From a virus: a DNA stretch of 53,944 nt. The DNA lies in IMG/VR virus record IMGVR_UViG_3300032144_000013, positions 1-53,944 of that record; one strand, 5' to 3'. Numbering within the stretch: the first letter of the stretch is position 1; each line of letters starts with the position of its first letter. A program made the position numbers and the translations under genes. Below, piece after piece: positions 1 through 53,944 of this stretch. Under the pieces are notes generated by a model. The model was given only the letters and a program-made list of their open reading frames with translations, searched no databases and was not told the DNA's origin.

Positions 1-1035
1 GTCGTGAGGCATTACGTCTAAGTCGGACACCTCCCCCCGTATGTCTTGTGTGCGATTGCACTTACGACTATTGCACCCATAGTGTGCCAATTGCAGGTTG
101 CATTCATCATTCGTCCCACCTCTGCTGAGTGGGATGATGTGGTCAATGGATGCGCACTGCGGATCAGGCGCACAGAGCTGTGCATCTACTGGCTCATCGC
201 ATAGTTGGCACACCCACCCATCACGATCACCGATGGTGCTCAACAGTGGGCGCACCTGATCTAGCATGCGCTTCCTGCATGCACGCATGTTGCCAACCTG
301 CTGGTCACGCTTCAGGCACTGGGTTGAGCAGTAGTTGCCCATACTCTGTATGTGCTGCTGCATCACACGCCTGCGAAACCGCTCCTTGCAGCGGAGGCAC
401 TCTCCTTCCACCATCACCCAGTTCGCCTGCATCCGCGCCTTGTGGATGGCAGTACACTCGTCGCTGCAACACAGAGACCGCTTCGACTTGTTGGTACGGA
501 ACTCCGTCTCGCAGACTTTGCAGCTCCGTTCTACGGTGGACATCTTCAGCCTTTCGTGGTGTGCCTTCTGCCTGCACTCGCCACTGCAAAACTTACGCTT
601 GTGTCCTCCATACGCCATTCCGCAGTAGCCGCATCTCTGAGAGGCGTTGGCCAGTCGCTTCCATGCGTAGGCGCATGATCCGCAGATGGGACGCCTTGCG
701 TTCCTGTGCTTTGGAGAACCGCAGCACTCGCAATACTGCGCCTTCACCTGTCGTAGCGCCTCGTGTTCGTCCCATTCATCCCCCGACAGGAACCGGTTCG
801 CGGGAGAGTCGAACCACGACTTCAGTCCACACTCGCGCCTCAATCTCTGAATTCCGATTCGCTTTCGTTGTTGGTCAACCTCGTACTGAATAACCGTTCG
901 GTAGCCCTCTTTTCGGGTCGCCTTTCTTTCCCACTTCCACGACGTTTGCGCGCATCGGTAATACACGACTCCATCAGCATCGAACCCATACGGCAGCGTC
1001 GGGTGCTGCGCCACAATCACAACGTCCGTACTCAT
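1..1035 (-). CDS. HNH endonuclease with multiple Cys pairs (C-terminus cut by window edge)
   Basis: The frame is open from an ATG at 1033-1035 to the left edge, about 345 codons with no stop seen, so the C-terminus is missing. A GGGAG ribosome site sits a few bases before the ATG. The N-terminal two thirds carry many CxxC pairs (first around residues 102-105), as in zinc fingers. Near residue 296 comes the HNH core SIDHIIPLSRGGTN, followed by paired Cys and Asn residues typical of the beta-beta-alpha-metal nuclease fold. In many HK97-like phages an HNH nuclease next to the small terminase helps packaging. Here that adjacency holds only if the molecule is circular. It could otherwise be a homing-type nuclease. 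Activity is inferred. Confidence 0.85.
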   Translation of the reverse strand, partial: MSTDVVIVAQHPTLPYGFDADGVVYYRCAQTSWKWERKATRKEGYRTVIQYEVDQQRKRIGIQRLRRECGLKSWFDSPANRFLSGDEWDEHEALRQVKAQYCECCGSPKHRNARRPICGSCAYAWKRLANASQRCGYCGMAYGGHKRKFCSGECRQKAHHERLKMSTVERSCKVCETEFRTNKSKRSLCCSDECTAIHKARMQANWVMVEGECLRCKERFRRRVMQQHIQSMGNYCSTQCLKRDQQVGNMRACRKRMLDQVRPLLSTIGDRDGWVCQLCDEPVDAQLCAPDPQCASIDHIIPLSRGGTNDECNLQLAHYGCNSRKCNRTQDIRGEVSDLDVMPHD

Positions 1036-1045
1036 CTCGCTCCCT

Positions 1046-1369
1046 TCATCGGTTCTGTTTCGCTGAATTGCACGTTGCACACGCGCACTGGTGGTTGTCC
1101 TCGTCGTTGAACCACCGCTGATACTCCTCGCTGCCTACTGGCCCTTTGGTGCTCGGTGCCACCTTGTGGTCGATGTGAATGTCTGTGCTGTTCGCTGGCA
1201 GCAATCCCTTGCAGATACCGCAGTACGGTCCGTCTCGTTGGATCAGTGCGTAGATGCGTACCTTGCGAGTCTTCTGCCACTGCCATGTGTAGCCGCGTTG
1301 GTTGCTGCTGGCCCTGCGTTCTGGCCGCTTGGTCCTGCGTGGCCGTAGGGTCTTAGGTGCGGTTGGCAT
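1046..1369 (-). CDS. small HNH endonuclease
   Basis: A 107-aa protein with a basic N-terminus (many Arg and Lys), then CGIC, then the HIDHKVAPSTKG core and a closing CATCN pair. These are the metal-binding and catalytic parts of a compact HNH nuclease, and the length fits single-domain HNH proteins. It follows the Tat-leader gene at 1353-1658 with a short overlap and lies just upstream of the larger HNH gene, so two HNH genes stand in tandem. Nicking or packaging roles are both possible. Confidence 0.82.
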   Translation of the reverse strand: MPTAPKTLRPRRTKRPERRASSNQRGYTWQWQKTRKVRIYALIQRDGPYCGICKGLLPANSTDIHIDHKVAPSTKGPVGSEEYQRWFNDEDNHQCACATCNSAKQNR

Positions 1370-1658
1370 TGCACATCGCGTTCAGTTCTGCCGTGAACCG
1401 TGGGGGAACCAGGAAGCTGCCATCTGGCTGCACTCCCGAGTCGAACCCGCAACGGTGGCACACCACGTCCGGAGTGAGGCCATCGCATTCCCAGCACTTC
1501 CGCTCCCACTTCTCTCCCCATTTGTTGCTGATGGGCGAATACCCAACGCTGGTAATCCGTGCCCAGAATCCGCGCATGGTGATCTTGGGCTTCGCCTTCA
1601 ACCCACACGCCGCAGCCACACCTGTGATTGCCGCCTTGATTGCGTTGCGTCGGTTCAT
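1353..1658 (-). CDS. small protein with twin-arginine-type leader and Cys pairs
   Basis: A 101-aa protein starting MNRRNAIKAAITGVAAACG, which resembles a twin-arginine (Tat) signal: RR, a Lys, then an Ala/Gly-rich hydrophobic stretch ending at a Cys. The mature part has two CxxC pairs (CWEC, CHRC), which could bind metal. Its ATG overlaps the stop of the upstream gene as ATGA, so the two are co-translated. No family recognised. If the leader works, the product would be exported folded, perhaps with a metal bound. The leader could also act as a plain hydrophobic anchor. Confidence 0.7.
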   Translation of the reverse strand: MNRRNAIKAAITGVAAACGLKAKPKITMRGFWARITSVGYSPISNKWGEKWERKCWECDGLTPDVVCHRCGFDSGVQPDGSFLVPPRFTAELNAMCNANRT

Positions 1659-1903
1659 GACAGTCGCTCCAGAACTCGGAGTTCGTTGATCGACAGCATT
1701 CCGCGATTAATCGCCTCGTTGTGCATCCTGATCGCCGCCGTCATACGTCGTATGGCTTCATTCGCACGCTGCATTCCTTCGATAATCTGCGACTCGTCCA
1801 CTCTCACGGCATCCACGAGAGAGCCGGTCTTGTCCATCCCACACGCCGCAGCGATTCCAGCCGCAGCCGCCTTCAGCATCGAGCGTCGGTTCATGCTGTC
1901 CAT
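1655..1903 (-). CDS. small protein with twin-arginine-type leader
   Basis: An 82-aa protein. The ATG at 1901-1903 overlaps the stop of the upstream HNH gene (ATGA). A few residues in comes NRRSMLKAAAAGIAAACG, nearly the same leader as the next gene downstream. The rest is a hydrophilic, probably helical segment rich in Glu, Arg, Ile and Met, with no Cys. The two neighbours share the leader but not the body, so the leader may have been duplicated or borrowed. No function can be named. Export by the host Tat system is inferred from the leader alone. Confidence 0.68.
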   Translation of the reverse strand: MDSMNRRSMLKAAAAGIAAACGMDKTGSLVDAVRVDESQIIEGMQRANEAIRRMTAAIRMHNEAINRGMLSINELRVLERLS

Positions 1904-2598
1904 CACACGCACTCCACTCTCTTGTCTCCCTTGAATCGCGACCGATACCTCTTGTCAACCGGCCGGAAGATTGCGTCCTCTACTCCCCATCCGCGCATGA
2001 TGCGTCCCGTGATCGTGTGCCACTTCTGTCCTGTGATCTCGCACCACTCGGCTAGAGTTTTCGTCTCGCCGCGACACGTCAGAAGTCGGTTGCCCCGCTT
2101 ATTCCTGAGCTGCTGCTTGACTGTTGCCCAGCGACAGTTGTGCGGCTCGTAGTCTCCGTTTACGTCGATTCTGTCGAGAGAATGCTGATCCGATGGGCGC
2201 GGACCCATGTCCTGAAGAAATGCCTCAAACGATTGGTCCCATCTGTCGCACACCCGTATTCCTCGTCCGCCATAGTTCGCGTGCCTTGTGTCGCGGCACC
2301 GGAAACGCATCGACACCCATGTCCTGAACTCTGGCGTCAATCGCCCTACTCGCGCGCATCCATGAGTTGACGATCGTTTCGCCACCTTCTCGCGCATAAC
2401 GCATCCACAACTGATTGTGTTGCCGGACTTGAGACACGGACCGTGGACCCGCTTTTCTTGACCGCACTCACACCGACACAACCACAGCGTGTTGTGGTGC
2501 CTGTCGCTTCCGAGATATTCGACAACCTCCAACCTCCCGAATCTTTGTCCCACGAGAGACCTGAACGACCGACGCTTTCCGAGCTTGCGAAGCTCCAT
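1903..2598 (-). CDS. HNH endonuclease of the GQRFGRL...YGGRGI phage family
   Basis: The start was chosen at the ATG at 2596-2598 because GAGGAG lies eight bases before it and the conserved opening VGQRFGRLEVVEYLG follows soon after. Then come a CRCECG and CGC zinc site, NYGGRGIRVCDRW, the DMGPRPS-SLDRIDVNGDYEP nuclease core and CRWAT. A C-terminal helix-turn-helix-like part (TLAEWCEITG) probably binds DNA. The same architecture occurs at 20961-21632 and as a remnant at 7377-7772. Such genes usually behave as free-standing homing nucleases in phages. Confidence 0.85.
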   Translation of the reverse strand: MELRKLGKRRSFRSLVGQRFGRLEVVEYLGSDRHHNTLWLCRCECGQEKRVHGPCLKSGNTISCGCVMREKVAKRSSTHGCARVGRLTPEFRTWVSMRFRCRDTRHANYGGRGIRVCDRWDQSFEAFLQDMGPRPSDQHSLDRIDVNGDYEPHNCRWATVKQQLRNKRGNRLLTCRGETKTLAEWCEITGQKWHTITGRIMRGWGVEDAIFRPVDKRYRSRFKGDKRVECV

Positions 2599-2609
2599 TT
2601 GACAACTCC

Positions 2610-3020
2610 TCAGCATGAAACCAGTGACAGGTGCACGCAGTACGGCACCTGCCGACTCGTGCTCGTGGTAATCTCGCCCTTCAGAACGTACGTTCCCAGC
2701 GGCGCATCGTCCGCAAACGTGTACGCAATCGTGATTCCTTCGCCGCTCTCGACGATGCGGTCGTTGCACTCGGTGTTCGCGGCCACTGCTGCTGGAGTGC
2801 CGAGTTCCAGGTCATCGCCACCGGAGATTGTCCCCACGGTTGCGCCGGTCGGCTTGCTGATGCAGGACACGGTTGCCGAGCTGCACGATTCACCAGCAAC
2901 GAGTTGACGGCGCGGCTTCACGCCGACAGCCGTATCGACGGCGCTGTTGTCGCCCGCATCCCATACGAGCGTGCCCTTTTTCCCTTGCCGAACGTCTCTG
3001 TAGGTGATTCCGCCGTCCAT
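2610..3020 (-). CDS. probable structural or accessory tail protein
   Basis: A 136-aa protein of unknown family. The start at 3018-3020 overlaps the upstream stop (TGATG). It opens MDGGITYRDVRQGKKGT, then looks like a beta-rich single domain with repeated Thr/Val/Gly strands and four or five Cys that could form disulfides. It is the last of five co-oriented genes (7.1 to 2.6 kb) that look like virion surface proteins. Placement suggests a small fibre-associated or decoration protein; no motif proves it. Confidence 0.6.
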   Translation of the reverse strand: MDGGITYRDVRQGKKGTLVWDAGDNSAVDTAVGVKPRRQLVAGESCSSATVSCISKPTGATVGTISGGDDLELGTPAAVAANTECNDRIVESGEGITIAYTFADDAPLGTYVLKGEITTSTSRQVPYCVHLSLVSC

Positions 3021-3268
3021 CAATTGCTCTCTGCGCTAAACAGGTCAGGGTCAACCGGAGCCGTGAACCAGTCCATTTCGTGAGGTGCAGTAAAGTGCAG
3101 ATCGGGGACGACGGCGGCGGCTGCTCCCGCCACGATCCCCGCATAACTCCACAATCCGTGCTGTCTGTCCGCCTGGTCAATCGTGCTGTCGGGCGCAGGC
3201 CACTGCCCACGCCACGGACACTGCGGGTTGATCGCACTTGATCGGCGGTTCCTTGTGTCGATCGCCAT
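3020..3268 (-). CDS. small hypothetical protein, tail-fibre operon
   Basis: An 82-aa protein coupled to the preceding gene by an ATGA overlap. Residues 1-35 are polar and Arg/Pro/Trp-rich. A short Ala/Val segment (AGIVAGAAAAVVPDL) near residue 45 could be membrane-associated or a helix, and the C-terminus is acidic. No family recognised. The overlap on both sides argues that it is a real gene of the fibre block. Confidence 0.6.
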   Translation of the reverse strand: MAIDTRNRRSSAINPQCPWRGQWPAPDSTIDQADRQHGLWSYAGIVAGAAAAVVPDLHFTAPHEMDWFTAPVDPDLFSAESN

Positions 3269-4683
3269 CAGGCACCCGTTGTGACCTCGCCGCGATCATA
3301 GGTGGTGCCGTTATCACTCACAGCCGCCTCCTGGTCCTTAGTGATTGCGTCGTCCGCGTACAGGGCGTATTCGCTGCTGGTCTGCGTGCTGCGGTTTCTC
3401 CATGCCTTGTAGAGATAGCCCAGCTTCGCCACGAGGCTTGCCGTGGCCGCTGGCGAACCCTGTCCCGGCTCTGCAAACGTGTCAGTGTTGAGCACGTCCA
3501 GCACTTCGGCGTTAATTTCCGCCTTTGCCGCCGTCGTGTGCGACGCGACGACAACGCCATCAGTCCCAGTGTCAGCAAGAATGGCATCGACGTCGGTCTT
3601 GAGTTGTTCGCCGAACGTGCCGGATGTTGTGTGCCCGCTCGTGGCCTCGTCCCACACGGCGTCGGCGTTCGCGGCGGCCGTGGGAATGCTCAGTGCTCCA
3701 ATTGCTGTAATCACGGCGTCATCCGCCGCTGTCAGCCCAGCACCAGCCGTGCCGATGTTGTCGCGGTTCGCTTCCAGAGAGTCGGTCGTTTCGTCGTATG
3801 TGCCACTGCCGCCGCCAGTCGCCCGCAGTTCCGTGCGCGCCGTACTGTTGCCGGTCTGCTTGCCGGCAATTAGCCCAAGCCACTGTGCGAGACTGGTGAT
3901 GCCCGTAAAGATCGCACTAATCGCCGGGATAGTCGTGGCGCTTGCCGTGTTTAGCGCCGATGCGTCGATCCGCGTGGCGTCATCGACCACGTAGGACAGG
4001 ATTTCGGCGTCAACATCAGCCGCAAATGTCGCCGCGTCAATCGCACCGTTCGCAATACTCGCCGCCGTAATCACGTTCGCAGCCAGCCCATTCACGGTGG
4101 TCACGTTCGTGGCCGTCGTCACCGTAGACACCGCGCCGCCGCTGGTGGTGATCGCTCCGGACGACACAATGGCTGTCGCCGCAATGTCGTTGAACGCTGT
4201 CTTGCCGGCTGAATCCGTCGGGAGACCGCCAGCCGCGCCTGCCGCAGCATCTGGAACAGCCGTCCCCGCCAGTCCGCGAGTCGTGCTGTACGCGCTATCA
4301 ATCAGCTTGTCATTGAGACCAGACGCCCGGAAACCGATCGTCGGGCCAACCCACGGCAAGATGCCCGTTGCAAATCCCGCAAACCACCCGACTCCCTCCG
4401 TGTCGTTGTTGATCGACGCGCCGCCACTTGCCGGGATTTCGATCGTGTAGAAGCCGTTCCCCTGATTCACCCAGTCGTAGTTCCCTCCCGTGTCCGTGGG
4501 AGTGACGGCCGTCTGAGTGAACGCTCCAGACGTCGTGATGAAGTTCCAGACGAGATCGAGACCGGCCTGGTTGTACGTGACCGACTCCTCGCGACTCTTG
4601 AAATCTCCGTCGTCGATCAGTTGTGCCTTGTTGATGGGCACTTCCGACAACGCGGTATCAACATCGACCCAGATGTCTGGCAT
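3268..4683 (-). CDS. large Ala/Thr-rich tail-fibre-like protein
   Basis: A 471-aa protein. The first 120 residues look like a beta-rich head domain (DWVNQGNGFYTIEIPASGG). From about residue 140 to 400 it is a low-complexity stretch of Ala, Thr, Ile and Asp with repeated short phrases such as IDAATFAADVDAEI, ADAVWDEATSGHTT and VDAILADTG. The C-terminus carries a short module with Tyr and Trp. This composition is typical of trimeric phage fibre shafts. It stands within a run of fibre-type genes. Host attachment is inferred from composition and context. Confidence 0.65.
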   Translation of the reverse strand: MPDIWVDVDTALSEVPINKAQLIDDGDFKSREESVTYNQAGLDLVWNFITTSGAFTQTAVTPTDTGGNYDWVNQGNGFYTIEIPASGGASINNDTEGVGWFAGFATGILPWVGPTIGFRASGLNDKLIDSAYSTTRGLAGTAVPDAAAGAAGGLPTDSAGKTAFNDIAATAIVSSGAITTSGGAVSTVTTATNVTTVNGLAANVITAASIANGAIDAATFAADVDAEILSYVVDDATRIDASALNTASATTIPAISAIFTGITSLAQWLGLIAGKQTGNSTARTELRATGGGSGTYDETTDSLEANRDNIGTAGAGLTAADDAVITAIGALSIPTAAANADAVWDEATSGHTTSGTFGEQLKTDVDAILADTGTDGVVVASHTTAAKAEINAEVLDVLNTDTFAEPGQGSPAATASLVAKLGYLYKAWRNRSTQTSSEYALYADDAITKDQEAAVSDNGTTYDRGEVTTGA

Positions 4684-4693
4684 TTTCTCGCTC

Positions 4694-5242
4694 TCACTGC
4701 TGCTGTCGGTAGTAGTACCACGGGTTGCCTGCAGCAGCAGCCGTGTAATCCACCTCGATGTAGATTTGCGTTAACTGCACCTCTTCGCCGGACGCCAGTC
4801 CGCCGGAGTTGACCCCGAACTCGGACAGCGGATTCGTCGCATCAACGCCGTTGACCTGGTCCACCGTCCATGCTGAGGCGGTATTGGGGTTGGTCGCCCA
4901 CGTCTGGAAGTAATCAGCCCATGACGTCGTCATGGCCTGACTGGTTCCGGTGGTGTTCGTACTGCCCACCCGGATCATCGGGGCCAAGGTGCATGCCCCG
5001 GCTGCCGTCCGCTGCGCGCGGAACCTCACCGTGACGCTGTTGATCGTGCTCCCGCCTGGAATTGAAAAAGCCGCGTGCGTGAACCGCTGAGTTCCGTTGC
5101 TGTTCTGCTTGAACACGAAGTCCGTGGCGTCGTTGGGAGAGCCGACGGGATCGTCGACGCACTCCCAGCGATTGCCCGCCGACGCCGTGAAGTCGTTGGC
5201 GACGGCGCTGTTGCCGGTCGGTACTCGTGTGTCAGTCGCCAT
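4694..5242 (-). CDS. beta-sandwich virion or cell-surface-binding protein
   Basis: A 182-aa protein with an alternating strand pattern (INSVTVRFRAQRT; VQLTQIYIEVDYT) and a FTHAAFSIPGGSTI segment, like jelly-roll proteins that occur in fibres and carbohydrate-binding modules. It has no signal peptide, consistent with incorporation into the particle. Its ATG directly follows the stop of the upstream gene (5243). It may be a fibre tip or accessory protein; the ligand is unknown. Confidence 0.6.
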   Translation of the reverse strand: MATDTRVPTGNSAVANDFTASAGNRWECVDDPVGSPNDATDFVFKQNSNGTQRFTHAAFSIPGGSTINSVTVRFRAQRTAAGACTLAPMIRVGSTNTTGTSQAMTTSWADYFQTWATNPNTASAWTVDQVNGVDATNPLSEFGVNSGGLASGEEVQLTQIYIEVDYTAAAAGNPWYYYRQQQ

Positions 5243-5557
5243 TTAGCGGAGTTTGTTGAACAGTTGCAGAACGGCCGCGTTCACGTTGTCCACGGATGCG
5301 TTGGTCGTCAGCTTCCCGAGCGCGCTGTTGATCTCCGCAAACGCCGATTTGCAGTCCGCACCGGTGTTCTCGAATCCGAAGTGCGCTGATGCACCCGCGA
5401 AGTGCGCGTTCTGCGAACCATCACCGTCGATCATCAGGTTCATGGCGTCGCGTTCGTCGATCAGCTCCTCAAGACCACGCTCCAGATTGTCGAGCGCCCT
5501 GCGCAACTTGAACCCGTGCGGCGTGCCCGCGTCGAATGCGTAGTGATTGTCGGCCAT
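5243..5557 (-). CDS. small hypothetical protein
   Basis: About 104 aa. The ATG at 5555-5557 was preferred over an earlier in-frame TTG because GGAG lies about ten bases upstream of it. The first half is helical (LRRALDNLERGLEELIDERDAM) and the second half also looks helical with a Leu-rich end. It lies between the secreted 519-aa protein and the jelly-roll protein. It could be a chaperone or trimerisation partner for the fibres. No family recognised. Confidence 0.6.
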   Translation of the reverse strand: MADNHYAFDAGTPHGFKLRRALDNLERGLEELIDERDAMNLMIDGDGSQNAHFAGASAHFGFENTGADCKSAFAEINSALGKLTTNASVDNVNAAVLQLFNKLR

Positions 5558-5558
5558 G

Positions 5559-7118
5559 TCATTCAATCTCCTGAACTGAACCGGTTAGCCAGTACCCGCA
5601 ACGCTTGGCCCGTACAGTCCACGCTCCAACCTCAATCTCGCCGCTCAGATCACACGGCGTGTAGACGAACAGCAGCGTCTGTGCGACACCGGGAATCTCA
5701 GTCTCCGTAGCGTACACCCGGTTCGCCGTCGCGTCGTTCAGCGGGCACGCGAGAACGCGAGTCGTGCCTTCCCGCCAGTAGCGGTTGATCGTCGGGTGAT
5801 CTGCGATGCGTTTCAGTTGCCGCAGCAACGCCAGTTCGTAGTCTTCCACCGTGGCGTTCGCGACGTCGGTCCGGCCGATGGACAGCAGGTACTCCGCAAC
5901 GTTCGGCTTGGGGGCCACGAGTATCTGAGTCGGCAGCGTGTTCGCGTTGTCCCACCAGACCAATCGCACTTCCTTGCCCGGTGACTGCATCCGCCACGCC
6001 ATCGCGGTGAAGAATCCCGCACACGACTCAGGATCGACGATGGCGTGCTGTTGGGACTGATGTCCGGCGATGACAGCAGGCGGAACGATATCGACGCTCA
6101 ACTCGCGCCACGCTGATGTCTGCCAGTCTGCCTGATAGCTCGCCAGTGCCTGCTCGTGTTGTGGGCTGGTGAGCAAAGAATCCGAGTACCACCCGAGGTA
6201 CAGAGCGATGCTGGCCGTCGTGTTCTGGTGATTCTCGTCGAAGCTGCCGTAGCCGACTGTTCGAAGTTTCCCACGCCAGCCGTCCGTCAGTTCCGCATCG
6301 AATGCCGCATACAGGGCGTGGTACAGGGCATTCTCTGCCGCGTGAAACTCGGATTCACAGTCCTCCGGTTTCCTGTTCCGACGCTCATCCACCCAATCGG
6401 CCAGTTGCAGCGACTTGCTCTCCAGGTTGGCACGCGGCAACCATGCCAGCGTCACGACCGTCACCCGCGTACCATCCGGCAACTTGACCTTCTCGGACTT
6501 CTCAGAGCACAGTTCCTTGAACTTGACCCGCTCGCCTTCGTTGTTCTCGCGAAGGATGATCTCGGTGGGACTCGGCACAATCTCCTGCAGCCGACGCATC
6601 CACGCTCCTGTCGCCCACAACCGGCCGCATTCCTGCCACTTGCACACTGGCCCCACGGGGTTCGGCTCGGGCGTCTGATCCAGAGTGCCATCAATCTTCC
6701 GCCGCACGCACAACACCGACTCCCGCCAGTTCTCTTCCGTCAGCACCATGCGCGGGATCGTGGCATCGATCTCGCCGGTGATGTTGTTCATCCGCAGCAC
6801 GATCGGCCCGTTGTTCATCCGCGACAACAGCGGAGCATTGCCGTTCAGGATGCCGATCTGCTTCGGAACCCCGTCAACGATCGCCCCGCCTTCCCGCAGT
6901 GCCGCGTTAATCATGCGGATGGACGGCTCGACCGGATAACCGGCGTCAATCTGGGCCTGCTGCCACTGGTAGCCGTGGCCGTCGATGTGCCAGATGGAGA
7001 ACAGCGGGCCAGCAGACGACTGGACTTCATCTCCAGCCGGCCAGCCGCCTCCGCCCAGAAAAGGACCGTCGGCGCTTGCCGTGGAGACCAGCAGCAGGGT
7101 GGCGAGGATGATTTTCAT
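5559..7118 (-). CDS. secreted 519-aa protein, possibly a carbohydrate-active enzyme
   Basis: The start at 7116-7118 gives a clear Sec signal peptide (MKIILATLLLVSTASA) and forms an ATGA overlap with the preceding 80-aa gene. The open frame continues upstream, but that part reads out of character. The mature protein has many Trp and Tyr and acidic residues (FSIWHIDGHGYQW; YLGWYSD; LVWWDNANTLP), and ends with a strand-rich segment of about 80 residues. A TIM-barrel hydrolase with a C-terminal beta domain is possible, but no catalytic signature was identified. Signal peptides are unusual for tail parts, so a released surface-acting or lysis-associated enzyme should be considered. Confidence 0.62.
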   Translation of the reverse strand: MKIILATLLLVSTASADGPFLGGGGWPAGDEVQSSAGPLFSIWHIDGHGYQWQQAQIDAGYPVEPSIRMINAALREGGAIVDGVPKQIGILNGNAPLLSRMNNGPIVLRMNNITGEIDATIPRMVLTEENWRESVLCVRRKIDGTLDQTPEPNPVGPVCKWQECGRLWATGAWMRRLQEIVPSPTEIILRENNEGERVKFKELCSEKSEKVKLPDGTRVTVVTLAWLPRANLESKSLQLADWVDERRNRKPEDCESEFHAAENALYHALYAAFDAELTDGWRGKLRTVGYGSFDENHQNTTASIALYLGWYSDSLLTSPQHEQALASYQADWQTSAWRELSVDIVPPAVIAGHQSQQHAIVDPESCAGFFTAMAWRMQSPGKEVRLVWWDNANTLPTQILVAPKPNVAEYLLSIGRTDVANATVEDYELALLRQLKRIADHPTINRYWREGTTRVLACPLNDATANRVYATETEIPGVAQTLLFVYTPCDLSGEIEVGAWTVRAKRCGYWLTGSVQEIE

Positions 7119-7357
7119 GGTCGTCCGAAGTAGACCTTGAATGCGCCGACGTGCAGAGTCCAACCGCATGTCTTGTAGGTGGCGTCGGGCCATATCTCGG
7201 CTCTCCGCTCCGGCCAGCCATGCCAGCACAAATGAGCGTGGTTTCCACCAGAAGACCAGCCCACGCGAACAGGCCACCACCGATACATCACGGGACGGTC
7301 CGGTCTCCTCCAGCTCTTGAAGAAGCCACGGAAGTCCCACAAAGGTTTTCTGCTCAC
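7115..7357 (-). CDS. Trp-rich small hypothetical protein
   Basis: An 80-aa protein starting at GTG 7355-7357 with GAGGGAGG upstream. It is unusually rich in Trp, Arg and His (FFKSWRRPDRPVMYRWW; HLCWHGWPERRAEIWPD) and resembles a compact beta protein. Its TGA overlaps the ATG of the secreted 519-aa gene, so the pair is probably translationally coupled. No family recognised. Confidence 0.6.
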   Translation of the reverse strand: MSRKPLWDFRGFFKSWRRPDRPVMYRWWPVRVGWSSGGNHAHLCWHGWPERRAEIWPDATYKTCGWTLHVGAFKVYFGRP

Positions 7358-7376
7358 CCGATCGCCTCCCTCGTGC

Positions 7377-7772
7377 TCACGACTCCGAAACCAACTCCCG
7401 CCGACATCCGACTGGAGTCTTTACTGCCTCGTCAGCGGACCACCCCAAAGTCAGACGCTTTTGAACCGTCGAAGGCATCAGTCCGAACTTCGCACTCCAG
7501 TCGGTCATGCACTTTGTTTCACCATCGATTGTCAGCAGCCTGTTCGATCGCCTGTTTCTCTGCTGTTGTGAAATTGTGGCCCATCGCACGTTTCCTGGTT
7601 CGTACCCGAGACTGTTATCGATGCGATCTATTGAATGAGCCTTCGACGGGCGCGGACCAATGTGTTCCAAGAATGCCTCGAATGACGATCTCCATTCGCT
7701 GCAAACCTGAATTCCACGAGCACCGTAGGACCAATTCTCGTTAGCTGGTTGAACTTCGTTGGACCGTCGCTT
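7377..7772 (-). pseudogene. remnant of a YGGRGI-type HNH endonuclease
   Basis: The open frame from 7772 down to the stop at 7377 encodes only the C-terminal half of the family seen at 1903-2598 and 20961-21632: YGARGIQVCSEW, EHIGPRPS, HSIDRID, GNVRWAT and a C-terminal DNA-binding part. The N-terminal GQRFGRL and zinc part are absent, and a stop precedes the fragment with no ATG in the remaining stretch. A TTG at 7668-7670 could start a 97-aa product holding the HNH core. Most likely a decayed homing nuclease. Confidence 0.72.
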
Positions 7773-7804
7773 TCATCCAATGTCACACTGATGTACCGTG
7801 TCAT
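7628..7804 (-). CDS. possible small gene interrupted by the HNH remnant
   Basis: An ATG at 7802-7804 has AAAGGA about seven bases upstream and opens MTRYISVTLDESDGP, a natural-looking start. The frame then runs 58 codons through the HNH remnant in another phase and loses protein character. This suggests that a small resident gene was invaded or truncated when the HNH sequence arrived. Whether anything is translated is uncertain. Confidence 0.35.
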   Translation of the reverse strand: MTRYISVTLDESDGPTKFNQLTRIGPTVLVEFRFAANGDRHSRHSWNTLVRARRRLIQ

Positions 7805-7870
7805 CCGTCGATCCTTTCATGCGAAGGGTTGACCACGGCTCCGGCTGATGACACAGCGCGGAGCCAATTT

Positions 7871-8071
7871 TCATTTCTCACTGACGAGTTCTCTCACACA
7901 CTGAACGACCGCATCACGCAGCGCTGACTCCCACGCATACTCCGACACGCATGGGAAGTGGTCCCGGTATTTCAGCAGGACGTGATGGCGAGTCTCCTCG
8001 TACGACTTCTGGCCCGACTGCCAGAAATCTTGAATCAGCCATTGCGTCCTTTGTTTGATGACCGGGTCCAT
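7871..8071 (-). CDS. small hypothetical protein
   Basis: A 66-aa, mostly helical, charged protein (MDPVIKQRTQWLIQDFWQSG). It directly follows the small membrane protein at 8075-8233, with only a few bases between. Aromatic and charged residues alternate as in small DNA- or protein-binding helices. No family recognised. Confidence 0.6.
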   Translation of the reverse strand: MDPVIKQRTQWLIQDFWQSGQKSYEETRHHVLLKYRDHFPCVSEYAWESALRDAVVQCVRELVSEK

Positions 8072-8074
8072 GTG

Positions 8075-8233
8075 TCACTTCTGCCGCATCTTCGCCTCTT
8101 GAATCGCAATCCGAATCAACGCTTCGTTTCCTCGACGTTCCGCATCAATCACAGCAGCAGCCAGAGCCAATCCGAGAACCACAGACACTGCAAACACCAC
8201 AAACGGGAAGTTGCGGTCGCTGATTAGTTTCAT
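8075..8233 (-). CDS. small single-pass membrane protein
   Basis: A 52-aa protein from the ATG at 8231-8233: a short N-terminus, one membrane segment (FVVFAVSVVLGLALAAAVI), then a charged helix ending in Lys. The same frame also offers an ATG at 8284 overlapping the upstream stop. A 15-codon frame ending at ATGA before 8233 is an alternative coupling peptide. The topology fits a spanin-, holin- or anchor-like helper in the lysis/secretion block, but the role is unproven. Confidence 0.6.
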   Translation of the reverse strand: MKLISDRNFPFVVFAVSVVLGLALAAAVIDAERRGNEALIRIAIQEAKMRQK

Positions 8234-8280
8234 TCGCTCACCCACACCCGGTACATCTGGCAGACGCCGTTGACCATTCG

Positions 8281-9012
8281 TCATCGCCGGCAGTTCGGGC
8301 AATAGGACGACTGAGACTGAATCCGAACCACCGGTGTCTGAATCGCCAGTTCCCGATACCCGCCGGCCGGTCCCGTCGGATTGCCGTTCGCGTCAACGTA
8401 GTGCCGGCTTCCGAACCGGGCATTGCAGGTGCAGGGACCGCGCTTGGTCCCCTTGCGGATCTCTTCCACGCACAGGCAGGCTTCCGTGTCCGTTCCCTTG
8501 CAGCAGCAGACGTGAACTCCGTCCTGCCCCTGTGAAGCGACCTCGCGGGCGTCCGGCTGTGTCTCGAGCCATTCCCGCAACAGGTAGTCCAGTCTCTTCC
8601 CGTTCAGAGTCTGGAGGCCGCGCAATCGCATCCAGCCGTTCGATGAATTCCCGGACTGCCAGTAGAACCACGGGCCGTCGACCATCCAGTCCTCAAGAGG
8701 CCACTTGACCACCCGGAACGGCAGCGACGCTTCCCCGACCTTCTCAATCTCGGACAGCAGCGCGTCGCAGACCGAGCACGATTCGGGCGCGTACATGCGC
8801 ACGATTGGCCGGGAATCCTGCGCGTCAGAAGGTGGCACCGGGGCCGCGACTGGAGCGCCAACAGCCCCGGTGCCGGGGGAAATCGCATCCTGCGACGTAC
8901 TGCCGGAATCCGCCGGCAGAGATAGCGAGTCACCTCCTTCCAGAGACGGACGTGGAGACTCGAAACCCGTCAACAGCAGCAACGCGATGATTCCGGCGAT
9001 CGTGGTCTTCAT
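8281..9012 (-). CDS. secreted thioredoxin/glutaredoxin-like protein with Cys-rich tail
   Basis: A 243-aa protein with a signal peptide (MKTTIAGIIALLLLTGFES), a Pro/Ala/Ser linker to about residue 68, then a thioredoxin-like start (IVRMYAPESCSVCDALLSEIE) whose CSVC is a plausible redox pair. The C-terminal third has a CCC run and further Cys pairs (LCV, CTC, CPNC) that could bind metal or form disulfides. It would act outside the cytoplasmic membrane. It stands next to a cysteine protease and another thioredoxin-fold candidate. The redox role is inferred from the CxxC and its place at the fold's start. Confidence 0.65.
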   Translation of the reverse strand: MKTTIAGIIALLLLTGFESPRPSLEGGDSLSLPADSGSTSQDAISPGTGAVGAPVAAPVPPSDAQDSRPIVRMYAPESCSVCDALLSEIEKVGEASLPFRVVKWPLEDWMVDGPWFYWQSGNSSNGWMRLRGLQTLNGKRLDYLLREWLETQPDAREVASQGQDGVHVCCCKGTDTEACLCVEEIRKGTKRGPCTCNARFGSRHYVDANGNPTGPAGGYRELAIQTPVVRIQSQSSYCPNCRR

Positions 9013-9021
9013 GGGGAGTCC

Positions 9022-9771
9022 TCAAGCAGCAGTCGGAACGAGTACCGCATACGCCTCGCTGGGATCCGCCTTGCTGCCGGTGATGAATCCCCGGCCAGCC
9101 GTCCCCCAGGTCGTGTTCCACGAATTGTCGATCCAGTATCCGAGCTGGTTGTTCACCACGTCCGGCTCGACGGCGCACACCAGGTGCCCCCACCAGTCGA
9201 AGGCGACCGAGCAGGGAATGTCCCGGACCAGCAGGGTCATCACCGAGTAGAAGTCGTCGGGGATGTCCGCGAAGTCAGTGACGTTGAACGCCTTCCGGGC
9301 CTCGCGCGACTGCTCGTTGTCGTACCGCTTGTCAATCGCATGCTCGGGCCAGAGAGATTCCGGAGCGACGCCCCACTTCTTGATCCCGGCCAGGCACTCC
9401 CCGCCCCAGCCGCCGACGTTCTTGTAGTTCTTGATGAGGCAGGCCACGCTCGCCGGCGACAGCGATACGTGCTCCTCGCCCATCTGCAACCGGGTCAGTT
9501 CGAGCATCCGAATCGCTCCGAACGCCCAGCAGTAATTGGTCCCGTTCTGGTTCTTGATCCCGACGCCGTTCGCCTTGCTCCGCGCGATCAGTCCGATCCG
9601 GTTCGCCTTCCGGAAAGCGATCTGCTCTTTGAGTTCCGTCGCCGTCAGCGGGGTTCCCGTCCACGCGGCCGCGTACGGCAGCTTCCCGAACTCGACCGGG
9701 CGCGGCTCCAGTCCCTTTGAGAAACCGTCCGGCGCGGGAGGCGGATTGTTCGGGTCGATTACAAAGCTCAC
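9022..9771 (-). CDS. papain-like (C1 family) cysteine peptidase
   Basis: The start is GTG 9769-9771, which overlaps the preceding TGA (GTGA) and has GGGGAGG five bases upstream, giving 249 aa. Catalytic residues are all visible: Gln75 and Cys81 in NQNGTNYCWAF, His196 in WWGHLVCAV, and Asn216 in YWIDNSWN, with the usual glycine-rich end (GTAGRGF). No signal peptide is seen, and there is only a short N-terminal part in place of a long propeptide. It could process virion proteins, act on the host envelope as a proteolytic lysin, or target host proteins. C1 peptidases are rare in tailed phages. Confidence 0.85.
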   Translation of the reverse strand: MSFVIDPNNPPPAPDGFSKGLEPRPVEFGKLPYAAAWTGTPLTATELKEQIAFRKANRIGLIARSKANGVGIKNQNGTNYCWAFGAIRMLELTRLQMGEEHVSLSPASVACLIKNYKNVGGWGGECLAGIKKWGVAPESLWPEHAIDKRYDNEQSREARKAFNVTDFADIPDDFYSVMTLLVRDIPCSVAFDWWGHLVCAVEPDVVNNQLGYWIDNSWNTTWGTAGRGFITGSKADPSEAYAVLVPTAA

Positions 9772-10214
9772 TTGAACCTCCCCATCAGGGCGATCGTCGC
9801 TTCGACGCCATCCGGCAGCGGCCCGGTGAATCCCTTTGTTCCGTGAGCGATGTGAATCCACGGCAGCGAATCGAACTTCAGCTTGAACGCTGCCGCTTCC
9901 GTCGCCGTCATCCCCGCCGTCGGCGTGTCCTTGTCGAACACCCGCAGGTGAGCATTGTTCGCCTTCGCCCAATCACGCACGTCCTGCGAGGTCAGCGCCG
10001 CGAAGTGACCGCGCGACAGTTCCCCACGCATCCGGGTCTCGGTCTCTTCGATGATGACCACCGTCAGTCCTTCAGACGGAAACGGCGCACCATCGACGAC
10101 AACCGGGTCCGGCTTGGGATCCGGCTTCGGGTCGGGAGTCGGCGGTTTCCCCCCGGCCAGTGCCAGGAACAGCACCAGCGCCACAACGATCAGCGACTTG
10201 GCGTCAATTTGCAT
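9768..10214 (-). CDS. membrane-anchored or secreted protein with possible thioredoxin-like fold
   Basis: A 148-aa protein from the ATG at 10212-10214. The N-terminus MQIDAKSLIVVALVLFLALAGG is a signal anchor, followed by a DPKPDPKPDP linker. The globular part has a beta-alpha-beta pattern and a LPWIHIAHG segment resembling the cis-Pro loop of thioredoxin folds, but no CxxC, so redox catalysis is unlikely. It overlaps the upstream gene by 11 bases and is coupled to the peptidase gene by GTGA. It may be a partner or regulator of that protease. Confidence 0.6.
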   Translation of the reverse strand: MQIDAKSLIVVALVLFLALAGGKPPTPDPKPDPKPDPVVVDGAPFPSEGLTVVIIEETETRMRGELSRGHFAALTSQDVRDWAKANNAHLRVFDKDTPTAGMTATEAAAFKLKFDSLPWIHIAHGTKGFTGPLPDGVEATIALMGRFK

Positions 10215-10581
10215 CGACCTTCGCCTTCTCCCGCCGCGCTTCCGCACACGCCGCTGACATGCCCTTGTTCATGTCGGCGCTCAACTGCCCCAGCGCCGGG
10301 GACTCCACGCCGGCGATCGCCATTGCCGTTTCCAGTTCGGCCTTAGCCGACGCCGCTCGCTCCGCAGCCCGCTCCACCGCCGTCTTCGGTTGGTACTGGT
10401 ACAGGCCGTAGCCCACGAACCCGGCCGACACCGCCGCCAGGCCAGCCGCCTGCGGATTGTTCACCAACGAGTCGATGATCTTCCGGATGATGTCGTTCAG
10501 AGGTTCCGGCAGCTTCAGCATCGCCAGAACGGCCGTCACCACGGCTCCGATGATCTGCACCCAAATCCCCGTAATCTTCAT
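10204..10581 (-). CDS. small membrane protein, holin candidate
   Basis: A 125-aa protein starting at 10581 (ATGA overlap with the upstream gene). There are two hydrophobic segments, GIWVQIIGAVVTAVLAML and a region around AAGLAAVSAGFVGYGLY, then a charged, Ala/Glu-rich helix. Two membrane passes plus a charged tail in this neighbourhood make it the best holin candidate, though the C-terminal helix is longer than in many holins. No sequence family was recognised. Confidence 0.6.
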   Translation of the reverse strand: MKITGIWVQIIGAVVTAVLAMLKLPEPLNDIIRKIIDSLVNNPQAAGLAAVSAGFVGYGLYQYQPKTAVERAAERAASAKAELETAMAIAGVESPALGQLSADMNKGMSAACAEARREKAKVDAN

Positions 10582-10766
10582 GGCTTGTCCTTCCACGCCT
10601 TCACGGCGTCCACCACTGACTGCCCGCCGAGGTACACCATCACCAGCTCGATAATCGGCTGGATCTGTTCGAGAGTCTGTCCGGTCTGGCGCAGGTATTC
10701 GCTCATCGCCACCCCGGAGATCAACGCCGCCAGTTTCTTGCTGATCCGAACGCCGCCTACGTTCAT
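10578..10766 (-). CDS. small hypothetical protein
   Basis: A 62-aa protein. ATG at 10764-10766 with GGGAG upstream. Helical, with moderately hydrophobic parts (KLAALISGVAMSEYL; IIELVMVYLGG). It may associate with the membrane together with the next gene, with which it shares an ATGA overlap. No family recognised. Confidence 0.58.
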   Translation of the reverse strand: MNVGGVRISKKLAALISGVAMSEYLRQTGQTLEQIQPIIELVMVYLGGQSVVDAVKAWKDKP

Positions 10767-10776
10767 GGTCACTCCC

Positions 10777-10986
10777 TCACATCGGGCAGGCGTTGTTCAC
10801 GGCGTGATCGCGCGCTGCCTTCGCCGCCGTCACCACGCCTCCCTGCGTGGTGAGCTGGTTCTGAAGGTCCGTGAATTCCGCTTCTTCGTTAATCACGTTG
10901 GCGTTGTGCCACGCGATGTTTTGCTGCGTAAAACAGGACTGCGGAGGACTCCCGCACGTCCCGTCTGGTCCCGGTCCTGCTGGCAT
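10777..10986 (-). CDS. small hypothetical protein
   Basis: A 69-aa protein. Its ATG overlaps the upstream stop as TAATG. The N-terminus is Gly/Pro-rich with two Cys, the middle is helical and polar (INEEAEFTDLQNQLTTQ), and a further Cys sits close to the C-terminus. No signal peptide. Function unknown. Confidence 0.55.
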   Translation of the reverse strand: MPAGPGPDGTCGSPPQSCFTQQNIAWHNANVINEEAEFTDLQNQLTTQGGVVTAAKAARDHAVNNACPM

Positions 10987-11336
10987 TACGGTTCTCCCCT
11001 CTGGTTCAGCATGAGAATGTCTCGCACCCGCTGGTCTTGCAGTTCGTCAGCAGACGGTGGCAACTGCACGAGTACGTACTGCGCCTGAGTCACATCGTTC
11101 GTCGGCTGCACGGCCGCACTTCTGACGGACTCGATCGCCGTCTCCATCCGGTCCTGCCAGCGGTTCTGCGCCATGACGTACTGCGCGAACTCGTCGCGCG
11201 ACACACGGCTTTCGATCTTGCTCTCCAGGTCGCTCACCGATTCCCGGTTGATGGCGATGAGACCGAGCGCGACGGTAATCATCGCGAGCGTGAAGCCTTT
11301 CCAGGTCACGACGTGATCTCCAATCTGGACCTTCAC
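10986..11336 (-). CDS. membrane protein with coiled coil
   Basis: A 116-aa protein from GTG 11334-11336, overlapping the preceding TGA as GTGA. One membrane segment (TLAMITVALGLIAI) lies at about residues 16-29, followed by a long charged helix (SDLESKIESRVSRDEFAQYV) that could form a coiled coil. This resembles small phage membrane-anchored i-spanin or superinfection proteins in layout only. Function unknown. Confidence 0.58.
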   Translation of the reverse strand: MKVQIGDHVVTWKGFTLAMITVALGLIAINRESVSDLESKIESRVSRDEFAQYVMAQNRWQDRMETAIESVRSAAVQPTNDVTQAQYVLVQLPPSADELQDQRVRDILMLNQRGEP

Positions 11337-11431
11337 CCGACTACCCGGCGCGGCCGCACAACCCGCACAGTCGCTAGGGTGGCCCCAAACTCACGTCGCA
11401 CGCCTGCGCGTGCCGATGTTCCGTTAGCCAT
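11333..11431 (-). CDS. 32-aa basic small protein
   Basis: ATG at 11429-11431 with GGCGGG upstream, and the stop overlaps the start of the membrane protein gene as GTGA. The product is rich in Arg, Val and Ala, with no Cys. The coupling geometry, common across this genome, is the main support. About 110 bases further upstream hold an 18-codon Lys/Thr-rich GTG frame that may or may not be translated. Confidence 0.45.
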   Translation of the reverse strand: MANGTSARAGVRREFGATLATVRVVRPRRVVG

Positions 11432-11541
11432 CGCAGCCCGCCTTTCGGGTTGTGGTGGTAGGGGCGTCGATCAGTTCGCGCTGGTCGGCGTCCCGCTCTT
11501 AGTCTTGCCCGTCGCGCCTTTCGGCACTCAGTGTTTCTGAC

Positions 11542-11859
11542 TCAGACCTCAAGCCGTTCGATGATCTCCCTCAGCATCATGGAAATTGCACCGACGCGGT
11601 CCGACACGCCGTCCAGGTGCGTCGCCAACTCACACGGCTGAGAGCACTTCGCGTCCCGCTCCTTCACTGCTCCCGCTCCGGGATGATTCGAAAGGACCGG
11701 TGACAGCCGTTCGTACAGTTCCTTCACAGTCGAATCGAGCTGGTCCACCTCGCAGGCGATCCGGCTTGCCGTCGCCGGAATCGATCCCGTCCGTCGCGGC
11801 TGCTCGTCTCGAATGTTGCTGGATGTCCTCGCTTCGTACTGTTGCGCTGCCGTCAGCAT
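11542..11859 (-). CDS. hypothetical protein with coiled coil
   Basis: A 105-aa protein. A polar, Arg/Ser/Thr-rich N-terminal third is followed by a helical, heptad-like part (ACEVDQLDSTVKELYERLS) and a C-terminal helix. Three Cys are present, two in a CSQPC pair. GGGGGC lies before the ATG. Function unknown. It follows the coiled-coil membrane protein at 11890-12135, and the two could interact. Confidence 0.55.
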   Translation of the reverse strand: MLTAAQQYEARTSSNIRDEQPRRTGSIPATASRIACEVDQLDSTVKELYERLSPVLSNHPGAGAVKERDAKCSQPCELATHLDGVSDRVGAISMMLREIIERLEV

Positions 11860-11889
11860 GCTTGCCCCCTGTTTGTTGGTTGACTTTGG

Positions 11890-12135
11890 TTAGTTACCCG
11901 CGCCTCTGCCCTCGATCCGCGAAATCCGCTCGCTCAGAAGATTGAACCGCGTGTCGATCGCCTTCAGTTCGGCCTTTGTCTCCAGCGCCGACTGCATCTG
12001 CACGTTCAGAACCGTCACCTGATCCCGCAGACCGCGCATCTCGACGACCACCCATCCCGCCAGAACAACGACGATCGGCTGCACCACGTTGAACACGCGG
12101 AACGTCCAGCCGGGGATGTTGACGTTGTCGGCCAT
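11890..12135 (-). CDS. small membrane protein with coiled coil
   Basis: An 81-aa protein starting at the ATG at 12133-12135. A membrane segment (FNVVQPIVVVLAGWVVVEM) comes early, followed by a heptad-rich helix (LRDQVTVLNVQMQSALETK) to the C-terminus. The single pass plus coiled coil is seen in many small phage holin-like or spanin-like proteins. No clear ribosome site is visible: the start codon lies just after the U-tract of a strong hairpin terminator, so expression may need read-through or leaderless initiation. Confidence 0.58.
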   Translation of the reverse strand: MADNVNIPGWTFRVFNVVQPIVVVLAGWVVVEMRGLRDQVTVLNVQMQSALETKAELKAIDTRFNLLSERISRIEGRGAGN

Positions 12136-12139
12136 GTCC

Positions 12140-12183
12140 AAACAAAAACGGCTGGAACCGCTCGCGTTGAGCAGTACCAGCCG
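12140..12183 (-). terminator. Rho-independent-type hairpin before the left (lysis/fibre) block
   Basis: Read on the minus strand, CGGCTGG pairs with CCAGCCG, and the stem extends inward with mismatches to GCTC/GAGC. It is directly followed by TTTTTGTTT. This is the form of an intrinsic terminator for transcripts from the early region. Its U-tract ends just before the ATG of the next gene, so it could also act as an attenuator controlled by antitermination. Confidence 0.75.
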
Positions 12184-12215
12184 GGGGCTGTCGATCAGTC
12201 CGGTCGGGGACCGGG

Positions 12216-12356
12216 TTATGTTTTCGGCTTCGGCTTACGTCCGCGAACGATTACTGCAACGCAGCCGCTCGCGAGATGCTTGACCTCGACTTTGGATTCA
12301 GGGGGGAAGGTGGCGCTGTAGAGCACCTGATCCTTCGATTCTGATGCTGCGACCAT
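12216..12356 (-). CDS. 46-aa small protein
   Basis: ATG at 12354-12356, opening MVAASESKDQVLYSATFPPE and closing with a basic RGRKPKPKT tail. The composition is protein-like: a strand-rich centre (SKVEVKHLASGCVAVIV) and one Cys. It lies just upstream of the terminator hairpin, as the last gene of the early transcript. Function unknown. Confidence 0.5.
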   Translation of the reverse strand: MVAASESKDQVLYSATFPPESKVEVKHLASGCVAVIVRGRKPKPKT

Positions 12357-12412
12357 GCTTTGCCGCTCGCTCCATGCTAAGTGTTCGGGGCGCTGGGTTC
12401 AAGGTGTGTTAG

Positions 12413-12610
12413 TCAGTCGAACGCCAGCAGTTCCATTCCGCACACCGGGCAATGCGATATCTCGGCGGGGTCGATGCCGTCGCTTCCGAGTTCACGACAC
12501 CGAGGCTCCAGTGACAACTCGAATTCCTTGAGGCACCCCATGCACGAGAAGTACACCGTGGCGCCCGGTTCGCACGCCTTGGTTTCTCCTGTGAATCGCT
12601 GCTTTGACAT
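12413..12610 (-). CDS. small zinc-ribbon protein
   Basis: A 65-aa protein with CMGC near residue 23 and CPVC near residue 54, a classic four-Cys ribbon. The region between carries charged strands. Such proteins often bind nucleic acid or RNA polymerase in phages; nothing here identifies the partner. Confidence 0.65.
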   Translation of the reverse strand: MSKQRFTGETKACEPGATVYFSCMGCLKEFELSLEPRCRELGSDGIDPAEISHCPVCGMELLAFD

Positions 12611-12655
12611 TTCAGTTCTCCTGTTTCGTTCCCCCTCGTCCCCAGGTCCTCCCCG

Positions 12656-13087
12656 TCAGTCCGACGAGCGCGCTGCGTCCACGGCGGTTCGCAACGCAGT
12701 CTCAAGAGGCTTCAGCCACCCGTGCCCGTCTAACTGACATTGCCTCAGGTGGTCAGCGACACACACCGCGTCCGCCCGCAGCTTCTCGACCTGCTGCTGC
12801 AACTCGGACAGTTGAGTACGCAGCGCGGCGTTGTCGGACTCTGACTCCTTGAGAACGTCATCCGAATATGGTCGATATCCCTTGTTCCTGTATCCACGCA
12901 GCCGCTCCAGCAGCCGCCGCGCCTCGCGCAGTTCGTCGGCTTGCCGGTCGATGAATCTGGCTGCCGTGTAGCAGTCGTCGGCACCGAACCGATTCCCCTT
13001 GCCGCGAAGTTGCCCCGACAGGCATCGCATCGAGCTTGCGACTTGCTCGCTGGTCTTTGCGTCTCTCGCCTGCTGTTGCTCGCTCAT
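12656..13087 (-). CDS. coiled-coil hypothetical protein
   Basis: A 143-aa protein. The N-terminal half looks like a small domain with three Cys (CLSG, CYTA), and the second half is a long heptad helix (SDNAALRTQLSELQQQVEKL). The layout resembles many small early phage proteins that contain a domain of unknown function and a coiled coil. No function assigned. Confidence 0.62.
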   Translation of the reverse strand: MSEQQQARDAKTSEQVASSMRCLSGQLRGKGNRFGADDCYTAARFIDRQADELREARRLLERLRGYRNKGYRPYSDDVLKESESDNAALRTQLSELQQQVEKLRADAVCVADHLRQCQLDGHGWLKPLETALRTAVDAARSSD

Positions 13088-13116
13088 TCGGCCTCCTGAA
13101 GTGGGCTACATCCCGG

Positions 13117-13410
13117 TTACCGCGTTTTCGTGATTCCCAGCAGGGCCAGACTTTCCGCGCCGTCCCCGTGCAGTTGACGTATGGTGTCCACGCATTCATC
13201 GAACGACCTGGTGAACTGAAAGTACGGTTTCCCGCCCTTCTCCAGTTGGTCGATCCGCGCCCGAATGTCCTTGCGAAGTTCCTCCGCCATCTGCAGCACC
13301 CAGTCGTCTCCGATCTCCCGCTCCGTGGCGTCTACCATGATGAAATCGTCCACGTTGGACGACCACACGGCATAGAGCCCGTTCGGTTGCCTCACAATCT
13401 GCCGTCCCAT
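13117..13410 (-). CDS. small hypothetical protein
   Basis: A 97-aa protein that begins with a strand-rich motif (QPNGLYAVWSSNVDDFIMVD) and continues as charged helices. The opening resembles small phage proteins that bind a ligand through a beta hairpin. No family recognised. Confidence 0.6.
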   Translation of the reverse strand: MGRQIVRQPNGLYAVWSSNVDDFIMVDATEREIGDDWVLQMAEELRKDIRARIDQLEKGGKPYFQFTRSFDECVDTIRQLHGDGAESLALLGITKTR

Positions 13411-13442
13411 TTATCGCGCCCTTCGATTCCGCTAAGACTTGG

Positions 13443-13742
13443 TTACACGACGTTTTGCTGCTCAGGAGTCCGGCAACTGCCGCTGCACAAACTGATTGAC
13501 TCCCGCATCTCCCGGTTCTCTGACGCCAACTGATCCATTTGACCGATCATCAGCAGATTGACGGTCTCGGACGGCGATCGTTCTTCGATGAGGCGTTTCA
13601 ATGCGCCAACGTACGTACGCAGCAACAATGGCCCGTTCGCCATCCAGGAGTCTCCGCATCCCAAACAGCAGCCATCGCAGTGAGCGTAGAAGCTGCAATC
13701 CTTGCCGCAGAAAAGGCAGCGATTCGGTTTCTCGTCGCTCAT
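13443..13742 (-). CDS. zinc-binding small protein
   Basis: A 99-aa protein from the ATG at 13740-13742, with GGAGTAGTG upstream. The N-terminus has CLFCGKDC, then CDGCCLGCG, which could bind one or two zincs. A helix-rich remainder follows, and a C-terminal CSGSC. The open frame extends further upstream without protein character. It belongs to the small-gene cassette region with repeated leaders. Confidence 0.6.
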   Translation of the reverse strand: MSDEKPNRCLFCGKDCSFYAHCDGCCLGCGDSWMANGPLLLRTYVGALKRLIEERSPSETVNLLMIGQMDQLASENREMRESISLCSGSCRTPEQQNVV

Positions 13743-13786
13743 CTCACTACTCCGGTTACATCGGCCTAAGCACAACGCAGCGCGCG

Positions 13787-13993
13787 TCATGTCAACACGA
13801 TCTTTCCTGAATCGACCAGCTCGTGTGCCGTCCGGATCAAGTGCATGACCGGCCACAACTCCCCGGTCGGAGACATGTTGAAGATGGCGTCTCCGGTGTA
13901 CGGGTATTGAATATGTGGAATCGGCAACGCACCGAACCTCTCGTGTGCCAGATTCAGAACTCGTGCCGTGAACTCCAGGGCGTCTTTGTCCAT
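13787..13993 (-). CDS. small hypothetical protein
   Basis: A 68-aa protein, ATG at 13991-13993 with GGGAGTAGTG five bases upstream. One compact alpha/beta region (FTARVLNLAHERFGALPIP; GELWPVMHLIRTAHEL). No family recognised. Confidence 0.58.
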   Translation of the reverse strand: MDKDALEFTARVLNLAHERFGALPIPHIQYPYTGDAIFNMSPTGELWPVMHLIRTAHELVDSGKIVLT

Positions 13994-14030
13994 CTGCACT
14001 ACTCCCGTTTAGTTTCGCGGTTTCGTTTTG

Positions 14031-14234
14031 TTACGCGCCGACGATCTCTGACGCGCCGGACAGCCAGCGTTCCATCTCGGAGACCGTCCCGTTCGCTCGC
14101 ATCTGAACGCCGCCGATGCCCCATTCGTATTCGTATAGCCACTCGCCAAGAGCGGTGATGCGACGAACAATCCCGTCCTTCTGGAATGTCCGGCCGACAA
14201 GTGCCCTGGCCTCATCCATCGTCGCGATCTGCAC
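14031..14234 (-). CDS. small hypothetical protein
   Basis: A 67-aa protein. GTG 14232-14234 was chosen because AGGGAGG lies six bases upstream, matching other genes here. It opens VQIATMDEARALVGRTF and has a strand-rich middle. The longer frame upstream runs through the neighbouring gene and was rejected. Function unknown. Confidence 0.55.
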   Translation of the reverse strand: MQIATMDEARALVGRTFQKDGIVRRITALGEWLYEYEWGIGGVQMRANGTVSEMERWLSGASEIVGA

Positions 14235-14275
14235 TTGAAACCTCCCTATTGCTGATGTCGCCTGCTGCTCGGACG

Positions 14276-14401
14276 TTATTGTGCGTCCGATGCGTTCTCG
14301 GGATGCGAGTACCGCGCCATCACCCGCTCGTAGTCCCTCCAAAAGCTGTGATGCGGACTGAGGCTCACCCACGCGCGAGCGCGTCGCAGCAGCATCACCA
14401 A
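14276..14401 (-). CDS. small hypothetical protein, start uncertain
   Basis: About 41 aa. Candidates for the start are TTG 14399-14401, GTG 14396-14398 and ATG 14393-14395, all in one frame. The following LLRRARAWVSLSPHHSFW is protein-like and Trp/His-rich. It lies just after the zinc-ribbon gene at 14445-14714. An earlier start overlapping that gene cannot be excluded. Confidence 0.4.
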   Translation of the reverse strand: MVMLLRRARAWVSLSPHHSFWRDYERVMARYSHPENASDAQ

Positions 14402-14444
14402 CTCGTTGATCTCTGTCTTTTTGTTCGGAGGCTTAGGCGTTGTG

Positions 14445-14714
14445 TTACCCTTCCTCGGAATGACATTTCGGACATCGACACTGATTGTCGATCCAGTCGA
14501 GCGCCGGCGAGACCTCGCCGCAGTCTTTGCAGCGGCTGTCCACGCCGATCTGCTGATTTCGGCTCGCGACCTCCATTTCGGTAGCCGCACCCTCCAGTCT
14601 CGCAACAGCCGCCTCGACCTTCCCCTCGCCCCACAGTCGAACCACTTCCTTGACTGCGATGCAGTGCTTGAGGATCAGAAGCCGCAACTCGAATAGCCTC
14701 GTCGCATCGTCCAT
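14445..14714 (-). CDS. helical protein with C-terminal zinc ribbon
   Basis: An 89-aa protein with GGAGTAGTG upstream. Two long helices (LFELRLLILKHCIAVKEVV and a KVEAAVARLEGAATEME region) precede CKDCG and CRCPKC, a small zinc ribbon. Possibly a nucleic-acid or protein adaptor. No family recognised. Confidence 0.6.
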   Translation of the reverse strand: MDDATRLFELRLLILKHCIAVKEVVRLWGEGKVEAAVARLEGAATEMEVASRNQQIGVDSRCKDCGEVSPALDWIDNQCRCPKCHSEEG

Positions 14715-14751
14715 TTTCGCACTACTCCTGATGTCGTCGTGTGCCCCAGCG

Positions 14752-15120
14752 TTACCGTGATTTCGCGATCGCCGCTGCCCCGCAGGTGCAACGTCCCGTC
14801 GGCGCTCGTTTCCCGTGGTAGTGATTCGCAGGGCAGGCAGGCGCGTGGTGGAGCGCGTCCGTGTCCCTGGCGTACTCCGCCCGAATGAAGTCGAGCGCCT
14901 CCGCGTCCGTTTTCGCCTCGCCCCGATAGGCGTGGACTCGATCGCCGACTTTGATCGTCATCAGCCAGAACGTCCATTTGTGGCCGTCGTGCCGATAGTC
15001 ATTGTGCACGGCGACAGCAAATCCCTTCTCCCGCAGGTCGTCGGCGCTGCCACGGATCGCCATCGACGCCCGCTCTATGAATGCCGCGCGACGATCATTC
15101 TCCTCGCGTTCGTTTGCCAT
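14752..15120 (-). CDS. hypothetical protein with C-terminal His/Cys motif
   Basis: A 122-aa protein from the ATG at 15118-15120 with GAGGAAAC upstream. An earlier ATG at 15156 lacks as good a site. A helical N-terminus leads to strands (KWTFWLMTIKVGDRV), then HHAPACP, NHYHG and CTCG. The His/Cys-rich tail may bind metal. Function unknown. Confidence 0.58.
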   Translation of the reverse strand: MANEREENDRRAAFIERASMAIRGSADDLREKGFAVAVHNDYRHDGHKWTFWLMTIKVGDRVHAYRGEAKTDAEALDFIRAEYARDTDALHHAPACPANHYHGKRAPTGRCTCGAAAIAKSR

Positions 15121-15227
15121 GTTTCCTCGAATCAGGTCTCGTGTGAAACAGTCCATCGCCTCTGCCTACCCAGCGTTTACCAAAGGAAATGTCCGCCAAT
15201 CGCGCGTTGAAAGCAGCCGCGCCCCTG

Positions 15228-15302
15228 CTATCGCATTGGGTACACCGGGCATTGTTGCCGCCCGTGGCTACCGCCGCAGGCCGAACACGAATACCGCGAC
15301 AC
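15228..15302 (-). CDS. possible 24-aa Cys-containing microprotein
   Basis: GTG 15300-15302 with GGGGGTG seven bases upstream. The peptide has CSACGG and a further Cys, like one half of a zinc knuckle. Nothing else is seen in the roughly 190 bases between the flanking genes. Support is only the ribosome site and the Cys pattern. Confidence 0.3.
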   Translation of the reverse strand: MSRYSCSACGGSHGRQQCPVYPMR

Positions 15303-15308
15303 TCGACA

Positions 15309-15548
15309 TCACCCCCTTTCGGTCGCGCTAGAAAGTTCCATTCGTCGATCAATCTCTTCGTCCAGAGATTCCTGTCCGAGCCACCCGCTCCACGTCGGCT
15401 CAATTCCCTCTCGGACCAGGACCCCTACGTAGCGATCGCGGAGCCAGCGATACCGTGCGGCGTCCCTCTGGTTGGCAGCCTTGCGACGGCCCTCATCGGC
15501 CAACGAATCAGCCGCCGCGCGGACGCATCGATCTTCGACGTCGCTCAT
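15309..15548 (-). CDS. small helical protein
   Basis: A 79-aa protein with GGGGGAG before the ATG. The middle has AARYRWLRDRYVGVLV, a pattern common in short phage proteins of unknown function, then an acidic helix. One Cys. No further assignment. Confidence 0.6.
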   Translation of the reverse strand: MSDVEDRCVRAAADSLADEGRRKAANQRDAARYRWLRDRYVGVLVREGIEPTWSGWLGQESLDEEIDRRMELSSATERG

Positions 15549-15602
15549 CGCTCCCCCTATGGTTGTACCGGACCTCGAATGAACGATTGGAAATATCAGC
15601 GG

Positions 15603-15977
15603 TCACTCTGCGCTTTCGGTGCCCACCAGTGACCGGTGGTAGGCTCGCATCTCTGCCGGAGTCGCATCCTTTTCGTTTGCCCAGGCGAGCATCTGCCTGG
15701 CCATTTCGTCGGTCCAGTCGATCGCCGCCGCGTAGTGTGCCCACCGCAGCATGTGCAGGTTCCGTTGCACGACGCGATAGCCCCGCTCGAATCGCTTCCA
15801 CACGCGCCCGCGTATCTCGACGTCCTTGGTCATCAGGCCAGCCTCTTCGGAGAACTTCTGCGCGAGTCGGATATCGGGAACGCCGGTCTGCCCACGGCAC
15901 CACTCGTGGAAGTAGCAACCGATCCTCCAATTCAGTTCATCCATCTCACGACGGGTCAGCTCGACGATCTGGTCCAC
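15603..15977 (-). CDS. hypothetical helical protein
   Basis: A 124-aa protein from GTG 15975-15977; the leader AGTGAGGTTTCC matches those of other genes in this block. Predominantly helical, with Trp and Tyr spread through it (ELNWRIGCYFHEWC; YRVVQRNLHMLRWAHYAA). An ATG six codons upstream is possible but would include the ribosome site. Function unknown. Confidence 0.58.
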   Translation of the reverse strand: MDQIVELTRREMDELNWRIGCYFHEWCRGQTGVPDIRLAQKFSEEAGLMTKDVEIRGRVWKRFERGYRVVQRNLHMLRWAHYAAAIDWTDEMARQMLAWANEKDATPAEMRAYHRSLVGTESAE

Positions 15978-16028
15978 GGAAACCTCACTATTCAAGACAC
16001 TTTTATGGGTCGGGCCGCTGACTGCGGT

Positions 16029-16412
16029 TTACCGTGCGTCTGCTTCCCGAAGCGTTTCAAACACAGCGTCCCGCAGATCGGGGATCGCCTCCTCTGCCAA
16101 AACGTCCGCTTCGATATCGTCGATCGCATCTCCGTCCGGCTCGAATCCGAGAATCGCCTCTTTCACCTTCCGGCGAACGATCTGGTAATCAACGACGTCG
16201 ATGAACCCGATGTTGTCCCGCCACAAATCGAACGGCGGGATTTCGTCCACACGCCACTGGTGAAATTCATCTGCGGGAACCTTGAACACCCGCACTCCCG
16301 CAGGTCCGACGCAGTAATTGCACGATGCGTAGACACCGAACAGCCACGCCGATCCCTCGTGGTCGATGATCTTCCATCGCCAATCGACACTAATGCAGCC
16401 GCATTCGCACAT
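16029..16412 (-). CDS. hypothetical protein with N-terminal Cys pair
   Basis: A 127-aa protein, AGGAGG upstream. Starts MCECGCISVDW, then strands and a NYCVG Cys, suggesting a small metal site. The second half is acidic and helical (DDIEADVLAEEAIPDL). It is flanked by the same sort of small genes. No family recognised. Confidence 0.58.
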   Translation of the reverse strand: MCECGCISVDWRWKIIDHEGSAWLFGVYASCNYCVGPAGVRVFKVPADEFHQWRVDEIPPFDLWRDNIGFIDVVDYQIVRRKVKEAILGFEPDGDAIDDIEADVLAEEAIPDLRDAVFETLREADAR

Positions 16413-16455
16413 CTGCCGCTACCTCCTGAAAACCGGGTTTCTAAACGGAAATCGT

Positions 16456-16662
16456 TCACTTCCAGTTGTCGGCCGCCTCAAGTGCCTCCTGAATCTGCGC
16501 GTCTTCGAGCATGTTCTTTCCGAGCCTCAGCCGCTCGTTGACCCACGCCCTAATCGCAGCAGGTGCCGCCGCGTCCCGCCCCAGGAGAACGAACGTCTGC
16601 TCGTCGTCCCGTGCCCGGTTGAGGCAGCTATTCGGGTCCGAAATCTCGTCACGCTTCAACAT
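16456..16662 (-). CDS. small hypothetical protein of a common phage type
   Basis: A 68-aa protein with GGGGAG upstream. The segment TFVLLGRDAAAPAAIRAWV followed by RLRLGKN resembles a short conserved phage protein without known function that I recognise from many phages. The helical C-terminus ends AADNWK. The role is unknown. Confidence 0.65.
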   Translation of the reverse strand: MLKRDEISDPNSCLNRARDDEQTFVLLGRDAAAPAAIRAWVNERLRLGKNMLEDAQIQEALEAADNWK

Positions 16663-16722
16663 GACTAATAACTCCCCTCTCGATTTACCCGCGTTTCGAT
16701 CGCCGACTCAGCGACGCGAAAC

Positions 16723-17055
16723 CTATTTGAAGTTCCCGAACAGTTCGAACAGACGCCTCTTGATGAAGTCTTCGACGTTGTCCGCCAGAAGTTCGATCGT
16801 GTCGATCCGATTCCCCTTGATGGTCTCCAGAATCTTGTCCTCGTCGTCTTCGTCACGAATGACCCGATCGGGAGGCCATTCGTCAGTCGGGAAGGCTGTC
16901 ACTCGGCTGCTTGAGAAACTGATGAGACGAACTCCTGGAGGACGCCGCCTCCCGTCCCGCTCGCCTTCCTCCTGCGTTTCTTCAACGATCCAAAGGCCGC
17001 CGCTCCAGCGCACAACATTTCCGCTGCCGAACCTCAAGTGCATCTTCGCGGACAC
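16723..17055 (-). CDS. hypothetical acidic protein
   Basis: A 110-aa protein from GTG 17053-17055 with GGAG upstream. Strands at the start (LRFGSGNVVRWSGGLWIVEE), a basic loop, then an acidic helix and an aromatic C-terminus. No recognised family. Confidence 0.55.
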   Translation of the reverse strand: MSAKMHLRFGSGNVVRWSGGLWIVEETQEEGERDGRRRPPGVRLISFSSSRVTAFPTDEWPPDRVIRDEDDEDKILETIKGNRIDTIELLADNVEDFIKRRLFELFGNFK

Positions 17056-17108
17056 GTCTCATCTCCTGTTTCAGAACGACTGCCATTTAGAACCGTGCTA
17101 AGCGCGGC

Positions 17109-17648
17109 TTACACGACGTTTTCGGCGGCTGCGTACTTCGCCATGTCCCTTTCGAGTTCTGCCTGAAACTCCGCATTCTTCCGCCGCCGATACTCAACCA
17201 ACTCGGGATCGTCGCCGCGCGTCGTGACCTTGCCGCCTTCGACGATGCAGTCCCCCTCCTCGAATTCCCCGTGGAACATCCATGAGTTGTTGTTGCGAAT
17301 GATGATCGGGTGCCGATTGCATCGCATGTTGCTGCGGGCAATCTCCATCTTCGGATCGCCCTCCAGGTCGTCGTAGCGCAGCAGCGTCCCCCCCAAGTAG
17401 TGCATGCCGCTCTGATCGACCGTCTTTGGGAGCACTTCCAGAGTCCCGCCAGCGCCGTCGGGGACTGGCTCCGCGACGATCCGCGTCTTGAATCGAAACC
17501 CGTAGGGCTTGGCGTTGTAGCGCTCTAGGATGGTGTCTGCCATCGCCTCGGCCGCCGCTACGTCCCAACTGTCGATCGGCTTGCACCTACTCTCAGAAAC
17601 GAACGATCCGGGGCTGAAGAATTCGACGTAATGCTTTCTCTCTGGCAT
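17109..17648 (-). CDS. hypothetical protein
   Basis: A 179-aa protein from the ATG at 17646-17648 (GGAGTAGTG upstream). N-terminal strand pattern (RKHYVEFFSPGSFVSES) and a helix with YNAKPYGFRFKTRIV, then a segment with conserved-looking Trp, Gly and Asp. This arrangement occurs in small phage proteins of unknown role. Two Cys, no motif. Confidence 0.6.
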   Translation of the reverse strand: MPERKHYVEFFSPGSFVSESRCKPIDSWDVAAAEAMADTILERYNAKPYGFRFKTRIVAEPVPDGAGGTLEVLPKTVDQSGMHYLGGTLLRYDDLEGDPKMEIARSNMRCNRHPIIIRNNNSWMFHGEFEEGDCIVEGGKVTTRGDDPELVEYRRRKNAEFQAELERDMAKYAAAENVV

Positions 17649-17685
17649 TTTCACTACTCCGGTTATTGTTGATGGTGATTCGGTG

Positions 17686-17868
17686 CTACCAGTCGATCTC
17701 GATTCCAAGCCTCGTCGCGATGCTCTGCGTGCAGTTCATCGCGTGATAGGCAAAGTCGCGATCCTCGTCTGTGTCGGACGATTCGTGAGCGTGCCGCGCG
17801 TTCTCGTAGAACCGTTTGAGCACGGCCTTGATCGCTGATTCAGAAATCACTCGGTCTTCCGCCATCAT
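17686..17868 (-). CDS. small helical protein
   Basis: A 60-aa protein. The TAATG overlap with the upstream gene and GGAGGG support the start; a second ATG three bases on is an alternative. Two helices with charged faces (IKAVLKRFYENARHAHESS). No family. Confidence 0.55.
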   Translation of the reverse strand: MMAEDRVISESAIKAVLKRFYENARHAHESSDTDEDRDFAYHAMNCTQSIATRLGIEIDW

Positions 17869-18194
17869 TACCCTCCGTTGATCCCCAGGTTGTCCACAGC
17901 GTCCAGCAGGTTCTGATGCGGCCCCATGATCGGACGGAACCGCCATACGTGCTCGCCGTTCTTTCCCCACGTTCCGCCGTACGCCGCGAGGTCCATCACC
18001 TTCCGCCAGCGGGCTGCGTCGGCCTGCTCGGCTTTCAACCGCTTCATCAACTCTCCCCACAGATCCTCGTCGCCGTCGTATTCGTGGAACGCCTCAAGAG
18101 CGCGCCGAAGATCTGCGATGGTCTCTTCGCGCAGAACGGCGTCGATCTTCAGCTTCTGCAGTTCGGTCAGTTCCTCAGTCGCCGCCGTGCTCAC
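17868..18194 (-). CDS. hypothetical helical protein
   Basis: A 108-aa protein from GTG 18192-18194 with GGAGGCG upstream. Mostly helical, with KAEQADAARWRKVMDLAAY and a C-terminal WGKNGEHVWRFRP segment. Function unknown. Confidence 0.55.
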   Translation of the reverse strand: MSTAATEELTELQKLKIDAVLREETIADLRRALEAFHEYDGDEDLWGELMKRLKAEQADAARWRKVMDLAAYGGTWGKNGEHVWRFRPIMGPHQNLLDAVDNLGINGG

Positions 18195-18207
18195 GTCCGC
18201 CTCCGAT

Positions 18208-18540
18208 CTATTCGCCCTTAAGGAATCGTTCCATCTGCGGTGCGTAGTGTTCCCCGCGCCGCAACAGGTATCTGGCCCGCATCACCTTCAACTCGTCTGG
18301 TGAAACGACTCTCCCGTCAACATCGAACTTCTTGGGAACCTCGTCGTCACGGCAGAACCCCCACGGGCGCACCTCGACGGCGTGCTGCAACGCAACCTCC
18401 GGATGCATTCCGTCAGTCGGGTACGGAATCACAGGGCTGTAGGCGACTGACAGATCGACCGCCTCCAGAATGTGCGGAGTGATACCCTCCGACTCCAATT
18501 GATCGTCGACGAGTTTCTTCAGCGTTTCGAGAATGCTCAT
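18208..18540 (-). CDS. hypothetical protein
   Basis: A 110-aa protein with the AGTGAGGTTTCA leader. Helical start, a Pro-rich middle (SPVIPYPTDGMHPE), one Cys near WGFC, then a helical C-terminus (VMRARYLLRRGEHY). No family recognised. Confidence 0.58.
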   Translation of the reverse strand: MSILETLKKLVDDQLESEGITPHILEAVDLSVAYSPVIPYPTDGMHPEVALQHAVEVRPWGFCRDDEVPKKFDVDGRVVSPDELKVMRARYLLRRGEHYAPQMERFLKGE

Positions 18541-18550
18541 TGAAACCTCA

Positions 18551-18841
18551 CTATTGGGGTTCGCTCAGTCCGCAGTGCGCCAGAAGCAGACGGCGGAGCC
18601 ACCTACATGACAGATCATCGATGTTTAGATCTTCAGCCGCAGCAATGATCCAATTTGTCAATCGTTCGTTGATCCCGTGCTCCTCGGCGACTGACTCAAA
18701 GTCGTACCAGGGAGAATCGTCGATCGACGATATTGGGCACTGGCACTCCATGTCGCCATGAGCGCCGCGACGGATTTCATCTTTGTCGGACAGCCACCAC
18801 CCGTCCTTCGGCAGCCGCTCGAAAAACTCCCTGAGTCTCAT
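18551..18841 (-). CDS. small acidic protein
   Basis: A 96-aa protein with the AGTGAGGTTCAC leader. Acidic, with CQCP near residue 33, and a Trp-rich C-terminal helix region (RLTNWIIAAAEDLNID; RWLRRLLLAHCG). No family recognised. Confidence 0.57.
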   Translation of the reverse strand: MRLREFFERLPKDGWWLSDKDEIRRGAHGDMECQCPISSIDDSPWYDFESVAEEHGINERLTNWIIAAAEDLNIDDLSCRWLRRLLLAHCGLSEPQ

Positions 18842-18907
18842 GTGAACCTCACTAATGCCGTTACTTTGATGCGTGCCTGAAATCTGCGGAAATGCGTCGC
18901 GCGATGC

Positions 18908-19426
18908 TCACCTGGTACACGACGGCTTTCTTTGCGCGACACAGATCGTGTCGTTGTGCGCTCCGCCGTGACGGACCAGGAGGATTTCCCCGGTCGGCCA
19001 TTCCTTCCCGAATCCGCTCGACTGCCAGCCGAACGACAACGCCACTCCACCCGGCCTCAGCAGCTCTGACAGCGGCAACCGCACCCGGCGGTACAGCGCC
19101 GCACTCTGTGTGTCCGACTGACCAGGTACGAGACCAACGCCCCGGTAGCAGTCCGCAATCTGCCTCGGTGAGTACGGCGGGTCGAACAGCACCGCATCAA
19201 CCTTGCCGCGCCACTCTTCCAGGAGCGATTCGCACCAGGTGACCGCATCCTGTCCGCCGTCCGCCAAGTCATTCCGCAGAGTTCCGATGGCGCTCTTGCC
19301 GCAGAACGGATCGACGATGACCTCGCAGCCGTTCAGCCACCGCTCCAGGAAGCCCCGGACCGGCGGCAGGTCGAACGTCCAACGGGACGGCATCGACCAT
19401 GCTGTGCTGAACTGCGTCGTCGCCAT
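18908..19426 (-). CDS. DNA methyltransferase (DPPY type)
   Basis: A 172-aa protein from the ATG at 19424-19426. IVDPFCGKSAIGTL (about residues 37-50) is the SAM-binding motif I, and AVLFDPPYSPRQI has the catalytic DPPY at 82-85. Motif I precedes DPPY, and no target-recognition domain is apparent, so this is a minimal N6-adenine or N4-cytosine methylase. It may protect phage DNA from host restriction or be an orphan regulator. No cognate nuclease is adjacent. Confidence 0.8.
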   Translation of the reverse strand: MATTQFSTAWSMPSRWTFDLPPVRGFLERWLNGCEVIVDPFCGKSAIGTLRNDLADGGQDAVTWCESLLEEWRGKVDAVLFDPPYSPRQIADCYRGVGLVPGQSDTQSAALYRRVRLPLSELLRPGGVALSFGWQSSGFGKEWPTGEILLVRHGGAHNDTICVAQRKPSCTR

Positions 19427-19514
19427 CTGCACCACTCCCATTATTTCGCGCGATAAATTTCAGCCCGTTCCGCAATCGATTCCGACGCAAGGTGCGGCCC
19501 GCCAGTCACGGCGT

Positions 19515-19916
19515 TTAACCAACTTCGGTCGGCACCTGCGGTTCAATCACCTTGAGCCACAGCCCGCCCATTTCCTCGACGAACTGAAAGCGGTTCCATC
19601 CGAATTGCCCCTCCGTCGCGAAATACTTGCCACCCGAATCTCTAAGGATGAAGACCGGGACCGGTGCCGAATCTTGGTCTCCGTTCCACCACCACCAGTA
19701 CGACTGATCGTCGATGCGGCTCGGTGGAACCCACTGGTCTCCGGCATGAGGAAGGCGGTCCGTCTGGTTGTCGATCAGGCGGGCAAGATCCATCATCTGG
19801 CACGGCCAGCCGTTCTTTTCGATCCACCGATACACGTCTCGGGCGGCATCGATCGATCTCGGATTCATAAAGTCGAGCGGGTTCAGTTCCATCTCTCCTC
19901 CGGCGTTGACACTCAT
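19515..19916 (-). CDS. hypothetical protein
   Basis: Start placed at ATG 19914-19916, preceded by GGAG; an ATG at 19892 with GGAGGAG is nearly as good. The domain has YRWIEKNGWPCQMMDLARL, a Trp run (SYWWWWNGD), then strands (PVFILRDSGGKYF). It seems to be a compact alpha/beta protein. No family recognised. Confidence 0.55.
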   Translation of the reverse strand: MSVNAGGEMELNPLDFMNPRSIDAARDVYRWIEKNGWPCQMMDLARLIDNQTDRLPHAGDQWVPPSRIDDQSYWWWWNGDQDSAPVPVFILRDSGGKYFATEGQFGWNRFQFVEEMGGLWLKVIEPQVPTEVG

Positions 19917-20029
19917 CACCATCTCCATTGCTTTGCCGTTATCTCCCATTGGTTGTCCGCATCCAGCCACGCCGCAATACTTTACGGCCGAAATCGACGA
20001 CTGGCGTTTAGTCTCGCTGTACTTGTTCG

Positions 20030-20446
20030 CTACTTCGCCAGAATCAAAACCTCACACCGCGCAGGCTCTCCATACCGCTTCACCAACTGCTCCTCAACAA
20101 TCTGCGCGTCGTCGTGCCACACCACGCCTGTCAATCCGTCCTCGACGGCGCGGGCGAGCTTTAAGACATCAGGACGCTTCGCAGGATGCTCCGGCGCTGA
20201 GTCCTTCAGTCCGCCTTTCGACTTGAAATGTCCCAGAGGACGCGGCGTGTAGAACACCAAGCTCAGGTACAACGGACACCGCAACAGGTCTCCGGTGAAC
20301 ACGGATTTCGCTGCATCCTGAACCGCCGCTCGCCACGACTTCCCCTTCGCGCCGCTGCTGTCCACCAGGATCCCGTTGCCGACGTGCCGCTTGCTGCCGG
20401 CCGTCGCCGCCTGGCCGAGCACCGTGAATGTGATTGCGTCGCTCAT
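20030..20446 (-). CDS. rusA: RusA-type Holliday junction resolvase
   Basis: A 138-aa protein of the usual RusA length. The signature RPDVLKLARAVEDGLTGVVW followed by HDDAQIV gives acidic residues near 93, 103 and 112-113 that match the metal-binding aspartates of RusA. RusA cuts four-way junctions during phage recombination and DNA processing. The ATG overlaps the preceding gene's stop by four bases. It belongs functionally with the ERF and exonuclease genes at 24.4 to 26.2 kb. Confidence 0.88.
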   Translation of the reverse strand: MSDAITFTVLGQAATAGSKRHVGNGILVDSSGAKGKSWRAAVQDAAKSVFTGDLLRCPLYLSLVFYTPRPLGHFKSKGGLKDSAPEHPAKRPDVLKLARAVEDGLTGVVWHDDAQIVEEQLVKRYGEPARCEVLILAK

Positions 20447-20661
20447 TCGTACTCCCCCGCGTCCAAATTCAGCATGTGCCGCACGACGTTCCAGTCCACC
20501 TCGCGCTCCGGTATCGGGTCCACGTCGCCCTTCTCTTCGCGTATCAGCCGCTTCATTCGCTCGATCTCTTCCGGGGATGGGTCTTGCGGAACTGGCCCCT
20601 TTGGCTTCGGTGCCTTCTGTTTCGGATTTCGTCCGATGCGTCGCTGTTCGCGGATGTCCAT
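20443..20661 (-). CDS. small charged protein, coupled to rusA
   Basis: A 72-aa basic/acidic protein with a Lys/Pro-rich start (RRIGRNPKQKAPKPKGPVPQ) and an acidic C-terminal helix. It overlaps rusA by four bases. The polar composition suggests a disordered or adaptor protein. No family recognised. Confidence 0.58.
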   Translation of the reverse strand: MDIREQRRIGRNPKQKAPKPKGPVPQDPSPEEIERMKRLIREEKGDVDPIPEREVDWNVVRHMLNLDAGEYE

Positions 20662-20964
20662 TCAGGTCGCCTTTTCCTTCGACCGCCAGAACTTATCGTT
20701 GGCCTTCCACGTTTCGTGCATCGCACGCGCCTCTTCAGAGACACGCCTTCCTGATTCAACGTCCGTTGTGATTAACACGGCGTTAGAACACGCGGGAACA
20801 ATCAGCAGCCGGTCTCCACCAATCACGTCTCCCCAACACCTGACTTCTACGGTGTGTTCGTCGTGCCTCGTGACCTCGATGTTCCAGCCATCTCCAACGA
20901 GACGCGCACACCGAATCGGCTCGGAATTCTCGGTTAGAATGTCAAACGAAACGAATTCGCTCAT
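20662..20964 (-). CDS. hypothetical protein
   Basis: A 100-aa protein from the ATG at 20962-20964, with GGAG upstream and an ATGA overlap with the HNH gene. Mostly beta at the start (FVSFDILTENSEPIRCARL) and through the middle (WNIEVTRHDEHTVEVRCWG), then a charged helix. No family recognised. Confidence 0.55.
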   Translation of the reverse strand: MSEFVSFDILTENSEPIRCARLVGDGWNIEVTRHDEHTVEVRCWGDVIGGDRLLIVPACSNAVLITTDVESGRRVSEEARAMHETWKANDKFWRSKEKAT

Positions 20965-21632
20965 CGGTACTCCAACGGTTCGCAGCTTCCACACCTCGGC
21001 GCTGTTGTAATTGCCAGCTCCGGATCCCAGCCCTTTCTCAGGCGAGCCCGAATCGTCGCCCGATTGACTCCGGTCTCCTCGGACCACTCCGTGAGACACT
21101 TCGTTGCCCCGAATGCTGTGATCCGAACGGTGTTCCTTCTGTTGACGCTCTGCTCTCCGATTGTCGCCCAGCGGCAATTGTTCGGCTCGTAGTTGCCGTT
21201 CACGTCGATGCGGTCAATTGAGTGCTGTAGAGACGGGCGTGGCCCCATGTCCTCGACAAAGTTCTCGAATGATTCGTCCCACCTTTGGCACACGGTTATT
21301 CCCCGTCCACCGTAGTAGCGGTACGCCTTGCTCTTTGGATCTCGGCACCGCTGGCGCATCGACCGCCACGGCCAATACGACGTCGATGATTCGCGCCTGT
21401 CCTCTTCCGCCTTTGTTCGCTTTCGGTTCCGATCTGCAAGTACCTCTCGCGCCAAGCAGCCGCAACTTTGGGTTTTTCCGTTTCGCAAGTGCGTCGCTAT
21501 GGACATTGCGACTTGACCGCAGTCGCAATCGCACTTCCAAACCACGGACCGTCGTTCTCGATTCTCAGTCGGACCGACGACCACGAGCCTGCCGAACCTC
21601 TGGCCGGTGATGTCCTTTGCGTTCTGGTGCAT
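20961..21632 (-). CDS. HNH endonuclease of the GQRFGRL...YGGRGI phage family
   Basis: A 223-aa protein, GGAGG upstream. It opens DITGQRFGRLVVVG, then CDCDCGQ and CGC zinc ligands, YYGGRGITVCQRW, EDMGPRPS, HSIDRIDVNGNYEPNNCRW, and a C-terminal helix-turn-helix (LTEWSEETGVNRATI). This is the second complete copy of the family in the window. It lies between early genes, consistent with a free-standing homing element. Confidence 0.85.
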   Translation of the reverse strand: MHQNAKDITGQRFGRLVVVGPTENRERRSVVWKCDCDCGQVAMSIATHLRNGKTQSCGCLAREVLADRNRKRTKAEEDRRESSTSYWPWRSMRQRCRDPKSKAYRYYGGRGITVCQRWDESFENFVEDMGPRPSLQHSIDRIDVNGNYEPNNCRWATIGEQSVNRRNTVRITAFGATKCLTEWSEETGVNRATIRARLRKGWDPELAITTAPRCGSCEPLEYR

Positions 21633-21634
21633 GT

Positions 21635-21928
21635 CTACGCCTCCGGTCCTTCGTAGTGCTCAGCATCTGCGATCTCCTCCCAGAACCCCACGGTCGGATA
21701 TCGCAGCGAGTCGTCTTCGTTGTAAGCCTTGAACTCCATCTTCGTGACCATGACGGAGCCGACCTTGTCCTCGGGGAACACATACGCGGCATACTTCATC
21801 GCCGCGTCTCGTGTCCTGAAGTACCGCTTGTGTCGCACAGCACCGTCGATGTCGTCGTCTCCGAATTCCGTCTTGGGAATCTCGCTGCACCACTCCACCT
21901 CCCACGCCACGTCTCCGACTGTTGCCAT
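21635..21928 (-). CDS. hypothetical protein, first gene of the leftward early operon
   Basis: A 97-aa protein from the ATG at 21926-21928. Strands with acidic loops (AWEVEWCSEIPKTEFG; VMVTKMEFKAYNED), ending with an acidic helix. It lies directly downstream of a strong promoter and a palindromic operator and is divergent from the RHH gene, which makes it the first target of that control. Function unknown. Confidence 0.62.
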   Translation of the reverse strand: MATVGDVAWEVEWCSEIPKTEFGDDDIDGAVRHKRYFRTRDAAMKYAAYVFPEDKVGSVMVTKMEFKAYNEDDSLRYPTVGFWEEIADAEHYEGPEA

Positions 21929-21968
21929 TGCTATCGCTCCGATTTGGGGATACTCTGTCGCACGCCGC

Positions 21969-21983
21969 TGGTATAGTATACCA
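21969..21983. promoter_or_regulatory. 15-bp palindromic operator
   Basis: TGGTATAGTATACCA is a perfect palindrome around one central base. It overlaps the -10 box of the leftward promoter and sits upstream of the divergent RHH regulator gene. RHH dimers bind short symmetric sites, so this is a good candidate operator for that protein. Confidence 0.7.
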
Positions 21984-22003
21984 AATCGAAAGAGGATTTG
22001 CAA
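21975..22003 (-). promoter_or_regulatory. sigma70-type promoter for the leftward early operon
   Basis: On the minus strand TTGCAA (21998-22003) and TATACT (21975-21980) are separated by 17 bases, close to the bacterial housekeeping consensus. The first downstream gene starts about 50 bases away. The -10 overlaps the palindromic operator, implying repression. Confidence 0.72.
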
Positions 22004-22006
22004 CCG

Positions 22007-22210
22007 ATGAAAAAGTCAACCAAATCGAAACGCGGTGGATTCCGTCCAGGTTCGGGCCGCAAGCCGCTCAGTGATTCCGAAGGCTCCGTCACGTTCTGCG
22101 GCAAGGTTCCAGAGTCTCTGGCGAACTCCATTGACGGCGCTCGCGGCGACAAGTCTCGCGGCGACGTTCTCAGGGAAGCTCTCGCTCTGTGGCTTCGCAA
22201 ACACTTCTAG
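22007..22210 (+). CDS. ribbon-helix-helix DNA-binding regulator
   Basis: A 67-aa plus-strand protein starting MKKSTKSKRGGFRPGSGRKP, a basic arm, then VTFCGKVPESLANSIDGARG and an alpha-helical C-terminus (VLREALALWLRKHF), which fits an Arc/CopG-type fold. It is the only plus-strand gene in the early region and is divergent from the 21928 gene, with a palindromic operator between. It is likely to control early transcription and perhaps itself. The ribosome site GAGG is about ten bases before the ATG. Confidence 0.72.
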   Translation: MKKSTKSKRGGFRPGSGRKPLSDSEGSVTFCGKVPESLANSIDGARGDKSRGDVLREALALWLRKHF

Positions 22211-22510
22211 TCACCTCCAGTCGGCAGGCTCGACGCTGCCGCAGCGCGGACAGCACTCCGGAACATTCTCGCCCTCGCCTAAGTCGATCGGTGCGCCGCA
22301 GTCCGGACACCGCCACGCCTTCCGCTCATCCACTTCTCCGCTGCCTTCCAGGCCCGCGCCAACTCTCAGGCACTGGTTCCACCGGTAACTGCTCGAATGC
22401 CCGGTGTCCTGCTCGTGGCCGGTTCGATCGACTAGCGCCCACTCCGGCTTCGGCGCTGCTCTCGTCTGCCGCACGTCGCGGTACGTGGTTCGGGTGATGC
22501 GGCGGGTCAT
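22211..22510 (-). CDS. zinc-ribbon protein
   Basis: A 99-aa protein from the ATG at 22508-22510 (ATGA with the S24-like gene). Arg/Thr-rich start, then WRCPDCG and CCPRCG, a standard zinc ribbon. It converges with the RHH gene, the two stops being adjacent at 22210/22211. Probably binds nucleic acid or protein; no family name. Confidence 0.62.
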   Translation of the reverse strand: MTRRITRTTYRDVRQTRAAPKPEWALVDRTGHEQDTGHSSSYRWNQCLRVGAGLEGSGEVDERKAWRCPDCGAPIDLGEGENVPECCPRCGSVEPADWR

Positions 22511-22806
22511 GGCGACACCTCTGTCAGCTTTCCGTAGATCGCAGCCAGTCCAATCCACCCGTTAATCCCACCGCGATTGTTTCCAATCAGGTATCGCCCA
22601 TTCTTCACCGACTTCACCAAGTGCAGGTAATGGCTTCCCTTCACTGAACAGAGAACAACGTCTCCGCTCTGGATCACCTTTGAAGGTTCCACTGTGCATA
22701 GTTGTCCGCTCTCAACACGACCAGTCATTGACGAACCTTGTGGACGAAACTGCACCGTGTACCCACGAGACAACTGGCTGATGTAATTGGACGCCCATCG
22801 ACTCAT
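22507..22806 (-). CDS. S24/S26-like peptidase-domain protein
   Basis: A 99-aa protein from the ATG at 22804-22806, with GGGGGAGG upstream. FRPQGSSMTGRVESGQLCTV matches the Ser-Met region of S24 domains, followed by SGDVVLCSVKG and LIGNNRGGINGW, the usual strand order. No DNA-binding domain is present. It might be an antirepressor or a decayed LexA/CI-type C-terminal domain. The catalytic Lys cannot be placed with certainty. An in-frame upstream ATG at 22887 also has a ribosome site. Confidence 0.65.
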   Translation of the reverse strand: MSRWASNYISQLSRGYTVQFRPQGSSMTGRVESGQLCTVEPSKVIQSGDVVLCSVKGSHYLHLVKSVKNGRYLIGNNRGGINGWIGLAAIYGKLTEVSP

Positions 22807-22887
22807 TCCGCCTCCCCCTTCCACGTGAACTGTCCCGTCTCCGGGTGGTAGTACGCCGCGCGCCTCGTCGATAGTCGTTACTCGCAT
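22804..22887 (-). pseudogene. frame-disrupted small gene upstream of the S24-like gene
   Basis: From the ATG at 22885-22887 (GGGGGTGAG upstream) the first codons read MRVTTIDEARGV. In the neighbouring phase the rest reads YYHPETGQFTWKGEAE and ends in a TGA overlapping the next ATG. The Y-x-PETGxFTW phrase is typical of short phage proteins and HNH N-termini. So a small gene seems split by a one-base shift near 22850, unless a sequencing error or recoding explains it. Confidence 0.4.
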
Positions 22888-23120
22888 GGCTCACCCCCGT
22901 GTGCATGGTTCCTAGACTGCAACACGAATCGATTGATTCGGTCCTCCAGGTTCGCTGTGATCCGCTCGCTTCTCGCGGCAACATTCGACACTTCGCACAG
23001 CAACTCAACGGCTTGGATGTACTTTTCGTGACCACACGGATGGCACATCAACGTTCCAAGAGTACGTGCCGAGAAAATCAGCGGACCGTTCCCACACTCG
23101 ATGCAGTTCATGCTTGTCAC
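22878..23120 (-). CDS. zinc-finger small protein
   Basis: An 80-aa protein opening MTSMNCIECGNGPLIF, with a second CHPCGHEK, together a four-Cys site. The rest is helical and charged. It overlaps the frame at 22887. Function unknown. Confidence 0.6.
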   Translation of the reverse strand: MTSMNCIECGNGPLIFSARTLGTLMCHPCGHEKYIQAVELLCEVSNVAARSERITANLEDRINRFVLQSRNHAHGGEPCE

Positions 23121-23166
23121 CTCGCCATCCCGTTGAACACACCCGTTGCAAATCGACGCAGATCGC

Positions 23167-23460
23167 TCAACCCCGAAACTGAGCCGTCGAAATCTGAATC
23201 GTCACCGAATGGCAAACGTCCCTCGCGTGCGTGTTCAGTCGCATCGCGTCCTCCCACACCAGGCCGAGCACCGTCGCCCACTTTTCGCACTCACGCGGCA
23301 CGCAAATTTCATCAGCCAGCGTCGCCATCAACGCCGTTCGAATCGACTCCCGCGCCTTCGCCGCAATCGGGTTCCGCGTCCGCTCCAGCAATGTCACGAA
23401 CATCTCCCAGTCGTGACGCTCCAGGGTCAGGTTGCAGGTGCGTTCTGCTGTTGCTGGCAT
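23167..23460 (-). CDS. small hypothetical protein
   Basis: A 97-aa protein from the ATG at 23458-23460 that overlaps the end of the replication gene. Begins MPATAERTCNLTLERHDWEM and is mostly helical, with three Cys (CNLT, CVPREC, CHS). No family recognised. Confidence 0.57.
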   Translation of the reverse strand: MPATAERTCNLTLERHDWEMFVTLLERTRNPIAAKARESIRTALMATLADEICVPRECEKWATVLGLVWEDAMRLNTHARDVCHSVTIQISTAQFRG

Positions 23461-24407
23461 TACGTCGCTCCGTTGTTGCGGCTGCGAATTCGGAACCGGG
23501 CGATATGCTCGATGCACGAGCTTGACCTGCGTCCCTGTTCCCGCCAGTTTGTTTGCAAGCCCAGCTTCCCCTTGAAAGCCGCCGCCGCCAGCCCATCAAG
23601 CTCGTCGTCACCAAGCGCCCGCACTGCGTCGCACTCAGCCCAGATGTCGTCGCTCCGCGCCACCGGCCGCGTCCGCTTCGGCCAGCCTTCGTCTGCCGGC
23701 TGACCGGGAACCATCGCGTCCAGCTTCATGCCGAGAGCACCAGGGCCATCGAACTCTTCCCGATGCGACCGCCAGTAATCCAGTGCCGCCTCGACCTGTT
23801 CGATTGGAACCCCGCTGTCCCGACAGCGCTCGACTTTGACCCGAGCCGTTGCTAGTCCCATCTTCGAAGCCGCCGCCGCCGCCATAGTCCATGCGTTCGA
23901 CTCCGCGTGCTCGCCGCGTGCGGTGGTGGTGGTGGTGGTGGGGCTTGGCGTGGCTTGACATGACGTGGTGGGGATAGTGCCGTCACTAGTCACGGTGTAA
24001 GTCGCCTCACTAGTCGTCTCTCCAGTGGCGACATAAGTCGGGTCACTAGTCGGGGTGTAAGTCGGGTCACTAGTCTCGGATGCGAATTTCAATCCCGACC
24101 TTTTGAGTTTGCTTCGAACCCAGTTCGGACAATGCTGGTGCCAGTCGTGGACAACTAGGCGATGCGTTTCGTGGGAATCGAGCCACCCGGATACAACCAA
24201 TGCACTAACGAACTCTGATGCGTCTCCCTCCCAGTCGCACCACTTCGCGATCACCCCGTCCGAAAACTTCCCTACATTGCCGCTGATGGCAAACTCAGAG
24301 ACCCCGTCCCATAGAAGCTCCAGATAGCCGATGGCCGTCGGACGCGAGCAATTAAGTCGCGTGCGCAGTTCATCCAGCTTCGGATGTCTCTTTGCCCCCA
24401 TCTTCAT
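23460..24407 (-). CDS. replication-initiator-like protein with winged-helix N-terminus
   Basis: A 315-aa protein starting at the ATG at 24405-24407, coupled to the ERF gene (ATGA). The N-terminal part KRHPKLDELRTRLNCSRPTA and LELLWDGVSEFA resembles phage replication proteins and DnaD/GntR-type winged helices. A low-complexity SDPTYTPTSDPTYVATG linker follows (about residues 115-160), then a second helical domain with MAAAAASKMGLATARVKVER. The repetitive linker is encoded by direct DNA repeats that may form the origin, as in lambda gene O. A helicase loader or ATPase was not found. Confidence 0.65.
   Translation of the reverse strand: MKMGAKRHPKLDELRTRLNCSRPTAIGYLELLWDGVSEFAISGNVGKFSDGVIAKWCDWEGDASEFVSALVVSGWLDSHETHRLVVHDWHQHCPNWVRSKLKRSGLKFASETSDPTYTPTSDPTYVATGETTSEATYTVTSDGTIPTTSCQATPSPTTTTTTARGEHAESNAWTMAAAAASKMGLATARVKVERCRDSGVPIEQVEAALDYWRSHREEFDGPGALGMKLDAMVPGQPADEGWPKRTRPVARSDDIWAECDAVRALGDDELDGLAAAAFKGKLGLQTNWREQGRRSSSCIEHIARFRIRSRNNGAT
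23984..24075. repeat. four CACTAGTC direct repeats, candidate origin iterons
   Basis: CACTAGTC occurs at 23984, 24008, 24044 and 24068. The spacings are 24, 36 and 24, all multiples of 12. Two copies share GTAAGTCG upstream and one ATAAGTCG. The core ACTAGT is itself symmetric. The repeats lie in the linker part of the replication gene, like iterons of lambda ori. They could instead reflect only the repeated peptide. Confidence 0.6.
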
Positions 24408-25282
24408 CAGACGCTGAATCCCTGTTCGCTGCTCATGCCCAGGTTCCGCTGGCACATCTCCAGCGCCGGCCGGTCCCACGATGCCGGGTCGCGCAACTTG
24501 TCGTCGGGGATGTCCGTCCACTGACGCAGCATCCCGCGAAACTGCTCTTTGCTTCCCTCGGGGTTCTGCACCGTCCAGAACTTCCACATGGCTTGGATCT
24601 CATCCAGAGTCACCGGCGCTCGCTGTGGCTTACGCTGCGGCTCCGGGTCGGGCATTGCGCCGTCGGCGTCCTCGTCTCCAGTCGTGATGCCGAGCACGGA
24701 CAGCAGGGCGTACCTCCGGCCGTAGCTATTGCGGACGCCCTCGCACTGGATGTTGTTGATGTTTGCCGACTGATACTGCGGCAGAGTCACGCTGGCCGAC
24801 CGGCTGTGCCCATCAACGTGATGCAGGTTGCAGCGGAATGCGCCGGACCCGTCGGTGTCGAACGTGAACGAGAAACCGTTGGCTTTCAGGTGCGGCTTGA
24901 CCACCGCGACAATGTGATTCAGATCCGCGAAGTCGTAGCCCCACACGCCGCCGGTCTTCGATTTGATTTCCGCCGTGCGGTTCTTCGAAACGGGCGGGCA
25001 CGCCGCCTGAAAGTCCTGAAACGCGCGGTTGAACGCCATCTCTGCGTTCTTCTCCATCACCCGCAGTTGCAGGTTGACCAGCTTCTCCATCGTGTCGGCG
25101 TCAACGCCGCGCTCGACGGCCAGGCTGATGACGGAGCCGATGTCAGAACTCTGCGTACTCCGGCTGGGAAGGCTCGGTTGAACCTTCGCCGGCAGTTGCG
25201 TCTCCGCAACCAATTCCGATTCGCATGCACTGGTCGATGTACCAGAGCGGGAGTCCACCTGGTCGAATAAAGCGGCTGTCAT
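24407..25282 (-). CDS. erf: ERF-family single-strand annealing recombinase
   Basis: A 291-aa protein from the ATG at 25280-25282. The first 60 residues are Ser/Thr-rich and variable. The core has FNRAFQDFQAACPPVSKNRT, GVWGYDFADLNHIVAVVKPH, QCEGVRNSYGRRYALLSVLG and a long helical C-terminus, the ERF signature. ERF proteins anneal complementary single strands. The preceding RecE-like nuclease would make those strands, and its gene overlaps this one by about 140 bases. Confidence 0.85.
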   Translation of the reverse strand: MTAALFDQVDSRSGTSTSACESELVAETQLPAKVQPSLPSRSTQSSDIGSVISLAVERGVDADTMEKLVNLQLRVMEKNAEMAFNRAFQDFQAACPPVSKNRTAEIKSKTGGVWGYDFADLNHIVAVVKPHLKANGFSFTFDTDGSGAFRCNLHHVDGHSRSASVTLPQYQSANINNIQCEGVRNSYGRRYALLSVLGITTGDEDADGAMPDPEPQRKPQRAPVTLDEIQAMWKFWTVQNPEGSKEQFRGMLRQWTDIPDDKLRDPASWDRPALEMCQRNLGMSSEQGFSV

Positions 25283-26150
25283 AGACGTACCCTCGATAGT
25301 CTTCGCGTTGTTGAGCGGCAGCGAACCGCCCGATGATGTCGTTGTTCTCATGCCTCCCGATGGCGAGCGTCTGCTTGCTGACCGGGACAATGTTCACGTC
25401 GTACGGCGGGCCGTCCTCAACAACGACCCAGACCCCTTCTGCAGTCACGCCCTCAAGTGCCTCGATGGCTTCGATGTTGCCAGCCATCTGCCTGTGATAT
25501 CCAAATCTGTGAACGGACTTCTCGAACTCCTCTCTCGCCCCCTTTCCTGGCAGGCACTTTTTCACGTCGAGCACTCGCGGGCGCGGTGACTTTGAGAACC
25601 GGTCAATCCGGCACTTCCGCAACACGCCATGACGCGACTCCCAGATGCAGGACAGTTCCGTCCAGCACTCGCCGCGAAACAGCCGCATGCAGTCGTGATT
25701 CTTCAGCGCCTCCGCACATGCTTCCGCCTGCTCCGCTTCGGATTCGTCGATGTAGTCGCGCGGCTCATTGCAGTCCTCCGACTTGTGCGTCCCGCAGAAC
25801 CAGTTCGCACCGTCGTAGAATCTTCCGGACGCAGCACAACGCTTGCCTTTGTTCGGGCCGCTCGACAGCAACCGCGAGCACTTCGTCGCGACCAGGAACT
25901 CCGCCGCGTACCGCTCCGGCTCAAGCAGCCGGCAGTGAATCGCCCGACCCAGCTTCATGTCGTCGGTGTCTTTGCGGACGAACTCGCCGTCGAGCGCCGC
26001 CCGCATGTGCTTCATGCTGATGAGCCCGGCGCTGACAACTCCGGAGTTGATGGCACGCACTGCGGCGTACTGCTCAAAGCTCCAGTCGCTGTAGGTGCCA
26101 GGGACAATCTCAGCGTCCGGCACTTCAGGCATGAGTGTTGTTCCGTCCAT
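25143..26150 (-). CDS. RecE/PDDEXK-type exonuclease with Cys insertion
   Basis: A 335-aa protein. His72 in KLGRAIHCRLLEPER, Glu165 in TELSCIW, Asp183, the D195-x-K197 in VLDVKKC, and Gln221 in GYHRQ form the RecB-like nuclease signature in the right order. Residues 91-127 hold C91, C105, C119, H122 and C127 in an insert that could bind zinc or an Fe-S cluster. It probably resects double-strand ends for the ERF annealase. The Cys insert is less usual. Confidence 0.82.
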   Translation of the reverse strand: MDGTTLMPEVPDAEIVPGTYSDWSFEQYAAVRAINSGVVSAGLISMKHMRAALDGEFVRKDTDDMKLGRAIHCRLLEPERYAAEFLVATKCSRLLSSGPNKGKRCAASGRFYDGANWFCGTHKSEDCNEPRDYIDESEAEQAEACAEALKNHDCMRLFRGECWTELSCIWESRHGVLRKCRIDRFSKSPRPRVLDVKKCLPGKGAREEFEKSVHRFGYHRQMAGNIEAIEALEGVTAEGVWVVVEDGPPYDVNIVPVSKQTLAIGRHENNDIIGRFAAAQQREDYRGYVYDSRFIRPGGLPLWYIDQCMRIGIGCGDATAGEGSTEPSQPEYAEF

Positions 26151-26260
26151 CGGTTCTCCAGGTATCCACACGTCCGCTCGTACTCTTCCTGCATCGCAAT
26201 GAACCGCCCGCAGTCGCCGCACACGTGGGCCTTGCGGGCGCGAACGACCGAGCTACGCAT
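26012..26260 (-). CDS. small zinc-binding protein overlapping the exonuclease gene
   Basis: An 82-aa product. The first 50 residues have ARKAHVCGDCGRFIAMQEEY, CGYLENRW and CLKCR, a convincing zinc-binding family. The remainder overlaps the exonuclease gene for 139 bases in another frame and becomes low in complexity (SSTPQCVPSTPELSAPGSSA). Its start overlaps the preceding LexA-type HTH gene. Either the two genes truly share bases or the C-terminus is drift. Confidence 0.6.
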   Translation of the reverse strand: MRSSVVRARKAHVCGDCGRFIAMQEEYERTCGYLENRWTEQHSCLKCRTLRLSLAPTATGALSSTPQCVPSTPELSAPGSSA

Positions 26261-26528
26261 CCCATTCCTCCAACGGCACCAGCACGTAGGTTTTGCCGCC
26301 CGAGTTCACCTTCAGACCGTCCAGGTCCGTCAGGCGTATGTTGCGGCTCTTGGTGTCTCCGCGTTCAATCAGCCCCTTTGACTCCAGTGCGTTCAGATGG
26401 CAGACAACTCCATTCGGACAACTGACATCGATCAGCGGCATCAACTCGCGGACGGTCGGGCCGACCACCGCCAGGTTCTCGGTGATTGCCGCGAGTACTT
26501 CACTTTGCCGCTGCGTGAGCTGGCTCAC
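26253..26528 (-). CDS. LexA-type winged-helix protein
   Basis: A 91-aa protein from GTG 26526-26528. SQLTQRQSEVLAAITENLAV and PTVRELMPLIDVSCPNGVVC resemble the N-terminal DNA-binding domain of LexA repressors, and a basic/acidic C-terminus replaces the peptidase. Without the autocleaving part it would be a SOS-like binder not cleaved by RecA. Sited before the recombination genes, it may regulate them. Confidence 0.68.
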   Translation of the reverse strand: MSQLTQRQSEVLAAITENLAVVGPTVRELMPLIDVSCPNGVVCHLNALESKGLIERGDTKSRNIRLTDLDGLKVNSGGKTYVLVPLEEWDA

Positions 26529-26724
26529 TGGATTTCTCCGTGTAGTTGCCGTCCCCGTCGATGCGCCCGAGCACGGCGTCCAAGTGCTCGCGAATCGCCG
26601 ACACGTCCCCGTCGTGCGTCTGACGGTCGAGCGCACACAGCAGGTCGGCGCACGACTTCAGCTTGCCGACGTCCGACTTCGTGAACCGAATCCGCACTCC
26701 CGCACCCTGCACAAGAATGTTCAT
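26500..26724 (-). CDS. small hypothetical protein
   Basis: A 74-aa protein from the ATG at 26722-26724 with AAGGGTG upstream. Helical: TKSDVGKLKSCADLLCALDR and an acidic C-terminus. No family recognised. Confidence 0.57.
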   Translation of the reverse strand: MNILVQGAGVRIRFTKSDVGKLKSCADLLCALDRQTHDGDVSAIREHLDAVLGRIDGDGNYTEKSSEPAHAAAK

Positions 26725-26735
26725 GCCGCACCCTT

Positions 26736-26837
26736 TCAATTGAGCTTGATTCCACGAAACATCGCCAGACACCCCACAGCGACGACGGCAAACGCCAGGC
26801 TCGCGAAGAGCAGGTTTTCGATCACGTGCGCGAGCAT
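26736..26837 (-). CDS. 33-aa single-pass membrane protein
   Basis: ATG at 26835-26837 overlaps the upstream stop (TAATG). The product is mostly one hydrophobic helix (LLFASLAFAVVAVGCLAMF) with a short basic tail. Tiny membrane proteins of this kind can serve as superinfection or antitoxin-like factors. No family can be named. Confidence 0.5.
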   Translation of the reverse strand: MLAHVIENLLFASLAFAVVAVGCLAMFRGIKLN

Positions 26838-27250
26838 TAGTTGCTTTCCCGTTCTTCGACGTGGCACGTCTGAATCGCCACCAGTCGACCCGTGTGAACG
26901 TGCCTGCCACACAGCTTCTCTGTCGTCGGCTCACCCTGGTTGACGGCATTGCGTTCGCACGATTCGCACAGCAGCCGCCCCGCTGGCGGGTCGTCGGTCA
27001 TCACGTTCGTATCGCGGTCCGGGAAACCAGAGTTGCCGCACCACAGGTCCGCCGACCGATGCTGCTTGTTGCCGTTGCCGTCGTGGTGCTGGTGAATCGA
27101 GCGCACGCGGTGAATCAGGTATCTCTTGACCATGAACGGCAGGCCGAACTCGATGTCGCCGACGCTTTCGATGGGACGGCCGTTCAGATACTTCGCCGGA
27201 CGGATGCGAAGTCGAATCTCTCCGCGCTTTCGTCGCTGTTTCGTGGTCAT
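26837..27250 (-). CDS. hypothetical protein with Cys/His cluster
   Basis: A 137-aa protein. Basic N-terminus (MTTKQRRKRGEIRLRIRPAK), then FMVKRYLIHRVRSIHQHHDG, DLWCGN and CESCERNA, with a LCGRHVH site. The His/Cys pattern hints at a zinc protein and the basic N-terminus at nucleic-acid binding. No family recognised. Confidence 0.6.
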   Translation of the reverse strand: MTTKQRRKRGEIRLRIRPAKYLNGRPIESVGDIEFGLPFMVKRYLIHRVRSIHQHHDGNGNKQHRSADLWCGNSGFPDRDTNVMTDDPPAGRLLCESCERNAVNQGEPTTEKLCGRHVHTGRLVAIQTCHVEERESN

Positions 27251-27384
27251 GCTTTTGAGCCTCTAAGCACACTCGGAACACTCCGCCGCAGGACGATCCG
27301 ACGGCGACATCTCAGACGCACCAGGCACCAGCATGCGTAGCCGATGAACGCGAGCATGACGGCCGACGCGATGATGTGGGTCAT
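27247..27384 (-). CDS. 45-aa single-pass membrane protein
   Basis: ATG at 27382-27384 overlaps the upstream gene's stop. One membrane helix (IIASAVMLAFIGYACWCLV) followed by an Arg-rich cytosolic tail. No signal cleavage site. Its function is unknown. Confidence 0.5.
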   Translation of the reverse strand: MTHIIASAVMLAFIGYACWCLVRLRCRRRIVLRRSVPSVLRGSKA

Positions 27385-28127
27385 GGCGTCACCTCGCGCC
27401 ACTGCTCCTCCGTCCCGCGCGTGAACTTCTGCTCGATCCTTCGTGGCTTCGGCAGGTCCACGAAGCCGCACCATGTCTTTGTCCAAGTTGTGCCGTCAGA
27501 AGCGACGATGGTCTCTCGGTGCATGTCCGTCGCGACCCACGGCTCCTCCAGCGGGCCGATGTATCGCACGAGGTCTTCTGTGCACGGCCCGCTGGTTGGG
27601 TACCAACCGTCTTCTTTCCACGTTCGACCAGAGCCGTGGACGGTCCCGTTCCACCAGTCGCGAGTTCCAGCGAGACGCGAGTTGACAGTCGCCCGCCTCC
27701 CATCCCGCGTCTCGTACACGCCCGGCCCGTGCTCGCTGATGGAGAACGGCTTGGGAATCGGGCTGGCGATGTAGAAAGGCTCCTCACGCGGGTACTTGGC
27801 GTCGAATTCAACGGCGGTCAAACCAACGTGCTCCGGTGCATCAAAGCAAAGCCACCCGCCTCGATTTCCGATGATCTTGTCCTCCCTGCGGTACTTATGG
27901 GTCTCTCTGTCGGCCAACTGAAAGCCTTCCGGTGGAGTCGGCGGGTCGGGAGGCTTTGGACCCTTGATGTCCGCGTAGTACGGCGAATAGCCGTCCTCAC
28001 ACTCCCACACACCTCCTGCGCCATCCGAGTAGAACCCGAACGCCCACCCGCCTTCGATGTGAACGACTCGGCACGGAAGGCCGTTCGTGTCCACGTACTC
28101 ACCGAGGCTCGGAATTATGTTGCTCAT
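27381..28127 (-). CDS. 248-aa hypothetical protein, Trp/Gly/Asp-rich
   Basis: A 248-aa protein with many aromatic and Gly/Asp residues (CRVVHIEGGWAFGFYSDG; GRTWKEDGWYPTSGP). It looks like a mainly beta protein. It follows the csrA-like gene by a short overlap (ATGA). No enzyme motif is seen. It may be a host takeover or morphogenesis factor, but I cannot assign it. Confidence 0.6.
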   Translation of the reverse strand: MSNIIPSLGEYVDTNGLPCRVVHIEGGWAFGFYSDGAGGVWECEDGYSPYYADIKGPKPPDPPTPPEGFQLADRETHKYRREDKIIGNRGGWLCFDAPEHVGLTAVEFDAKYPREEPFYIASPIPKPFSISEHGPGVYETRDGRRATVNSRLAGTRDWWNGTVHGSGRTWKEDGWYPTSGPCTEDLVRYIGPLEEPWVATDMHRETIVASDGTTWTKTWCGFVDLPKPRRIEQKFTRGTEEQWREVTP

Positions 28128-28321
28128 GCTCGCGCCTCCCCTCCCAAATCGAATTCGTCCGGCTCGTCGTCACGCGGAATCAACTCGCTCCGCACGATGT
28201 TCACGCTGCGGTCGGCTTCCACGCCGACACGCACGTATCCGTCCTTCGATTTCAGAATCGTGAACCGCGCCGGTCCATCGACTTCGATTGACGTTCCCAC
28301 TGTGCGTCCAAGACAAAGCAT
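28124..28321 (-). CDS. csrA: CsrA-like RNA-binding regulator
   Basis: A 65-aa protein from the ATG at 28319-28321, with GGGAGG upstream. MLCLGRTVGTSIEVDG and the YVRVGVEADRSV and INIVRSELIPRD-like parts match CsrA from first residue to last, with an acidic C-terminal tail. Leu4, Arg6, Ile42 and Arg44 occupy the positions important for RNA binding in E. coli CsrA (L4, R6, V42, R44). The protein would dimerise and bind GGA-containing leaders. A phage csrA could reset host carbon or motility control or regulate phage translation. Confidence 0.85.
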   Translation of the reverse strand: MLCLGRTVGTSIEVDGPARFTILKSKDGYVRVGVEADRSVNIVRSELIPRDDEPDEFDLGGEARA

Positions 28322-28337
28322 CGTTTCCTCCCTGGTT

Positions 28338-28392
28338 AAAAAACCCGGCGCTACGGACATCCGTTTCTGTGCGTCCATGTTGCCGCGCCGGG
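28338..28392 (-). terminator. hairpin with U-tract in the csrA leader
   Basis: On the minus strand CCCGGCGC (28385-28392 side) pairs with GCGCCGGG, then TTTTTT. The loop holds AUGGACG and ACGGAUG, GGA motifs that CsrA often binds. It can end the transcript from the preceding genes or act as a csrA attenuator. The ribosome site AGGGAGGAAACG has two further GGA. Confidence 0.72.
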
Positions 28393-28403
28393 CTGCTCCT
28401 ACG

Positions 28404-28781
28404 TCAGCCGACAATCGTTGCTTCCTGAATGCACACCCTCAGTTCACCGCGAGACGCCCCGTAGTTGCGGGACACGTGGTACACCTTGCCATCAACTCGC
28501 GCAGTGACGCTGCCCTGCATCCTCAGCATCAATCGCTCCTCCACGTCCATTAGCTGCGCCCGGAGTGCGACGTGCTTGCCGACCAGATCCAAAAATTCCG
28601 TGTCCATTCGTATCTCCCCTGTGACAGTCCGCCCGACGCCCTTTTCTTTGAACGCATCCCACCCTGCGGCGCGCCGGTCGAATTCGCTCGACTCCTCGTG
28701 CCCATATGCGTCCGTGTTGCCGCGCATGTTGCGAACTCCGATGTTCAGAAACGCGATGGATGCCGATTCGAGCGGTGTCAC
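28404..28781 (-). CDS. hypothetical protein
   Basis: A 125-aa protein from GTG 28779-28781, overlapping the upstream stop as GTGA. The last 65 residues could be made alone from an ATG at 28607 with GGGGAG. The C-terminal portion has LMLRMQGSVTARVDGKVYHV, a beta pattern; the rest is helical and charged. No family recognised. Confidence 0.55.
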   Translation of the reverse strand: MTPLESASIAFLNIGVRNMRGNTDAYGHEESSEFDRRAAGWDAFKEKGVGRTVTGEIRMDTEFLDLVGKHVALRAQLMDVEERLMLRMQGSVTARVDGKVYHVSRNYGASRGELRVCIQEATIVG

Positions 28782-28930
28782 TTCTTGTTGCTTCCCGGAC
28801 AACGGTAGCCTCCGCTCTGGTAGCGCTGCCGAACCTTCGCGTCTGTGATTCCTGAGTTCATCATCGTTGCCCACGACGCAACTCGGATTCGTCGGCGCTT
28901 GTCGGATTTCTTGGCGTCCAAGTGCATCAT
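28778..28930 (-). CDS. 50-aa basic protein
   Basis: ATG at 28928-28930 with GAGGGG upstream. Basic (MMHLDAKKSDKRRRIRVASW), one Cys, and a helix. Function unknown. It heads the short string of genes before csrA. Between this gene and 29113 I see only a 22-codon TTG frame (28981-29049) with Cys residues and no convincing ribosome site. Confidence 0.5.
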   Translation of the reverse strand: MMHLDAKKSDKRRRIRVASWATMMNSGITDAKVRQRYQSGGYRCPGSNKK

Positions 28931-29112
28931 CCCGTCCCCCTCGTTGTTGAAACCGGCCGCCGTCTCCCCACCTTGACGCGCTACTGACAACCCGTGCACG
29001 AGTCGCAGTTGTCGCCTTCGTGGAACGTCAGCCGGGGTTGTTGTTCCAAAGTGCCCGGTTAGCCAGTGCCGAGTACCGGGCGTCCTCGGTCTACGTCTCT
29101 CAACGCTGGCAG

Positions 29113-29184
29113 TGCCCACGGCAGGATTCGAACCTGCAATCTCCGGCGTTCCTTCCGGTGGCTATGCCATTTGCCTACGTGGGT
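29113..29184 (-). tRNA. degenerate tRNA-like gene, anticodon undetermined
   Basis: 72 nt. The 7-bp acceptor (6 pairs plus an A-C mismatch), a D arm with GGC/GCC, a 5-bp T stem with TTCGAAT loop and a 73rd A are clear. The anticodon arm is 16 nt, one short of the usual 17: CCGG pairs with CCGG around an eight-base loop AAGGAACG that lacks the conserved U33. It may be a decayed tRNA, a recoding tRNA or another tRNA-mimic. Confidence 0.6.
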
Positions 29185-29216
29185 TCCAAAAGCCTCCCTG
29201 CACGGCTCCGCCGCTC

Positions 29217-29537
29217 CTACGCTCGTTCCGTCACGCCTGTCGCTTCGTCTTTCGCGCGACGCTCCAGCAGTCCCGCGTACCACAGCTTGCCGACGACAAA
29301 GAGCGCTCGTGTCGCCAACTCCTGTTCGAGACACGCCACCCTGCACTCGTCCAGCGAGCCGCCAGACATATCCAGCGCGTTGACCTCGCGATTGGCGGTC
29401 TCCAATCTCTTGAACTCGACAGTCTGTATGGCGTACTCCCTCCAGTCGTTAATCTCCTCGACGGTGATCCGGCAGGCAAAACCGCCGATCAACTCGCGTG
29501 CGATCCGACCTTTCAAGGCATCGTCCCAATCGCTCAT
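29217..29537 (-). CDS. hypothetical protein
   Basis: A 106-aa protein from the ATG at 29535-29537. MSDWDDALKGRIARELIGGF, ITVEEINDWREYAIQTVEF and a VACLEQELATRALFVVGK region are helical and charged. Three Cys are present. It stands next to the tRNA-like gene. No family recognised. Confidence 0.58.
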   Translation of the reverse strand: MSDWDDALKGRIARELIGGFACRITVEEINDWREYAIQTVEFKRLETANREVNALDMSGGSLDECRVACLEQELATRALFVVGKLWYAGLLERRAKDEATGVTERA

Positions 29538-29560
29538 CACTCGCTCCTTGTGCTTGTCCC

Positions 29561-29704
29561 CTAACGCAATCTCAAATCCGCGACGGGCGAGCAGTCCGGC
29601 CAATCAGACCGCTCTAGCCCGACGCGGACGTAGGCGCGCGCACCGCGACCGAATCCGTGACCACGGGTGAATCCATGCAGCGCAATGCAAGTCCGTGCGT
29701 GCAT
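29561..29704 (-). CDS. possible 47-aa protein
   Basis: An ATG at 29702-29704 gives a basic, Gly/Arg-rich product (MHARTCIALHGFTRGHGF). A GGACGAAACG stretch precedes it, a weak site. From 29705 to 29823 nothing convincing is seen. Low confidence. Confidence 0.28.
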   Translation of the reverse strand: MHARTCIALHGFTRGHGFGRGARAYVRVGLERSDWPDCSPVADLRLR

Positions 29705-29823
29705 CGTTTCGTCCGTGGAAGTCAGCAGCAGCCGACGCGGGAGAAGTCCCGAGAAGGCGCAGTCCGTCACGCAATGAAGTCCGTCGCAGCGCCGCAAAAC
29801 CGTGCGGTGCTCAGTCAGTCCGT

Positions 29824-30591
29824 CTACAGCAGTCCTAGATCTCGGTTCGTGCAAGCGTGCTCGCCGAACAACTCGATTGCCTTCTTGTCGTATGCTCGCG
29901 CCGCTTCAACCTCCGTCGCGAACCGGCCCACGTGCACCTGCTTCCGGTCAACAGTGATCGTCACCTTGAACGGTCGTGGACCGCGCTTTTCGCGGTACAC
30001 GCCCTTGAACGGGGATGACGCACCCCCTTCACGAATAACCTTCGCCGCGTTCCTGCCGTTTTCTCCCGACGTGACAACCCGAAGATTCTGTCTGCGGTTG
30101 TTCAGCCTGTTCCTGTCGCGGTGGTCGGTTTCCATGCCAGTTGGAGTTTTTGCGATTAGTCGGTGCATCGCGCCAGCGGATGCAGACCATGCGTACCCAG
30201 TCGGCGACAAGTACCACGAATGCTCCGCAACCAGGGGAGCGTCCTCGGCGTCGCACAGCGCGCATTCAGACGTGTTTCCGAGAGGAACCTTCGCAATGCC
30301 GTTCACGATGACTACCGCCGTCGTGTTCTTGCGAATCAGGTTGCATCTCCGGCAGTCGAGAGGATTGCCGTTTAGGTGTCTCACGTGCTCGCCCTTGCTG
30401 GTTTCGAGAATGAAACCGGGGAGCCGCGCGTACCCGCCCTTCCTGTCCGACGCCGATGTCTGAACGAATCTTTTTCCGTTCGCCGACGTTGCCACCCGCC
30501 AACGCATGCTCGACACTGACGGCAGATCGACAGCATCGACGATGATTTTCTCACCGCCAATTGCGGTGACTTCGGCAACCGCCTGTTGCAT
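29824..30591 (-). CDS. HNH endonuclease with C-terminal AP2 domain
   Basis: A 255-aa protein from the ATG at 30589-30591, GGAG upstream. A first strand-rich part with RHLNGNPLDCRRCNLIRKNT resembles an HNH core. A second one, DHRDRNRLNNRRQNLR, follows near residue 160. The AP2-type end reads SSPFKGVYREKRGPRPFKV and FATEVEAARAYDKKAIELFG. Such HNH-AP2 proteins are typical mobile homing nucleases. Confidence 0.82.
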   Translation of the reverse strand: MQQAVAEVTAIGGEKIIVDAVDLPSVSSMRWRVATSANGKRFVQTSASDRKGGYARLPGFILETSKGEHVRHLNGNPLDCRRCNLIRKNTTAVVIVNGIAKVPLGNTSECALCDAEDAPLVAEHSWYLSPTGYAWSASAGAMHRLIAKTPTGMETDHRDRNRLNNRRQNLRVVTSGENGRNAAKVIREGGASSPFKGVYREKRGPRPFKVTITVDRKQVHVGRFATEVEAARAYDKKAIELFGEHACTNRDLGLL

Positions 30592-30736
30592 GGAACGTCT
30601 CCGTCGCACATCCGACGGGTCGCTCAAGAATGAGCAAAGCGTCGGCGATCTCCTGAGTTCGTCATCGGGTCTCACGCCGATTCGGAACTCACCAAAAGTC
30701 AAAGCCGCGTATCAGGCCAGCCCCGACACGCGGCAT

Positions 30737-30765
30737 CTTTGCAAAGTTCTTTGCACCTTGCAAGA
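30737..30765. promoter_or_regulatory. palindromic TTGCAA-type site cluster
   Basis: TGCAAAGTTCTTTGCA at 30740-30755 is a perfect 7+2+7 inverted repeat, overlapping CTTTGCAAAG at 30737-30746. CTTGCAAG follows at 30757-30764. It lies between the HTH gene and the HNH-AP2 gene. A binding array for the HTH protein or integration proteins is likely. Confidence 0.65.
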
Positions 30766-30772
30766 GAAAACT

Positions 30773-30988
30773 TCAAACATTTTGCGAAGTCGTCAAGTCT
30801 CGCCGAAATCCCTGCCCCGGTGCCTTGAATCTTTCGACGGCGCGGCGATCAAGGAACAGTTGGTTCCCGACGCGCTCGGCGCGGAGAAGTTGCGACTTGA
30901 TGTAGCGCGTAACTTGACTGTGACTCACGGCCAGAATCTCGGCCGCTTGCGCCACTGTGATCGCGTTCGATTTCAGCAGGCTTGCCAT
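30773..30988 (-). CDS. xis: excisionase-type helix-turn-helix protein
   Basis: A 71-aa protein from the ATG at 30986-30988 (or 30994). ITVAQAAEILAVSHSQVTRY is a MerR/Xis-type winged HTH, with ERVGNQLFLDRRAVERFK as its wing. It is close to the integrase and flanked by TTGCAA arrays, so it may be the excisionase or a lysogeny switch. The symbol is by fold and context only. Confidence 0.7.
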   Translation of the reverse strand: MASLLKSNAITVAQAAEILAVSHSQVTRYIKSQLLRAERVGNQLFLDRRAVERFKAPGQGFRRDLTTSQNV

Positions 30989-31000
30989 CTCCATGCCCTC

Positions 31001-31034
31001 CAATGTAACGTCTGCAATACGGTTTGCAATGTAA
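31001..31034 (-). promoter_or_regulatory. CAATGTAA direct repeats and candidate promoter of the HTH gene
   Basis: CAATGTAA occurs at 31001 and 31027. TTGCAA (31024-31029) and TACATT (31002-31007) on the minus strand are 16 bases apart, so the start codons at 30994/30988 would lie near the +1, perhaps leaderless. The repeated halves suggest self-binding. Confidence 0.5.
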
Positions 31035-31120
31035 AAACCGCCCTCGTGCGGGTGAGACTCACAGTTGTCCCGGAGATCGCCGAAAGCGACAGGACAGCCG
31101 CGAAACCGCACGGGGCGTTT

Positions 31121-31267
31121 TCAGTCTTCGTTCAGTCGTTCATCCAGGTTCCGCAGCACGTCGGCCAGCAAGCTCGCGACGTCCTGCGCGGTGGTGGTGT
31201 CTGCAACGGCCAATGCATTCGCCTCCGACTCCAATAGCTCCCACACTGACGCGGAGTCCTCTGTCAT
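31121..31267 (-). CDS. small acidic protein
   Basis: A 48-aa protein from the ATG at 31265-31267 with GGAAGG upstream. Acidic helix throughout (MTEDSASVWELLESEANALA). No family recognised. It lies between tRNA-Val and the excisionase-type gene. Confidence 0.48.
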   Translation of the reverse strand: MTEDSASVWELLESEANALAVADTTTAQDVASLLADVLRNLDERLNED

Positions 31268-31303
31268 GCTGATGACCTTCCGGTGCGGCCCGGCTGGTCC
31301 GAC

Positions 31304-31374
31304 TTCCCTCGGTTGGAATCGAACCAACGACTCGGCGATGTAAGCGCCGCGCGTTGCCATTACGCCACGAGGGA
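31304..31374 (-). tRNA. tRNA-Val (anticodon UAC)
   Basis: 71 nt with a perfect 7-bp acceptor stem (TCCCTCG/CGAGGGA), D arm, 5-bp anticodon stem CGGCG/CGCCG, loop CTTACAT with U33 and anticodon TAC, a 4-nt variable region, 5-bp T stem GTTGG/CCAAC and an A discriminator. No CCA is encoded. Located between the integrase and the HTH gene. Confidence 0.85.
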
Positions 31375-31599
31375 GCACGCGCCACCAACGTAGCTTATCC
31401 AGATTCGGAAATCTTGCAAGTCCTTACCGTGTAAGAGTTTACGGCGTTGAGTGAGGCGCGCTAACCCTGAGTGGAGGCGCAAAGGTGGATGACTGTTGCT
31501 GCTGCGTAGGCGGTAACGGGTGCTGCGTCGGTATTTTTCCGATGCGCCGTATCGGGTGGATTTCTTCGGCACTGGAGGCTCGCAAATGCGATTTAACAA

Positions 31600-32592
31600 A
31601 TGTCTCAATCTCACCTCGCTGCACGCCGGGCCACATCGGGCGTTCGCATGCAAGATGCCTTCGACGGCACAGCCGCGCGCCGTCTCAATGCGCGGACCTG
31701 TTTCGACACGCTCTACAAGCTGTGGGCACCAGACCTGGCCCCACGCACGGAGCGCCGCTACAGGCATGAGCTGAACCGATGGGAAAAGCTCACCAACGAT
31801 CCGCCGTTGTCCGAGATTTCGACAACGCTCTATCAGCAGTTCCGGGCATCCTCTTCCCAGCTCGGACACGCTGCCGGCACAACCGAATCGACCCTGAGAT
31901 TCATCCGGCAACTGATGCGCTGTGCCCTCGCGCACGGGGCCATCAACGTCATCCCCGATCGGGGCCGCGCCCGGCGCATTGACGCTCCACAGCCGCACCC
32001 GCCGTCGATCGACGAACTCGACCGAATGTTCCGGGTCTGCGAGGTGGCGCGCTGGCCGCGACTCCACGTTCCCACGAAAATATTCTGGCGAAGCTGGATG
32101 GCCGTGGCACTATGGACGGCACTGCGCCGCGAGGACATTTTCTGGCGGTTGGCACTGGAGCACATCGACTTCAAGGAAAGCCGCATCCTGTTCCGGGCGC
32201 ACAAGAGCAGCGTCCCGCATACGTTCCCCTTGAACGAGATCGTCACCCGCCACATTCGGGCAATGGTCCCCACATTCTCCCACAACACCCGCCGCGTGCT
32301 GTTCAACCCGTCGCGAAGTCCGCACCTGATTCAGCGCGAGCTTGACCGGATGGCAGACGCTGCTGAAGTGCGCAGGATCACCCCGCAGAACTTCCGGCAG
32401 GCGGGAATCAATATGTGGACGATTGCCGATCCCAGGGCCGGAGAAGTCATCCACGGCGTCGGAATCCCCCGCGTCCTGAGCCACTACCTCGACCGGCTCC
32501 AGATTTTGAAGAACGCCGCCGACAACGTGATTGTCCCCGCGTCAATGACGGAGTTTGGCTCTGGTCGCCGGCAGGGGACGCTGTTCGATTGA
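31600..32592 (+). CDS. int: tyrosine-type integrase/recombinase
   Basis: A 330-aa plus-strand protein. The core-binding N-terminus includes LAPRTERRYRHELNRWEKL. The catalytic part has ALRREDIFW (Arg176 or Arg177), AHKSS (Lys202), and TPQNFRQAG in the place of the usual HxxR (Arg266), with VLSHYLDRL carrying a candidate Tyr296 nucleophile. The HxxR His is replaced by Gln. A start at ATG 31648 is possible. GGAGG lies upstream, but it fits another frame better. Very likely the phage integrase. Confidence 0.75.
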   Translation: MSQSHLAARRATSGVRMQDAFDGTAARRLNARTCFDTLYKLWAPDLAPRTERRYRHELNRWEKLTNDPPLSEISTTLYQQFRASSSQLGHAAGTTESTLRFIRQLMRCALAHGAINVIPDRGRARRIDAPQPHPPSIDELDRMFRVCEVARWPRLHVPTKIFWRSWMAVALWTALRREDIFWRLALEHIDFKESRILFRAHKSSVPHTFPLNEIVTRHIRAMVPTFSHNTRRVLFNPSRSPHLIQRELDRMADAAEVRRITPQNFRQAGINMWTIADPRAGEVIHGVGIPRVLSHYLDRLQILKNAADNVIVPASMTEFGSGRRQGTLFD

Positions 32593-32715
32593 CGACGTAC
32601 CACGCCGTTGCGCTGGCTGTGCGGCACGGGCTGATCTAGCGTCCAGATTGACAACGCCGGCCGCGCGATGCGACGATGATGCCGTCAACGGGCCGCTCTC
32701 TCGGGGGAAGAATCT

Positions 32716-33849
32716 ATGAAGCGTTCTGGCTTCACGATGATTGAAATGCTCGTTGTGCTCTCGATCATCCTGCTGCTGTTCGGCCTGACAATGACCGTCA
32801 TTACGGCGTCGATGGACAACGCCAGGGCCGACGCGACGCGAACGACGGTCAGCTACATCGACAAGGCGATCGAGGACCGCATCGAAGCGCTGGGTCGGAA
32901 CAATGTCCGATCACACGCCCGCGCGTTCATGGTGGCGTATAACGTAATCAACGCGGACAAGATCGACGAACCGCTGGCTCGCGTCATTGTCACCAAAGAC
33001 CGATTCCAGCAGGCGCTGCCGACCCGATTGGAGGATATGTTCGGTCTCGACGGCACTCCGGGGACTCAGGACGACAGCCCGCTCTGGAGAGTCTGGAAGA
33101 AGACGATGAACGCGAATGGCATCGTCACCACTGACGCCGACATCCGGCCGACCGGGCACATCCGGGAGAACGAGAACGCCGAACTGCTCTATCTGTTTCT
33201 GACTGAAGGCGCGACCTACGGAGAGATACGGTTCCGCAGCGACGACATTATCACGCGGCACCTACGGGATTCGCCGATCGACACTGACGGCAACGGGTCG
33301 TTCGACAGACCCGGCAACGGAATCCCCGAGATCATCGACGAGTGGGGCAACCGGATCCGGTTCTACGGCTGGACTCACAAGCTCACGCGGCCAGGTGGCG
33401 GAACTACGGACATCAATCAGCCGCTGTTCACGGCAACGGCTGGACACATGCTGAACACGATCAACCCTCCGGCGTCCCCAGTGCCGTTCACGATGACCGG
33501 CCACATGGACAGTCCGCTGAATCAGGATCCAGACGACCCGTACGGGCGGCTCTCTGCCGCACAGAACTCAACCGGCTTCGCGTCTGCCCCGTACCAGATT
33601 CGCCTGCCGTCAGGTGCAGTCGTGACGTGCAAGGCGTTCAACGAGGACAACTATCACCCTCTCGACACGTACAGCATTCCGCTTGTTGTGTCGGCTGGAC
33701 CGGACGGAGTTCTCGGTCTGGTAGAGCCGACCGGCTTTGATCCGATGACCGGAAACTATGACGCGGACCTGCGCACGGCCGAACCGCTTGGGTATCGTGC
33801 TGCGTGGCGCACGGACGCTGTCTACGACAACATCACGGCGCACAACTAG
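32716..33849 (+). CDS. type II secretion/type IV-like pseudopilin
   Basis: A 377-aa plus-strand protein with GGGGGAAG upstream. MKRSGFTMIEMLVVLSIILL is a class-III prepilin leader (G5, F6, E10 after the cleavage site). A calcium-loop-like DTDGNGSFDRPGNG and DEWGNRIRFYG follow, the D-x-WG phrase of pseudopilins. It lies alone between integrase and the tail block, as an accessory (moron) gene. The host prepilin peptidase would have to process it. A tail or conversion role is possible. Confidence 0.82.
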   Translation: MKRSGFTMIEMLVVLSIILLLFGLTMTVITASMDNARADATRTTVSYIDKAIEDRIEALGRNNVRSHARAFMVAYNVINADKIDEPLARVIVTKDRFQQALPTRLEDMFGLDGTPGTQDDSPLWRVWKKTMNANGIVTTDADIRPTGHIRENENAELLYLFLTEGATYGEIRFRSDDIITRHLRDSPIDTDGNGSFDRPGNGIPEIIDEWGNRIRFYGWTHKLTRPGGGTTDINQPLFTATAGHMLNTINPPASPVPFTMTGHMDSPLNQDPDDPYGRLSAAQNSTGFASAPYQIRLPSGAVVTCKAFNEDNYHPLDTYSIPLVVSAGPDGVLGLVEPTGFDPMTGNYDADLRTAEPLGYRAAWRTDAVYDNITAHN

Positions 33850-34583
33850 CCGGACATCCCGCGCAGTCTGGTCGGAATCTCCTTGCTTCCCGAAATCACG
33901 TCAGTCTCCAAAGTTCCATCGGGACCAACGACGTACATCATCGGCGTGGCGAACTTCCCGTACCTGAGCGAGATTTCCCACTGCTTCTGCATGACGATCG
34001 GGAACGTCAGTCCGAGCTTTTCCGCCTTCGCGACAGTCGCCGCTGCGTCTCTCCGGCTAATCATCAGCACCTTGACGCCGCGCTCATGCGCCGCCTGCAC
34101 CTCGGGCACCACGGCATCGCACGGACCGCAGTTCGGGTCTGAGAACACCAGAACCAACCGCTCCCCGGCATAGTCAGCCAGTGCAACTTCCGCACTTCCG
34201 TTTGCCAGCGGGAGCTTGAACCCCGGCGCGACGGTTCCGGACTTGAGTCCGTTGCGCTCGATTTTGCTTCGCGCGAGCGATGGATCTGGCTGCTTTCCTT
34301 CCGGGACTTCTTCCCGCTTTTTTTTAGCGGCAGCGACGGCTGATTCCGCCTTCATACGCTTCAGAGACACGAGCGGCAGCGTGACGACCTCCACCCGCTC
34401 GCCGTTGAAGAACGTACCGAAATCGTCGTGACAGTCCGGGCAATGCCACTTGCCAATGATGAATCCGCCACTGTCCGAGGTCTTGGACGCAACCATCTTC
34501 GGTTTCATGTACTGCATGTTCGGGTGCTGGCACACCTCCACAACGCCATCGACGGTTTCCATCTCTTCGGTTTGCATGTCCAT
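33846..34583 (-). CDS. thioredoxin/TlpA-like protein with N-terminal zinc ribbon
   Basis: A 245-aa protein. CQHP plus WHCPDCHDD form an N-terminal zinc site, a charged linker reaches about residue 110, then APGFKLPLANG, LVLVFSDPNCGPCDAVVPE (CGPC redox pair) and FATPMMYVVGPDG with the cis-Pro. No signal peptide, so probably cytosolic or in the particle. Its TAG shares bases CTAG with the stop of the convergent pseudopilin gene. It may reduce tail disulfides or follow the Cys-rich gene upstream. Confidence 0.76.
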   Translation of the reverse strand: MDMQTEEMETVDGVVEVCQHPNMQYMKPKMVASKTSDSGGFIIGKWHCPDCHDDFGTFFNGERVEVVTLPLVSLKRMKAESAVAAAKKKREEVPEGKQPDPSLARSKIERNGLKSGTVAPGFKLPLANGSAEVALADYAGERLVLVFSDPNCGPCDAVVPEVQAAHERGVKVLMISRRDAAATVAKAEKLGLTFPIVMQKQWEISLRYGKFATPMMYVVGPDGTLETDVISGSKEIPTRLRGMSG

Positions 34584-34586
34584 TCC

Positions 34587-36326
34587 TTACGCCGGCACGT
34601 TGTCACAGGTTTCTGAACCGGCCGCGCACTCACAGAAGCGAGCAGCGCACGGCGCGGTGTCGAAGGCTTTCGAGTTGTCCGATCCCGACAGAGCAAAGCA
34701 CTCTGCCTCCGATCCGACGTACGTACATTCGCAATCGTCGTCGCTGGAGCAGTCTTCGGAGCCGCCGCCGACAGTCGAGACGCAGCACGAGTTGCAGCCG
34801 GGGATTTCGGCGCAAGTAGTCCCCGGCCCCCAACTGAATTCGTCAGCGCCAACGCAATCAGATGCTGGCACCTCGTTACACGTTCCGTTCGACCGGCAGC
34901 AGGCGACGTTGCACTCGTCACAGGACGCTGCGGGCGTGCCGCTAACCGCCAGGCAGGCCGCGTAGCCGATGGCAGCGCATGTCCCGTCAGGCATGCAGCA
35001 GACGTCGGCGAAGCAGTCACCGGGAGAACAATCGACCCCGGCATTCCACTCCCCACCGATGTCTTCGCAAATCGTCTGGTCGATGTAGTCGTAGCAGGCG
35101 TTCTGGTAGCAGCAGTAGCCAAGCGGATTCGCCGGCGCTGCCGTGCTCGTGCAATCCACGTCGACGCACGCACCGGAAGACGTCGGCGAGATCGGAGCGC
35201 CGGGAGCTTTCAGGGTGAGAGTGTCGGGGCCGTCGCAGAAGTCTTCAGCATGCGCCATCGCCGTGAGGGTGATATCCGAGCCGTCGTACGGAAACGAGAC
35301 GCTTCCAGAGTACGCAGCCACCGGTGAATGCGTCCCGCAAGTAAGAGACGTCCCCCCGATGCCATCAGACGTGATCCTTGTTCCACCCTGATAGATGTTG
35401 AGAATGAGATTGCACTCGTCGCCTCCGAAAAAGCCTCCTCCTCCGCCACCAGTCGCGGACATCTCCGCGTGAAAGACTCGGTCGCACGTTGTGTCGTCGG
35501 AGCTGAACCACGAGTTGCAGCGGTTTCCAGTCAGAGGATCGTCGTCGAGATCGGGATTCGTTTTGATCTCATCGTTCTTCCAACGACACGTACCGCTGCT
35601 CCGCAGAACGAACGTCGCATTGAACAGTTCGCAGGCATAGTCGCCGCACGCGAACGGTCCGGTCCCTTGAACCCATCCGTCACTCTCCACCAGGAACGTG
35701 ATGTCCGACGCAAAGCAGTTCGTACACTCGAACCCGCCCAAGTCCCCGCTCGGCGCAACCGGCTTCAGGCACGCATAGCAGGACAAACGGGAGCGGTTGA
35801 TTCCCTCGAACAGTCCGTACGGCTTCGCCAGGATGAACTTGTTGTCGCAGTTGCACTGGAACCCATCCATTCCGTATTCAAGGCAGACGTCATCGCCGCT
35901 GTTGTCAGTCTCGACTACCAGACGCATGATGGTTCGGCCGTCAACGTCGGCTTCGATGTAGAACACGAAGACATCGTCGTTGTCGGGGATCGTAAACGGC
36001 GTACTGATCCAGTCGTCGGACCCCGCGTAGAAGAAGTCCAGTTCCTCTTCCGACGCCCCGGAGATCGGGTTTGTCATCGTAAAATGCGGGTGCCCCTCAC
36101 AGCACTCCGTCGCGCTCGGCAACGTCACGCCCGCGATGCAGTGGCCGCAGTCGCACTCGACGCCATCGGGGAAGCCGTTGTCGGGGGCGCTGGTGCTGGT
36201 GCCGCCATACCGACGGCTGATCTGCTCCGGCACGCGAAGATAGGCACGCGGCGTACCCTCCACGCGGCGCGTTGCTGCTGCGATGCGCTTCGCGTCGTTC
36301 GTGCGGAAGATGCCGTAGTCGGCCAT
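34587..36326 (-). CDS. Cys-rich tail or receptor-binding protein
   Basis: A 579-aa protein with about 60 Cys. The first 390 residues are a virion-like domain set with paired Cys. The last 175 residues hold four repeats of a CC-x-x-x-GxC-type unit (CCMPDGTCAAIGYAAC; CCRSNGTCNEVPASDC), as in extracellular proteins of planctomycetes. Many disulfides imply work outside the cell. It sits at the end of the tail operon and next to a thioredoxin-like gene. Receptor binding is inferred. Confidence 0.68.
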   Translation of the reverse strand: MADYGIFRTNDAKRIAAATRRVEGTPRAYLRVPEQISRRYGGTSTSAPDNGFPDGVECDCGHCIAGVTLPSATECCEGHPHFTMTNPISGASEEELDFFYAGSDDWISTPFTIPDNDDVFVFYIEADVDGRTIMRLVVETDNSGDDVCLEYGMDGFQCNCDNKFILAKPYGLFEGINRSRLSCYACLKPVAPSGDLGGFECTNCFASDITFLVESDGWVQGTGPFACGDYACELFNATFVLRSSGTCRWKNDEIKTNPDLDDDPLTGNRCNSWFSSDDTTCDRVFHAEMSATGGGGGGFFGGDECNLILNIYQGGTRITSDGIGGTSLTCGTHSPVAAYSGSVSFPYDGSDITLTAMAHAEDFCDGPDTLTLKAPGAPISPTSSGACVDVDCTSTAAPANPLGYCCYQNACYDYIDQTICEDIGGEWNAGVDCSPGDCFADVCCMPDGTCAAIGYAACLAVSGTPAASCDECNVACCRSNGTCNEVPASDCVGADEFSWGPGTTCAEIPGCNSCCVSTVGGGSEDCSSDDDCECTYVGSEAECFALSGSDNSKAFDTAPCAARFCECAAGSETCDNVPA

Positions 36327-36985
36327 CAGTAGCTGTACCGGTACTTAACGATGACGCTGCGCAGGGTTACGGACGGCACCCCGGTCCCGCTTGCCTTCTG
36401 GAGCTGTACGAACGGTTGCAGGTACGTCGGGTCGGCAGCCGCTTCCATCGAGAACGTCGTGCCGCTCGATCGCCGCTGTCCGTCCACGTAGAACCGGATG
36501 TCGTCCAGCCCATTCGCGAAGTCCACCCGCAACCGCCTAACAGTGCTTGACAGCGAAGAGAGCGTGGCAATGTCGTTGTTGTCCGCCGTGCCGTCGTCGG
36601 TCTCCACAACCAGCAGGGACGTTGACGCAGAGCCTTCCATGCGGAACCAGGCGTTCGTCGCCACAGAGTCCGCCGTGTCGTTCTGTGCACTCGCCAGCCC
36701 CATCGTGAGCGTCGTTACGGCGTCGATGCCGCTGACGCTTGCCGCCCACTCGATGGACGCGATGTCGTTCAGGGTGAACGGCAGGACGTTGTTCTGGTAG
36801 AGCGTTGCGATTTGAGCTTCGTTGGTGCTCGTCAAACTGCCGACCATGCCAACGCCACTGACGCAGAGCCACGTCGGCGTCGTTCCGGTGATCTTCGACG
36901 TCCAGCCGTTGAAGCCTGGCGTGGTCGTCAGCGCCTGCGCGCGCCGGAAGTCGTCGATGAACGTGTAGGTTCCGCTTGTAGCCAT
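36326..36985 (-). CDS. tail protein with concanavalin-like beta fold
   Basis: A 219-aa protein with many beta strands (SGTYTFIDDFRRAQALT; IRFYVDGQRRSSGTTF). The pattern resembles LamG/concanavalin-like domains in tail adhesins. It is coupled to both neighbouring tail genes. No sugar-binding residues could be verified. Confidence 0.6.
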   Translation of the reverse strand: MATSGTYTFIDDFRRAQALTTTPGFNGWTSKITGTTPTWLCVSGVGMVGSLTSTNEAQIATLYQNNVLPFTLNDIASIEWAASVSGIDAVTTLTMGLASAQNDTADSVATNAWFRMEGSASTSLLVVETDDGTADNNDIATLSSLSSTVRRLRVDFANGLDDIRFYVDGQRRSSGTTFSMEAAADPTYLQPFVQLQKASGTGVPSVTLRSVIVKYRYSY

Positions 36986-36987
36986 TG

Positions 36988-37938
36988 TCAGTCCACCGGG
37001 AGATTCAGGTCGTTGAAATCGACCTCTTCGTAGATGTCGAAGTTCAGGTAGTTCACGAAGTCTGGAAGGTCCACTGCTTGGAGAACATTTCCGATTGTTG
37101 CCGTTGAAGTGGCTGAGTTCCCAAGCGCACCTTCAAGAGGCACCGGAGACGGAATCGGCGTGGCCCCGTTCGCATTGTCCGGGTCGCCGTGGTAGGTGCC
37201 GTCTTTGTCAACAAAGATTGGTTTCCTCTTGCTGTCGGCTGGGTCGATGAACCAGTAGTCGGCATCCAGAACACGCATGGGTCGCCACTGGTCGCTGAAT
37301 CCGTTGCACGCCTCGAACTCGTACGTCACCATCCAGAACTTCGTCGGGTTCCCGTCGGCGTCCTGCTCCCACTCCTCAGTCGCCTCGATGTTTGTGCACA
37401 GCACTTCTCCGGCGACATATATTCCGAAGTCCGCTGAGTTCACCTTGCCGGCGTACTGACGAATCGTCGCCGTGCTGAATGACTGCTCCCATCGCACGAA
37501 GCGCACCACGGGGTGCGGCATGCTGACAACGAGAGGCGGATTGAACGGCGTCTTGGCGCTCGTGACGATCGGGTCGCCATTGACGTCCTGCATCAACGCC
37601 ATTTCGACCCAGCGGATTGACGCCGAACGCTTCACTGGACGCAGAGTCGGCGGCTGCTGCTTGTCCTCCTGGTTTCCCTTCTCCCGCGAATAGCGAACCG
37701 ATACTCGCCAGTGCAGACGTGAGTCCAGTTGCTGCTGCGGACGCCGACTGCTCACGCGAGCCAGCGGATCGCCATCGAACGGCGCACCAAACGATGGCAG
37801 GTTCGCCGCAGTCAGGACGACAGCACCCGTGTCAGTTGGGTCCGTCGTGAAGACCTGCCATTCCTCCTCGTACGCGAAACCCTCGTATGTCTCGTCGCCC
37901 GACGATTGGTTCTGGAGTGTTGCGGCTTCGGCGCTCAT
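36988..37938 (-). CDS. distal tail/baseplate protein
   Basis: A 316-aa protein directly downstream of the tape measure gene (ATGA). The strand-rich WRVSVRYSREKGN and KFWMVTYEFEACNGFSDQW and a long acidic C-terminus are typical of tail-tip proteins. Position right after the tape measure suggests the Dit-like or tail-tip role. No diagnostic motif. Confidence 0.62.
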   Translation of the reverse strand: MSAEAATLQNQSSGDETYEGFAYEEEWQVFTTDPTDTGAVVLTAANLPSFGAPFDGDPLARVSSRRPQQQLDSRLHWRVSVRYSREKGNQEDKQQPPTLRPVKRSASIRWVEMALMQDVNGDPIVTSAKTPFNPPLVVSMPHPVVRFVRWEQSFSTATIRQYAGKVNSADFGIYVAGEVLCTNIEATEEWEQDADGNPTKFWMVTYEFEACNGFSDQWRPMRVLDADYWFIDPADSKRKPIFVDKDGTYHGDPDNANGATPIPSPVPLEGALGNSATSTATIGNVLQAVDLPDFVNYLNFDIYEEVDFNDLNLPVD

Positions 37939-39251
37939 AGCCCCACCACCTCCGCAATGAACCTGTTACGCTCAGTCAGTTCGTTCTGACGCTTCGTCCA
38001 GCGGGCAATCTCCGCAGTGTTCTTTGCCGTCTGCTGGTCCGCCGCGTCCCGCAGGTTCATCGGCCCAGCAATTGCCTGGTTGATGGCAGACACATCGCCG
38101 GAAGAACCCATTCCGAAGGCTGAGGGGAGTTTCGAGAACGAAGACACGTCCATGTCGCCAGACGCGGCGTCAATTCGCTCCTGTAGATCGGCGATTTCCT
38201 GTTCGTTCCTGAGTCGCTCGTCATCCATCCCAGCGCGATCGCTGCCCGACAGAAACTGCTCGAATTCAACATCTGCATCCCGCGATCGCTTACGCGCCGC
38301 CTCCGCCTCCTCGACGGCTTTGATCTGCGCCTCAATGGCGCGGATGACTTTGATGCGTTCCGCGTCCTCACGCCCTAGCGCCTGCGACAACCGGTCCGTT
38401 TCCTTGATCTCCTCGCGCAACGCCTCCAACCGCATGTCCTGCTCGGCCGTGCGGTTGCTGTTGAACTGGAGATTCTGAAGCTCAGTGTCGAGCTGGTTGC
38501 GCAGCGCCAGCAGACTGCCGCCTTGATCGAATGCGTCGCCACCCTGCGCGACAAGTTCCGACTGCTGTTCCTTCAGCGCATCCAGATCGGTTGATTTCTG
38601 GATGCCCCGAATCTCGCTCGACGATGAACCGCTATTGGCGATGGCGTCGCGCGTCTGCTGGATTGAATCGCGGTATTCGTCAACCGCCTTCTTCGCCAGT
38701 TCGATCTTCTTCCGCTCCGATTCTTCCCACCACTTGACGGCGAGTTGCGCCACAGCCAGGGCGCCAATGGCTCCCAGAGCAACCTTGATGTTCCCGAGCT
38801 GCATCGCCAGAAAAGACAGGTTGTTCGCTGCGCCACGGATGCCGCCGGCCACGCCGCCTGTCTGGAATCCGGCAACAAAGTCGTCAAGCGCGAACACGCC
38901 CTGCTGCGCTGCCGTCTGGACTCGCCCGAGCCCGTTCGCTGACTGCTGCGCCGCCTTGCCCACCATCAGGAACTGTTCGGCCTCATTGTCGAGCACCTGA
39001 GACAGTCGGCTCGCGTTCTGTTGCAGCATCACCTGAGTGGCGATGTGGTTCTCGAACAGCGCATCGGCTTCAGTGACTGGCGCAAGCGACGCCCGGAACG
39101 CCTGCCGCAGAGACTGCATCGACGCGCCCGACTTCTCCGCAGCATCCGAGACGAGATTCAGGTTGCGAATCGCGTCTTGAGTCATGGCGTTAAGACTGGG
39201 GTCAGTCTCCCCAGTCAGAAGCAACGCCATTTTGCCGACGGATTCAGCCAC
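37935..39251 (-). CDS. tape measure protein
   Basis: A 438-aa protein, mainly helical, with hydrophobic mid-section (NIKVALGAIGALAVAQLAV), long heptad runs (NQLDTELQNLQFNSNRTAEQ; LEALREEIKETDRLSQALG), and a start following the tail chaperone. At about 0.15 nm per residue the tail would be near 65 nm if the usual relationship holds. No peptidoglycan-hydrolase motif was identified in it. Confidence 0.72.
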   Translation of the reverse strand: MAESVGKMALLLTGETDPSLNAMTQDAIRNLNLVSDAAEKSGASMQSLRQAFRASLAPVTEADALFENHIATQVMLQQNASRLSQVLDNEAEQFLMVGKAAQQSANGLGRVQTAAQQGVFALDDFVAGFQTGGVAGGIRGAANNLSFLAMQLGNIKVALGAIGALAVAQLAVKWWEESERKKIELAKKAVDEYRDSIQQTRDAIANSGSSSSEIRGIQKSTDLDALKEQQSELVAQGGDAFDQGGSLLALRNQLDTELQNLQFNSNRTAEQDMRLEALREEIKETDRLSQALGREDAERIKVIRAIEAQIKAVEEAEAARKRSRDADVEFEQFLSGSDRAGMDDERLRNEQEIADLQERIDAASGDMDVSSFSKLPSAFGMGSSGDVSAINQAIAGPMNLRDAADQQTAKNTAEIARWTKRQNELTERNRFIAEVVGL

Positions 39252-39566
39252 CGTTGATAATCTTCAGCTTTGCGGGGTCAAACAGAATCGCCTTCATCTC
39301 CGCGACGGACTGCCGCTTACGCATCGCGGGACGCTTGGGGATGAACTTGTCGATCGAACGATGGCTGAACTTCACGTGCGGCGCGGAGTGTGCTGCCTGA
39401 GCGATGGTCGCTGCCTGAACCCAGTCGTCGCCCCACGGATGCAGCCGCTTGTAGGCGATGTGGTGGACGAACTCGGCATAGGACATCCGCTGCTTCAACT
39501 CTGCGACCGTCGCACCCATTCGTGTGGACAGGAAGAACCAGAACGATTCTTCGCTGTCCTCTGTCA
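39244..39566 (-). CDS. tail assembly chaperone, T part (made by -1 frameshift)
   Basis: The frame has an ATG at 39517-39519, but the coding character begins earlier at the slippery site. After the slip it reads LTEDSEESFWFFLSTRMGA, then VAELKQRMSYAEFVHHIAYK, the pattern of lambda gpT-like tail chaperones. It would be made only as a G-T fusion. The extended product overlaps the tape measure start by eight bases. Confidence 0.82.
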
Positions 39567-39908
39567 GTTTTTTTCGGCGTCCTTGACTCCCTTCTCACCG
39601 ACGTAGTTGATGCTCGCGATGCGAGACCACACACGTTCGATTGCCGATGCCGGCCACGTGGCCTGGATGCGCTCGACATCGCCGTTGCTGTCGAACACAC
39701 GCTCCCCAGATTCATCAACTGCGCTGACGGCAACGGCTGCGGCCCGATTGAATCGCGTGTCGTCGCCATGCTTTCGCAGAATGGCGAACAAGTCCTCGCG
39801 GGTCGCACCGCTCCACTGACGGATGCGGAGAGAATCGCCGAATTCCGGCAACTCCACGTCCTCAGTCGCGAGCGGTGGCGGTTGAAAGTCTTTGCCAAGC
39901 AGAGCCAT
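39564..39908 (-). CDS. tail assembly chaperone, G part
   Basis: A 114-aa protein ending DAEKN. Its location between tail tube and tape measure and the slippery end identify it as the lambda gpG counterpart, which holds the tape measure protein during tail polymerisation. Helices with IRQWSGATREDLFAILRKHG and a Val/Ala core. Sequence similarity across this class is low. Confidence 0.78.
   Translation of the reverse strand: MALLGKDFQPPPLATEDVELPEFGDSLRIRQWSGATREDLFAILRKHGDDTRFNRAAAVAVSAVDESGERVFDSNGDVERIQATWPASAIERVWSRIASINYVGEKGVKDAEKN
39567..39573 (-). promoter_or_regulatory. -1 ribosomal frameshift heptamer
   Basis: On the minus strand the codons GAA AAA AAC TGA contain A AAA AAC, the classic slippery X XXY YYZ heptamer, immediately before the stop of the G gene. 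Slipping back one base leads to a long frame through the T part with no stop before 39244. Confidence 0.85.
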
Positions 39909-39916
39909 GTTGAGCC

Positions 39917-40327
39917 TTACGGTTGTGCTGCTGTGATCGTGACGCCGCCAGTGAGCTTCAGGCTGGCACTGTAGGATGCCGCGTCGTCATCGACGGTCCC
40001 GCCGCTGAATGAGAAGTCCACAAGAAAACCGCTCGCCACCCACGTCGATGCCGTGGTCTCTCCGGTGTCCAGAGGGAACGTGACCGTCACGGTTTCGGCC
40101 GATCCGGTCATCGGAGTAATCAGCAACTTGTCGTGGTCAAAGTGCCCCTGGATCTCCAGAGTTCCGGCGTTGTAAAGGTCGCTTGGACGGAACGTCATTC
40201 CGCCAGTGGTGCCACTGTGCGACGTCGCAACCGCAGTGCGATTGATTCCCGTCCACGACAGATTCGTGAGTTCGGCAAAGAACCCAGTGGAGAACGTGAT
40301 CGTTACGCCGTGTAGTTGGTCGGCCAT
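39917..40327 (-). CDS. major tail tube protein
   Basis: A 136-aa protein just upstream of the tail chaperone genes. GVTITFSTGFFAELTNLSWT, NAGTLEIQGHFDH and the beta-rich end (SASLKLTGGVTI) match small siphovirus tube proteins. It should stack into the tail tube. Confidence 0.75.
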   Translation of the reverse strand: MADQLHGVTITFSTGFFAELTNLSWTGINRTAVATSHSGTTGGMTFRPSDLYNAGTLEIQGHFDHDKLLITPMTGSAETVTVTFPLDTGETTASTWVASGFLVDFSFSGGTVDDDAASYSASLKLTGGVTITAAQP

Positions 40328-40335
40328 GACTGTCC

Positions 40336-40758
40336 TCAGCTAAAAGTCCCAACCGTTTCCCGATAGGACACGGCGTATTCCTGAGTCACAAAATGCGGTG
40401 CTTCGTTCTGTGCGAATTCCAGCGGTTCCAAACTGTCCCGCTCGTCCTCAAGTCGAATCTGCTTCACGTAGGTTGAACCGATCGTGCCTCGCGGCTTGCC
40501 GTCGAACTTCAATCGGAACTGGTCTGCAAGGTTCGCCGCCGCTGCATACGTCTCCGCAAAGTGCACCATCCGCACTGTCGTAGTAATCTCTCCCGTACTG
40601 CCTCCCGAATGGCTCGATCGCTTGTTCGCAGGTCGGTAATAAATCGTGTACGGCAGGTCGGCTGACTTCGCGAGTTGCGGAAAAAACCGCGTTCCAATGA
40701 GCGTCGTGATCGTCGCCTGTGCTTCCACATACGTTGCCAAGTCGGTCATCAGGCTCAT
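40336..40758 (-). CDS. tail completion protein
   Basis: A 140-aa protein with LATYVEAQATITTLIGTRFF at the start and LPYTIYYRPANKRSSHSGG, resembling the gp17-like tail terminator/completion family (DUF3168). It fits between gp10-like and tail tube genes. It would terminate or join the tail to the head. Confidence 0.72.
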   Translation of the reverse strand: MSLMTDLATYVEAQATITTLIGTRFFPQLAKSADLPYTIYYRPANKRSSHSGGSTGEITTTVRMVHFAETYAAAANLADQFRLKFDGKPRGTIGSTYVKQIRLEDERDSLEPLEFAQNEAPHFVTQEYAVSYRETVGTFS

Positions 40759-41459
40759 GGGATGCCCAGCTTTCCGAACTCGCGGGTGATCCCGTGCTCG
40801 ATCGACGCTCCAAACGCCATCCGTGATGCGTGGGCAGCGTTCTCTTCGGCAGCACGCATGAACTTGTACGCACGACTCCTGCGCGTCCCCTTTTCAATCA
40901 AATGCAGGTATCGCGTCGGAATGCGGCGCTGTGTGCGACCTTGCTTCGGGTTGAGACGTGCTTTGCGGGCGATCGGACCGATGTTCTTCAGTGCCCGATG
41001 CTTAACGCTGTGAACGCCCCGTCGAATCTTCTTCCCGCGACGCCGTACCGAGATGGACTGTACGCTCCCGGTCTGGTCAATCTTCACGATCTCCGCGTAC
41101 CCACGACGCGCGCCGATCTTCGCATAGGCCACACCGGGGTCTGACTTCGACGTTCCAACCTTGATGCCGATTGACCGCACAGACGCGCCGATGCTCTCTT
41201 GTCGCGGAGACTTTGCCGCGTCCGCTCGCATGTACTGCTTGAGCATCTTGGCGACGGGCCGCGCCGACGCGGCGACAGCATTTCGCAACAGCTTCCGCTG
41301 GATGGTGACGGTCAATCGCGCAAGGTCTCTCTTGATGGCATCGCTGCCGAGCAACCGCACTGCCAGAACGCCGCGCGCACTGCCGGCGAGAGAACGGCCG
41401 CCAATCGAGCGACCGCCTCTCTGAAACAAGTTCCCGCGCGCATCGAGACGTGCTGCCAT
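40755..41459 (-). CDS. HK97 gp10-like head-tail protein
   Basis: A 234-aa, very basic protein. GSDAIKRDLARLTVTIQRKL, ASARPVAKMLKQYM and a C-terminal YLHLIEKGTRRSRAYKFM and ENAAHASRMAFG segment match gp10-like proteins. It is longer than usual because of the Arg/Gly-rich N-terminus and middle. Role: connection between head and tail. Confidence 0.76.
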   Translation of the reverse strand: MAARLDARGNLFQRGGRSIGGRSLAGSARGVLAVRLLGSDAIKRDLARLTVTIQRKLLRNAVAASARPVAKMLKQYMRADAAKSPRQESIGASVRSIGIKVGTSKSDPGVAYAKIGARRGYAEIVKIDQTGSVQSISVRRRGKKIRRGVHSVKHRALKNIGPIARKARLNPKQGRTQRRIPTRYLHLIEKGTRRSRAYKFMRAAEENAAHASRMAFGASIEHGITREFGKLGIP

Positions 41460-41569
41460 CAGCCTTCCTTCTTTGGCTTTGGAGTCTTCTCACGCTCCAC
41501 GCCGCAGCTCGTACACCGGATGTAATCCGGCAACTGACGCTGGTCGCAATTCGGACACTTCACCGCCAT
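41459..41569 (-). CDS. 36-aa zinc ribbon
   Basis: ATG at 41567-41569. KCPNCDQ and RCTSCGV provide four Cys, and the tail is Lys-rich. Its stop overlaps the gp10-like start (TGATG). It may be a tiny adaptor. No family name. Confidence 0.6.
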   Translation of the reverse strand: MAVKCPNCDQRQLPDYIRCTSCGVEREKTPKPKKEG

Positions 41570-41570
41570 C

Positions 41571-42218
41571 TCACGCCTCCACTGGTTGCTGTGCACGACC
41601 GGGAACCAATGCCCCGAGGTCAATCCGTCGGAAGTGCCCACACCGCACGTTGCCATGCGCCACGATGCGACACCCCGCGTCCTTCGCGCGACGGCAGAAG
41701 TCCACGTCGTCGCTGGTTGACTCGAAATGCCCGTCTTCGTTGAGCCAGCTCGGCCACTGGAACCACGCACCCGGATTGCCGACTCGCCCGAACACGTCAC
41801 GTTGAATCAGCATGCAGCCCGTCGCCACACGGTCCGCCTCAATCACCCCGTCGAACCACTGGCGCACCCAGTCGCCGTCCACTCGCACGGCAATCGATGG
41901 AACGATCCGCCGCCCTTGTTCAGCGAGGAACACGTAGCAGCCACCAGCAATGTCTGCGTCGGCTTCAACCAGGCGCGTAATCGTGTCCGGTGGAATGCAC
42001 ACGTCGTCATCAATGAACAGCAGGTGCGTGCAGTCGCTCGCCAGGAACGTCGCCACGACACGATTGCGTCCGATTGCCACGCCGTACCGCTCGATGCACC
42101 GCGTGTAGCGACACTCGATGCCTTGCGCCTCAGCCTGCTGCATCGCGGACGTAACGGCGTCCTTGACCTCGTCCTGCAAGGCCGTGTCGCGTGTCAGGAT
42201 GGCACACAGGACATTCAC
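41571..42218 (-). CDS. glycosyltransferase-like protein (GT-A fold)
   Basis: A 215-aa protein. NVLCAILTRDTALQ, IGRNRVVATFLASDCTHLLF and FIDDDVCIPPDTITRLV place the DDD (DxD) motif that binds sugar-nucleotide and metal; WLNEDGHFESTSDDVDFCRR is the acceptor-side acidic stretch. Set among head and tail genes, it probably glycosylates a virion protein. Its sugar is unknown. Confidence 0.78.
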   Translation of the reverse strand: MNVLCAILTRDTALQDEVKDAVTSAMQQAEAQGIECRYTRCIERYGVAIGRNRVVATFLASDCTHLLFIDDDVCIPPDTITRLVEADADIAGGCYVFLAEQGRRIVPSIAVRVDGDWVRQWFDGVIEADRVATGCMLIQRDVFGRVGNPGAWFQWPSWLNEDGHFESTSDDVDFCRRAKDAGCRIVAHGNVRCGHFRRIDLGALVPGRAQQPVEA

Positions 42219-42586
42219 GCCGTCTGCTCCATCGCCCGGACCTTCACGCCCGTTGGGAATCCACCGTCGTCAACAATTGGCATTGCCGGTCCATCGCAAC
42301 TGACTTCCCGGTTCCCGAAACTGTGCAGCGTCATCTTCATGTCACTCGTGATCGCCAGCGGTTTCGTGCCCCAGTTGAATTCGACCACCCAGCCGACCGA
42401 CCCTTGCACCTGCTCCGACTGAACGACCTCTCGGGTGCTCATCGCCCGGCAGAACGCGAAGCTCGTCTTGAAGAACTCCACGTAACTGGGGATCTGCTCG
42501 TTGGCTGCGTCCTGCGTGTAAACCGGCTTCTTTACAGTCACCTTGTGCCGCCGCTTGCCGATGTCGTCGCACTTGCACGAGGTCAC
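42215..42586 (-). CDS. head-tail adaptor/closure protein
   Basis: A 123-aa protein with DIGKRRHKVTVKKPVYTQDA and GWVVEFNWGTKPLAI and an end of strands, as in the head-closure/stopper family of siphoviruses (SPP1 gp16-like). Its place next to the connector and gp10 agrees. It starts by an ATGA overlap. Confidence 0.7.
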   Translation of the reverse strand: MTSCKCDDIGKRRHKVTVKKPVYTQDAANEQIPSYVEFFKTSFAFCRAMSTREVVQSEQVQGSVGWVVEFNWGTKPLAITSDMKMTLHSFGNREVSCDGPAMPIVDDGGFPTGVKVRAMEQTA

Positions 42587-43164
42587 TTCGGCACCCGGAA
42601 CGAATAGTTGTCCAACAGCGGCTTAACACCGAACGGGATCTCGCTCATGTCGCAACCGCCCGCCGTGCGGTGCTGATACCAGTGCGCCACCAGCATCAAC
42701 AGCGCCGTCTTGATCGCCTTCGGAACCGCACTCGCCGCCCCGTAACCAGCCGTGAATGTCACAGTCACGTCGTTGCGGAACCCGCGTACCGCCGGCCAGG
42801 ACTGGTTGTAGGCCGGATAGATCAGACCCGGTTTCGCAACCACGTCCGCAATCCACTGAGTCGTCTCCGTCAGCGTCTGAGTGACGCCGCTGTTGTCCAC
42901 ATACGAAATCGCAGTCACGTCGAGCACGGGATTCGGATGCAGCGGGATCTGCGTGCAGTGGAAGTCGTGCATCCGCATCTTCCACGTCGCCGTCACGAAC
43001 TGAGACCAGCAGTAGTCCTGCCCCCACAGCGTCGCCGCGTGAATCAGTCCGTCCACGACTGCGGTCTCTTCCGGAGAATCGATCCGGCAGTGCGCAGCCA
43101 CTTCCGTCCACGAAATCGGCGTTTCGTTGGGTGCGACGGTCTGTTCGTAAGTGGCACGCGACAA
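42583..43164 (-). CDS. head-tail connector (gp6-like)
   Basis: A 193-aa protein. ISWTEVAAHCRIDSPEETAV and DGLIHAATLWGQDYCWSQF match the gp6-like connector family of HK97 phages. It forms the ring below the portal. It is followed without a gap by the adaptor. Confidence 0.78.
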   Translation of the reverse strand: MSRATYEQTVAPNETPISWTEVAAHCRIDSPEETAVVDGLIHAATLWGQDYCWSQFVTATWKMRMHDFHCTQIPLHPNPVLDVTAISYVDNSGVTQTLTETTQWIADVVAKPGLIYPAYNQSWPAVRGFRNDVTVTFTAGYGAASAVPKAIKTALLMLVAHWYQHRTAGGCDMSEIPFGVKPLLDNYSFRVPK

Positions 43165-43167
43165 TGG

Positions 43168-44358
43168 CTAAATCTCCTGCTTCTTGCGGGTGCAGTGACC
43201 CGCCCGCGCGTGCTTGTTCCACCACTCCGTGATGTGGCGATGGACCGGCTTCATTTCTTCGTCGTATTCCGACACGACCAACTCCAGGTGTCCAATGCGC
43301 ACATCAGGCGCGACATAGACGGAATGACCGGCAGCCTTCCACTTGTCCCAGAACGTGATGTCGTCGTCCCGTCGGCCCTCGCCCCACTCCCCGTTCGCGT
43401 CAGGGACGGCGTGCAGCCACGGTTTCGGCATGTCCGCGAGACATTTCACCCGCAGCAGCGTCAGGCCGAAGTGCGCGGTATCAACACGCACCGGATCCCA
43501 CGTCACTTCCGCCTCGCGCTTGCCGGCGATCCCCATGAGCGGGGTTTCCGCGCCGCGACGCATTTGCAGAGCTGCTATTGCGTCGATATCTTGGCGCTGC
43601 GCGAGGATTCTCAGAAGCCGCTCGACATGACACGGGAGAATCATCGAGTCGTAGTCGAGCGTCAGCAGCCAATCGATCCCCTCTGCCAGTGCCCGCTGGA
43701 AACCAGCCTGAATGTTCTGGCCCCAGAAGCATCCGGTATGCGTCTCGATCGGGATGCCGTGTGCGTGCAGGGCTTCGGTGATTGACAGCCATGCGTCGTT
43801 CCATCCGACGCGAGGCAGACCCATCGTCGCGCGCACCTTGACGTCCACAGACGTCGCTGCAGGACGCTCCCCCTTGTCGGCCTCCAGGTTCAGGCTGATG
43901 GCGTCGAACGACGCGAGGTCCGTGTTCTGACTGGACCAGTGCCGGACGTCGTGGAAGCCGAATGTCTCCAAGTAGCCACGCAGGCGATTCTCGTCCCACG
44001 CCGACTTGTGGAAATCGTCGGCGTCAGTCTGGCCCCCCATCAGGTAGTACGCCCACTTCGGATCGGACTCTGTCAGGAATGCCACCTTCCGCACGTCAGG
44101 AACGCTGATCCGCAGCCTCCCACCGGGACGAAGCACACGCCGCCACTCTTCCAGCGCCTTCAGCACCTCCGCAAACGACAGGTGCTCCAGCATGTGGACG
44201 CAGCGGATTTCCTCGACGCTGTTGTCCGCATAAGCGAGCGGGTACGCTTCCGTTCCGAGCTTGCGATCGATCGCCGTGAAACCGGGAATGACCGTATCGC
44301 CCGCACCGATGTTGAGGCGGATCAGTCCGTCGGCAGGAGGTGAAAGCGTGTCATGCAT
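43168..44358 (-). CDS. SAM-methyltransferase and glycosyltransferase fusion
   Basis: A 396-aa protein. The N-terminal 160 residues have LIRLNIGAGDTVIPGFTAID (SAM motif I), CVHMLEHLSFAEVLKALEEW and RVLRPGGRLRISVPD, a class I methyltransferase of the sugar/natural-product type. The C-terminal half has WLLTLDYDSMILPCHVERLL, a GT-A like DxD (DYDS), and WDPVRVDTAHFGLTLL. Its leader has a 7-bp GAGCCGC/GCGGCTC inverted repeat and no obvious ribosome site. It may methylate and glycosylate a virion glycan. Confidence 0.78.
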   Translation of the reverse strand: MHDTLSPPADGLIRLNIGAGDTVIPGFTAIDRKLGTEAYPLAYADNSVEEIRCVHMLEHLSFAEVLKALEEWRRVLRPGGRLRISVPDVRKVAFLTESDPKWAYYLMGGQTDADDFHKSAWDENRLRGYLETFGFHDVRHWSSQNTDLASFDAISLNLEADKGERPAATSVDVKVRATMGLPRVGWNDAWLSITEALHAHGIPIETHTGCFWGQNIQAGFQRALAEGIDWLLTLDYDSMILPCHVERLLRILAQRQDIDAIAALQMRRGAETPLMGIAGKREAEVTWDPVRVDTAHFGLTLLRVKCLADMPKPWLHAVPDANGEWGEGRRDDDITFWDKWKAAGHSVYVAPDVRIGHLELVVSEYDEEMKPVHRHITEWWNKHARAGHCTRKKQEI

Positions 44359-44464
44359 GAGAGTTGATCCGCATAGTGAGCCGCGCACGGATGTAAGCGG
44401 GACGACAATTGATCCCACGGGTGCGGCTCAATGCTCCGTGGTCGCCTGCCGCCCGCATTCCGCA

Positions 44465-44902
44465 TCAGAGCACTACGACCGTGTCGTTCGTCGAACCCCG
44501 CAGAGCTGCGGTTCCCGGCAACGACTCTTCCTGACGTGACAGGATGGCAATCGCCGCCGCCGTCACGTGGTCGTTCGTGGTGGTCTCGGAGGTGATCGCG
44601 AGCTTGAGGTACCGCTTGCGAGCCTTCGTGTTGACGTGGAAGTTGGCTGCATGCGCCACCACCAGCGGCTCCGCCGTCAGCGTGCAGGAACTCGACCACG
44701 TCGCGAACGAACTGGTCGTGTCGCCTTCACTGACGACGATCGTCGGGCCAATGCCGTTCGTGTTGACCTCGATTCCCAGCGGAATCGTGATCGTCGCGAA
44801 GTCGCTGCCGAGCGTGTCGAGCGTGGCCGATCGCGTGGCACCGGCTGACTGCGTCGCAGCGGCCAGCATGACGGTCAGTTTTTGGCTGAAAGCGGGAATC
44901 AT
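44465..44902 (-). CDS. head protein (decoration-like) beside major capsid
   Basis: A 145-aa beta-rich protein (DFATITIPLGIEVNTNGIGP; NFHVNTKARKRYLKLAITS). Genes of this size right after the capsid gene are often decoration or head proteins. The start overlaps the previous stop (TAATG). No motif to prove it. Confidence 0.6.
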   Translation of the reverse strand: MIPAFSQKLTVMLAAATQSAGATRSATLDTLGSDFATITIPLGIEVNTNGIGPTIVVSEGDTTSSFATWSSSCTLTAEPLVVAHAANFHVNTKARKRYLKLAITSETTTNDHVTAAAIAILSRQEESLPGTAALRGSTNDTVVVL

Positions 44903-45132
44903 TACTCAATCTCCTCGATAGTTTCGGAGCGGCGCTGACGACGCTTCGGGGCTTCTGTGGACTCAGCACGCGGCTCGCTGATGCCGGCCGCGACAAGTGG
45001 CCTCGCAGTGACGAACTCCGCGACTCCACGCTGCACGAGTGCATCGTGGACCCCGTAGCCCATCGTTTCGTCTGTCGATCCGATGGGCTTTCGGTACGGA
45101 TTCGCTCGCAGGAATCGAATCGTGGTTTGCAT
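44902..45132 (-). CDS. small basic head-region protein
   Basis: A 76-aa protein whose ATG overlaps the capsid gene's stop (TAATG). MQTTIRFLRANPYRKPIGST opens it and a Arg/Glu-rich tail closes it (KRRQRRSETIEEIE). It could be a small connector or packaging accessory protein. No family. Confidence 0.6.
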   Translation of the reverse strand: MQTTIRFLRANPYRKPIGSTDETMGYGVHDALVQRGVAEFVTARPLVAAGISEPRAESTEAPKRRQRRSETIEEIE

Positions 45133-46634
45133 TACGTGCCTGTTGCCAAGCCGACAATCGGGCCGACCGCAGACGCAGTACCGCAGCCATGCACGTTGAC
45201 GTCGAATCGTTCGGTGCCGCGCACCGCAATCTGGTTGCGCTCGAACACCGACTGACCGCCAATGGTGGCGTGCTCGCTGAAACTGATGCTGGTCTGCTGG
45301 CGGTCGCCGAACAGGGCGCCAAGGGCGAAGTTGCCCAGCACCGCCGTCACACCAGTCGTCGCCGTTGCGTTCGGGAATACCTGGCTGAACTCGACCGGGT
45401 AGCCCAGGAACAGCGGTCGCGGCCGTCGGTCTCCGTTGGACACCTCCATCGCGGTCACGCCGCCGGACGCCAGTTCCAGCTTCTGCATGACTTCGGCGAA
45501 ATAGGTCTTGTGACAGACCCACACCGCGCCGTTGTCAGCGTAGACCGGCAACTTGCCGACAACCGCGTGGAAGTCCGCGAGCACCTGCGCGGACCAGGTG
45601 TTCGACGTGCCCTGAATCTTCAGGCCCGCCGAATCCGTGCCCGCGCCGTCGATGCTGGTCAACAGGTTGCGAACACCCTGAATGCCGCCATAGGTGCTGG
45701 TCCCGTCACCGTTGAAACCGCACTGGTCTTCCTTCTCGGAAAACGCATAGGCGATCTCTCCGGCCAGCGCGTCACCGATGTTGATAACGGCATCGGCGCT
45801 AAGCTGGTTCGTCATGCGGGCCAGCACCATCAGGTCCTTCGCCGACAACTGCACGTCGTCCCAAGTCATGTTCGACTCGGTTCCAGCGTCGCTTTCGTTG
45901 ACGAAATACGCCGTCAGACCAGCGGACCTGCGCGGCTCGTGCTTGATGTCGCTCGTCATCGCCACGCTGCCGAACAGCCGGCGCACAAGGCCGTACTGCT
46001 CGCGCAGGTCGATGAGGTCGCGGCTGAACTCGTCGGGAACGAGGTAGTGCCCGCCGGTCGTCACGTCGGTCTCACCGTGCGCGACGTTCACCGGGTTCAT
46101 GTAGTTCTCAACGAACTGCTTGCTGTAGGCGAAGTTGTAGCGCCCCGGCAGGTCTTGCGAGACACGCGCCAGAACCCACTGCCCGAAGCGATAGGCCCGG
46201 TGCTCAGCGTCCAGACCATCGCGCGGCTTGCCGTTCGTGTCGCGGAAGTTCTGAAGGGCACCGGACCGCCGCACGTTGCGGGGGATCTTGAACCGGATCG
46301 TCGGTTCGCCGTCCTGGTTCTCGGTCTCGATTGGCAGGCCATTGCGAGCTGAGGGAGCCGGGGTTCCGGCGGTCGGCTGCGTGCGTCGGGCCTGCACCTT
46401 CGGGGTCATCGCCTCCGCGCGGTCGGCGCGGGCGTTCTTCATGGCGATGTCTTCCTCCAACTGCTCCTTCTGCTTCTGGAGCTCCTCGAACAGCGCCTTG
46501 AGATTGGCGTACTGCGTGCGCTGTTCATCGCTGAACGCGCCGTCGTTTTCGAGATTCGCCTGACGCTCGATCTCCGCCTGGTCGGCGTCGATCTTCTTCA
46601 TGCGTGCGATGAGTTCAGCGAGCTGCTTGTCCAT
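45132..46634 (-). CDS. major capsid protein (HK97 fold) with N-terminal coiled-coil scaffold
   Basis: A 500-aa protein. The first 100 residues form charged heptads (AELIARMKKIDADQAEIERQ; LFEELQKQKEQLEEDIA), the delta/scaffold domain removed by the head protease in HK97-type phages. The rest has FNGDGTSTYGGIQGVRNLL and STYGGIQG with VSNGDRRPRPLFLGYPVEF, typical of this capsid family. The ClpP-type protease upstream is the likely maturase. Confidence 0.88.
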   Translation of the reverse strand: MDKQLAELIARMKKIDADQAEIERQANLENDGAFSDEQRTQYANLKALFEELQKQKEQLEEDIAMKNARADRAEAMTPKVQARRTQPTAGTPAPSARNGLPIETENQDGEPTIRFKIPRNVRRSGALQNFRDTNGKPRDGLDAEHRAYRFGQWVLARVSQDLPGRYNFAYSKQFVENYMNPVNVAHGETDVTTGGHYLVPDEFSRDLIDLREQYGLVRRLFGSVAMTSDIKHEPRRSAGLTAYFVNESDAGTESNMTWDDVQLSAKDLMVLARMTNQLSADAVINIGDALAGEIAYAFSEKEDQCGFNGDGTSTYGGIQGVRNLLTSIDGAGTDSAGLKIQGTSNTWSAQVLADFHAVVGKLPVYADNGAVWVCHKTYFAEVMQKLELASGGVTAMEVSNGDRRPRPLFLGYPVEFSQVFPNATATTGVTAVLGNFALGALFGDRQQTSISFSEHATIGGQSVFERNQIAVRGTERFDVNVHGCGTASAVGPIVGLATGT

Positions 46635-46650
46635 TTCCGTCTCCGGGAAT

Positions 46651-46699
46651 GCCGGTGACGGACGGGTCCAGAAACGCCAAACGCCGGCGAGTCACCGGC
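46651..46699 (-). other. inverted repeat in the capsid mRNA leader
   Basis: GCCGGTGAC at 46651-46659 and GTCACCGGC at 46691-46699 are a perfect 9-bp inverted repeat with a 31-nt loop, just before the capsid start (46634). There is no U-tract, so it is a leader hairpin and not an intrinsic terminator; it may stabilise or regulate the capsid message. Confidence 0.5.
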
Positions 46700-46831
46700 A
46701 GGTTCACTAGGAATCTGCCGATAACTGGCCGGCGCTCGTGGCACCTGGACTCAGCTATCTCTGCCCCGCGATGCGTGAACTCAAAGGTTCATCGACTACC
46801 GCAGGCGGCCGTGAATGATTTGTCAGAACGC

Positions 46832-46861
46832 ATCTAAGAACAGGTCTGTATCACTTTGCAA
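46832..46861 (-). promoter_or_regulatory. candidate promoter for the capsid operon
   Basis: TTGCAA (46856-46861) and TTAGAT (46832-46837) on the minus strand are 18 bases apart. It lies just beyond the HTH gene end and 200 bases before the capsid ATG. The -35 matches the other candidate promoters of the window. Not verified. Confidence 0.45.
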
Positions 46862-47000
46862 TACCCGTTGTCGAGATTTTTTGAACTGTGGTTGGAGAGA
46901 CCCCGTACCGCCGCGCCGTGTCGCGCACGGAGGAATGCACCAGTGCCCGGAGGATCCGCTCGCGGTCTCGCTCGTCAATCGCGCGGCCCGGTGTCGCCAT
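46851..47000 (-). CDS. small HTH protein
   Basis: A 49-aa protein from the ATG at 46998-47000: RAIDERDRERILRALVHSSV and RDTARRYGVSPTTVQKI form a homeodomain-like/transposase-type HTH. Sited just before the candidate capsid promoter, it may regulate late genes. It overlaps the upstream gene by 26 bases. Confidence 0.62.
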   Translation of the reverse strand: MATPGRAIDERDRERILRALVHSSVRDTARRYGVSPTTVQKISTTGIAK

Positions 47001-47394
47001 CTTCGATCTCCAGTTCTGCCGCCACGGCAACCGCGACTTCCAGTTCCGGTGCGACTTCCTCACAAACGACTTCGGCGACAGGCACCGCACCGTCGAATCC
47101 CGGAACGATCTTGTCGGCTGTCAGCGCCAGCGCCTGAGTGCCCAGCCAGTCGTTGACGTGCCCAACCGCGTTCCGCTCGCGTTCGGAGAATGAATCGCCA
47201 CGACTGAACCGAAGCCGCAGCGCCACGTCGTCGGCCGCTGTATCTCCCATTGCCGCGCGAACGTATTCCACAACGCCAGCGTGCCACTCTTCGGCCACTG
47301 AGAAGTCGCCGAATGATGCCTGACCGCCTCCGCAGGCCGCGTCACCATCGCGTGCCAGCGCCAGCAACCCGTCGCGCACTTCCTGAACAGTCAT
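46975..47394 (-). CDS. hypothetical acidic protein
   Basis: A 139-aa protein with Val/Ala/Glu-rich end (VAEVVCEEVAPELEVAVAVA) and a helical start (MTVQEVRDGLLALARDGDAA). The last third is low in complexity. Placed between epimerase and HTH genes. No family recognised. Confidence 0.55.
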   Translation of the reverse strand: MTVQEVRDGLLALARDGDAACGGGQASFGDFSVAEEWHAGVVEYVRAAMGDTAADDVALRLRFSRGDSFSERERNAVGHVNDWLGTQALALTADKIVPGFDGAVPVAEVVCEEVAPELEVAVAVAAELEIEDGDTGPRD

Positions 47395-48446
47395 GCCACC
47401 TCCCTTTGCTGTTGTGCTTCGACGATCTCCGCGACCGTCTGTTCCAATGAATACTCCTGCCGCCAGTTCGGATAAGCCGCCTCAAACTTCCGCGTGTCCG
47501 TGATCCACCATTTGTGGTCGCCCATGCGCGGCTCTGCGACGTGCTCCAGAGTCATCTTCCGACCCGACAGCCGCTCCGCCATCGCAATCGCCTCCAGCAC
47601 GCTACAGGACCGCTCAGGACCGCCGCCGATGTTGTAGACCGCTCCCGGCGTCGGGTTGTTCACGTACTCCACGAACGCCCGCACGAGGTCGCTGGCGTGG
47701 ATGTTGTCGCGCACCTGCTTCCCGCCGTAGCCGATGACCTTGTACTGCGTCCCGTTCACGACGCACTTGCACAGGTACGACAGGAACCCGTGTTGCTCGA
47801 CGCCCGCGTGTCCCGGTCCCGTCAGGCACCCGCCCCGGAAACAGACGGTGTTCATGCCGAAGTAGCGGCCGTACTCCTGCACGTAGACGTCTGCGGCGAG
47901 TTTTGAGCAGCCGAATAGGGAATGGGTGCACTGGTCGATAGGTGTCAACTCGTCGAAGCCATGTGGAAACGATGGCACGTCAAATCGCGTCTCGTGGACA
48001 TGCATCGCTAACTGGTTCGGCCAGTCGCCGTAGACCTTGTTCGTGGAGCAGTGGACGAACGCTGCATGAGGGCACCATGCGCGCGTCATTTCCAGCATGT
48101 TCAGCGTGCCAGTCGCGTTTACGTGGAAGTCTGCGGTTGGGGCCGTGGCCGCCCAGTCATGCGAAGGTTGCGCCGCCGTGTGAATCACAGCCTCTATTTG
48201 GTCTCCATATCCCGCGAACATGTGCGAGTAACGGTCCGGTTCCCTTATGTCCGCTTGCACATGCCAATATCCGGGGCACAATCCGTGAAGGACTGCGGAG
48301 GTGTTGTCCGTGCACCCGCCCTCCCCGAAGAATTGGCGGCGACAGTTGTTGTCAATCCCGACAACGCGATACCCCAGCGCCGCGAACTGCCGCACCGCTT
48401 CCGATCCCACAAGCCCGGCGCTGCCGGTGACGATGACGGTTTTCAT
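47391..48446 (-). CDS. NAD-dependent sugar-nucleotide epimerase/dehydratase
   Basis: A 351-aa protein from the ATG at 48444-48446. MKTVIVTGSAGLVGSEAVRQ has the GxxGxxG NAD-binding loop; HTAAQPSHDWAAT, HCSTNKVYGD and HSLFGCSKLAADVYVQEYG cover the catalytic part with Lys in FGCSK, the Tyr position being Phe as in the CDP-tyvelose/paratose-epimerase-like group I recall. It likely makes a nucleotide sugar for the glycosyltransferases downstream. It stands within the head operon. Confidence 0.82.
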   Translation of the reverse strand: MKTVIVTGSAGLVGSEAVRQFAALGYRVVGIDNNCRRQFFGEGGCTDNTSAVLHGLCPGYWHVQADIREPDRYSHMFAGYGDQIEAVIHTAAQPSHDWAATAPTADFHVNATGTLNMLEMTRAWCPHAAFVHCSTNKVYGDWPNQLAMHVHETRFDVPSFPHGFDELTPIDQCTHSLFGCSKLAADVYVQEYGRYFGMNTVCFRGGCLTGPGHAGVEQHGFLSYLCKCVVNGTQYKVIGYGGKQVRDNIHASDLVRAFVEYVNNPTPGAVYNIGGGPERSCSVLEAIAMAERLSGRKMTLEHVAEPRMGDHKWWITDTRKFEAAYPNWRQEYSLEQTVAEIVEAQQQREVA

Positions 48447-48661
48447 GCTCGCTGTGCTCCGCAACCACGACAACGACCGTTCTCTGGTTCGCCACTGCTG
48501 CCGCAGAACAAGCAATCTCCGGACGGCTGCACCGGTGCGTTTCTGTCGTTCAGAATCACCACGCGACACCCGGTGCCGCTGTACGTGGCTTCCCATTCCC
48601 TCCGCAGTCTGTCGCGTGCTTCTCGCGACATTGGCGGCAGCGTCGGAACCGGCATCCCCAT
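48443..48661 (-). CDS. small zinc-finger protein
   Basis: A 72-aa protein with GAGGG upstream. CLFCGSSG and CRGCGAQ at the end give a four-Cys ribbon. A polar N-terminus. Overlaps the epimerase gene by four bases. It may be an adaptor or a regulatory protein. Confidence 0.6.
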   Translation of the reverse strand: MGMPVPTLPPMSREARDRLRREWEATYSGTGCRVVILNDRNAPVQPSGDCLFCGSSGEPENGRCRGCGAQRA

Positions 48662-48700
48662 CGCTGTTCCCTCAAACCGTGCCTTCTTTAACTTCGGCTG

Positions 48701-48919
48701 TCATGTCGCCTCGCCTGGAAGTCCGATTTCCAACGAGTTGTCGTCGAACCGTTGGCTCCACTCGCCGCACCACTCATGCGGTTCCGTGCGCGCCCAACGA
48801 TCGTGATCCAGATCCGGGTTCGGTGGATGAGGGGCGTTTCTCTTGCAATAACCCCATTGGCATGTGTCAGATCCATGCCTCTCCCACCACCTACAAACCT
48901 TGCACGTTCCGTTCACCAC
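48701..48919 (-). CDS. small Cys-rich protein
   Basis: A 72-aa protein from GTG 48917-48919 with the AGTGAGGTTTTT leader seen in the early genes. CKVCRWW, CQWGYCKRN and WCGEW give four or five Cys. A metal site is likely. Position between protease and zinc protein genes. No family recognised. Confidence 0.58.
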   Translation of the reverse strand: MVNGTCKVCRWWERHGSDTCQWGYCKRNAPHPPNPDLDHDRWARTEPHEWCGEWSQRFDDNSLEIGLPGEAT

Positions 48920-48926
48920 AAAAACC

Positions 48927-49667
48927 TCACTCCGCAGGCGTGAACATCTCCCGACGCGAACGGATACGCTCCGCACGCGCTGCCTCACTTCGGCACAACC
49001 GCTGCTCCGCTTCCTTCCACAACGCAGTCACCGGCTGAGTCATCGACGCCTTCGCCGATGTTCGGCCGGTCACAACCTCGTCCACGAACTTCGCCGACAG
49101 CGCTTCCTTCGCCGTGAAAATCGTCCCATCAACCTTGCCCTTCATCCATGCCTTGATTGCGTCCATCGACTTGCCGGTTTTCGACTTGTAGGTCTTCGCA
49201 ATCGCCTCATCGATCTTGCCAAGCCAGTCCCGCGCCTCTTCCATGATGTCCACGTTCCCCACCGCAATGAGACTGGCGCGGTGGATGAACAGGTTCGCGT
49301 TCTCGTACATCTGCACCGGTGCCCCGGCCATTGCGATAATCGACGCTGCAGATCCTGCCATGCCCTCGATGATGGTCGTAATCGCCCCATCGTGAGCCAA
49401 CAGGGCGTTGTGGATCGTGATTCCGTCGTACGCCAGCCCGCCAGGCGAGTTGATCCGCACGTTGACGGCTCGCCCCTTGTTCTCGCGCAGGAACTGGCCC
49501 ACGCTCCGCGCGTCCATCGCCTCGTACGGGTTTCCGACTTCGCCGTACAGAACGATCTCGGCAGGATCATCGCCCTTCGCATTCCGCACGCCGACGCGGA
49601 ACGATGACGAACTGGCCGACTCCTGAGCCTTCGCGGACAGGAGAACCTCAATGAGCTGTGGCATCAC
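48927..49667 (-). CDS. ClpP-type (S14) head maturation protease
   Basis: A 246-aa protein. RINSPGGLAYDGITIHNALL is the core of ClpP-like proteases. Ser106 in GMAGSAASI and His129 in LFIHRASL are the catalytic pair. A charged C-terminal extension of about 60 residues probably binds the portal or capsid. It follows the portal gene directly. It should cleave the capsid scaffold. Confidence 0.87.
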   Translation of the reverse strand: MMPQLIEVLLSAKAQESASSSSFRVGVRNAKGDDPAEIVLYGEVGNPYEAMDARSVGQFLRENKGRAVNVRINSPGGLAYDGITIHNALLAHDGAITTIIEGMAGSAASIIAMAGAPVQMYENANLFIHRASLIAVGNVDIMEEARDWLGKIDEAIAKTYKSKTGKSMDAIKAWMKGKVDGTIFTAKEALSAKFVDEVVTGRTSAKASMTQPVTALWKEAEQRLCRSEAARAERIRSRREMFTPAE

Positions 49668-51694
49668 GTTCCTTTCTGCTGTTGACGTTCCTCGAACAGC
49701 CGCACGCCGCGCTCAACCATGTCGTTCGCCAGATTCGTCGAACGCTCGGTCCACTGGCTCTTGCGGTAGATGTGCACGAACTCGCGCAACTTGTCGTGGT
49801 AGTTGTCCGCCGCATGACCGTCCAATGACTTCAGATCACGCACGGAATCGCCTGAATACCGCTGCGAGGCCCATTCCAGGTCCAGAATGATGCCACACGC
49901 CTCGGATTCAGGCTGATATTCGCCCAGATTGGTGACGAAATAGCGGTTAAACCGGGCGTAGAACTCGGCTCGCGACTGCACCCATTCGGCAGGCTTCTCG
50001 GTCGCCTTGTCGAGCCACTTCCATTCCCAGTCAGAGAGTTTGTCGATCTCGCGCTTCAGCGCCTTCGCAAACACGCGCCGCGTGACTTCTCGCTCGGCTG
50101 CAACTGCAGCGTCCGCTTTCGCCTGTTCCGCCTCGAAAATCGCCCTTTCAGCCGCCAAACGCTCGATTTCCGCTGTATCACGGGCGTTTTCAGCATCTGC
50201 GCGGTGTCGCTGAAGTATCTCCTCCAGCGCATGCCCGTAAGTCGCAACGTCCTTCTCGCGCTGCTGTCGATCGAACTCCGCCCGCGCCGTCTCGCGCGCC
50301 TCTGCCGTCGCGTCGCGCAACAGCACCTTGTCCATGAACTCCCGCTGCTGATTGCGGATTTCCACCAGTGCAGCGGCTGTTTTCTCGTCTGGAGCACTGT
50401 TTTGCTGCGGAGTCGGCGGTGGAGCGGTCAACTTGTCGATCTGCGCCTGCGCCATCTCGCCGATCTTGTCCAGCGGCATGAGGTTGTTCGCCGGCACGAA
50501 GTATTGGTCGCCGCCCGGGATCGGGTTCATGTCCTCCATAGCGCGGATGTCGTTCGGCGATGCGGCGCCCATGTTGAACAGCACCTGATAGAACACGCCG
50601 CGCGCCGCAGAATCGCCCCGCAACAGCCCCATGACGTTGAATTTGAACCGATATCGCTTCCGCTCCTCTTCCGTCAGGAGCTGGCGGTACATCGCCTTCT
50701 CCCATCGGACGATCCACGGCAGCATCGTGTGCACGACGAACGAAATCGCCTCAGACTCGATGTTCGCCCACGTCGCCCGGCTCAGGTCGCCGATCATGTG
50801 CGGCGGGACTTTGTAGAGCCGCGCGATCTCGTTGACGCTGAACTGCCGCGCCTCCAGCAACTGCGCCGCCTCCGGCGCGAACGTCAGGTCCACCGGTTCC
50901 ATGCCGTCTTCGAGGATCAGCGTCTTGTAGTGGTTGTGTGCGCCGCCGTAGACCCGCTGCCACTGGTCCCGCAGCCGTTCCGCTGCCTCTTTTCCGACAG
51001 TCTTCGGGTGCTTCAGCGCCAGATTCGACACCGCTCCATTGCGGAAGAACGCTCCTGCATGCCGATCGGTCGCAATCGCGATTCCCAACGACTCAGCGCC
51101 CGCTACGGGGATCGGAACGCCAGTGATCCCGTTGCGCGACAGCACTCCCGTCACGTTGAGCATGTCGCTGGCCGGGATCGCCGACTCAGTCCCGTCGTCG
51201 TTCTTCGCGTAGTAGACGATCTCGCCCGGCTGTCCGACCTGGATATGCCGCCATTGCGACGGATTCACCGGGTTCCGCTCGATGTTGCACACCGGAATCC
51301 GGCTCGTGTGAATCGGCCACAGTGCAACGATCGACCCCGAGGTGTCGCGCTGAATCTCCGCGTAACCGTTCCCCCAGTTCACCTGCCGGTCCGACTGCGT
51401 ATCGAGCCACGAAACGATGTCCTGCTCAGGATTCGGGATGTCGTGCACAACCGGATAGAGCGGGTGATCGGTCGCTTTCCGCGTTGTCCTGTCGTCCACC
51501 TGCTCCAGCAGCATTAACGGCAGGCTCGCCAGTCCTTCTGTGATGACCCGAGTCGCCGCCATCGCTGCCGAGTAGGTCAGCGCCGTCTCCTGCGACACGC
51601 GCACGCCCGCCGACGTCGGAGCCGTGCCCAGCATCGGCCACCAGCTCGACTCAGACTTCATGTCCCAATTCGCCGTCGGCGCAAAGAACTTCAC
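49664..51694 (-). CDS. portal protein with long C-terminal coiled-coil extension
   Basis: A 676-aa protein from GTG 51692-51694. Residues 1-400 carry portal features (ETALTYSAAMAATRVITEGL; ADMLNVTGVLSRNG- and VNEIARLYKVPPHMIGDLS-like segments). Residues 400-560 are charged heptads (ARAEFDRQQREKDVATYGHA; AAERAIFEAEQAKADAAVAA) and the last 110 residues form another domain. HK97-type portals are near 400 aa, so this extension is large, perhaps a fused scaffold or internal head protein. Confidence 0.82.
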   Translation of the reverse strand: MKFFAPTANWDMKSESSWWPMLGTAPTSAGVRVSQETALTYSAAMAATRVITEGLASLPLMLLEQVDDRTTRKATDHPLYPVVHDIPNPEQDIVSWLDTQSDRQVNWGNGYAEIQRDTSGSIVALWPIHTSRIPVCNIERNPVNPSQWRHIQVGQPGEIVYYAKNDDGTESAIPASDMLNVTGVLSRNGITGVPIPVAGAESLGIAIATDRHAGAFFRNGAVSNLALKHPKTVGKEAAERLRDQWQRVYGGAHNHYKTLILEDGMEPVDLTFAPEAAQLLEARQFSVNEIARLYKVPPHMIGDLSRATWANIESEAISFVVHTMLPWIVRWEKAMYRQLLTEEERKRYRFKFNVMGLLRGDSAARGVFYQVLFNMGAASPNDIRAMEDMNPIPGGDQYFVPANNLMPLDKIGEMAQAQIDKLTAPPPTPQQNSAPDEKTAAALVEIRNQQREFMDKVLLRDATAEARETARAEFDRQQREKDVATYGHALEEILQRHRADAENARDTAEIERLAAERAIFEAEQAKADAAVAAEREVTRRVFAKALKREIDKLSDWEWKWLDKATEKPAEWVQSRAEFYARFNRYFVTNLGEYQPESEACGIILDLEWASQRYSGDSVRDLKSLDGHAADNYHDKLREFVHIYRKSQWTERSTNLANDMVERGVRLFEERQQQKGT

Positions 51695-51870
51695 GATTGC
51701 GGCCCCTTCGGTTTACGAAACAGACTCACCAGCGGGATCAGAGCCGCAAACGCACCAAGCGACAGCAATCCCGCCGGCGGATAAATCCACGCACACCCCG
51801 CCGACACGGACACCGCACCGGCCGCATACAGGCAATCCTCGGCGTCGAACATCTCACTGAGCCGCTTCAT
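51691..51870 (-). CDS. 59-aa membrane protein between large terminase and portal
   Basis: ATG 51868-51870 overlaps the large-terminase stop (ATGA) and the TGA overlaps the portal GTG (GTGA). The product has a charged N-terminus, then two hydrophobic parts (AAGAVSVSAGCAWIY; GLLSLGAFAALIPLVSLF) and a basic tail. The coupling strongly supports translation. Function unknown. Confidence 0.65.
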   Translation of the reverse strand: MKRLSEMFDAEDCLYAAGAVSVSAGCAWIYPPAGLLSLGAFAALIPLVSLFRKPKGPQS

Positions 51871-53483
51871 CAGCCAATCTCCAGAAAACCGCGATTCTCT
51901 CGGTCGTAGACGGATGCGGATGGCTCCGAAACATCCGACGCGCTCACCGCCATAATCAACGCCACCACACCGTCAATCTTCTCCAGAGACCTCTCCCGCG
52001 CCGGCCGCGTCCGCATGAACGCATCCGTCACACCAACCGCGTTCTGCACGTTCCAGTTGAGCACCGGGTGCCCGTTGTGCTTGATGTCCTGATTTCCCAC
52101 CATCGCCTGCAGCTTCTTGGTCGGTGACGCCATCGCGAACGCCTGCTGCGAATGCTTCAGCATCGTCAGCCCATAGTTCGACAGACGCTCGTACAGCCCC
52201 GACGCCTGCGCCCGGTCGAACGCGATGGTTCGGATGTCGTACATCGCCGCCAGGGATTCGAGCTTTTCTCCAATCGCCCGCTGCGAAATGAAGTCCCCGT
52301 CCGTCGGCTCGATGAACCCGCCGTCGAGCCACGTCTGGTAGGCAATGCCGTCCTGCGCCTGCCGCTTCGCCACGTTCTCAATCGGGCACCAGAACCACGC
52401 CAACGTCCGCTTGGACTCAGGGAAGAACAGCACGAACGCTGAAAAGTCCTTCTCCGTCGCCAAGTCCAGCCCGCCGAAGCATTCTTGCCCCAACAGGTCA
52501 TCCGGGTCGTACGCCTCATGGCAGGCATCCCAGAGCGGCATCGGAATCAGCCGGTTCGCGTGCGCCGTCTGCATGCACAGGTGCAGCCGCTTGAATCCGA
52601 TCTCCTCAGTCGGGTTGACCTTCGCCTTCTCGCACTCCCGCGCCAGATAGTTCTCGTCAACGGAGATCCCGTAGTTCGGGTTCGCCGCCTTCCACGTCTC
52701 CGGGTCAGTCCAGTCGGCGTCCTTCGGAGCCTCGTAAATCACAGGCAGGAATCCGGCATCGCATGCGCCGCCGTCCCGCACCTGATGCGCGTACTTGTAC
52801 TTCGTGTTGCAGACGCTTTCCCGGATGTAATCGGCCGTCGTGATGTAGACGATCAGCGGCTGCAGACCCTTCACCGCTGTACCAGTCGTCAGCGCTTCCA
52901 CGAGGTTCGCGTTCCGGTGCGCGTGCAGCTCGTCGATGATGGCAAAACACGGCCGCGAACCATGCTGAGCGCCGGCATCAGACGACGTGCTGCGGTAGAA
53001 CCCGCCCATGTCGTCCACTCGCTCGATGACCTTCGACGACGGAACAATCCGCGTCAGTTCGGCCATCTCCTCGTTCGCCTTAATCATCCGGCAGGCGTCC
53101 TTGAAGATGAGCGCCGCCTGCTCCCGAGTCGAAGCCGCAGAGAAGTATTGCCCGCCCGGTGTCGGCCGCATGAACATCTCCAGCAACAGCAGCCCCGCAG
53201 CACAACTGGTCTTGCCGTTTTTTCGCGGCAAATAGATGAACGCCTCCCGGTATCGCCGCCGCCCGGCCGCCGTCTCCCAGCCGTAGAGGTTCCCGACGAT
53301 CGCCTGCTGCCACGGCTGCAACTCGAACGGTTGCCCAGCGCGCTCGCCGTCCGGGAACGTCAGCATGTCGCGGAAGAACCCGACGGCATCCTCTGCCCGC
53401 GCAGCGTCGAACTCCCACCCGTCGGCGTCGCGCCACGGGTCATAGCCGGGAATCAGAGTTCGGCAGGCTTCTTCGACGGTCAT
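51870..53483 (-). CDS. terL: large terminase subunit
   Basis: A 537-aa protein from the ATG at 53481-53483. Walker A PRKNGKT at 86-92, Walker B FAIIDE at 180-185, coupling HAHRNANLVEALTTGT, and a nuclease beginning GGLDLATEKDFSAF with Asp340. This is the HK97-type packaging motor and DNA cutter. It overlaps the small subunit gene by four bases. Length is normal. Confidence 0.92.
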   Translation of the reverse strand: MTVEEACRTLIPGYDPWRDADGWEFDAARAEDAVGFFRDMLTFPDGERAGQPFELQPWQQAIVGNLYGWETAAGRRRYREAFIYLPRKNGKTSCAAGLLLLEMFMRPTPGGQYFSAASTREQAALIFKDACRMIKANEEMAELTRIVPSSKVIERVDDMGGFYRSTSSDAGAQHGSRPCFAIIDELHAHRNANLVEALTTGTAVKGLQPLIVYITTADYIRESVCNTKYKYAHQVRDGGACDAGFLPVIYEAPKDADWTDPETWKAANPNYGISVDENYLARECEKAKVNPTEEIGFKRLHLCMQTAHANRLIPMPLWDACHEAYDPDDLLGQECFGGLDLATEKDFSAFVLFFPESKRTLAWFWCPIENVAKRQAQDGIAYQTWLDGGFIEPTDGDFISQRAIGEKLESLAAMYDIRTIAFDRAQASGLYERLSNYGLTMLKHSQQAFAMASPTKKLQAMVGNQDIKHNGHPVLNWNVQNAVGVTDAFMRTRPARERSLEKIDGVVALIMAVSASDVSEPSASVYDRENRGFLEIG

Positions 53484-53908
53484 GCTCGCTTGATGTACCC
53501 CTTCCGGTTCTTCGGCAGGCCTGGCTCTGTCCGCACCGAGGTCTTGCTTGCCGGCGTCAGGCCGAACTCCCGAGCCACCTTCATGAAGTCGTCGAACGCT
53601 TCCTTGCACTGCTTCCACAGCGGGTCGTCGATGTCCCGCAACCGGCACTCTGTGACCAGCGTCTGGTACCGCTGCCATCGCTCACACAGCGCCGCAAGAC
53701 TCTCCTGCCATGCCGGCGACAGGATCCCCTGATTCCGTAGCCGGTCCACCTGCCGGTCCCACAACGCGGAGCCGTACTCGCCGAGATTGGCAGGCTTGAC
53801 CGGATCGCCAGGCACGATTGCAACCTCGCCCTTCCGCTCGGACGTGTGATGCGAACCCTGCAGCCGCAAGACCTCCAGCGGTCTCGGTGGTCGCCCTTTA
53901 CCGGCCAT
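53480..53908 (-). CDS. terS: small terminase subunit (P27 family)
   Basis: A 142-aa protein, GGAGGG upstream. MAGKGRPPRPLEVLRLQGSH and PGDPVKPANLGEYGSALWDR, then RLRNQGILSPAWQESLAALC match P27-type TerS. It recognises phage DNA for packaging. Beyond the start only 36 bases remain; they show the ribosome site and no stop in the frame that would join the HNH gene across a circle. Confidence 0.85.
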   Translation of the reverse strand: MAGKGRPPRPLEVLRLQGSHHTSERKGEVAIVPGDPVKPANLGEYGSALWDRQVDRLRNQGILSPAWQESLAALCERWQRYQTLVTECRLRDIDDPLWKQCKEAFDDFMKVAREFGLTPASKTSVRTEPGLPKNRKGYIKRA

Positions 53909-53944
53909 GTGAACCCTCCAGAATCGGGAGAATTCGCGCGAGCT

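What the first reader, a model, noticed from the sequence alone, without database searches (positions are those of the whole stretch)
28124..28321. Phage-encoded CsrA with key RNA-binding positions kept
A 65-aa CsrA homologue has Leu4, Arg6, Ile42 and Arg44 at the positions that bind RNA in E. coli CsrA. Phage csrA genes are uncommon. It may redirect host metabolism or motility, or control phage mRNAs.
Basis: partly seen in the sequence, partly recalled or inferred. Interest (0 to 1): 0.7.

Follow-up and report, generated by a model that had tools for sequence, protein, structure and literature searches.

The report
Divergent CsrA regulator in a phage
A temperate phage, probably of planctomycetes, carries a real but unusually divergent gene for CsrA, a small protein that controls translation by binding messenger RNA; phages carrying such genes are already known, so this is a new member of a known kind.

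Summary
A 65-aa minus-strand ORF (28321 to 28124) is a CsrA-family protein: Pfam 40.7 bits, cut-off 27; its model matches CsrA/RsmA chains at PDB ranks 1-15. Leu4, Arg6, Ile42 and Arg44 are present. The window is a phage record.

Phage csrA is known: one csrA query hits 83 of 50,697 phage records; papers report 30 of 2,517 phages (PMC7366521), many in IMG/VR (PMC8450108), and a knock-down that shrinks plaques (PMC11879866).

New here: it has the longest terminal branch of 52 compared proteins. At positions 3, 5, 7 and 10 it differs from all 51 others, at 37 from 50, while core GGA-binding residues stay. Relatives of the phage's prepilin-like protein sit in 22 of 392 Planctomycetota genomes, all with 5-16 csrA copies; its nearest terminases sit in a class with none (0 of 17).

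Most likely it binds GGA sites in host mRNAs and alters their translation; phage leaders show no excess of ANGGA sites outside Shine-Dalgarno stretches. RNA binding and targets are untested.

The parts
28124..28321 (-). csrA-like gene, 65 aa
   Evidence: Pfam PF02599 40.7 bits; PHROG 9500; AlphaFold model, mean pLDDT 82, Foldseek PDB ranks 1-15 all CsrA/RsmA
28327..28333 (-). Shine-Dalgarno AGGGAGG of csrA, with two neighbouring GGA
   Evidence: read from sequence
28343..28393 (-). terminator-like hairpin with T tract directly upstream of the csrA ribosome site; none of 82 other predicted genes of the window has one in the tested stretch
   Evidence: function inferred
28357..28362 (-). GGATGT in the inner part of that hairpin; equals the last six letters of the CsrA SELEX consensus RUACARGGAUGU
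   Evidence: sequence; consensus from PMC3791407 passage; a 6-base match can be chance
27381..28127 (-). 248-aa ORF overlapping the csrA stop by ATGA; no Pfam or PHROG family, no relative in viral contigs
28404..28874 (-). ORF upstream of csrA, ends just before the hairpin; no family
26253..26636 (-). protein with LexA-type DNA-binding domain, downstream in the same direction
   Evidence: Pfam PF01726 E 2.1e-13
31600..32592 (+). tyrosine integrase
   Evidence: PHROG 1 E 1.2e-15; Pfam PF00589 below cut-off
32716..33849 (+). prepilin-like protein (N_methyl), used as host clue
   Evidence: Pfam PF07963 above cut-off; relatives
51870..53678 (-). terminase large subunit, used as host clue
   Evidence: PHROG 9 E 7.3e-144

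Best explanation
The gene encodes a phage CsrA: a small protein expected to form a domain-swapped dimer and bind A(N)GGA sites that overlap ribosome-binding sites, mostly in host mRNAs, so that it blocks or stabilises selected host messages during infection or lysogeny. Shown: the gene, its family, the fold and the conserved core contact residues. Inferred: dimer formation, RNA binding, host mRNAs as the main targets, and benefit to the phage. The probable hosts already run a CsrA network (an order with 5-16 copies), so the phage protein would bias an existing network rather than bring in a new one. Changed residues at 3, 5, 7, 10 and 37 suggest a shifted target choice.
For: Family and fold. 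L4, R6, R44 and E46 are kept here and in 51 of 51 compared proteins; A36 in 50 of 51. R44 is essential in RsmA and loss of its equivalent R62 in RsmN lowers affinity over 1,000-fold (PMC3791407 passages). Host clue: all 22 of 392 genomes with a relative of the phage prepilin-like protein carry 5-16 csrA; P0001 finds relatives in 131 of 170 genomes of that order against 8 of 149 in a phylum sample. Precedent: phage csrA correlates with host csrA, and RsmA represses CRISPR-Cas in Serratia (PMC8450108, passages); knock-down of the phage PTXU04 csrA homologue reduced plaque size (PMC11879866, passages). No sign of phage-leader targets.
Against: No target is identified. The nearest terminase relatives (44-47% identity) lie in a Planctomycetota class in which 0 of 17 genomes have csrA; if that is the host, there is no host network to bias. 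Residue 5 is Gly, so the Ser/Thr5 hydroxyl contact to the closing base pair is missing; residue 7 is Thr instead of Lys/Arg. The C-terminal helix is barely predicted (three residues, low confidence after residue 50), and truncation into that helix abolished RsmA function (PMC3791407).
Confidence: 0.58

Rival explanations
1. It controls phage mRNAs, above all its own operon: the terminator-like hairpin just upstream of csrA holds GGATGT, and the Shine-Dalgarno sites of csrA and of the overlapping downstream gene hold doubled GGA, so CsrA could feed back on its own transcript by attenuation or by blocking ribosomes.
For: Hairpin, T tract and GGATGT upstream. A terminator-like hairpin precedes 4 of 26 phage csrA genes (window, L002, L135, L143) against 10 of 286 other genes in the same loci, one-sided Fisher p 0.02; chosen after looking, and two of the 26 rows are identical.
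Against: GGA in a hairpin loop is no commoner in phage csrA leaders (4 of 25) than in other leaders (36 of 280), p 0.42, and the window leader is not among the 4. ANGGA is not enriched upstream of the phage's 84 predicted genes outside the Shine-Dalgarno stretch. The leader as a whole folds no better than shuffles, z -0.58. The terminator may simply end the upstream unit.
Confidence: 0.2
2. It is a modified CsrA that works by mixing with host CsrA subunits: each binding site takes strand 1 from one chain and strand 5 from the other, so the altered strand 1 (Cys3, Gly5, Thr7) would create hybrid sites with changed or reduced affinity.
For: Substitutions cluster in strand 1 (3, 5, 7) while strand 5 (40-44) is typical; the probable hosts have many CsrA proteins. 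The make-up of the site from two chains is recalled knowledge of the family.
Against: No evidence of mixed dimers; the core contacts L4, R6 and R44 are intact, which argues against a plain inhibitor.
Confidence: 0.14
3. It is a passenger gene picked up from a csrA-rich host, with no role for the phage and drifting.
For: Longest terminal branch of 52 sequences; no csrA found in the 19-kb partial record with 86% terminase identity.
Against: Open frame, good ribosome site, positive codon-use score and retained core contact residues speak for selection; the 19-kb record is partial.
Confidence: 0.08

Closest known systems
CsrA/RsmA family, PF02599 (E. coli CsrA, P. aeruginosa RsmA, P. protegens RsmE)
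   Same: Fold, length, L4, R6, A36, R44, E46; 36-38% identity over 47 columns in the best structural matches
   Different: Cys3, Gly5, Thr7, Thr10, Asp37; short predicted helix and acidic C-terminal tail
Phage-borne csrA (Pseudomonas rsmM phages, Vibrio phages; PHROG 9500)
   Same: Single-domain csrA in a phage genome, annotated as such in public records
   Different: P0001 itself finds no match in 50,697 phage records at E up to 1; only three relatives in viral contigs by peptide pattern
csrA homologue PTXU04_00028 of phage PTXU04
   Same: Phage csrA; knock-down reduces plaque size (PMC11879866, passages)
   Different: Different phage; sequence not compared here
Plasmid and ICE csrA (S. meliloti pMBA19a; Legionella ICE csrT)
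   Same: csrA on a mobile element (PMC7366521 and PMC8450108, passages)
   Different: Not a phage; sequences not compared here

Membership tests
CsrA family (PF02599) | Profile match above the curated cut-off | tested here: met
   40.7 bits against 27
CsrA family (PF02599) | CsrA fold | tested here: met
   Model pLDDT 82, pTM 0.56; PDB ranks 1-15 all CsrA/RsmA, TM 0.47-0.67 by query length, best E 4.2e-3. Monomer model only
CsrA family (PF02599) | Arg44, essential for RNA binding | tested here: met
   essentiality from PMC3791407 and PMC7366521
CsrA family (PF02599) | Domain-swapped homodimer | not testable with these tools
   no complex prediction was available
CsrA family (PF02599) | Binds A(N)GGA RNA and complements a csrA mutant | not testable with these tools
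   needs experiment
CsrA family, typical members (not a defining feature) | Ser/Thr at 5, Lys/Arg at 7, Glu/Gln at 10, Pro at 37 | tested here: not met
   Gly5, Thr7, Thr10, Asp37. Among 51 others: Ser or Thr at 5 in 47, Lys/Arg at 7 in 51, Glu/Gln at 10 in 51, Pro at 37 in 50
CsrA family (helix 1) | C-terminal helix after strand 5 | tested here: inconclusive
   three helical residues and low confidence after residue 50; viral L004 also ends at 52 aa
Phage-borne csrA | Gene lies inside a phage genome | tested here: met
   phage genes on both sides: terminase, portal, protease, capsid, integrase, Erf, exonuclease

The most novel reading that the evidence does not exclude
In a bacterial order whose cells run 5-16 CsrA proteins, the phage adds one with a rebuilt strand 1 but a standard strand 5, which pairs with host CsrA chains to form hybrid binding sites and so retunes many host messages at once: takeover of a whole translation-control network by subunit mixing.
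Probability: 0.1. Interest if true: 0.7.

Novelty: new member of a known kind. Interest (0 to 1): 0.32.

Why it matters
Phage csrA genes are known, but what they bind has hardly been tested. This one comes with a probable host order that has an unusually large CsrA set and with a clear list of changed positions, so it could show whether phage CsrA copies host target choice or shifts it.

Tried and rejected
GGA hairpins in phage leaders: no excess. Whole leader fold: ordinary, z -0.58. A conserved hairpin-with-GGA autoregulation across phage csrA leaders looked attractive by eye after (L126, L139, L141) but failed the control count. Relatives of the downstream gene in viral contigs: none. Relatives of the exonuclease in viral contigs gave only distant phages (best identities 24-30%) and were not pursued. 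Rfam: two tRNAs only. Host assignment: the two clues disagree; prepilin relatives point to the csrA-rich order, terminase relatives to a class without csrA. The Fisher value for prepilin against csrA copy number printed mixes two samples and is not used. Searches for csrA multiplicity in planctomycetes in print (listings only) showed no paper on it; this is a search of one open-access library with those terms only.

Rows dropped: the tree and residue tallies left out L133, L137, L139 and L142 (fusion, duplicate, truncated, fusion), 4 of 25 viral csrA loci. One search left out duplicate L137. The host rows are the 30 best-scoring loci, chosen for likeness to P0001, not a random sample. One search extracted host proteins badly (several wrong or missing) and was replaced.

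Full report
What is there. The coordinates hold a 65-aa ORF on the minus strand. It is a CsrA protein by Pfam (40.7 bits, cut-off 27), by PHROGs, by weak but top-ranked PDB sequence matches, all CsrA/RsmA kin at ranks 1-9 of 10, and by fold: the AlphaFold model (23-sequence alignment, mean pLDDT 82, pTM 0.56) matches CsrA/RsmA chains at ranks 1-15, none below E 0.001 because the protein is small, and later ranks are mostly unrelated. The window is an IMG/VR virus record, linear. Terminase, portal, head protease, major head protein and a head-tail adaptor lie at the high end, integrase at 31600-32592, exonuclease, Erf-like protein and replication initiation protein at 23460-26222. So this is a gene of a temperate-type phage. 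csrA sits among small genes of unknown function; the next gene overlaps it by ATGA and has no known family.

How typical is it. I compared the protein with 21 viral CsrA proteins (of 25 viral csrA loci found) and the 30 best host relatives. L2, L4, R6, A36, R44, E46 follow the family. At position 3 (Cys), 5 (Gly), 7 (Thr) and 10 (Thr) no other of the 51 shares its residue; at 37 (Asp) one does, L002. It has the longest terminal branch in the tree, though a tree of about 60 columns is weak. In RsmE, Thr5 touches the closing base pair of the RNA hairpin, as Ser7 does in RsmN, and the guanines are read mainly through the backbone of strand 5 (PMC3791407, passages).

How common. P0001 itself has no match in 50,697 phage records and three relatives among viral contigs by peptide pattern, one of them (L003) a CsrA-like protein below the Pfam cut-off. 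A planctomycete CsrA as query finds 83 of 50,697 phage records and 23 viral contigs, both lower bounds. In print: 30 of 2,517 phages carry csrA (PMC7366521, passages); many in GenBank and IMG/VR, correlated with host csrA, proposed to exploit RsmA repression of CRISPR-Cas (PMC8450108, passages); a phage PTXU04 csrA homologue whose knock-down reduces plaque size (PMC11879866, passages). The kind is known.

Host. Terminase relatives occur in Planctomycetota genomes: 47 of 297 in one class, 4 of 17 in another with the best identities, three of them 44-47%. That second class has no csrA, 0 of 17. The terminase also has weaker relatives in other bacteria. The phage's prepilin-like protein has relatives at E 1e-10 or better in 22 of 392 Planctomycetota genomes. 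Seven of these were counted for csrA (7, 9, 9, 9, 9, 14, 16 matches) and 15 (5-13 matches): all 22 are csrA-rich, while in a sample of 149 genomes of the phylum 54 have any csrA and 8 have seven or more. The prepilin search scored at most five candidates per genome, so hits may be missed. I judge Planctomycetota likely and the csrA-rich order somewhat more likely than not.

Regulation. Directly upstream of the csrA ribosome site is a hairpin followed by six T; none of 82 other predicted genes in the window has one within the tested stretch. Across 26 phage csrA genes 4 have this against 10 of 286 other genes, p 0.02 one-sided, a post hoc count. Whether it only ends the upstream unit or attenuates csrA is open. 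Tests for CsrA sites were negative: ANGGA at -60..-21 in 84 predicted genes 9 against 15.1 (sd 3.7); the excess at -20..-1 (18 against 6.5) is what Shine-Dalgarno sites alone could give; GGA in hairpin loops 4 of 25 phage csrA leaders against 36 of 280 others. Gene starts were predicted by a simple script and may be off in places.

Conclusion. A genuine, divergent phage CsrA; function most likely control of host messages through GGA sites; binding, targets and benefit not shown. Ordinary in kind, with a clear set of changed residues and a csrA-rich probable host that make it a usable test case.

Noticed in passing
L133:2887-3231 (+): A 114-aa viral-contig protein fuses two CsrA units. The first has a good strand 1 (MLILTRR) but no strand 5; the second has a changed strand 1 (LLLVTKK) and a good strand 5 with Arg. 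If it folds like a CsrA dimer, it would hold exactly one complete RNA site in a single chain.
   Followed up: partly
Planctomycetota genomes G069, G090, G206, G226 and others: One order of Planctomycetota includes many genomes with 5-16 csrA copies, against 0-2 in most of the phylum sample. No paper on it showed in four listings.
   Followed up: partly
L209, L210, L211 (genome G206, contigs 19, 23, 24): Three similar element copies (88-96% in shared blocks) each carry csrA; in L210 it lies between a 218-aa ORF and a helix-turn-helix ORF, with a tyrosine integrase next to them: an apparent integrative element with csrA in three copies.
   Followed up: partly
L065 and L067 (G004 contig 73): A planctomycete frame of 406 aa holds two CsrA domains followed by a long leucine-rich-looking part.
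   Followed up: no
L142:3001-3606: A 201-aa viral protein with an N-terminal CsrA-like unit (no Arg at the positions of 6 and 44) and a long C-terminal part of another kind.
   Followed up: no
L003:4959-5153: A 65-aa CsrA-like protein in a viral contig shares SIEVDGPARF letter for letter with the window protein but has Ile at 6 and Lys at 44, so probably no canonical RNA binding.
   Followed up: partly
window 32716-33849 (+): A prepilin-like protein with N-terminal methylation motif next to the integrase, in opposite direction to nearly all other genes; possible cargo gene.
   Followed up: partly
window 29112-29184 (-): A tRNA gene for which ARAGORN reports a four-base anticodon (ggaa) and no amino acid; a second phage tRNA, Val (TAC), lies at 31304-31374.
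   Followed up: no
window 1-1080, 1903-2769, 20961-21632, 29824-30702 (all -): Four HNH endonuclease genes in one phage.
   Followed up: no
window 47391-48596 (-): A nucleotide-sugar epimerase PHROG match between the head protease and the major head protein genes.
   Followed up: no

Follow-up and report, generated by a model that had tools for sequence, protein, structure and literature searches.

The window analysed here, an entire IMG/VR virus record of 53,944 bases, carries an intact prepilin gene at 32716-33849 whose product is a phage-borne homologue of a planctomycete operon pilin, encoded outside that operon. "Class B" is the name coined here for the planctomycete pilin family orthologous to the phage protein. 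Because the protein is a full-length homologue of a pilin from a chromosomal planctomycete operon, the gene is considered host-derived cargo. We give about even chances to the reading that it is a phage moron, a diverged class-B orthologue captured from a planctomycete chromosome, whose product enters the host filament and alters the pilus. The gene comprises the following features.

32703-32709, plus strand: ribosome-binding site GGGGGAA, identified from the sequence and ending 7 nt upstream of the ATG
32716-33849, plus strand: prepilin/pseudopilin gene, class B; 377 amino acids, ATG start, intact open reading frame
32716-32730, plus strand: prepilin leader MKRSG, with cleavage predicted after G5, from profile matches and sequence
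32731-32805, plus strand: hydrophobic N-terminal part of the pilin alpha-1 helix (FTMIEMLVV...), from profile matches and model
33337-33351, plus strand: DEWGN motif, residues 208-212, inside the most conserved class-B block
33691-33708, plus strand: SAGPDG, residues 326-331, a GspG-like loop motif by resemblance only

Judged by its leader, the product is a real prepilin. The sequence MKRSG/FTMIE places G at -1, F at +1 and E at +5 ahead of a hydrophobic helix, which is the leader pattern of the type IV prepilin/pseudopilin superfamily (terminal G, F/M at +1, E at +5). The 377-residue protein exceeded the curated cut-offs of both Pfam N_methyl (24.2 bits, cut-off 21.2) and NCBIfam IV_pilin_GFxxxE (24.6 bits, cut-off 16.3). 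An earlier sequence-only reading had reported a complete prepilin leader and a DEWGN motif, and both are present as described. The ribosome-binding site is strong, with a predicted anti-SD duplex of -8.6 kcal/mol. Matches to solved structures were confined to the N-terminal helix, apart from one hit at chance level. The AlphaFold2 model, built from two sequences (pLDDT 33, helix at residues 8-61), is usable for the N-terminal helix alone and is otherwise uninformative.

Among named systems, GspG, the major pseudopilin of the type II secretion system (TIGR01710), shares with the phage protein the leader, the N-terminal helix and the patterns D-x-W-G-N and S-x-G-x-D-G, but the phage protein is more than twice as long and the similarity is limited to the N-terminus. 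The calcium-type loop of the sequence-only reading is a motif resemblance only, SAGPDG being GspG-like in pattern; the GspG profile aligns convincingly over the N-terminal region only. The protein scored 30.2 bits against the GspG equivalog cut-off of 88.85 and fell under the cut-off of every other named pseudopilin equivalog. Since no such cut-off was reached, class-B pilin is the safest name, rather than GspG. The PHROG collection recognizes a phage pilin category, PHROG 3433 'pilin' (moron, auxiliary metabolic gene and host takeover), which has N-terminal similarity to the window protein, but the match is weak (E 0.0041).

Single-sequence searches of viral, genome, phage and plasmid collections returned nothing or N-terminal similarity only; homologues surfaced through C-terminal searches of whole genomes and then through profiles. 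The C-terminal 319 residues alone had matches in 27 of 392 Planctomycetota genomes (E<=0.001). With the whole protein, 38 of the 397 genomes belonging to the best hit's class matched at E<=1e-15, with one match each. The best homologue, in genome G268 (E 3.4e-68), aligns over essentially the whole length and is the nearest host orthologue, although at 39-43% identity it has diverged by about 60%. It is encoded in a pilus or type II secretion-like operon with the order PilB/GspE-PilT-PilB/GspE-GspF/PilC-A-B-C-D-E; among the five pilins class B comes second, between pilin A and the GspH-like pilin C. The same arrangement, A before B and C after B, was seen by direct inspection in most of another dozen genomes, and the layout of two larger genomic contexts was compatible with the operon as judged solely by gene sizes and order. 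Chromosomal copies thus hold the place between A and C, whereas the phage gene stands as an orphan between an integrase gene and a thioredoxin-like gene. In the operon pilin itself the generic prepilin N-terminal domain alone is recognized, and the family is without a name.

Besides full-length homology, similar length and a leader, the phage copy retains 16 of 16 invariant columns in a 14-sequence class-B alignment, including E10, R55, P102, D208, F216-Y217, D271-P272-D274, S326, G328 and D371. It differs from the aligned chromosomal copies in having a shorter leader (5 amino acids) and in carrying 12 inserted residues ahead of PEIIDEWG. The kin of the pilin, together with terminase homologues in 55 of the 347 genomes from the same planctomycete class, indicate that the host is probably a planctomycete.

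The phage genome has its terminase, portal and major head protein genes on the minus strand at 45-53.7 kb, and a left arm with an exonuclease, an Erf-like annealing protein, a replication initiator and an HNH endonuclease. The integrase and pilin genes, both on the plus strand, separate the tail-end genes from the left arm and are opposite in strand to the late genes, in agreement with the earlier description of a gene in its own orientation between integrase and tail genes. The immediate neighbors are:

31600-32592, plus strand: tyrosine-recombinase integrase, directly upstream of the pilin; PHROG integrase match at 1.2e-15, Pfam match below cut-off
33846-34583, minus strand: thioredoxin/AhpC-TSA-like gene, convergent with the pilin and overlapping its stop by 4 bases

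Codon usage of the pilin gene correlates with that of the other window genes (r 0.946) and its GC3 is also phage-like, so nothing points to a recent insertion. A search for viral relatives of the integrase found none, and no repressor was recognized in the phage genome. The integrase suggests a temperate life, a tentative reading in view of its divergence and of the lack of a recognized repressor. In a close relative (contig L103/L170), whose terminase is 84% identical to that of the window phage, translated open reading frames at the equivalent place after the fibre genes read as a helicase and a methyltransferase-like gene, and no pilin was found in the contig. As this contig is a fragment, the result indicates different cargo at that place and not absence from the whole phage.

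Several other genes were noted in these regions. The thioredoxin/AhpC-TSA-like protein contains a CGPC motif and adjoins a gene for a 579-residue protein (34587-36326, minus strand) with 50 cysteines and no Pfam match, on whose disulfides it may act. Beside the integrase is a tRNA-like gene with a TAC (Val) anticodon (31304-31374, minus strand), which is either a phage tRNA or an attachment-site remnant; a search of 347 related genomes with this sequence gave weak DNA matches alone and no convincing attachment site. An HNH_3 endonuclease of homing-endonuclease type with a weak AP2 match (29824-30702, minus strand) lies near the integrase module, and a papain-family (C1) cysteine protease is encoded at 9022-9972 (minus strand). 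A nucleotide-sugar epimerase-like gene (47391-48596, minus strand) lies between the portal and head protein genes, and in the relative L103 a gene resembling one for a CMP-sialate synthetase (4674-5995) occupies the portal-head interval.

The position next to an integrase is the classical place for lysogenic-conversion genes. The pilin gene has the character of such a moron, as it is an accessory gene in its own orientation, adjacent to the integrase and not found at that place in the close relative. The prepilin leader, the orthology to a subunit of a pilus operon and the integrase-side position are all consistent with a moron whose product the host peptidase would cleave before it joins the host filament. 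The phage pilin would be expressed from the phage genome, cleaved after G5 by the host prepilin peptidase, and built into that filament as a variant of the minor subunit, replacing the resident class-B protein or competing with it. The phage subunit would then alter how the filament assembles or retracts, or which surface it exposes. Such subunit substitution is, in our view, the most likely mechanism, a judgment held with evenly balanced confidence. Its most likely benefit would be less adsorption of competing phages or limited superinfection, with changed attachment or secretion as the alternative benefit. Blocking of other phages by the pilin is plausible. A review describes several phage proteins that act on type IV pili, disabling them and keeping out competitors or reducing superinfection (PMC11436027). 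D3112 Gp05, DMS3 Aqs1 and Pf4 pVII are likewise phage genes acting on the host pilus machine and excluding competitors (PMC11436027), but these inhibit the machine or its motor, whereas the window protein is a homologue of a filament subunit.

Prepilins are not confined to this phage. A prepilin-leader scan of viral contigs gave 39 loci, and DUF1559 (PF07596) was above cut-off in 25 of the 30 leader-bearing virus records checked, with a single copy in almost every such record, contigs larger than 100 kb included. In sampled records, the neighbors of viral DUF1559 genes, typed with PHROGs since Terminase_6N is a poor hallmark for these records, included RIIA, a UvsX-like recombinase, DnaB and ribonucleotide reductase. 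Records L074, L083, L090 and L096 are among those with DUF1559, and several have RIIA, UvsX-like or DnaB genes nearby. These DUF1559 proteins resemble the window protein in having a leader, a single copy and phages of probably related hosts, but a PF07596 match is absent from the window protein. Class-A pilins from this type of planctomycete operon also occurred as orphans in two more virus records, at 2965-4011 in a 511 kb record (L197) and at 3-623 in a 28.5 kb record (L198). Because of these orphans and the many DUF1559 prepilins, the earlier reading is wrong, for phages of this host group, in calling pseudopilins almost unknown among tailed phages. Its proposal of a lysogenic-conversion candidate loses that claim of rarity, but keeps a real prepilin, homology to a host pilus/secretion operon and accessory cargo beside an integrase. 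Within the literature searched, no account of phage-encoded pilins or of DUF1559 in phages turned up, although this does not prove novelty. One Vibrio paper links a prophage gene with pseudopilins, but its subject is the down-regulation of host genes and not a phage pilin.

Phages that combine a DUF1559 prepilin with RIIA and UvsX-like genes are probably lytic, and such prepilins therefore need not act in lysogens. The occurrence of prepilin-type genes in these phages favors an auxiliary gene that supports the host pilus or secretion system during infection, for example in attachment or exoprotein secretion, instead of blocking competitors. The conservation of all class-B residues points the same way, as it suggests a working subunit and not a poisoned one. 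However, no other subunit or motor gene of a pilus or secretion machine was recognized in the phage, and a lone minor subunit would be an odd means of raising capacity; we regard this explanation as unlikely, if deserving of serious consideration.

A class-B pilin also occurs on a second, unrelated viral contig (L064/L171), where the end of the contig truncates it; it has D instead of E at +5. The contig has a virion-structural PHROG match, and its virion gene set differs from that of the window phage. A C-terminal profile scan of viral contigs for class B gave no confirmed hit, and this copy thus rests on other searches, including the prepilin-leader scan. Phylogenetically, G268 is the partner of the window copy (92/90), and G309 that of the L064/L171 copy (93/88), which is a fragment on a very long branch with an odd letter make-up. 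A single clade of both phage copies was rejected (AU p 0.0002), so the family was probably captured at least twice. Given these features of the L064/L171 copy, the tree is good but not final evidence for two class-B captures by phages. We also considered that the gene is a neutral or decaying passenger, a host gene acquired by chance and without phage function. Class B in just one other viral record and the different cargo in the close relative are what a passenger might show, but the open reading frame is intact, every invariant residue persists although the protein is about 60% diverged from its closest host counterpart, the ribosome-binding site is strong, the codon usage is phage-like and phages have captured prepilins repeatedly. 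This makes a passenger improbable.

The tail part that the sequence-only reading had offered as an alternative found no support. In favor of a pilin fold used for host contact in a tail or fibre, the pilin gene adjoins tail-end genes, and the class-B gene of the second phage lies near virion structural genes. Nevertheless, its strand is opposite to the late genes, the prepilin leader directs the product to the host inner membrane, the protein is orthologous to a chromosomal pilin and the close relative has other cargo at that place, all of which leave a virion component very unlikely. An assembly artefact or host DNA inside the viral contig has a negligible chance: host contamination occurs in virus collections generally, but here phage genes flank the pilin on both sides, its stop overlaps the next phage gene, its codon usage is phage-like and the host operon neighbors A and C are absent beside it.

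Returning to subunit substitution, we tentatively entertain, as possible but doubtful, a more general form. In it, phages infecting planctomycetes and related bacteria would repeatedly acquire single host (pseudo)pilins, whether class A, class B or DUF1559 prepilins, and substitution would be a general means of controlling the type IV pilus or secretion filament. If true, this route would differ from that of the inhibitor proteins already known.

Type IV pili often serve as receptors for phages. The phage proteins known to target them work by inhibition (PMC11436027), and a phage supplying its own version of a structural subunit would represent another route to receptor control. The phage pilin also provides a testable handle on a conserved and little-studied planctomycete pilin operon, and on the unexplained DUF1559 prepilins in viral genomes. 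The presence of a diverged, phage-borne pilin subunit, together with independent pick-up by other phages, suggests that phages may remodel a surface machine of their hosts with a part of their own.

Follow-up and report, generated by a model that had tools for sequence, protein, structure and literature searches.

The DNA analysed here, called the window throughout, is the whole 53,944-nucleotide stretch at positions 1 to 53,944 of IMG/VR virus record IMGVR_UViG_3300032144_000013, where terminal repeats were absent in a simple check. Judging from its genes, it probably belongs to an uncultured, temperate tailed phage, since it encodes an integrase, an Erf-type annealing protein, an exonuclease VIII-like protein and a RusA-like resolvase; a near-identity search of GenBank phages with the window gave no match. 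The late operon runs on the minus strand, starting with the terminase (53.9-51.9 kb), which is followed by the portal protein (49664-51694; phrog_12, E=2e-103), a ClpP-type prohead protease (48927-49667; CLP_protease, E=9e-22), two small genes and a sugar-nucleotide epimerase gene (47391-48446). After two further small genes come the major capsid protein (MCP) of the HK97 fold family (45132-46634; Phage_capsid, E=3e-34, phrog_10), a 77-aa protein, a Thr-rich protein of 145 aa (44465-44902; phrog_5707) and a methyltransferase-glycosyltransferase (MT-GT) fusion of 396 aa (43168-44358). Directly downstream of the fusion lies the head-tail connector Ad1 (42583-43164; phrog_442, E=2e-25), and then head closure Hc1 (42215-42586; Phage_HCP, E=3e-6, phrog_25), a small stand-alone glycosyltransferase (GT; 41571-42218), a tiny zinc-ribbon gene, a gp10-like gene and the tail genes. 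One of the small genes between epimerase and MCP (46851-47090) encodes a helix-turn-helix protein, and the same place in a related record, L002, is taken by a sigma-70 region 4 protein (5878-6111).

A preliminary description of this DNA had proposed that three sugar-enzyme genes are woven through the head operon, and Pfam and PHROG matches bear this out: all three lie on the minus strand and alternate with the genes for portal, protease, MCP, phrog_5707 protein, connector Ad1 and Hc1. Most adjacent late genes share 1-4 bases or are at most 8 bases apart, with a spacing of -4 where the epimerase, Hc1 and GT genes start, of +3 between fusion and connector, and with the biggest gaps at 216, 175 and 106 bases. 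With overlaps of 1-4 bases at many gene junctions, and terminator-like sites no commoner than background (8, versus a mean of 10.2 in shuffled sequences), it is plausible that the head operon, including the three sugar genes, forms one transcript.

The assignment of the fusion draws on Pfam and PHROG matches, invariant residues, a structural model and synteny, which together delimit a class I methyltransferase (MT) at about residues 13-160 and a GT-A glycosyltransferase at about 175-385. The N-terminal half matches Methyltransf_11 (E=4e-7) with 30.9 bits against a curated cut-off of 21.2, and it conserves the motif I region of class I SAM methyltransferases; ten motif-region residues, including G18, D31, E58, G79 and G80, are kept in at least 92% of 48 representatives. 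The C-terminal half has a weak match to phrog_1574 (E=0.004) and a predicted GT-A fold, with a DxD motif, a catalytic Asp region and a C-terminal His. Within it, D235, D237, D333, H296 and H357 are invariant in the 48 representatives and D331 is found in 98% of them, the invariance of the catalytic residues extending down to 26% identity. The best fold match of the AlphaFold2 model (pLDDT 83) is STIV A197 (E 7e-11, TM 0.73 by target length), followed by the collagen galactosyltransferase COLGALT1, which is a protein glycosyltransferase, as is GalNAc-T4, also listed together with many class I methyltransferases. On these grounds, both halves of the fusion look active.

The enzyme at 47391-48446 is an extended SDR (Epimerase, E=2e-38) that falls among the nucleotide-sugar epimerases of phrog_540 (E=9e-39), and its closest solved relatives by full-length sequence are the CDP-tyvelose 2-epimerases of PDB entries 1orr and 9rl0 (E 7e-45 and 8e-43). 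The NAD-binding TGxxGxxG of extended SDRs and the STNKVYGD stretch are present. In TaTyvE the catalytic triad consists of Thr124, Tyr164 and Lys168, with Tyr164 as the catalytic base (PMC13098431). The Thr and Lys are kept in the window protein as in the CDP-tyvelose 2-epimerases, but the Tyr of the YxxxK motif is Phe178 in ten of ten aligned sequences, namely the window and nine relatives (L002, L003 and L005-L011). The absence of this canonical residue makes the reaction uncertain, and the enzyme is therefore TyvE-like and is not classed as a TyvE. Relatives with the Phe include members of large glycan clusters in other viral contigs and phages, and a Tyr-less epimerase stands in the head operon in the window, L002 and L003.

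The small GT is a GT2-like enzyme (Glyco_tranf_2_3, E=1.5e-6; Glycos_transf_2, E=2e-5; phrog_1574, E=1e-16), and its insertion between Hc1 and the gp10-like gene appears to be lineage-specific, being seen only in the window among the relatives compared. A pattern search of IMG/VR returned no relatives of this gene, and 11 relative records yielded just two weak matches. The interval that corresponds to its place holds a second MT-GT, after connector Ad1, in relative L075 (9532-10710).

The fusion occurs in hundreds of uncultured viral contigs. A context-blind search with a four-sequence alignment yielded at least 563 relatives, the best 80 of which were taken and dereplicated at 85% identity. 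In this set the nearest recognised upstream head gene is a phrog_5707 homologue in 42 of the 43 fusions with room, and connector Ad1 comes next downstream in 41 of 47 cases. The order MCP, Thr-rich protein, fusion and connector is kept in L002, L003 and L012, at identities of 55-74% for the MCP and 57-65% for the fusion. A narrow initial search of genome assemblies gave no matches; a broader one, over assemblies of bacteria and archaea, found 18 loci, nine with the GT domain and nine with the methyltransferase only. All nine GT-domain loci are phage contigs in bacterial assemblies, with the phrog_5707 protein directly upstream of the fusion and the same order on the MCP side, and all nine methyltransferase-only loci are without head genes. 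Since dozens of diverged contigs share this slot for the fusion, with the phrog_5707 gene on one side and connector Ad1 on the other, the arrangement of sugar genes among head genes is, by this comparison of gene orders, not due to chance. The tie to morphogenesis that had been deduced from the placement of the three genes is thus strongly supported for the fusion, which by its distribution is the conserved core of the module. Seen from the MCP side, the fusion lies within 4 kb in 46 of 62 dereplicated MCP relatives with room and is absent in the other 16, so it is dispensable. Protein searches of 50,697 GenBank phage records and of PLSDB plasmids found no full-length fusion; the matches were partial and covered the MT domain only, which leaves no isolate to hand. 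No paper describing this arrangement turned up in a literature search for FkbM or MT-GT genes among phage head genes.

The companions of the fusion vary from one lineage to another. In more than 50 loci the fusion is separated from the Thr-rich protein by a small FkbM-like gene, and in L002, L003 and L013 an FkbM domain is fused to the MT-GT; the window has neither, and L103 carries a sulfotransferase (6726-7472) in place of the FkbM gene. A GDP-mannose 4,6-dehydratase is encoded between portal and MCP in L013, L019, L051, L101 and L110 and after the fusion in L126 (four of the six above the NCBI cut-off), and L024 has a GDP-fucose-synthase-like gene, below the cut-off, between terminase and portal. 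That donor-making enzymes have been drawn into the head operon more than once speaks for a dedicated sugar. The differing distribution among relatives also leads us to reject a single inherited set of three sugar genes, as the preliminary description had envisaged: the fusion is the core, the epimerase represents one alternative among several nucleotide-sugar enzymes, and the small GT is found at its place only in the window. The methylated sugar suggested there is plausible, given the additional FkbM-type methyltransferases found alongside the fusion in many relatives.

What the fusion could act on is suggested by its upstream neighbour. The Thr-rich protein, a candidate decoration protein and glycan acceptor, contains 14 Ser, 23 Thr and 6 Asn; its model (pLDDT 83) is a beta-sandwich with weak similarity to carbohydrate-binding modules and a weak fold match to the jelly-roll structure 3j4u of BPP-1 (TM ~0.46). 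Across 36 dereplicated loci, the divergence of the fusion correlates with that of this protein more than in any other of 13 gene pairs (Mantel r=0.885), and the partial Mantel rank correlation, controlled for the MCP and connector distances, is still 0.70 (a value reached in 0 of 500 permutations), a covariation that can also stem from linkage of adjacent genes or from shared clade history. The corresponding partial values are 0.48 for connector Ad1 and 0.04 for the MCP, so that the MCP as main acceptor is unsupported by covariation. Ser, Thr and Asn together make up 29.1% of the Thr-rich protein in phages that have the fusion, compared with 21.3% in those that lack it (p=1.3e-7), a difference confounded with clade, and there is a small difference in the MCP too (18.0% versus 16.6%). 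Since linkage or clade effects can mimic both signals, we take them as a lead to the acceptor and not as proof.

The enzyme families, the conserved GT residues, the fixed placement, the covariation with the Thr-rich protein and the parallel recruitment of nucleotide-sugar enzymes are the basis on which we consider it probable that this phage group glycosylates its own head. The acceptor would most likely be the Thr-rich neighbour, and the sugar would be O-methylated. In such a pathway, the SDR enzyme would alter a nucleotide sugar of the host, and the GT half of the fusion would transfer that sugar, or a related one, to a head protein, the likeliest target being a Thr or Ser of the jelly-roll-like product of 44465-44902. 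The MT half would then O-methylate, and thereby cap, the sugar, the small GT might add a further sugar in this lineage only, and the resulting coat could mask the particle or tune its attachment. A more ambitious version extends to the whole lineage: the fusion would place an O-methylated sugar on a co-evolving Thr-rich decoration protein, served by exchangeable donor enzymes (TyvE-like, GDP-mannose dehydratase or fucose-synthase-like) that include one Tyr-less but working SDR. We advance it tentatively, as somewhat under an even chance.

The closest competitor overlaps with head glycosylation of the Thr-rich protein, and holds that the virion is glycosylated but that the main acceptor is connector Ad1, the tail tube or the MCP. 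Mycobacteriophages Che8 (gp110) and Corndog (gp38) have their own GTs, and the glycosylation reported for them, according to PMC12363180, which cites Freeman et al. 2023, affects capsid and tail tube proteins. The tail-tube-like protein of the window is also rich in Ser and Thr (22.6%), and the partial correlation of connector Ad1 points the same way; the strongest link to the fusion is nevertheless that of the Thr-rich protein, and the value for the MCP is close to nil, which makes a different main acceptor possible but doubtful.

Alternatively, the enzymes could ride in the late operon and modify the host surface (lipopolysaccharide, S-layer or capsule), blocking superinfection or changing adsorption. 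Surface-glycan clusters commonly contain GT2 and FkbM enzymes, and the epimerase has relatives in the large glycan clusters of other phages. Conversion genes, however, are usually found near the integrase, whereas the sugar genes here are fixed between head genes and away from it. Moreover, none of the three enzymes has a hydrophobic membrane segment (maximum Kyte-Doolittle 1.1), no flippase was recognised among the flanking late genes, and the fusion covaries with a structural gene, all of which makes a host-surface role unlikely. It is more improbable still that the genes are mere passengers of the late operon, with an auxiliary metabolic role or a lost activity and no part in the particle: the 16 MCP relatives without fusion and the missing catalytic Tyr of the epimerase would fit, but catalytic residues would hardly stay invariant at such low identities, nor would the fusion keep one slot and covary with one structural gene. 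Finally, phage GTs acting on DNA are known and the window has a DNA methyltransferase-like gene (18908-19441), but a T4-like glycosylation of hypermodified phage DNA is very improbable, as the sugar genes are located in the head operon and a scan of part of the early proteins recognised no gene for base hypermodification.

Returning to the glycosylated head, virion glycosylation by phage-encoded enzymes is already known; what is unusual here is its wide spread and head-locked position. Like Che8 and Corndog, the window represents a tailed phage with its own GTs. Unlike in those mycobacteriophages, its GT is fused to a methyltransferase and fixed between candidate decoration-protein and connector genes, in the company of nucleotide-sugar enzymes; a tblastn search of the 50,697 phage records with the fusion and the small GT listed no mycobacteriophage. 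STIV, whose A197 comes closest in fold to the GT half of the fusion among solved structures, is an archaeal, non-tailed virus, and A197 lacks a methyltransferase domain and shares 13% identity with that half. According to a review (PMC10551542), A197 is essential and the MCP B345 is glycosylated, A197 being possibly the enzyme responsible, although its donor and acceptor are not established. In the methanogen virus vir323 (BK063679; our L196), a phrog_1574 gene (5899-6498), annotated as hypothetical, lies among small genes between the prohead protease and a tail protein, and encodes a stand-alone GT of ~25% identity without a methyltransferase domain.

To our knowledge, glycosylated virions have been demonstrated in only a few phages. 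If the present reading is true, glycosylation would belong to the core head traits of a phage group that is widespread in the environment and has no isolate, with a candidate acceptor named and functions suggested for phrog_1574 and phrog_5707. The compact MT-GT enzymes and the Tyr-less SDR subfamily can be assayed in vitro, and an acceptor candidate that adjoins the fusion can be tested directly by co-expression and intact mass measurement.

As for the hosts, of the nine bacterial-assembly loci with the fusion, three, from two assemblies, are in Phycisphaerae bins, and the others are in unrelated bins. Searches of 392 genomes from the phylum of a Phycisphaerae assembly and of 398 from that of a Betaproteobacteria assembly gave only MT-domain matches beyond the known phage contigs. 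On the plus strand of the window (31304-33849), a tRNA-Val, the integrase and a protein with a type IV pilin-like N-methylation motif stand side by side, possibly marking an attachment site and a host gene. At the end of the tail operon, a thioredoxin/AhpC-like protein (33846-34583) adjoins a very Cys-rich protein of 579 aa (34587-36326), and may help to form disulfide bonds in a component of the tail. The window also encodes, at 9022-9972, a cysteine protease of the papain family (C1), which is unusual for a phage.
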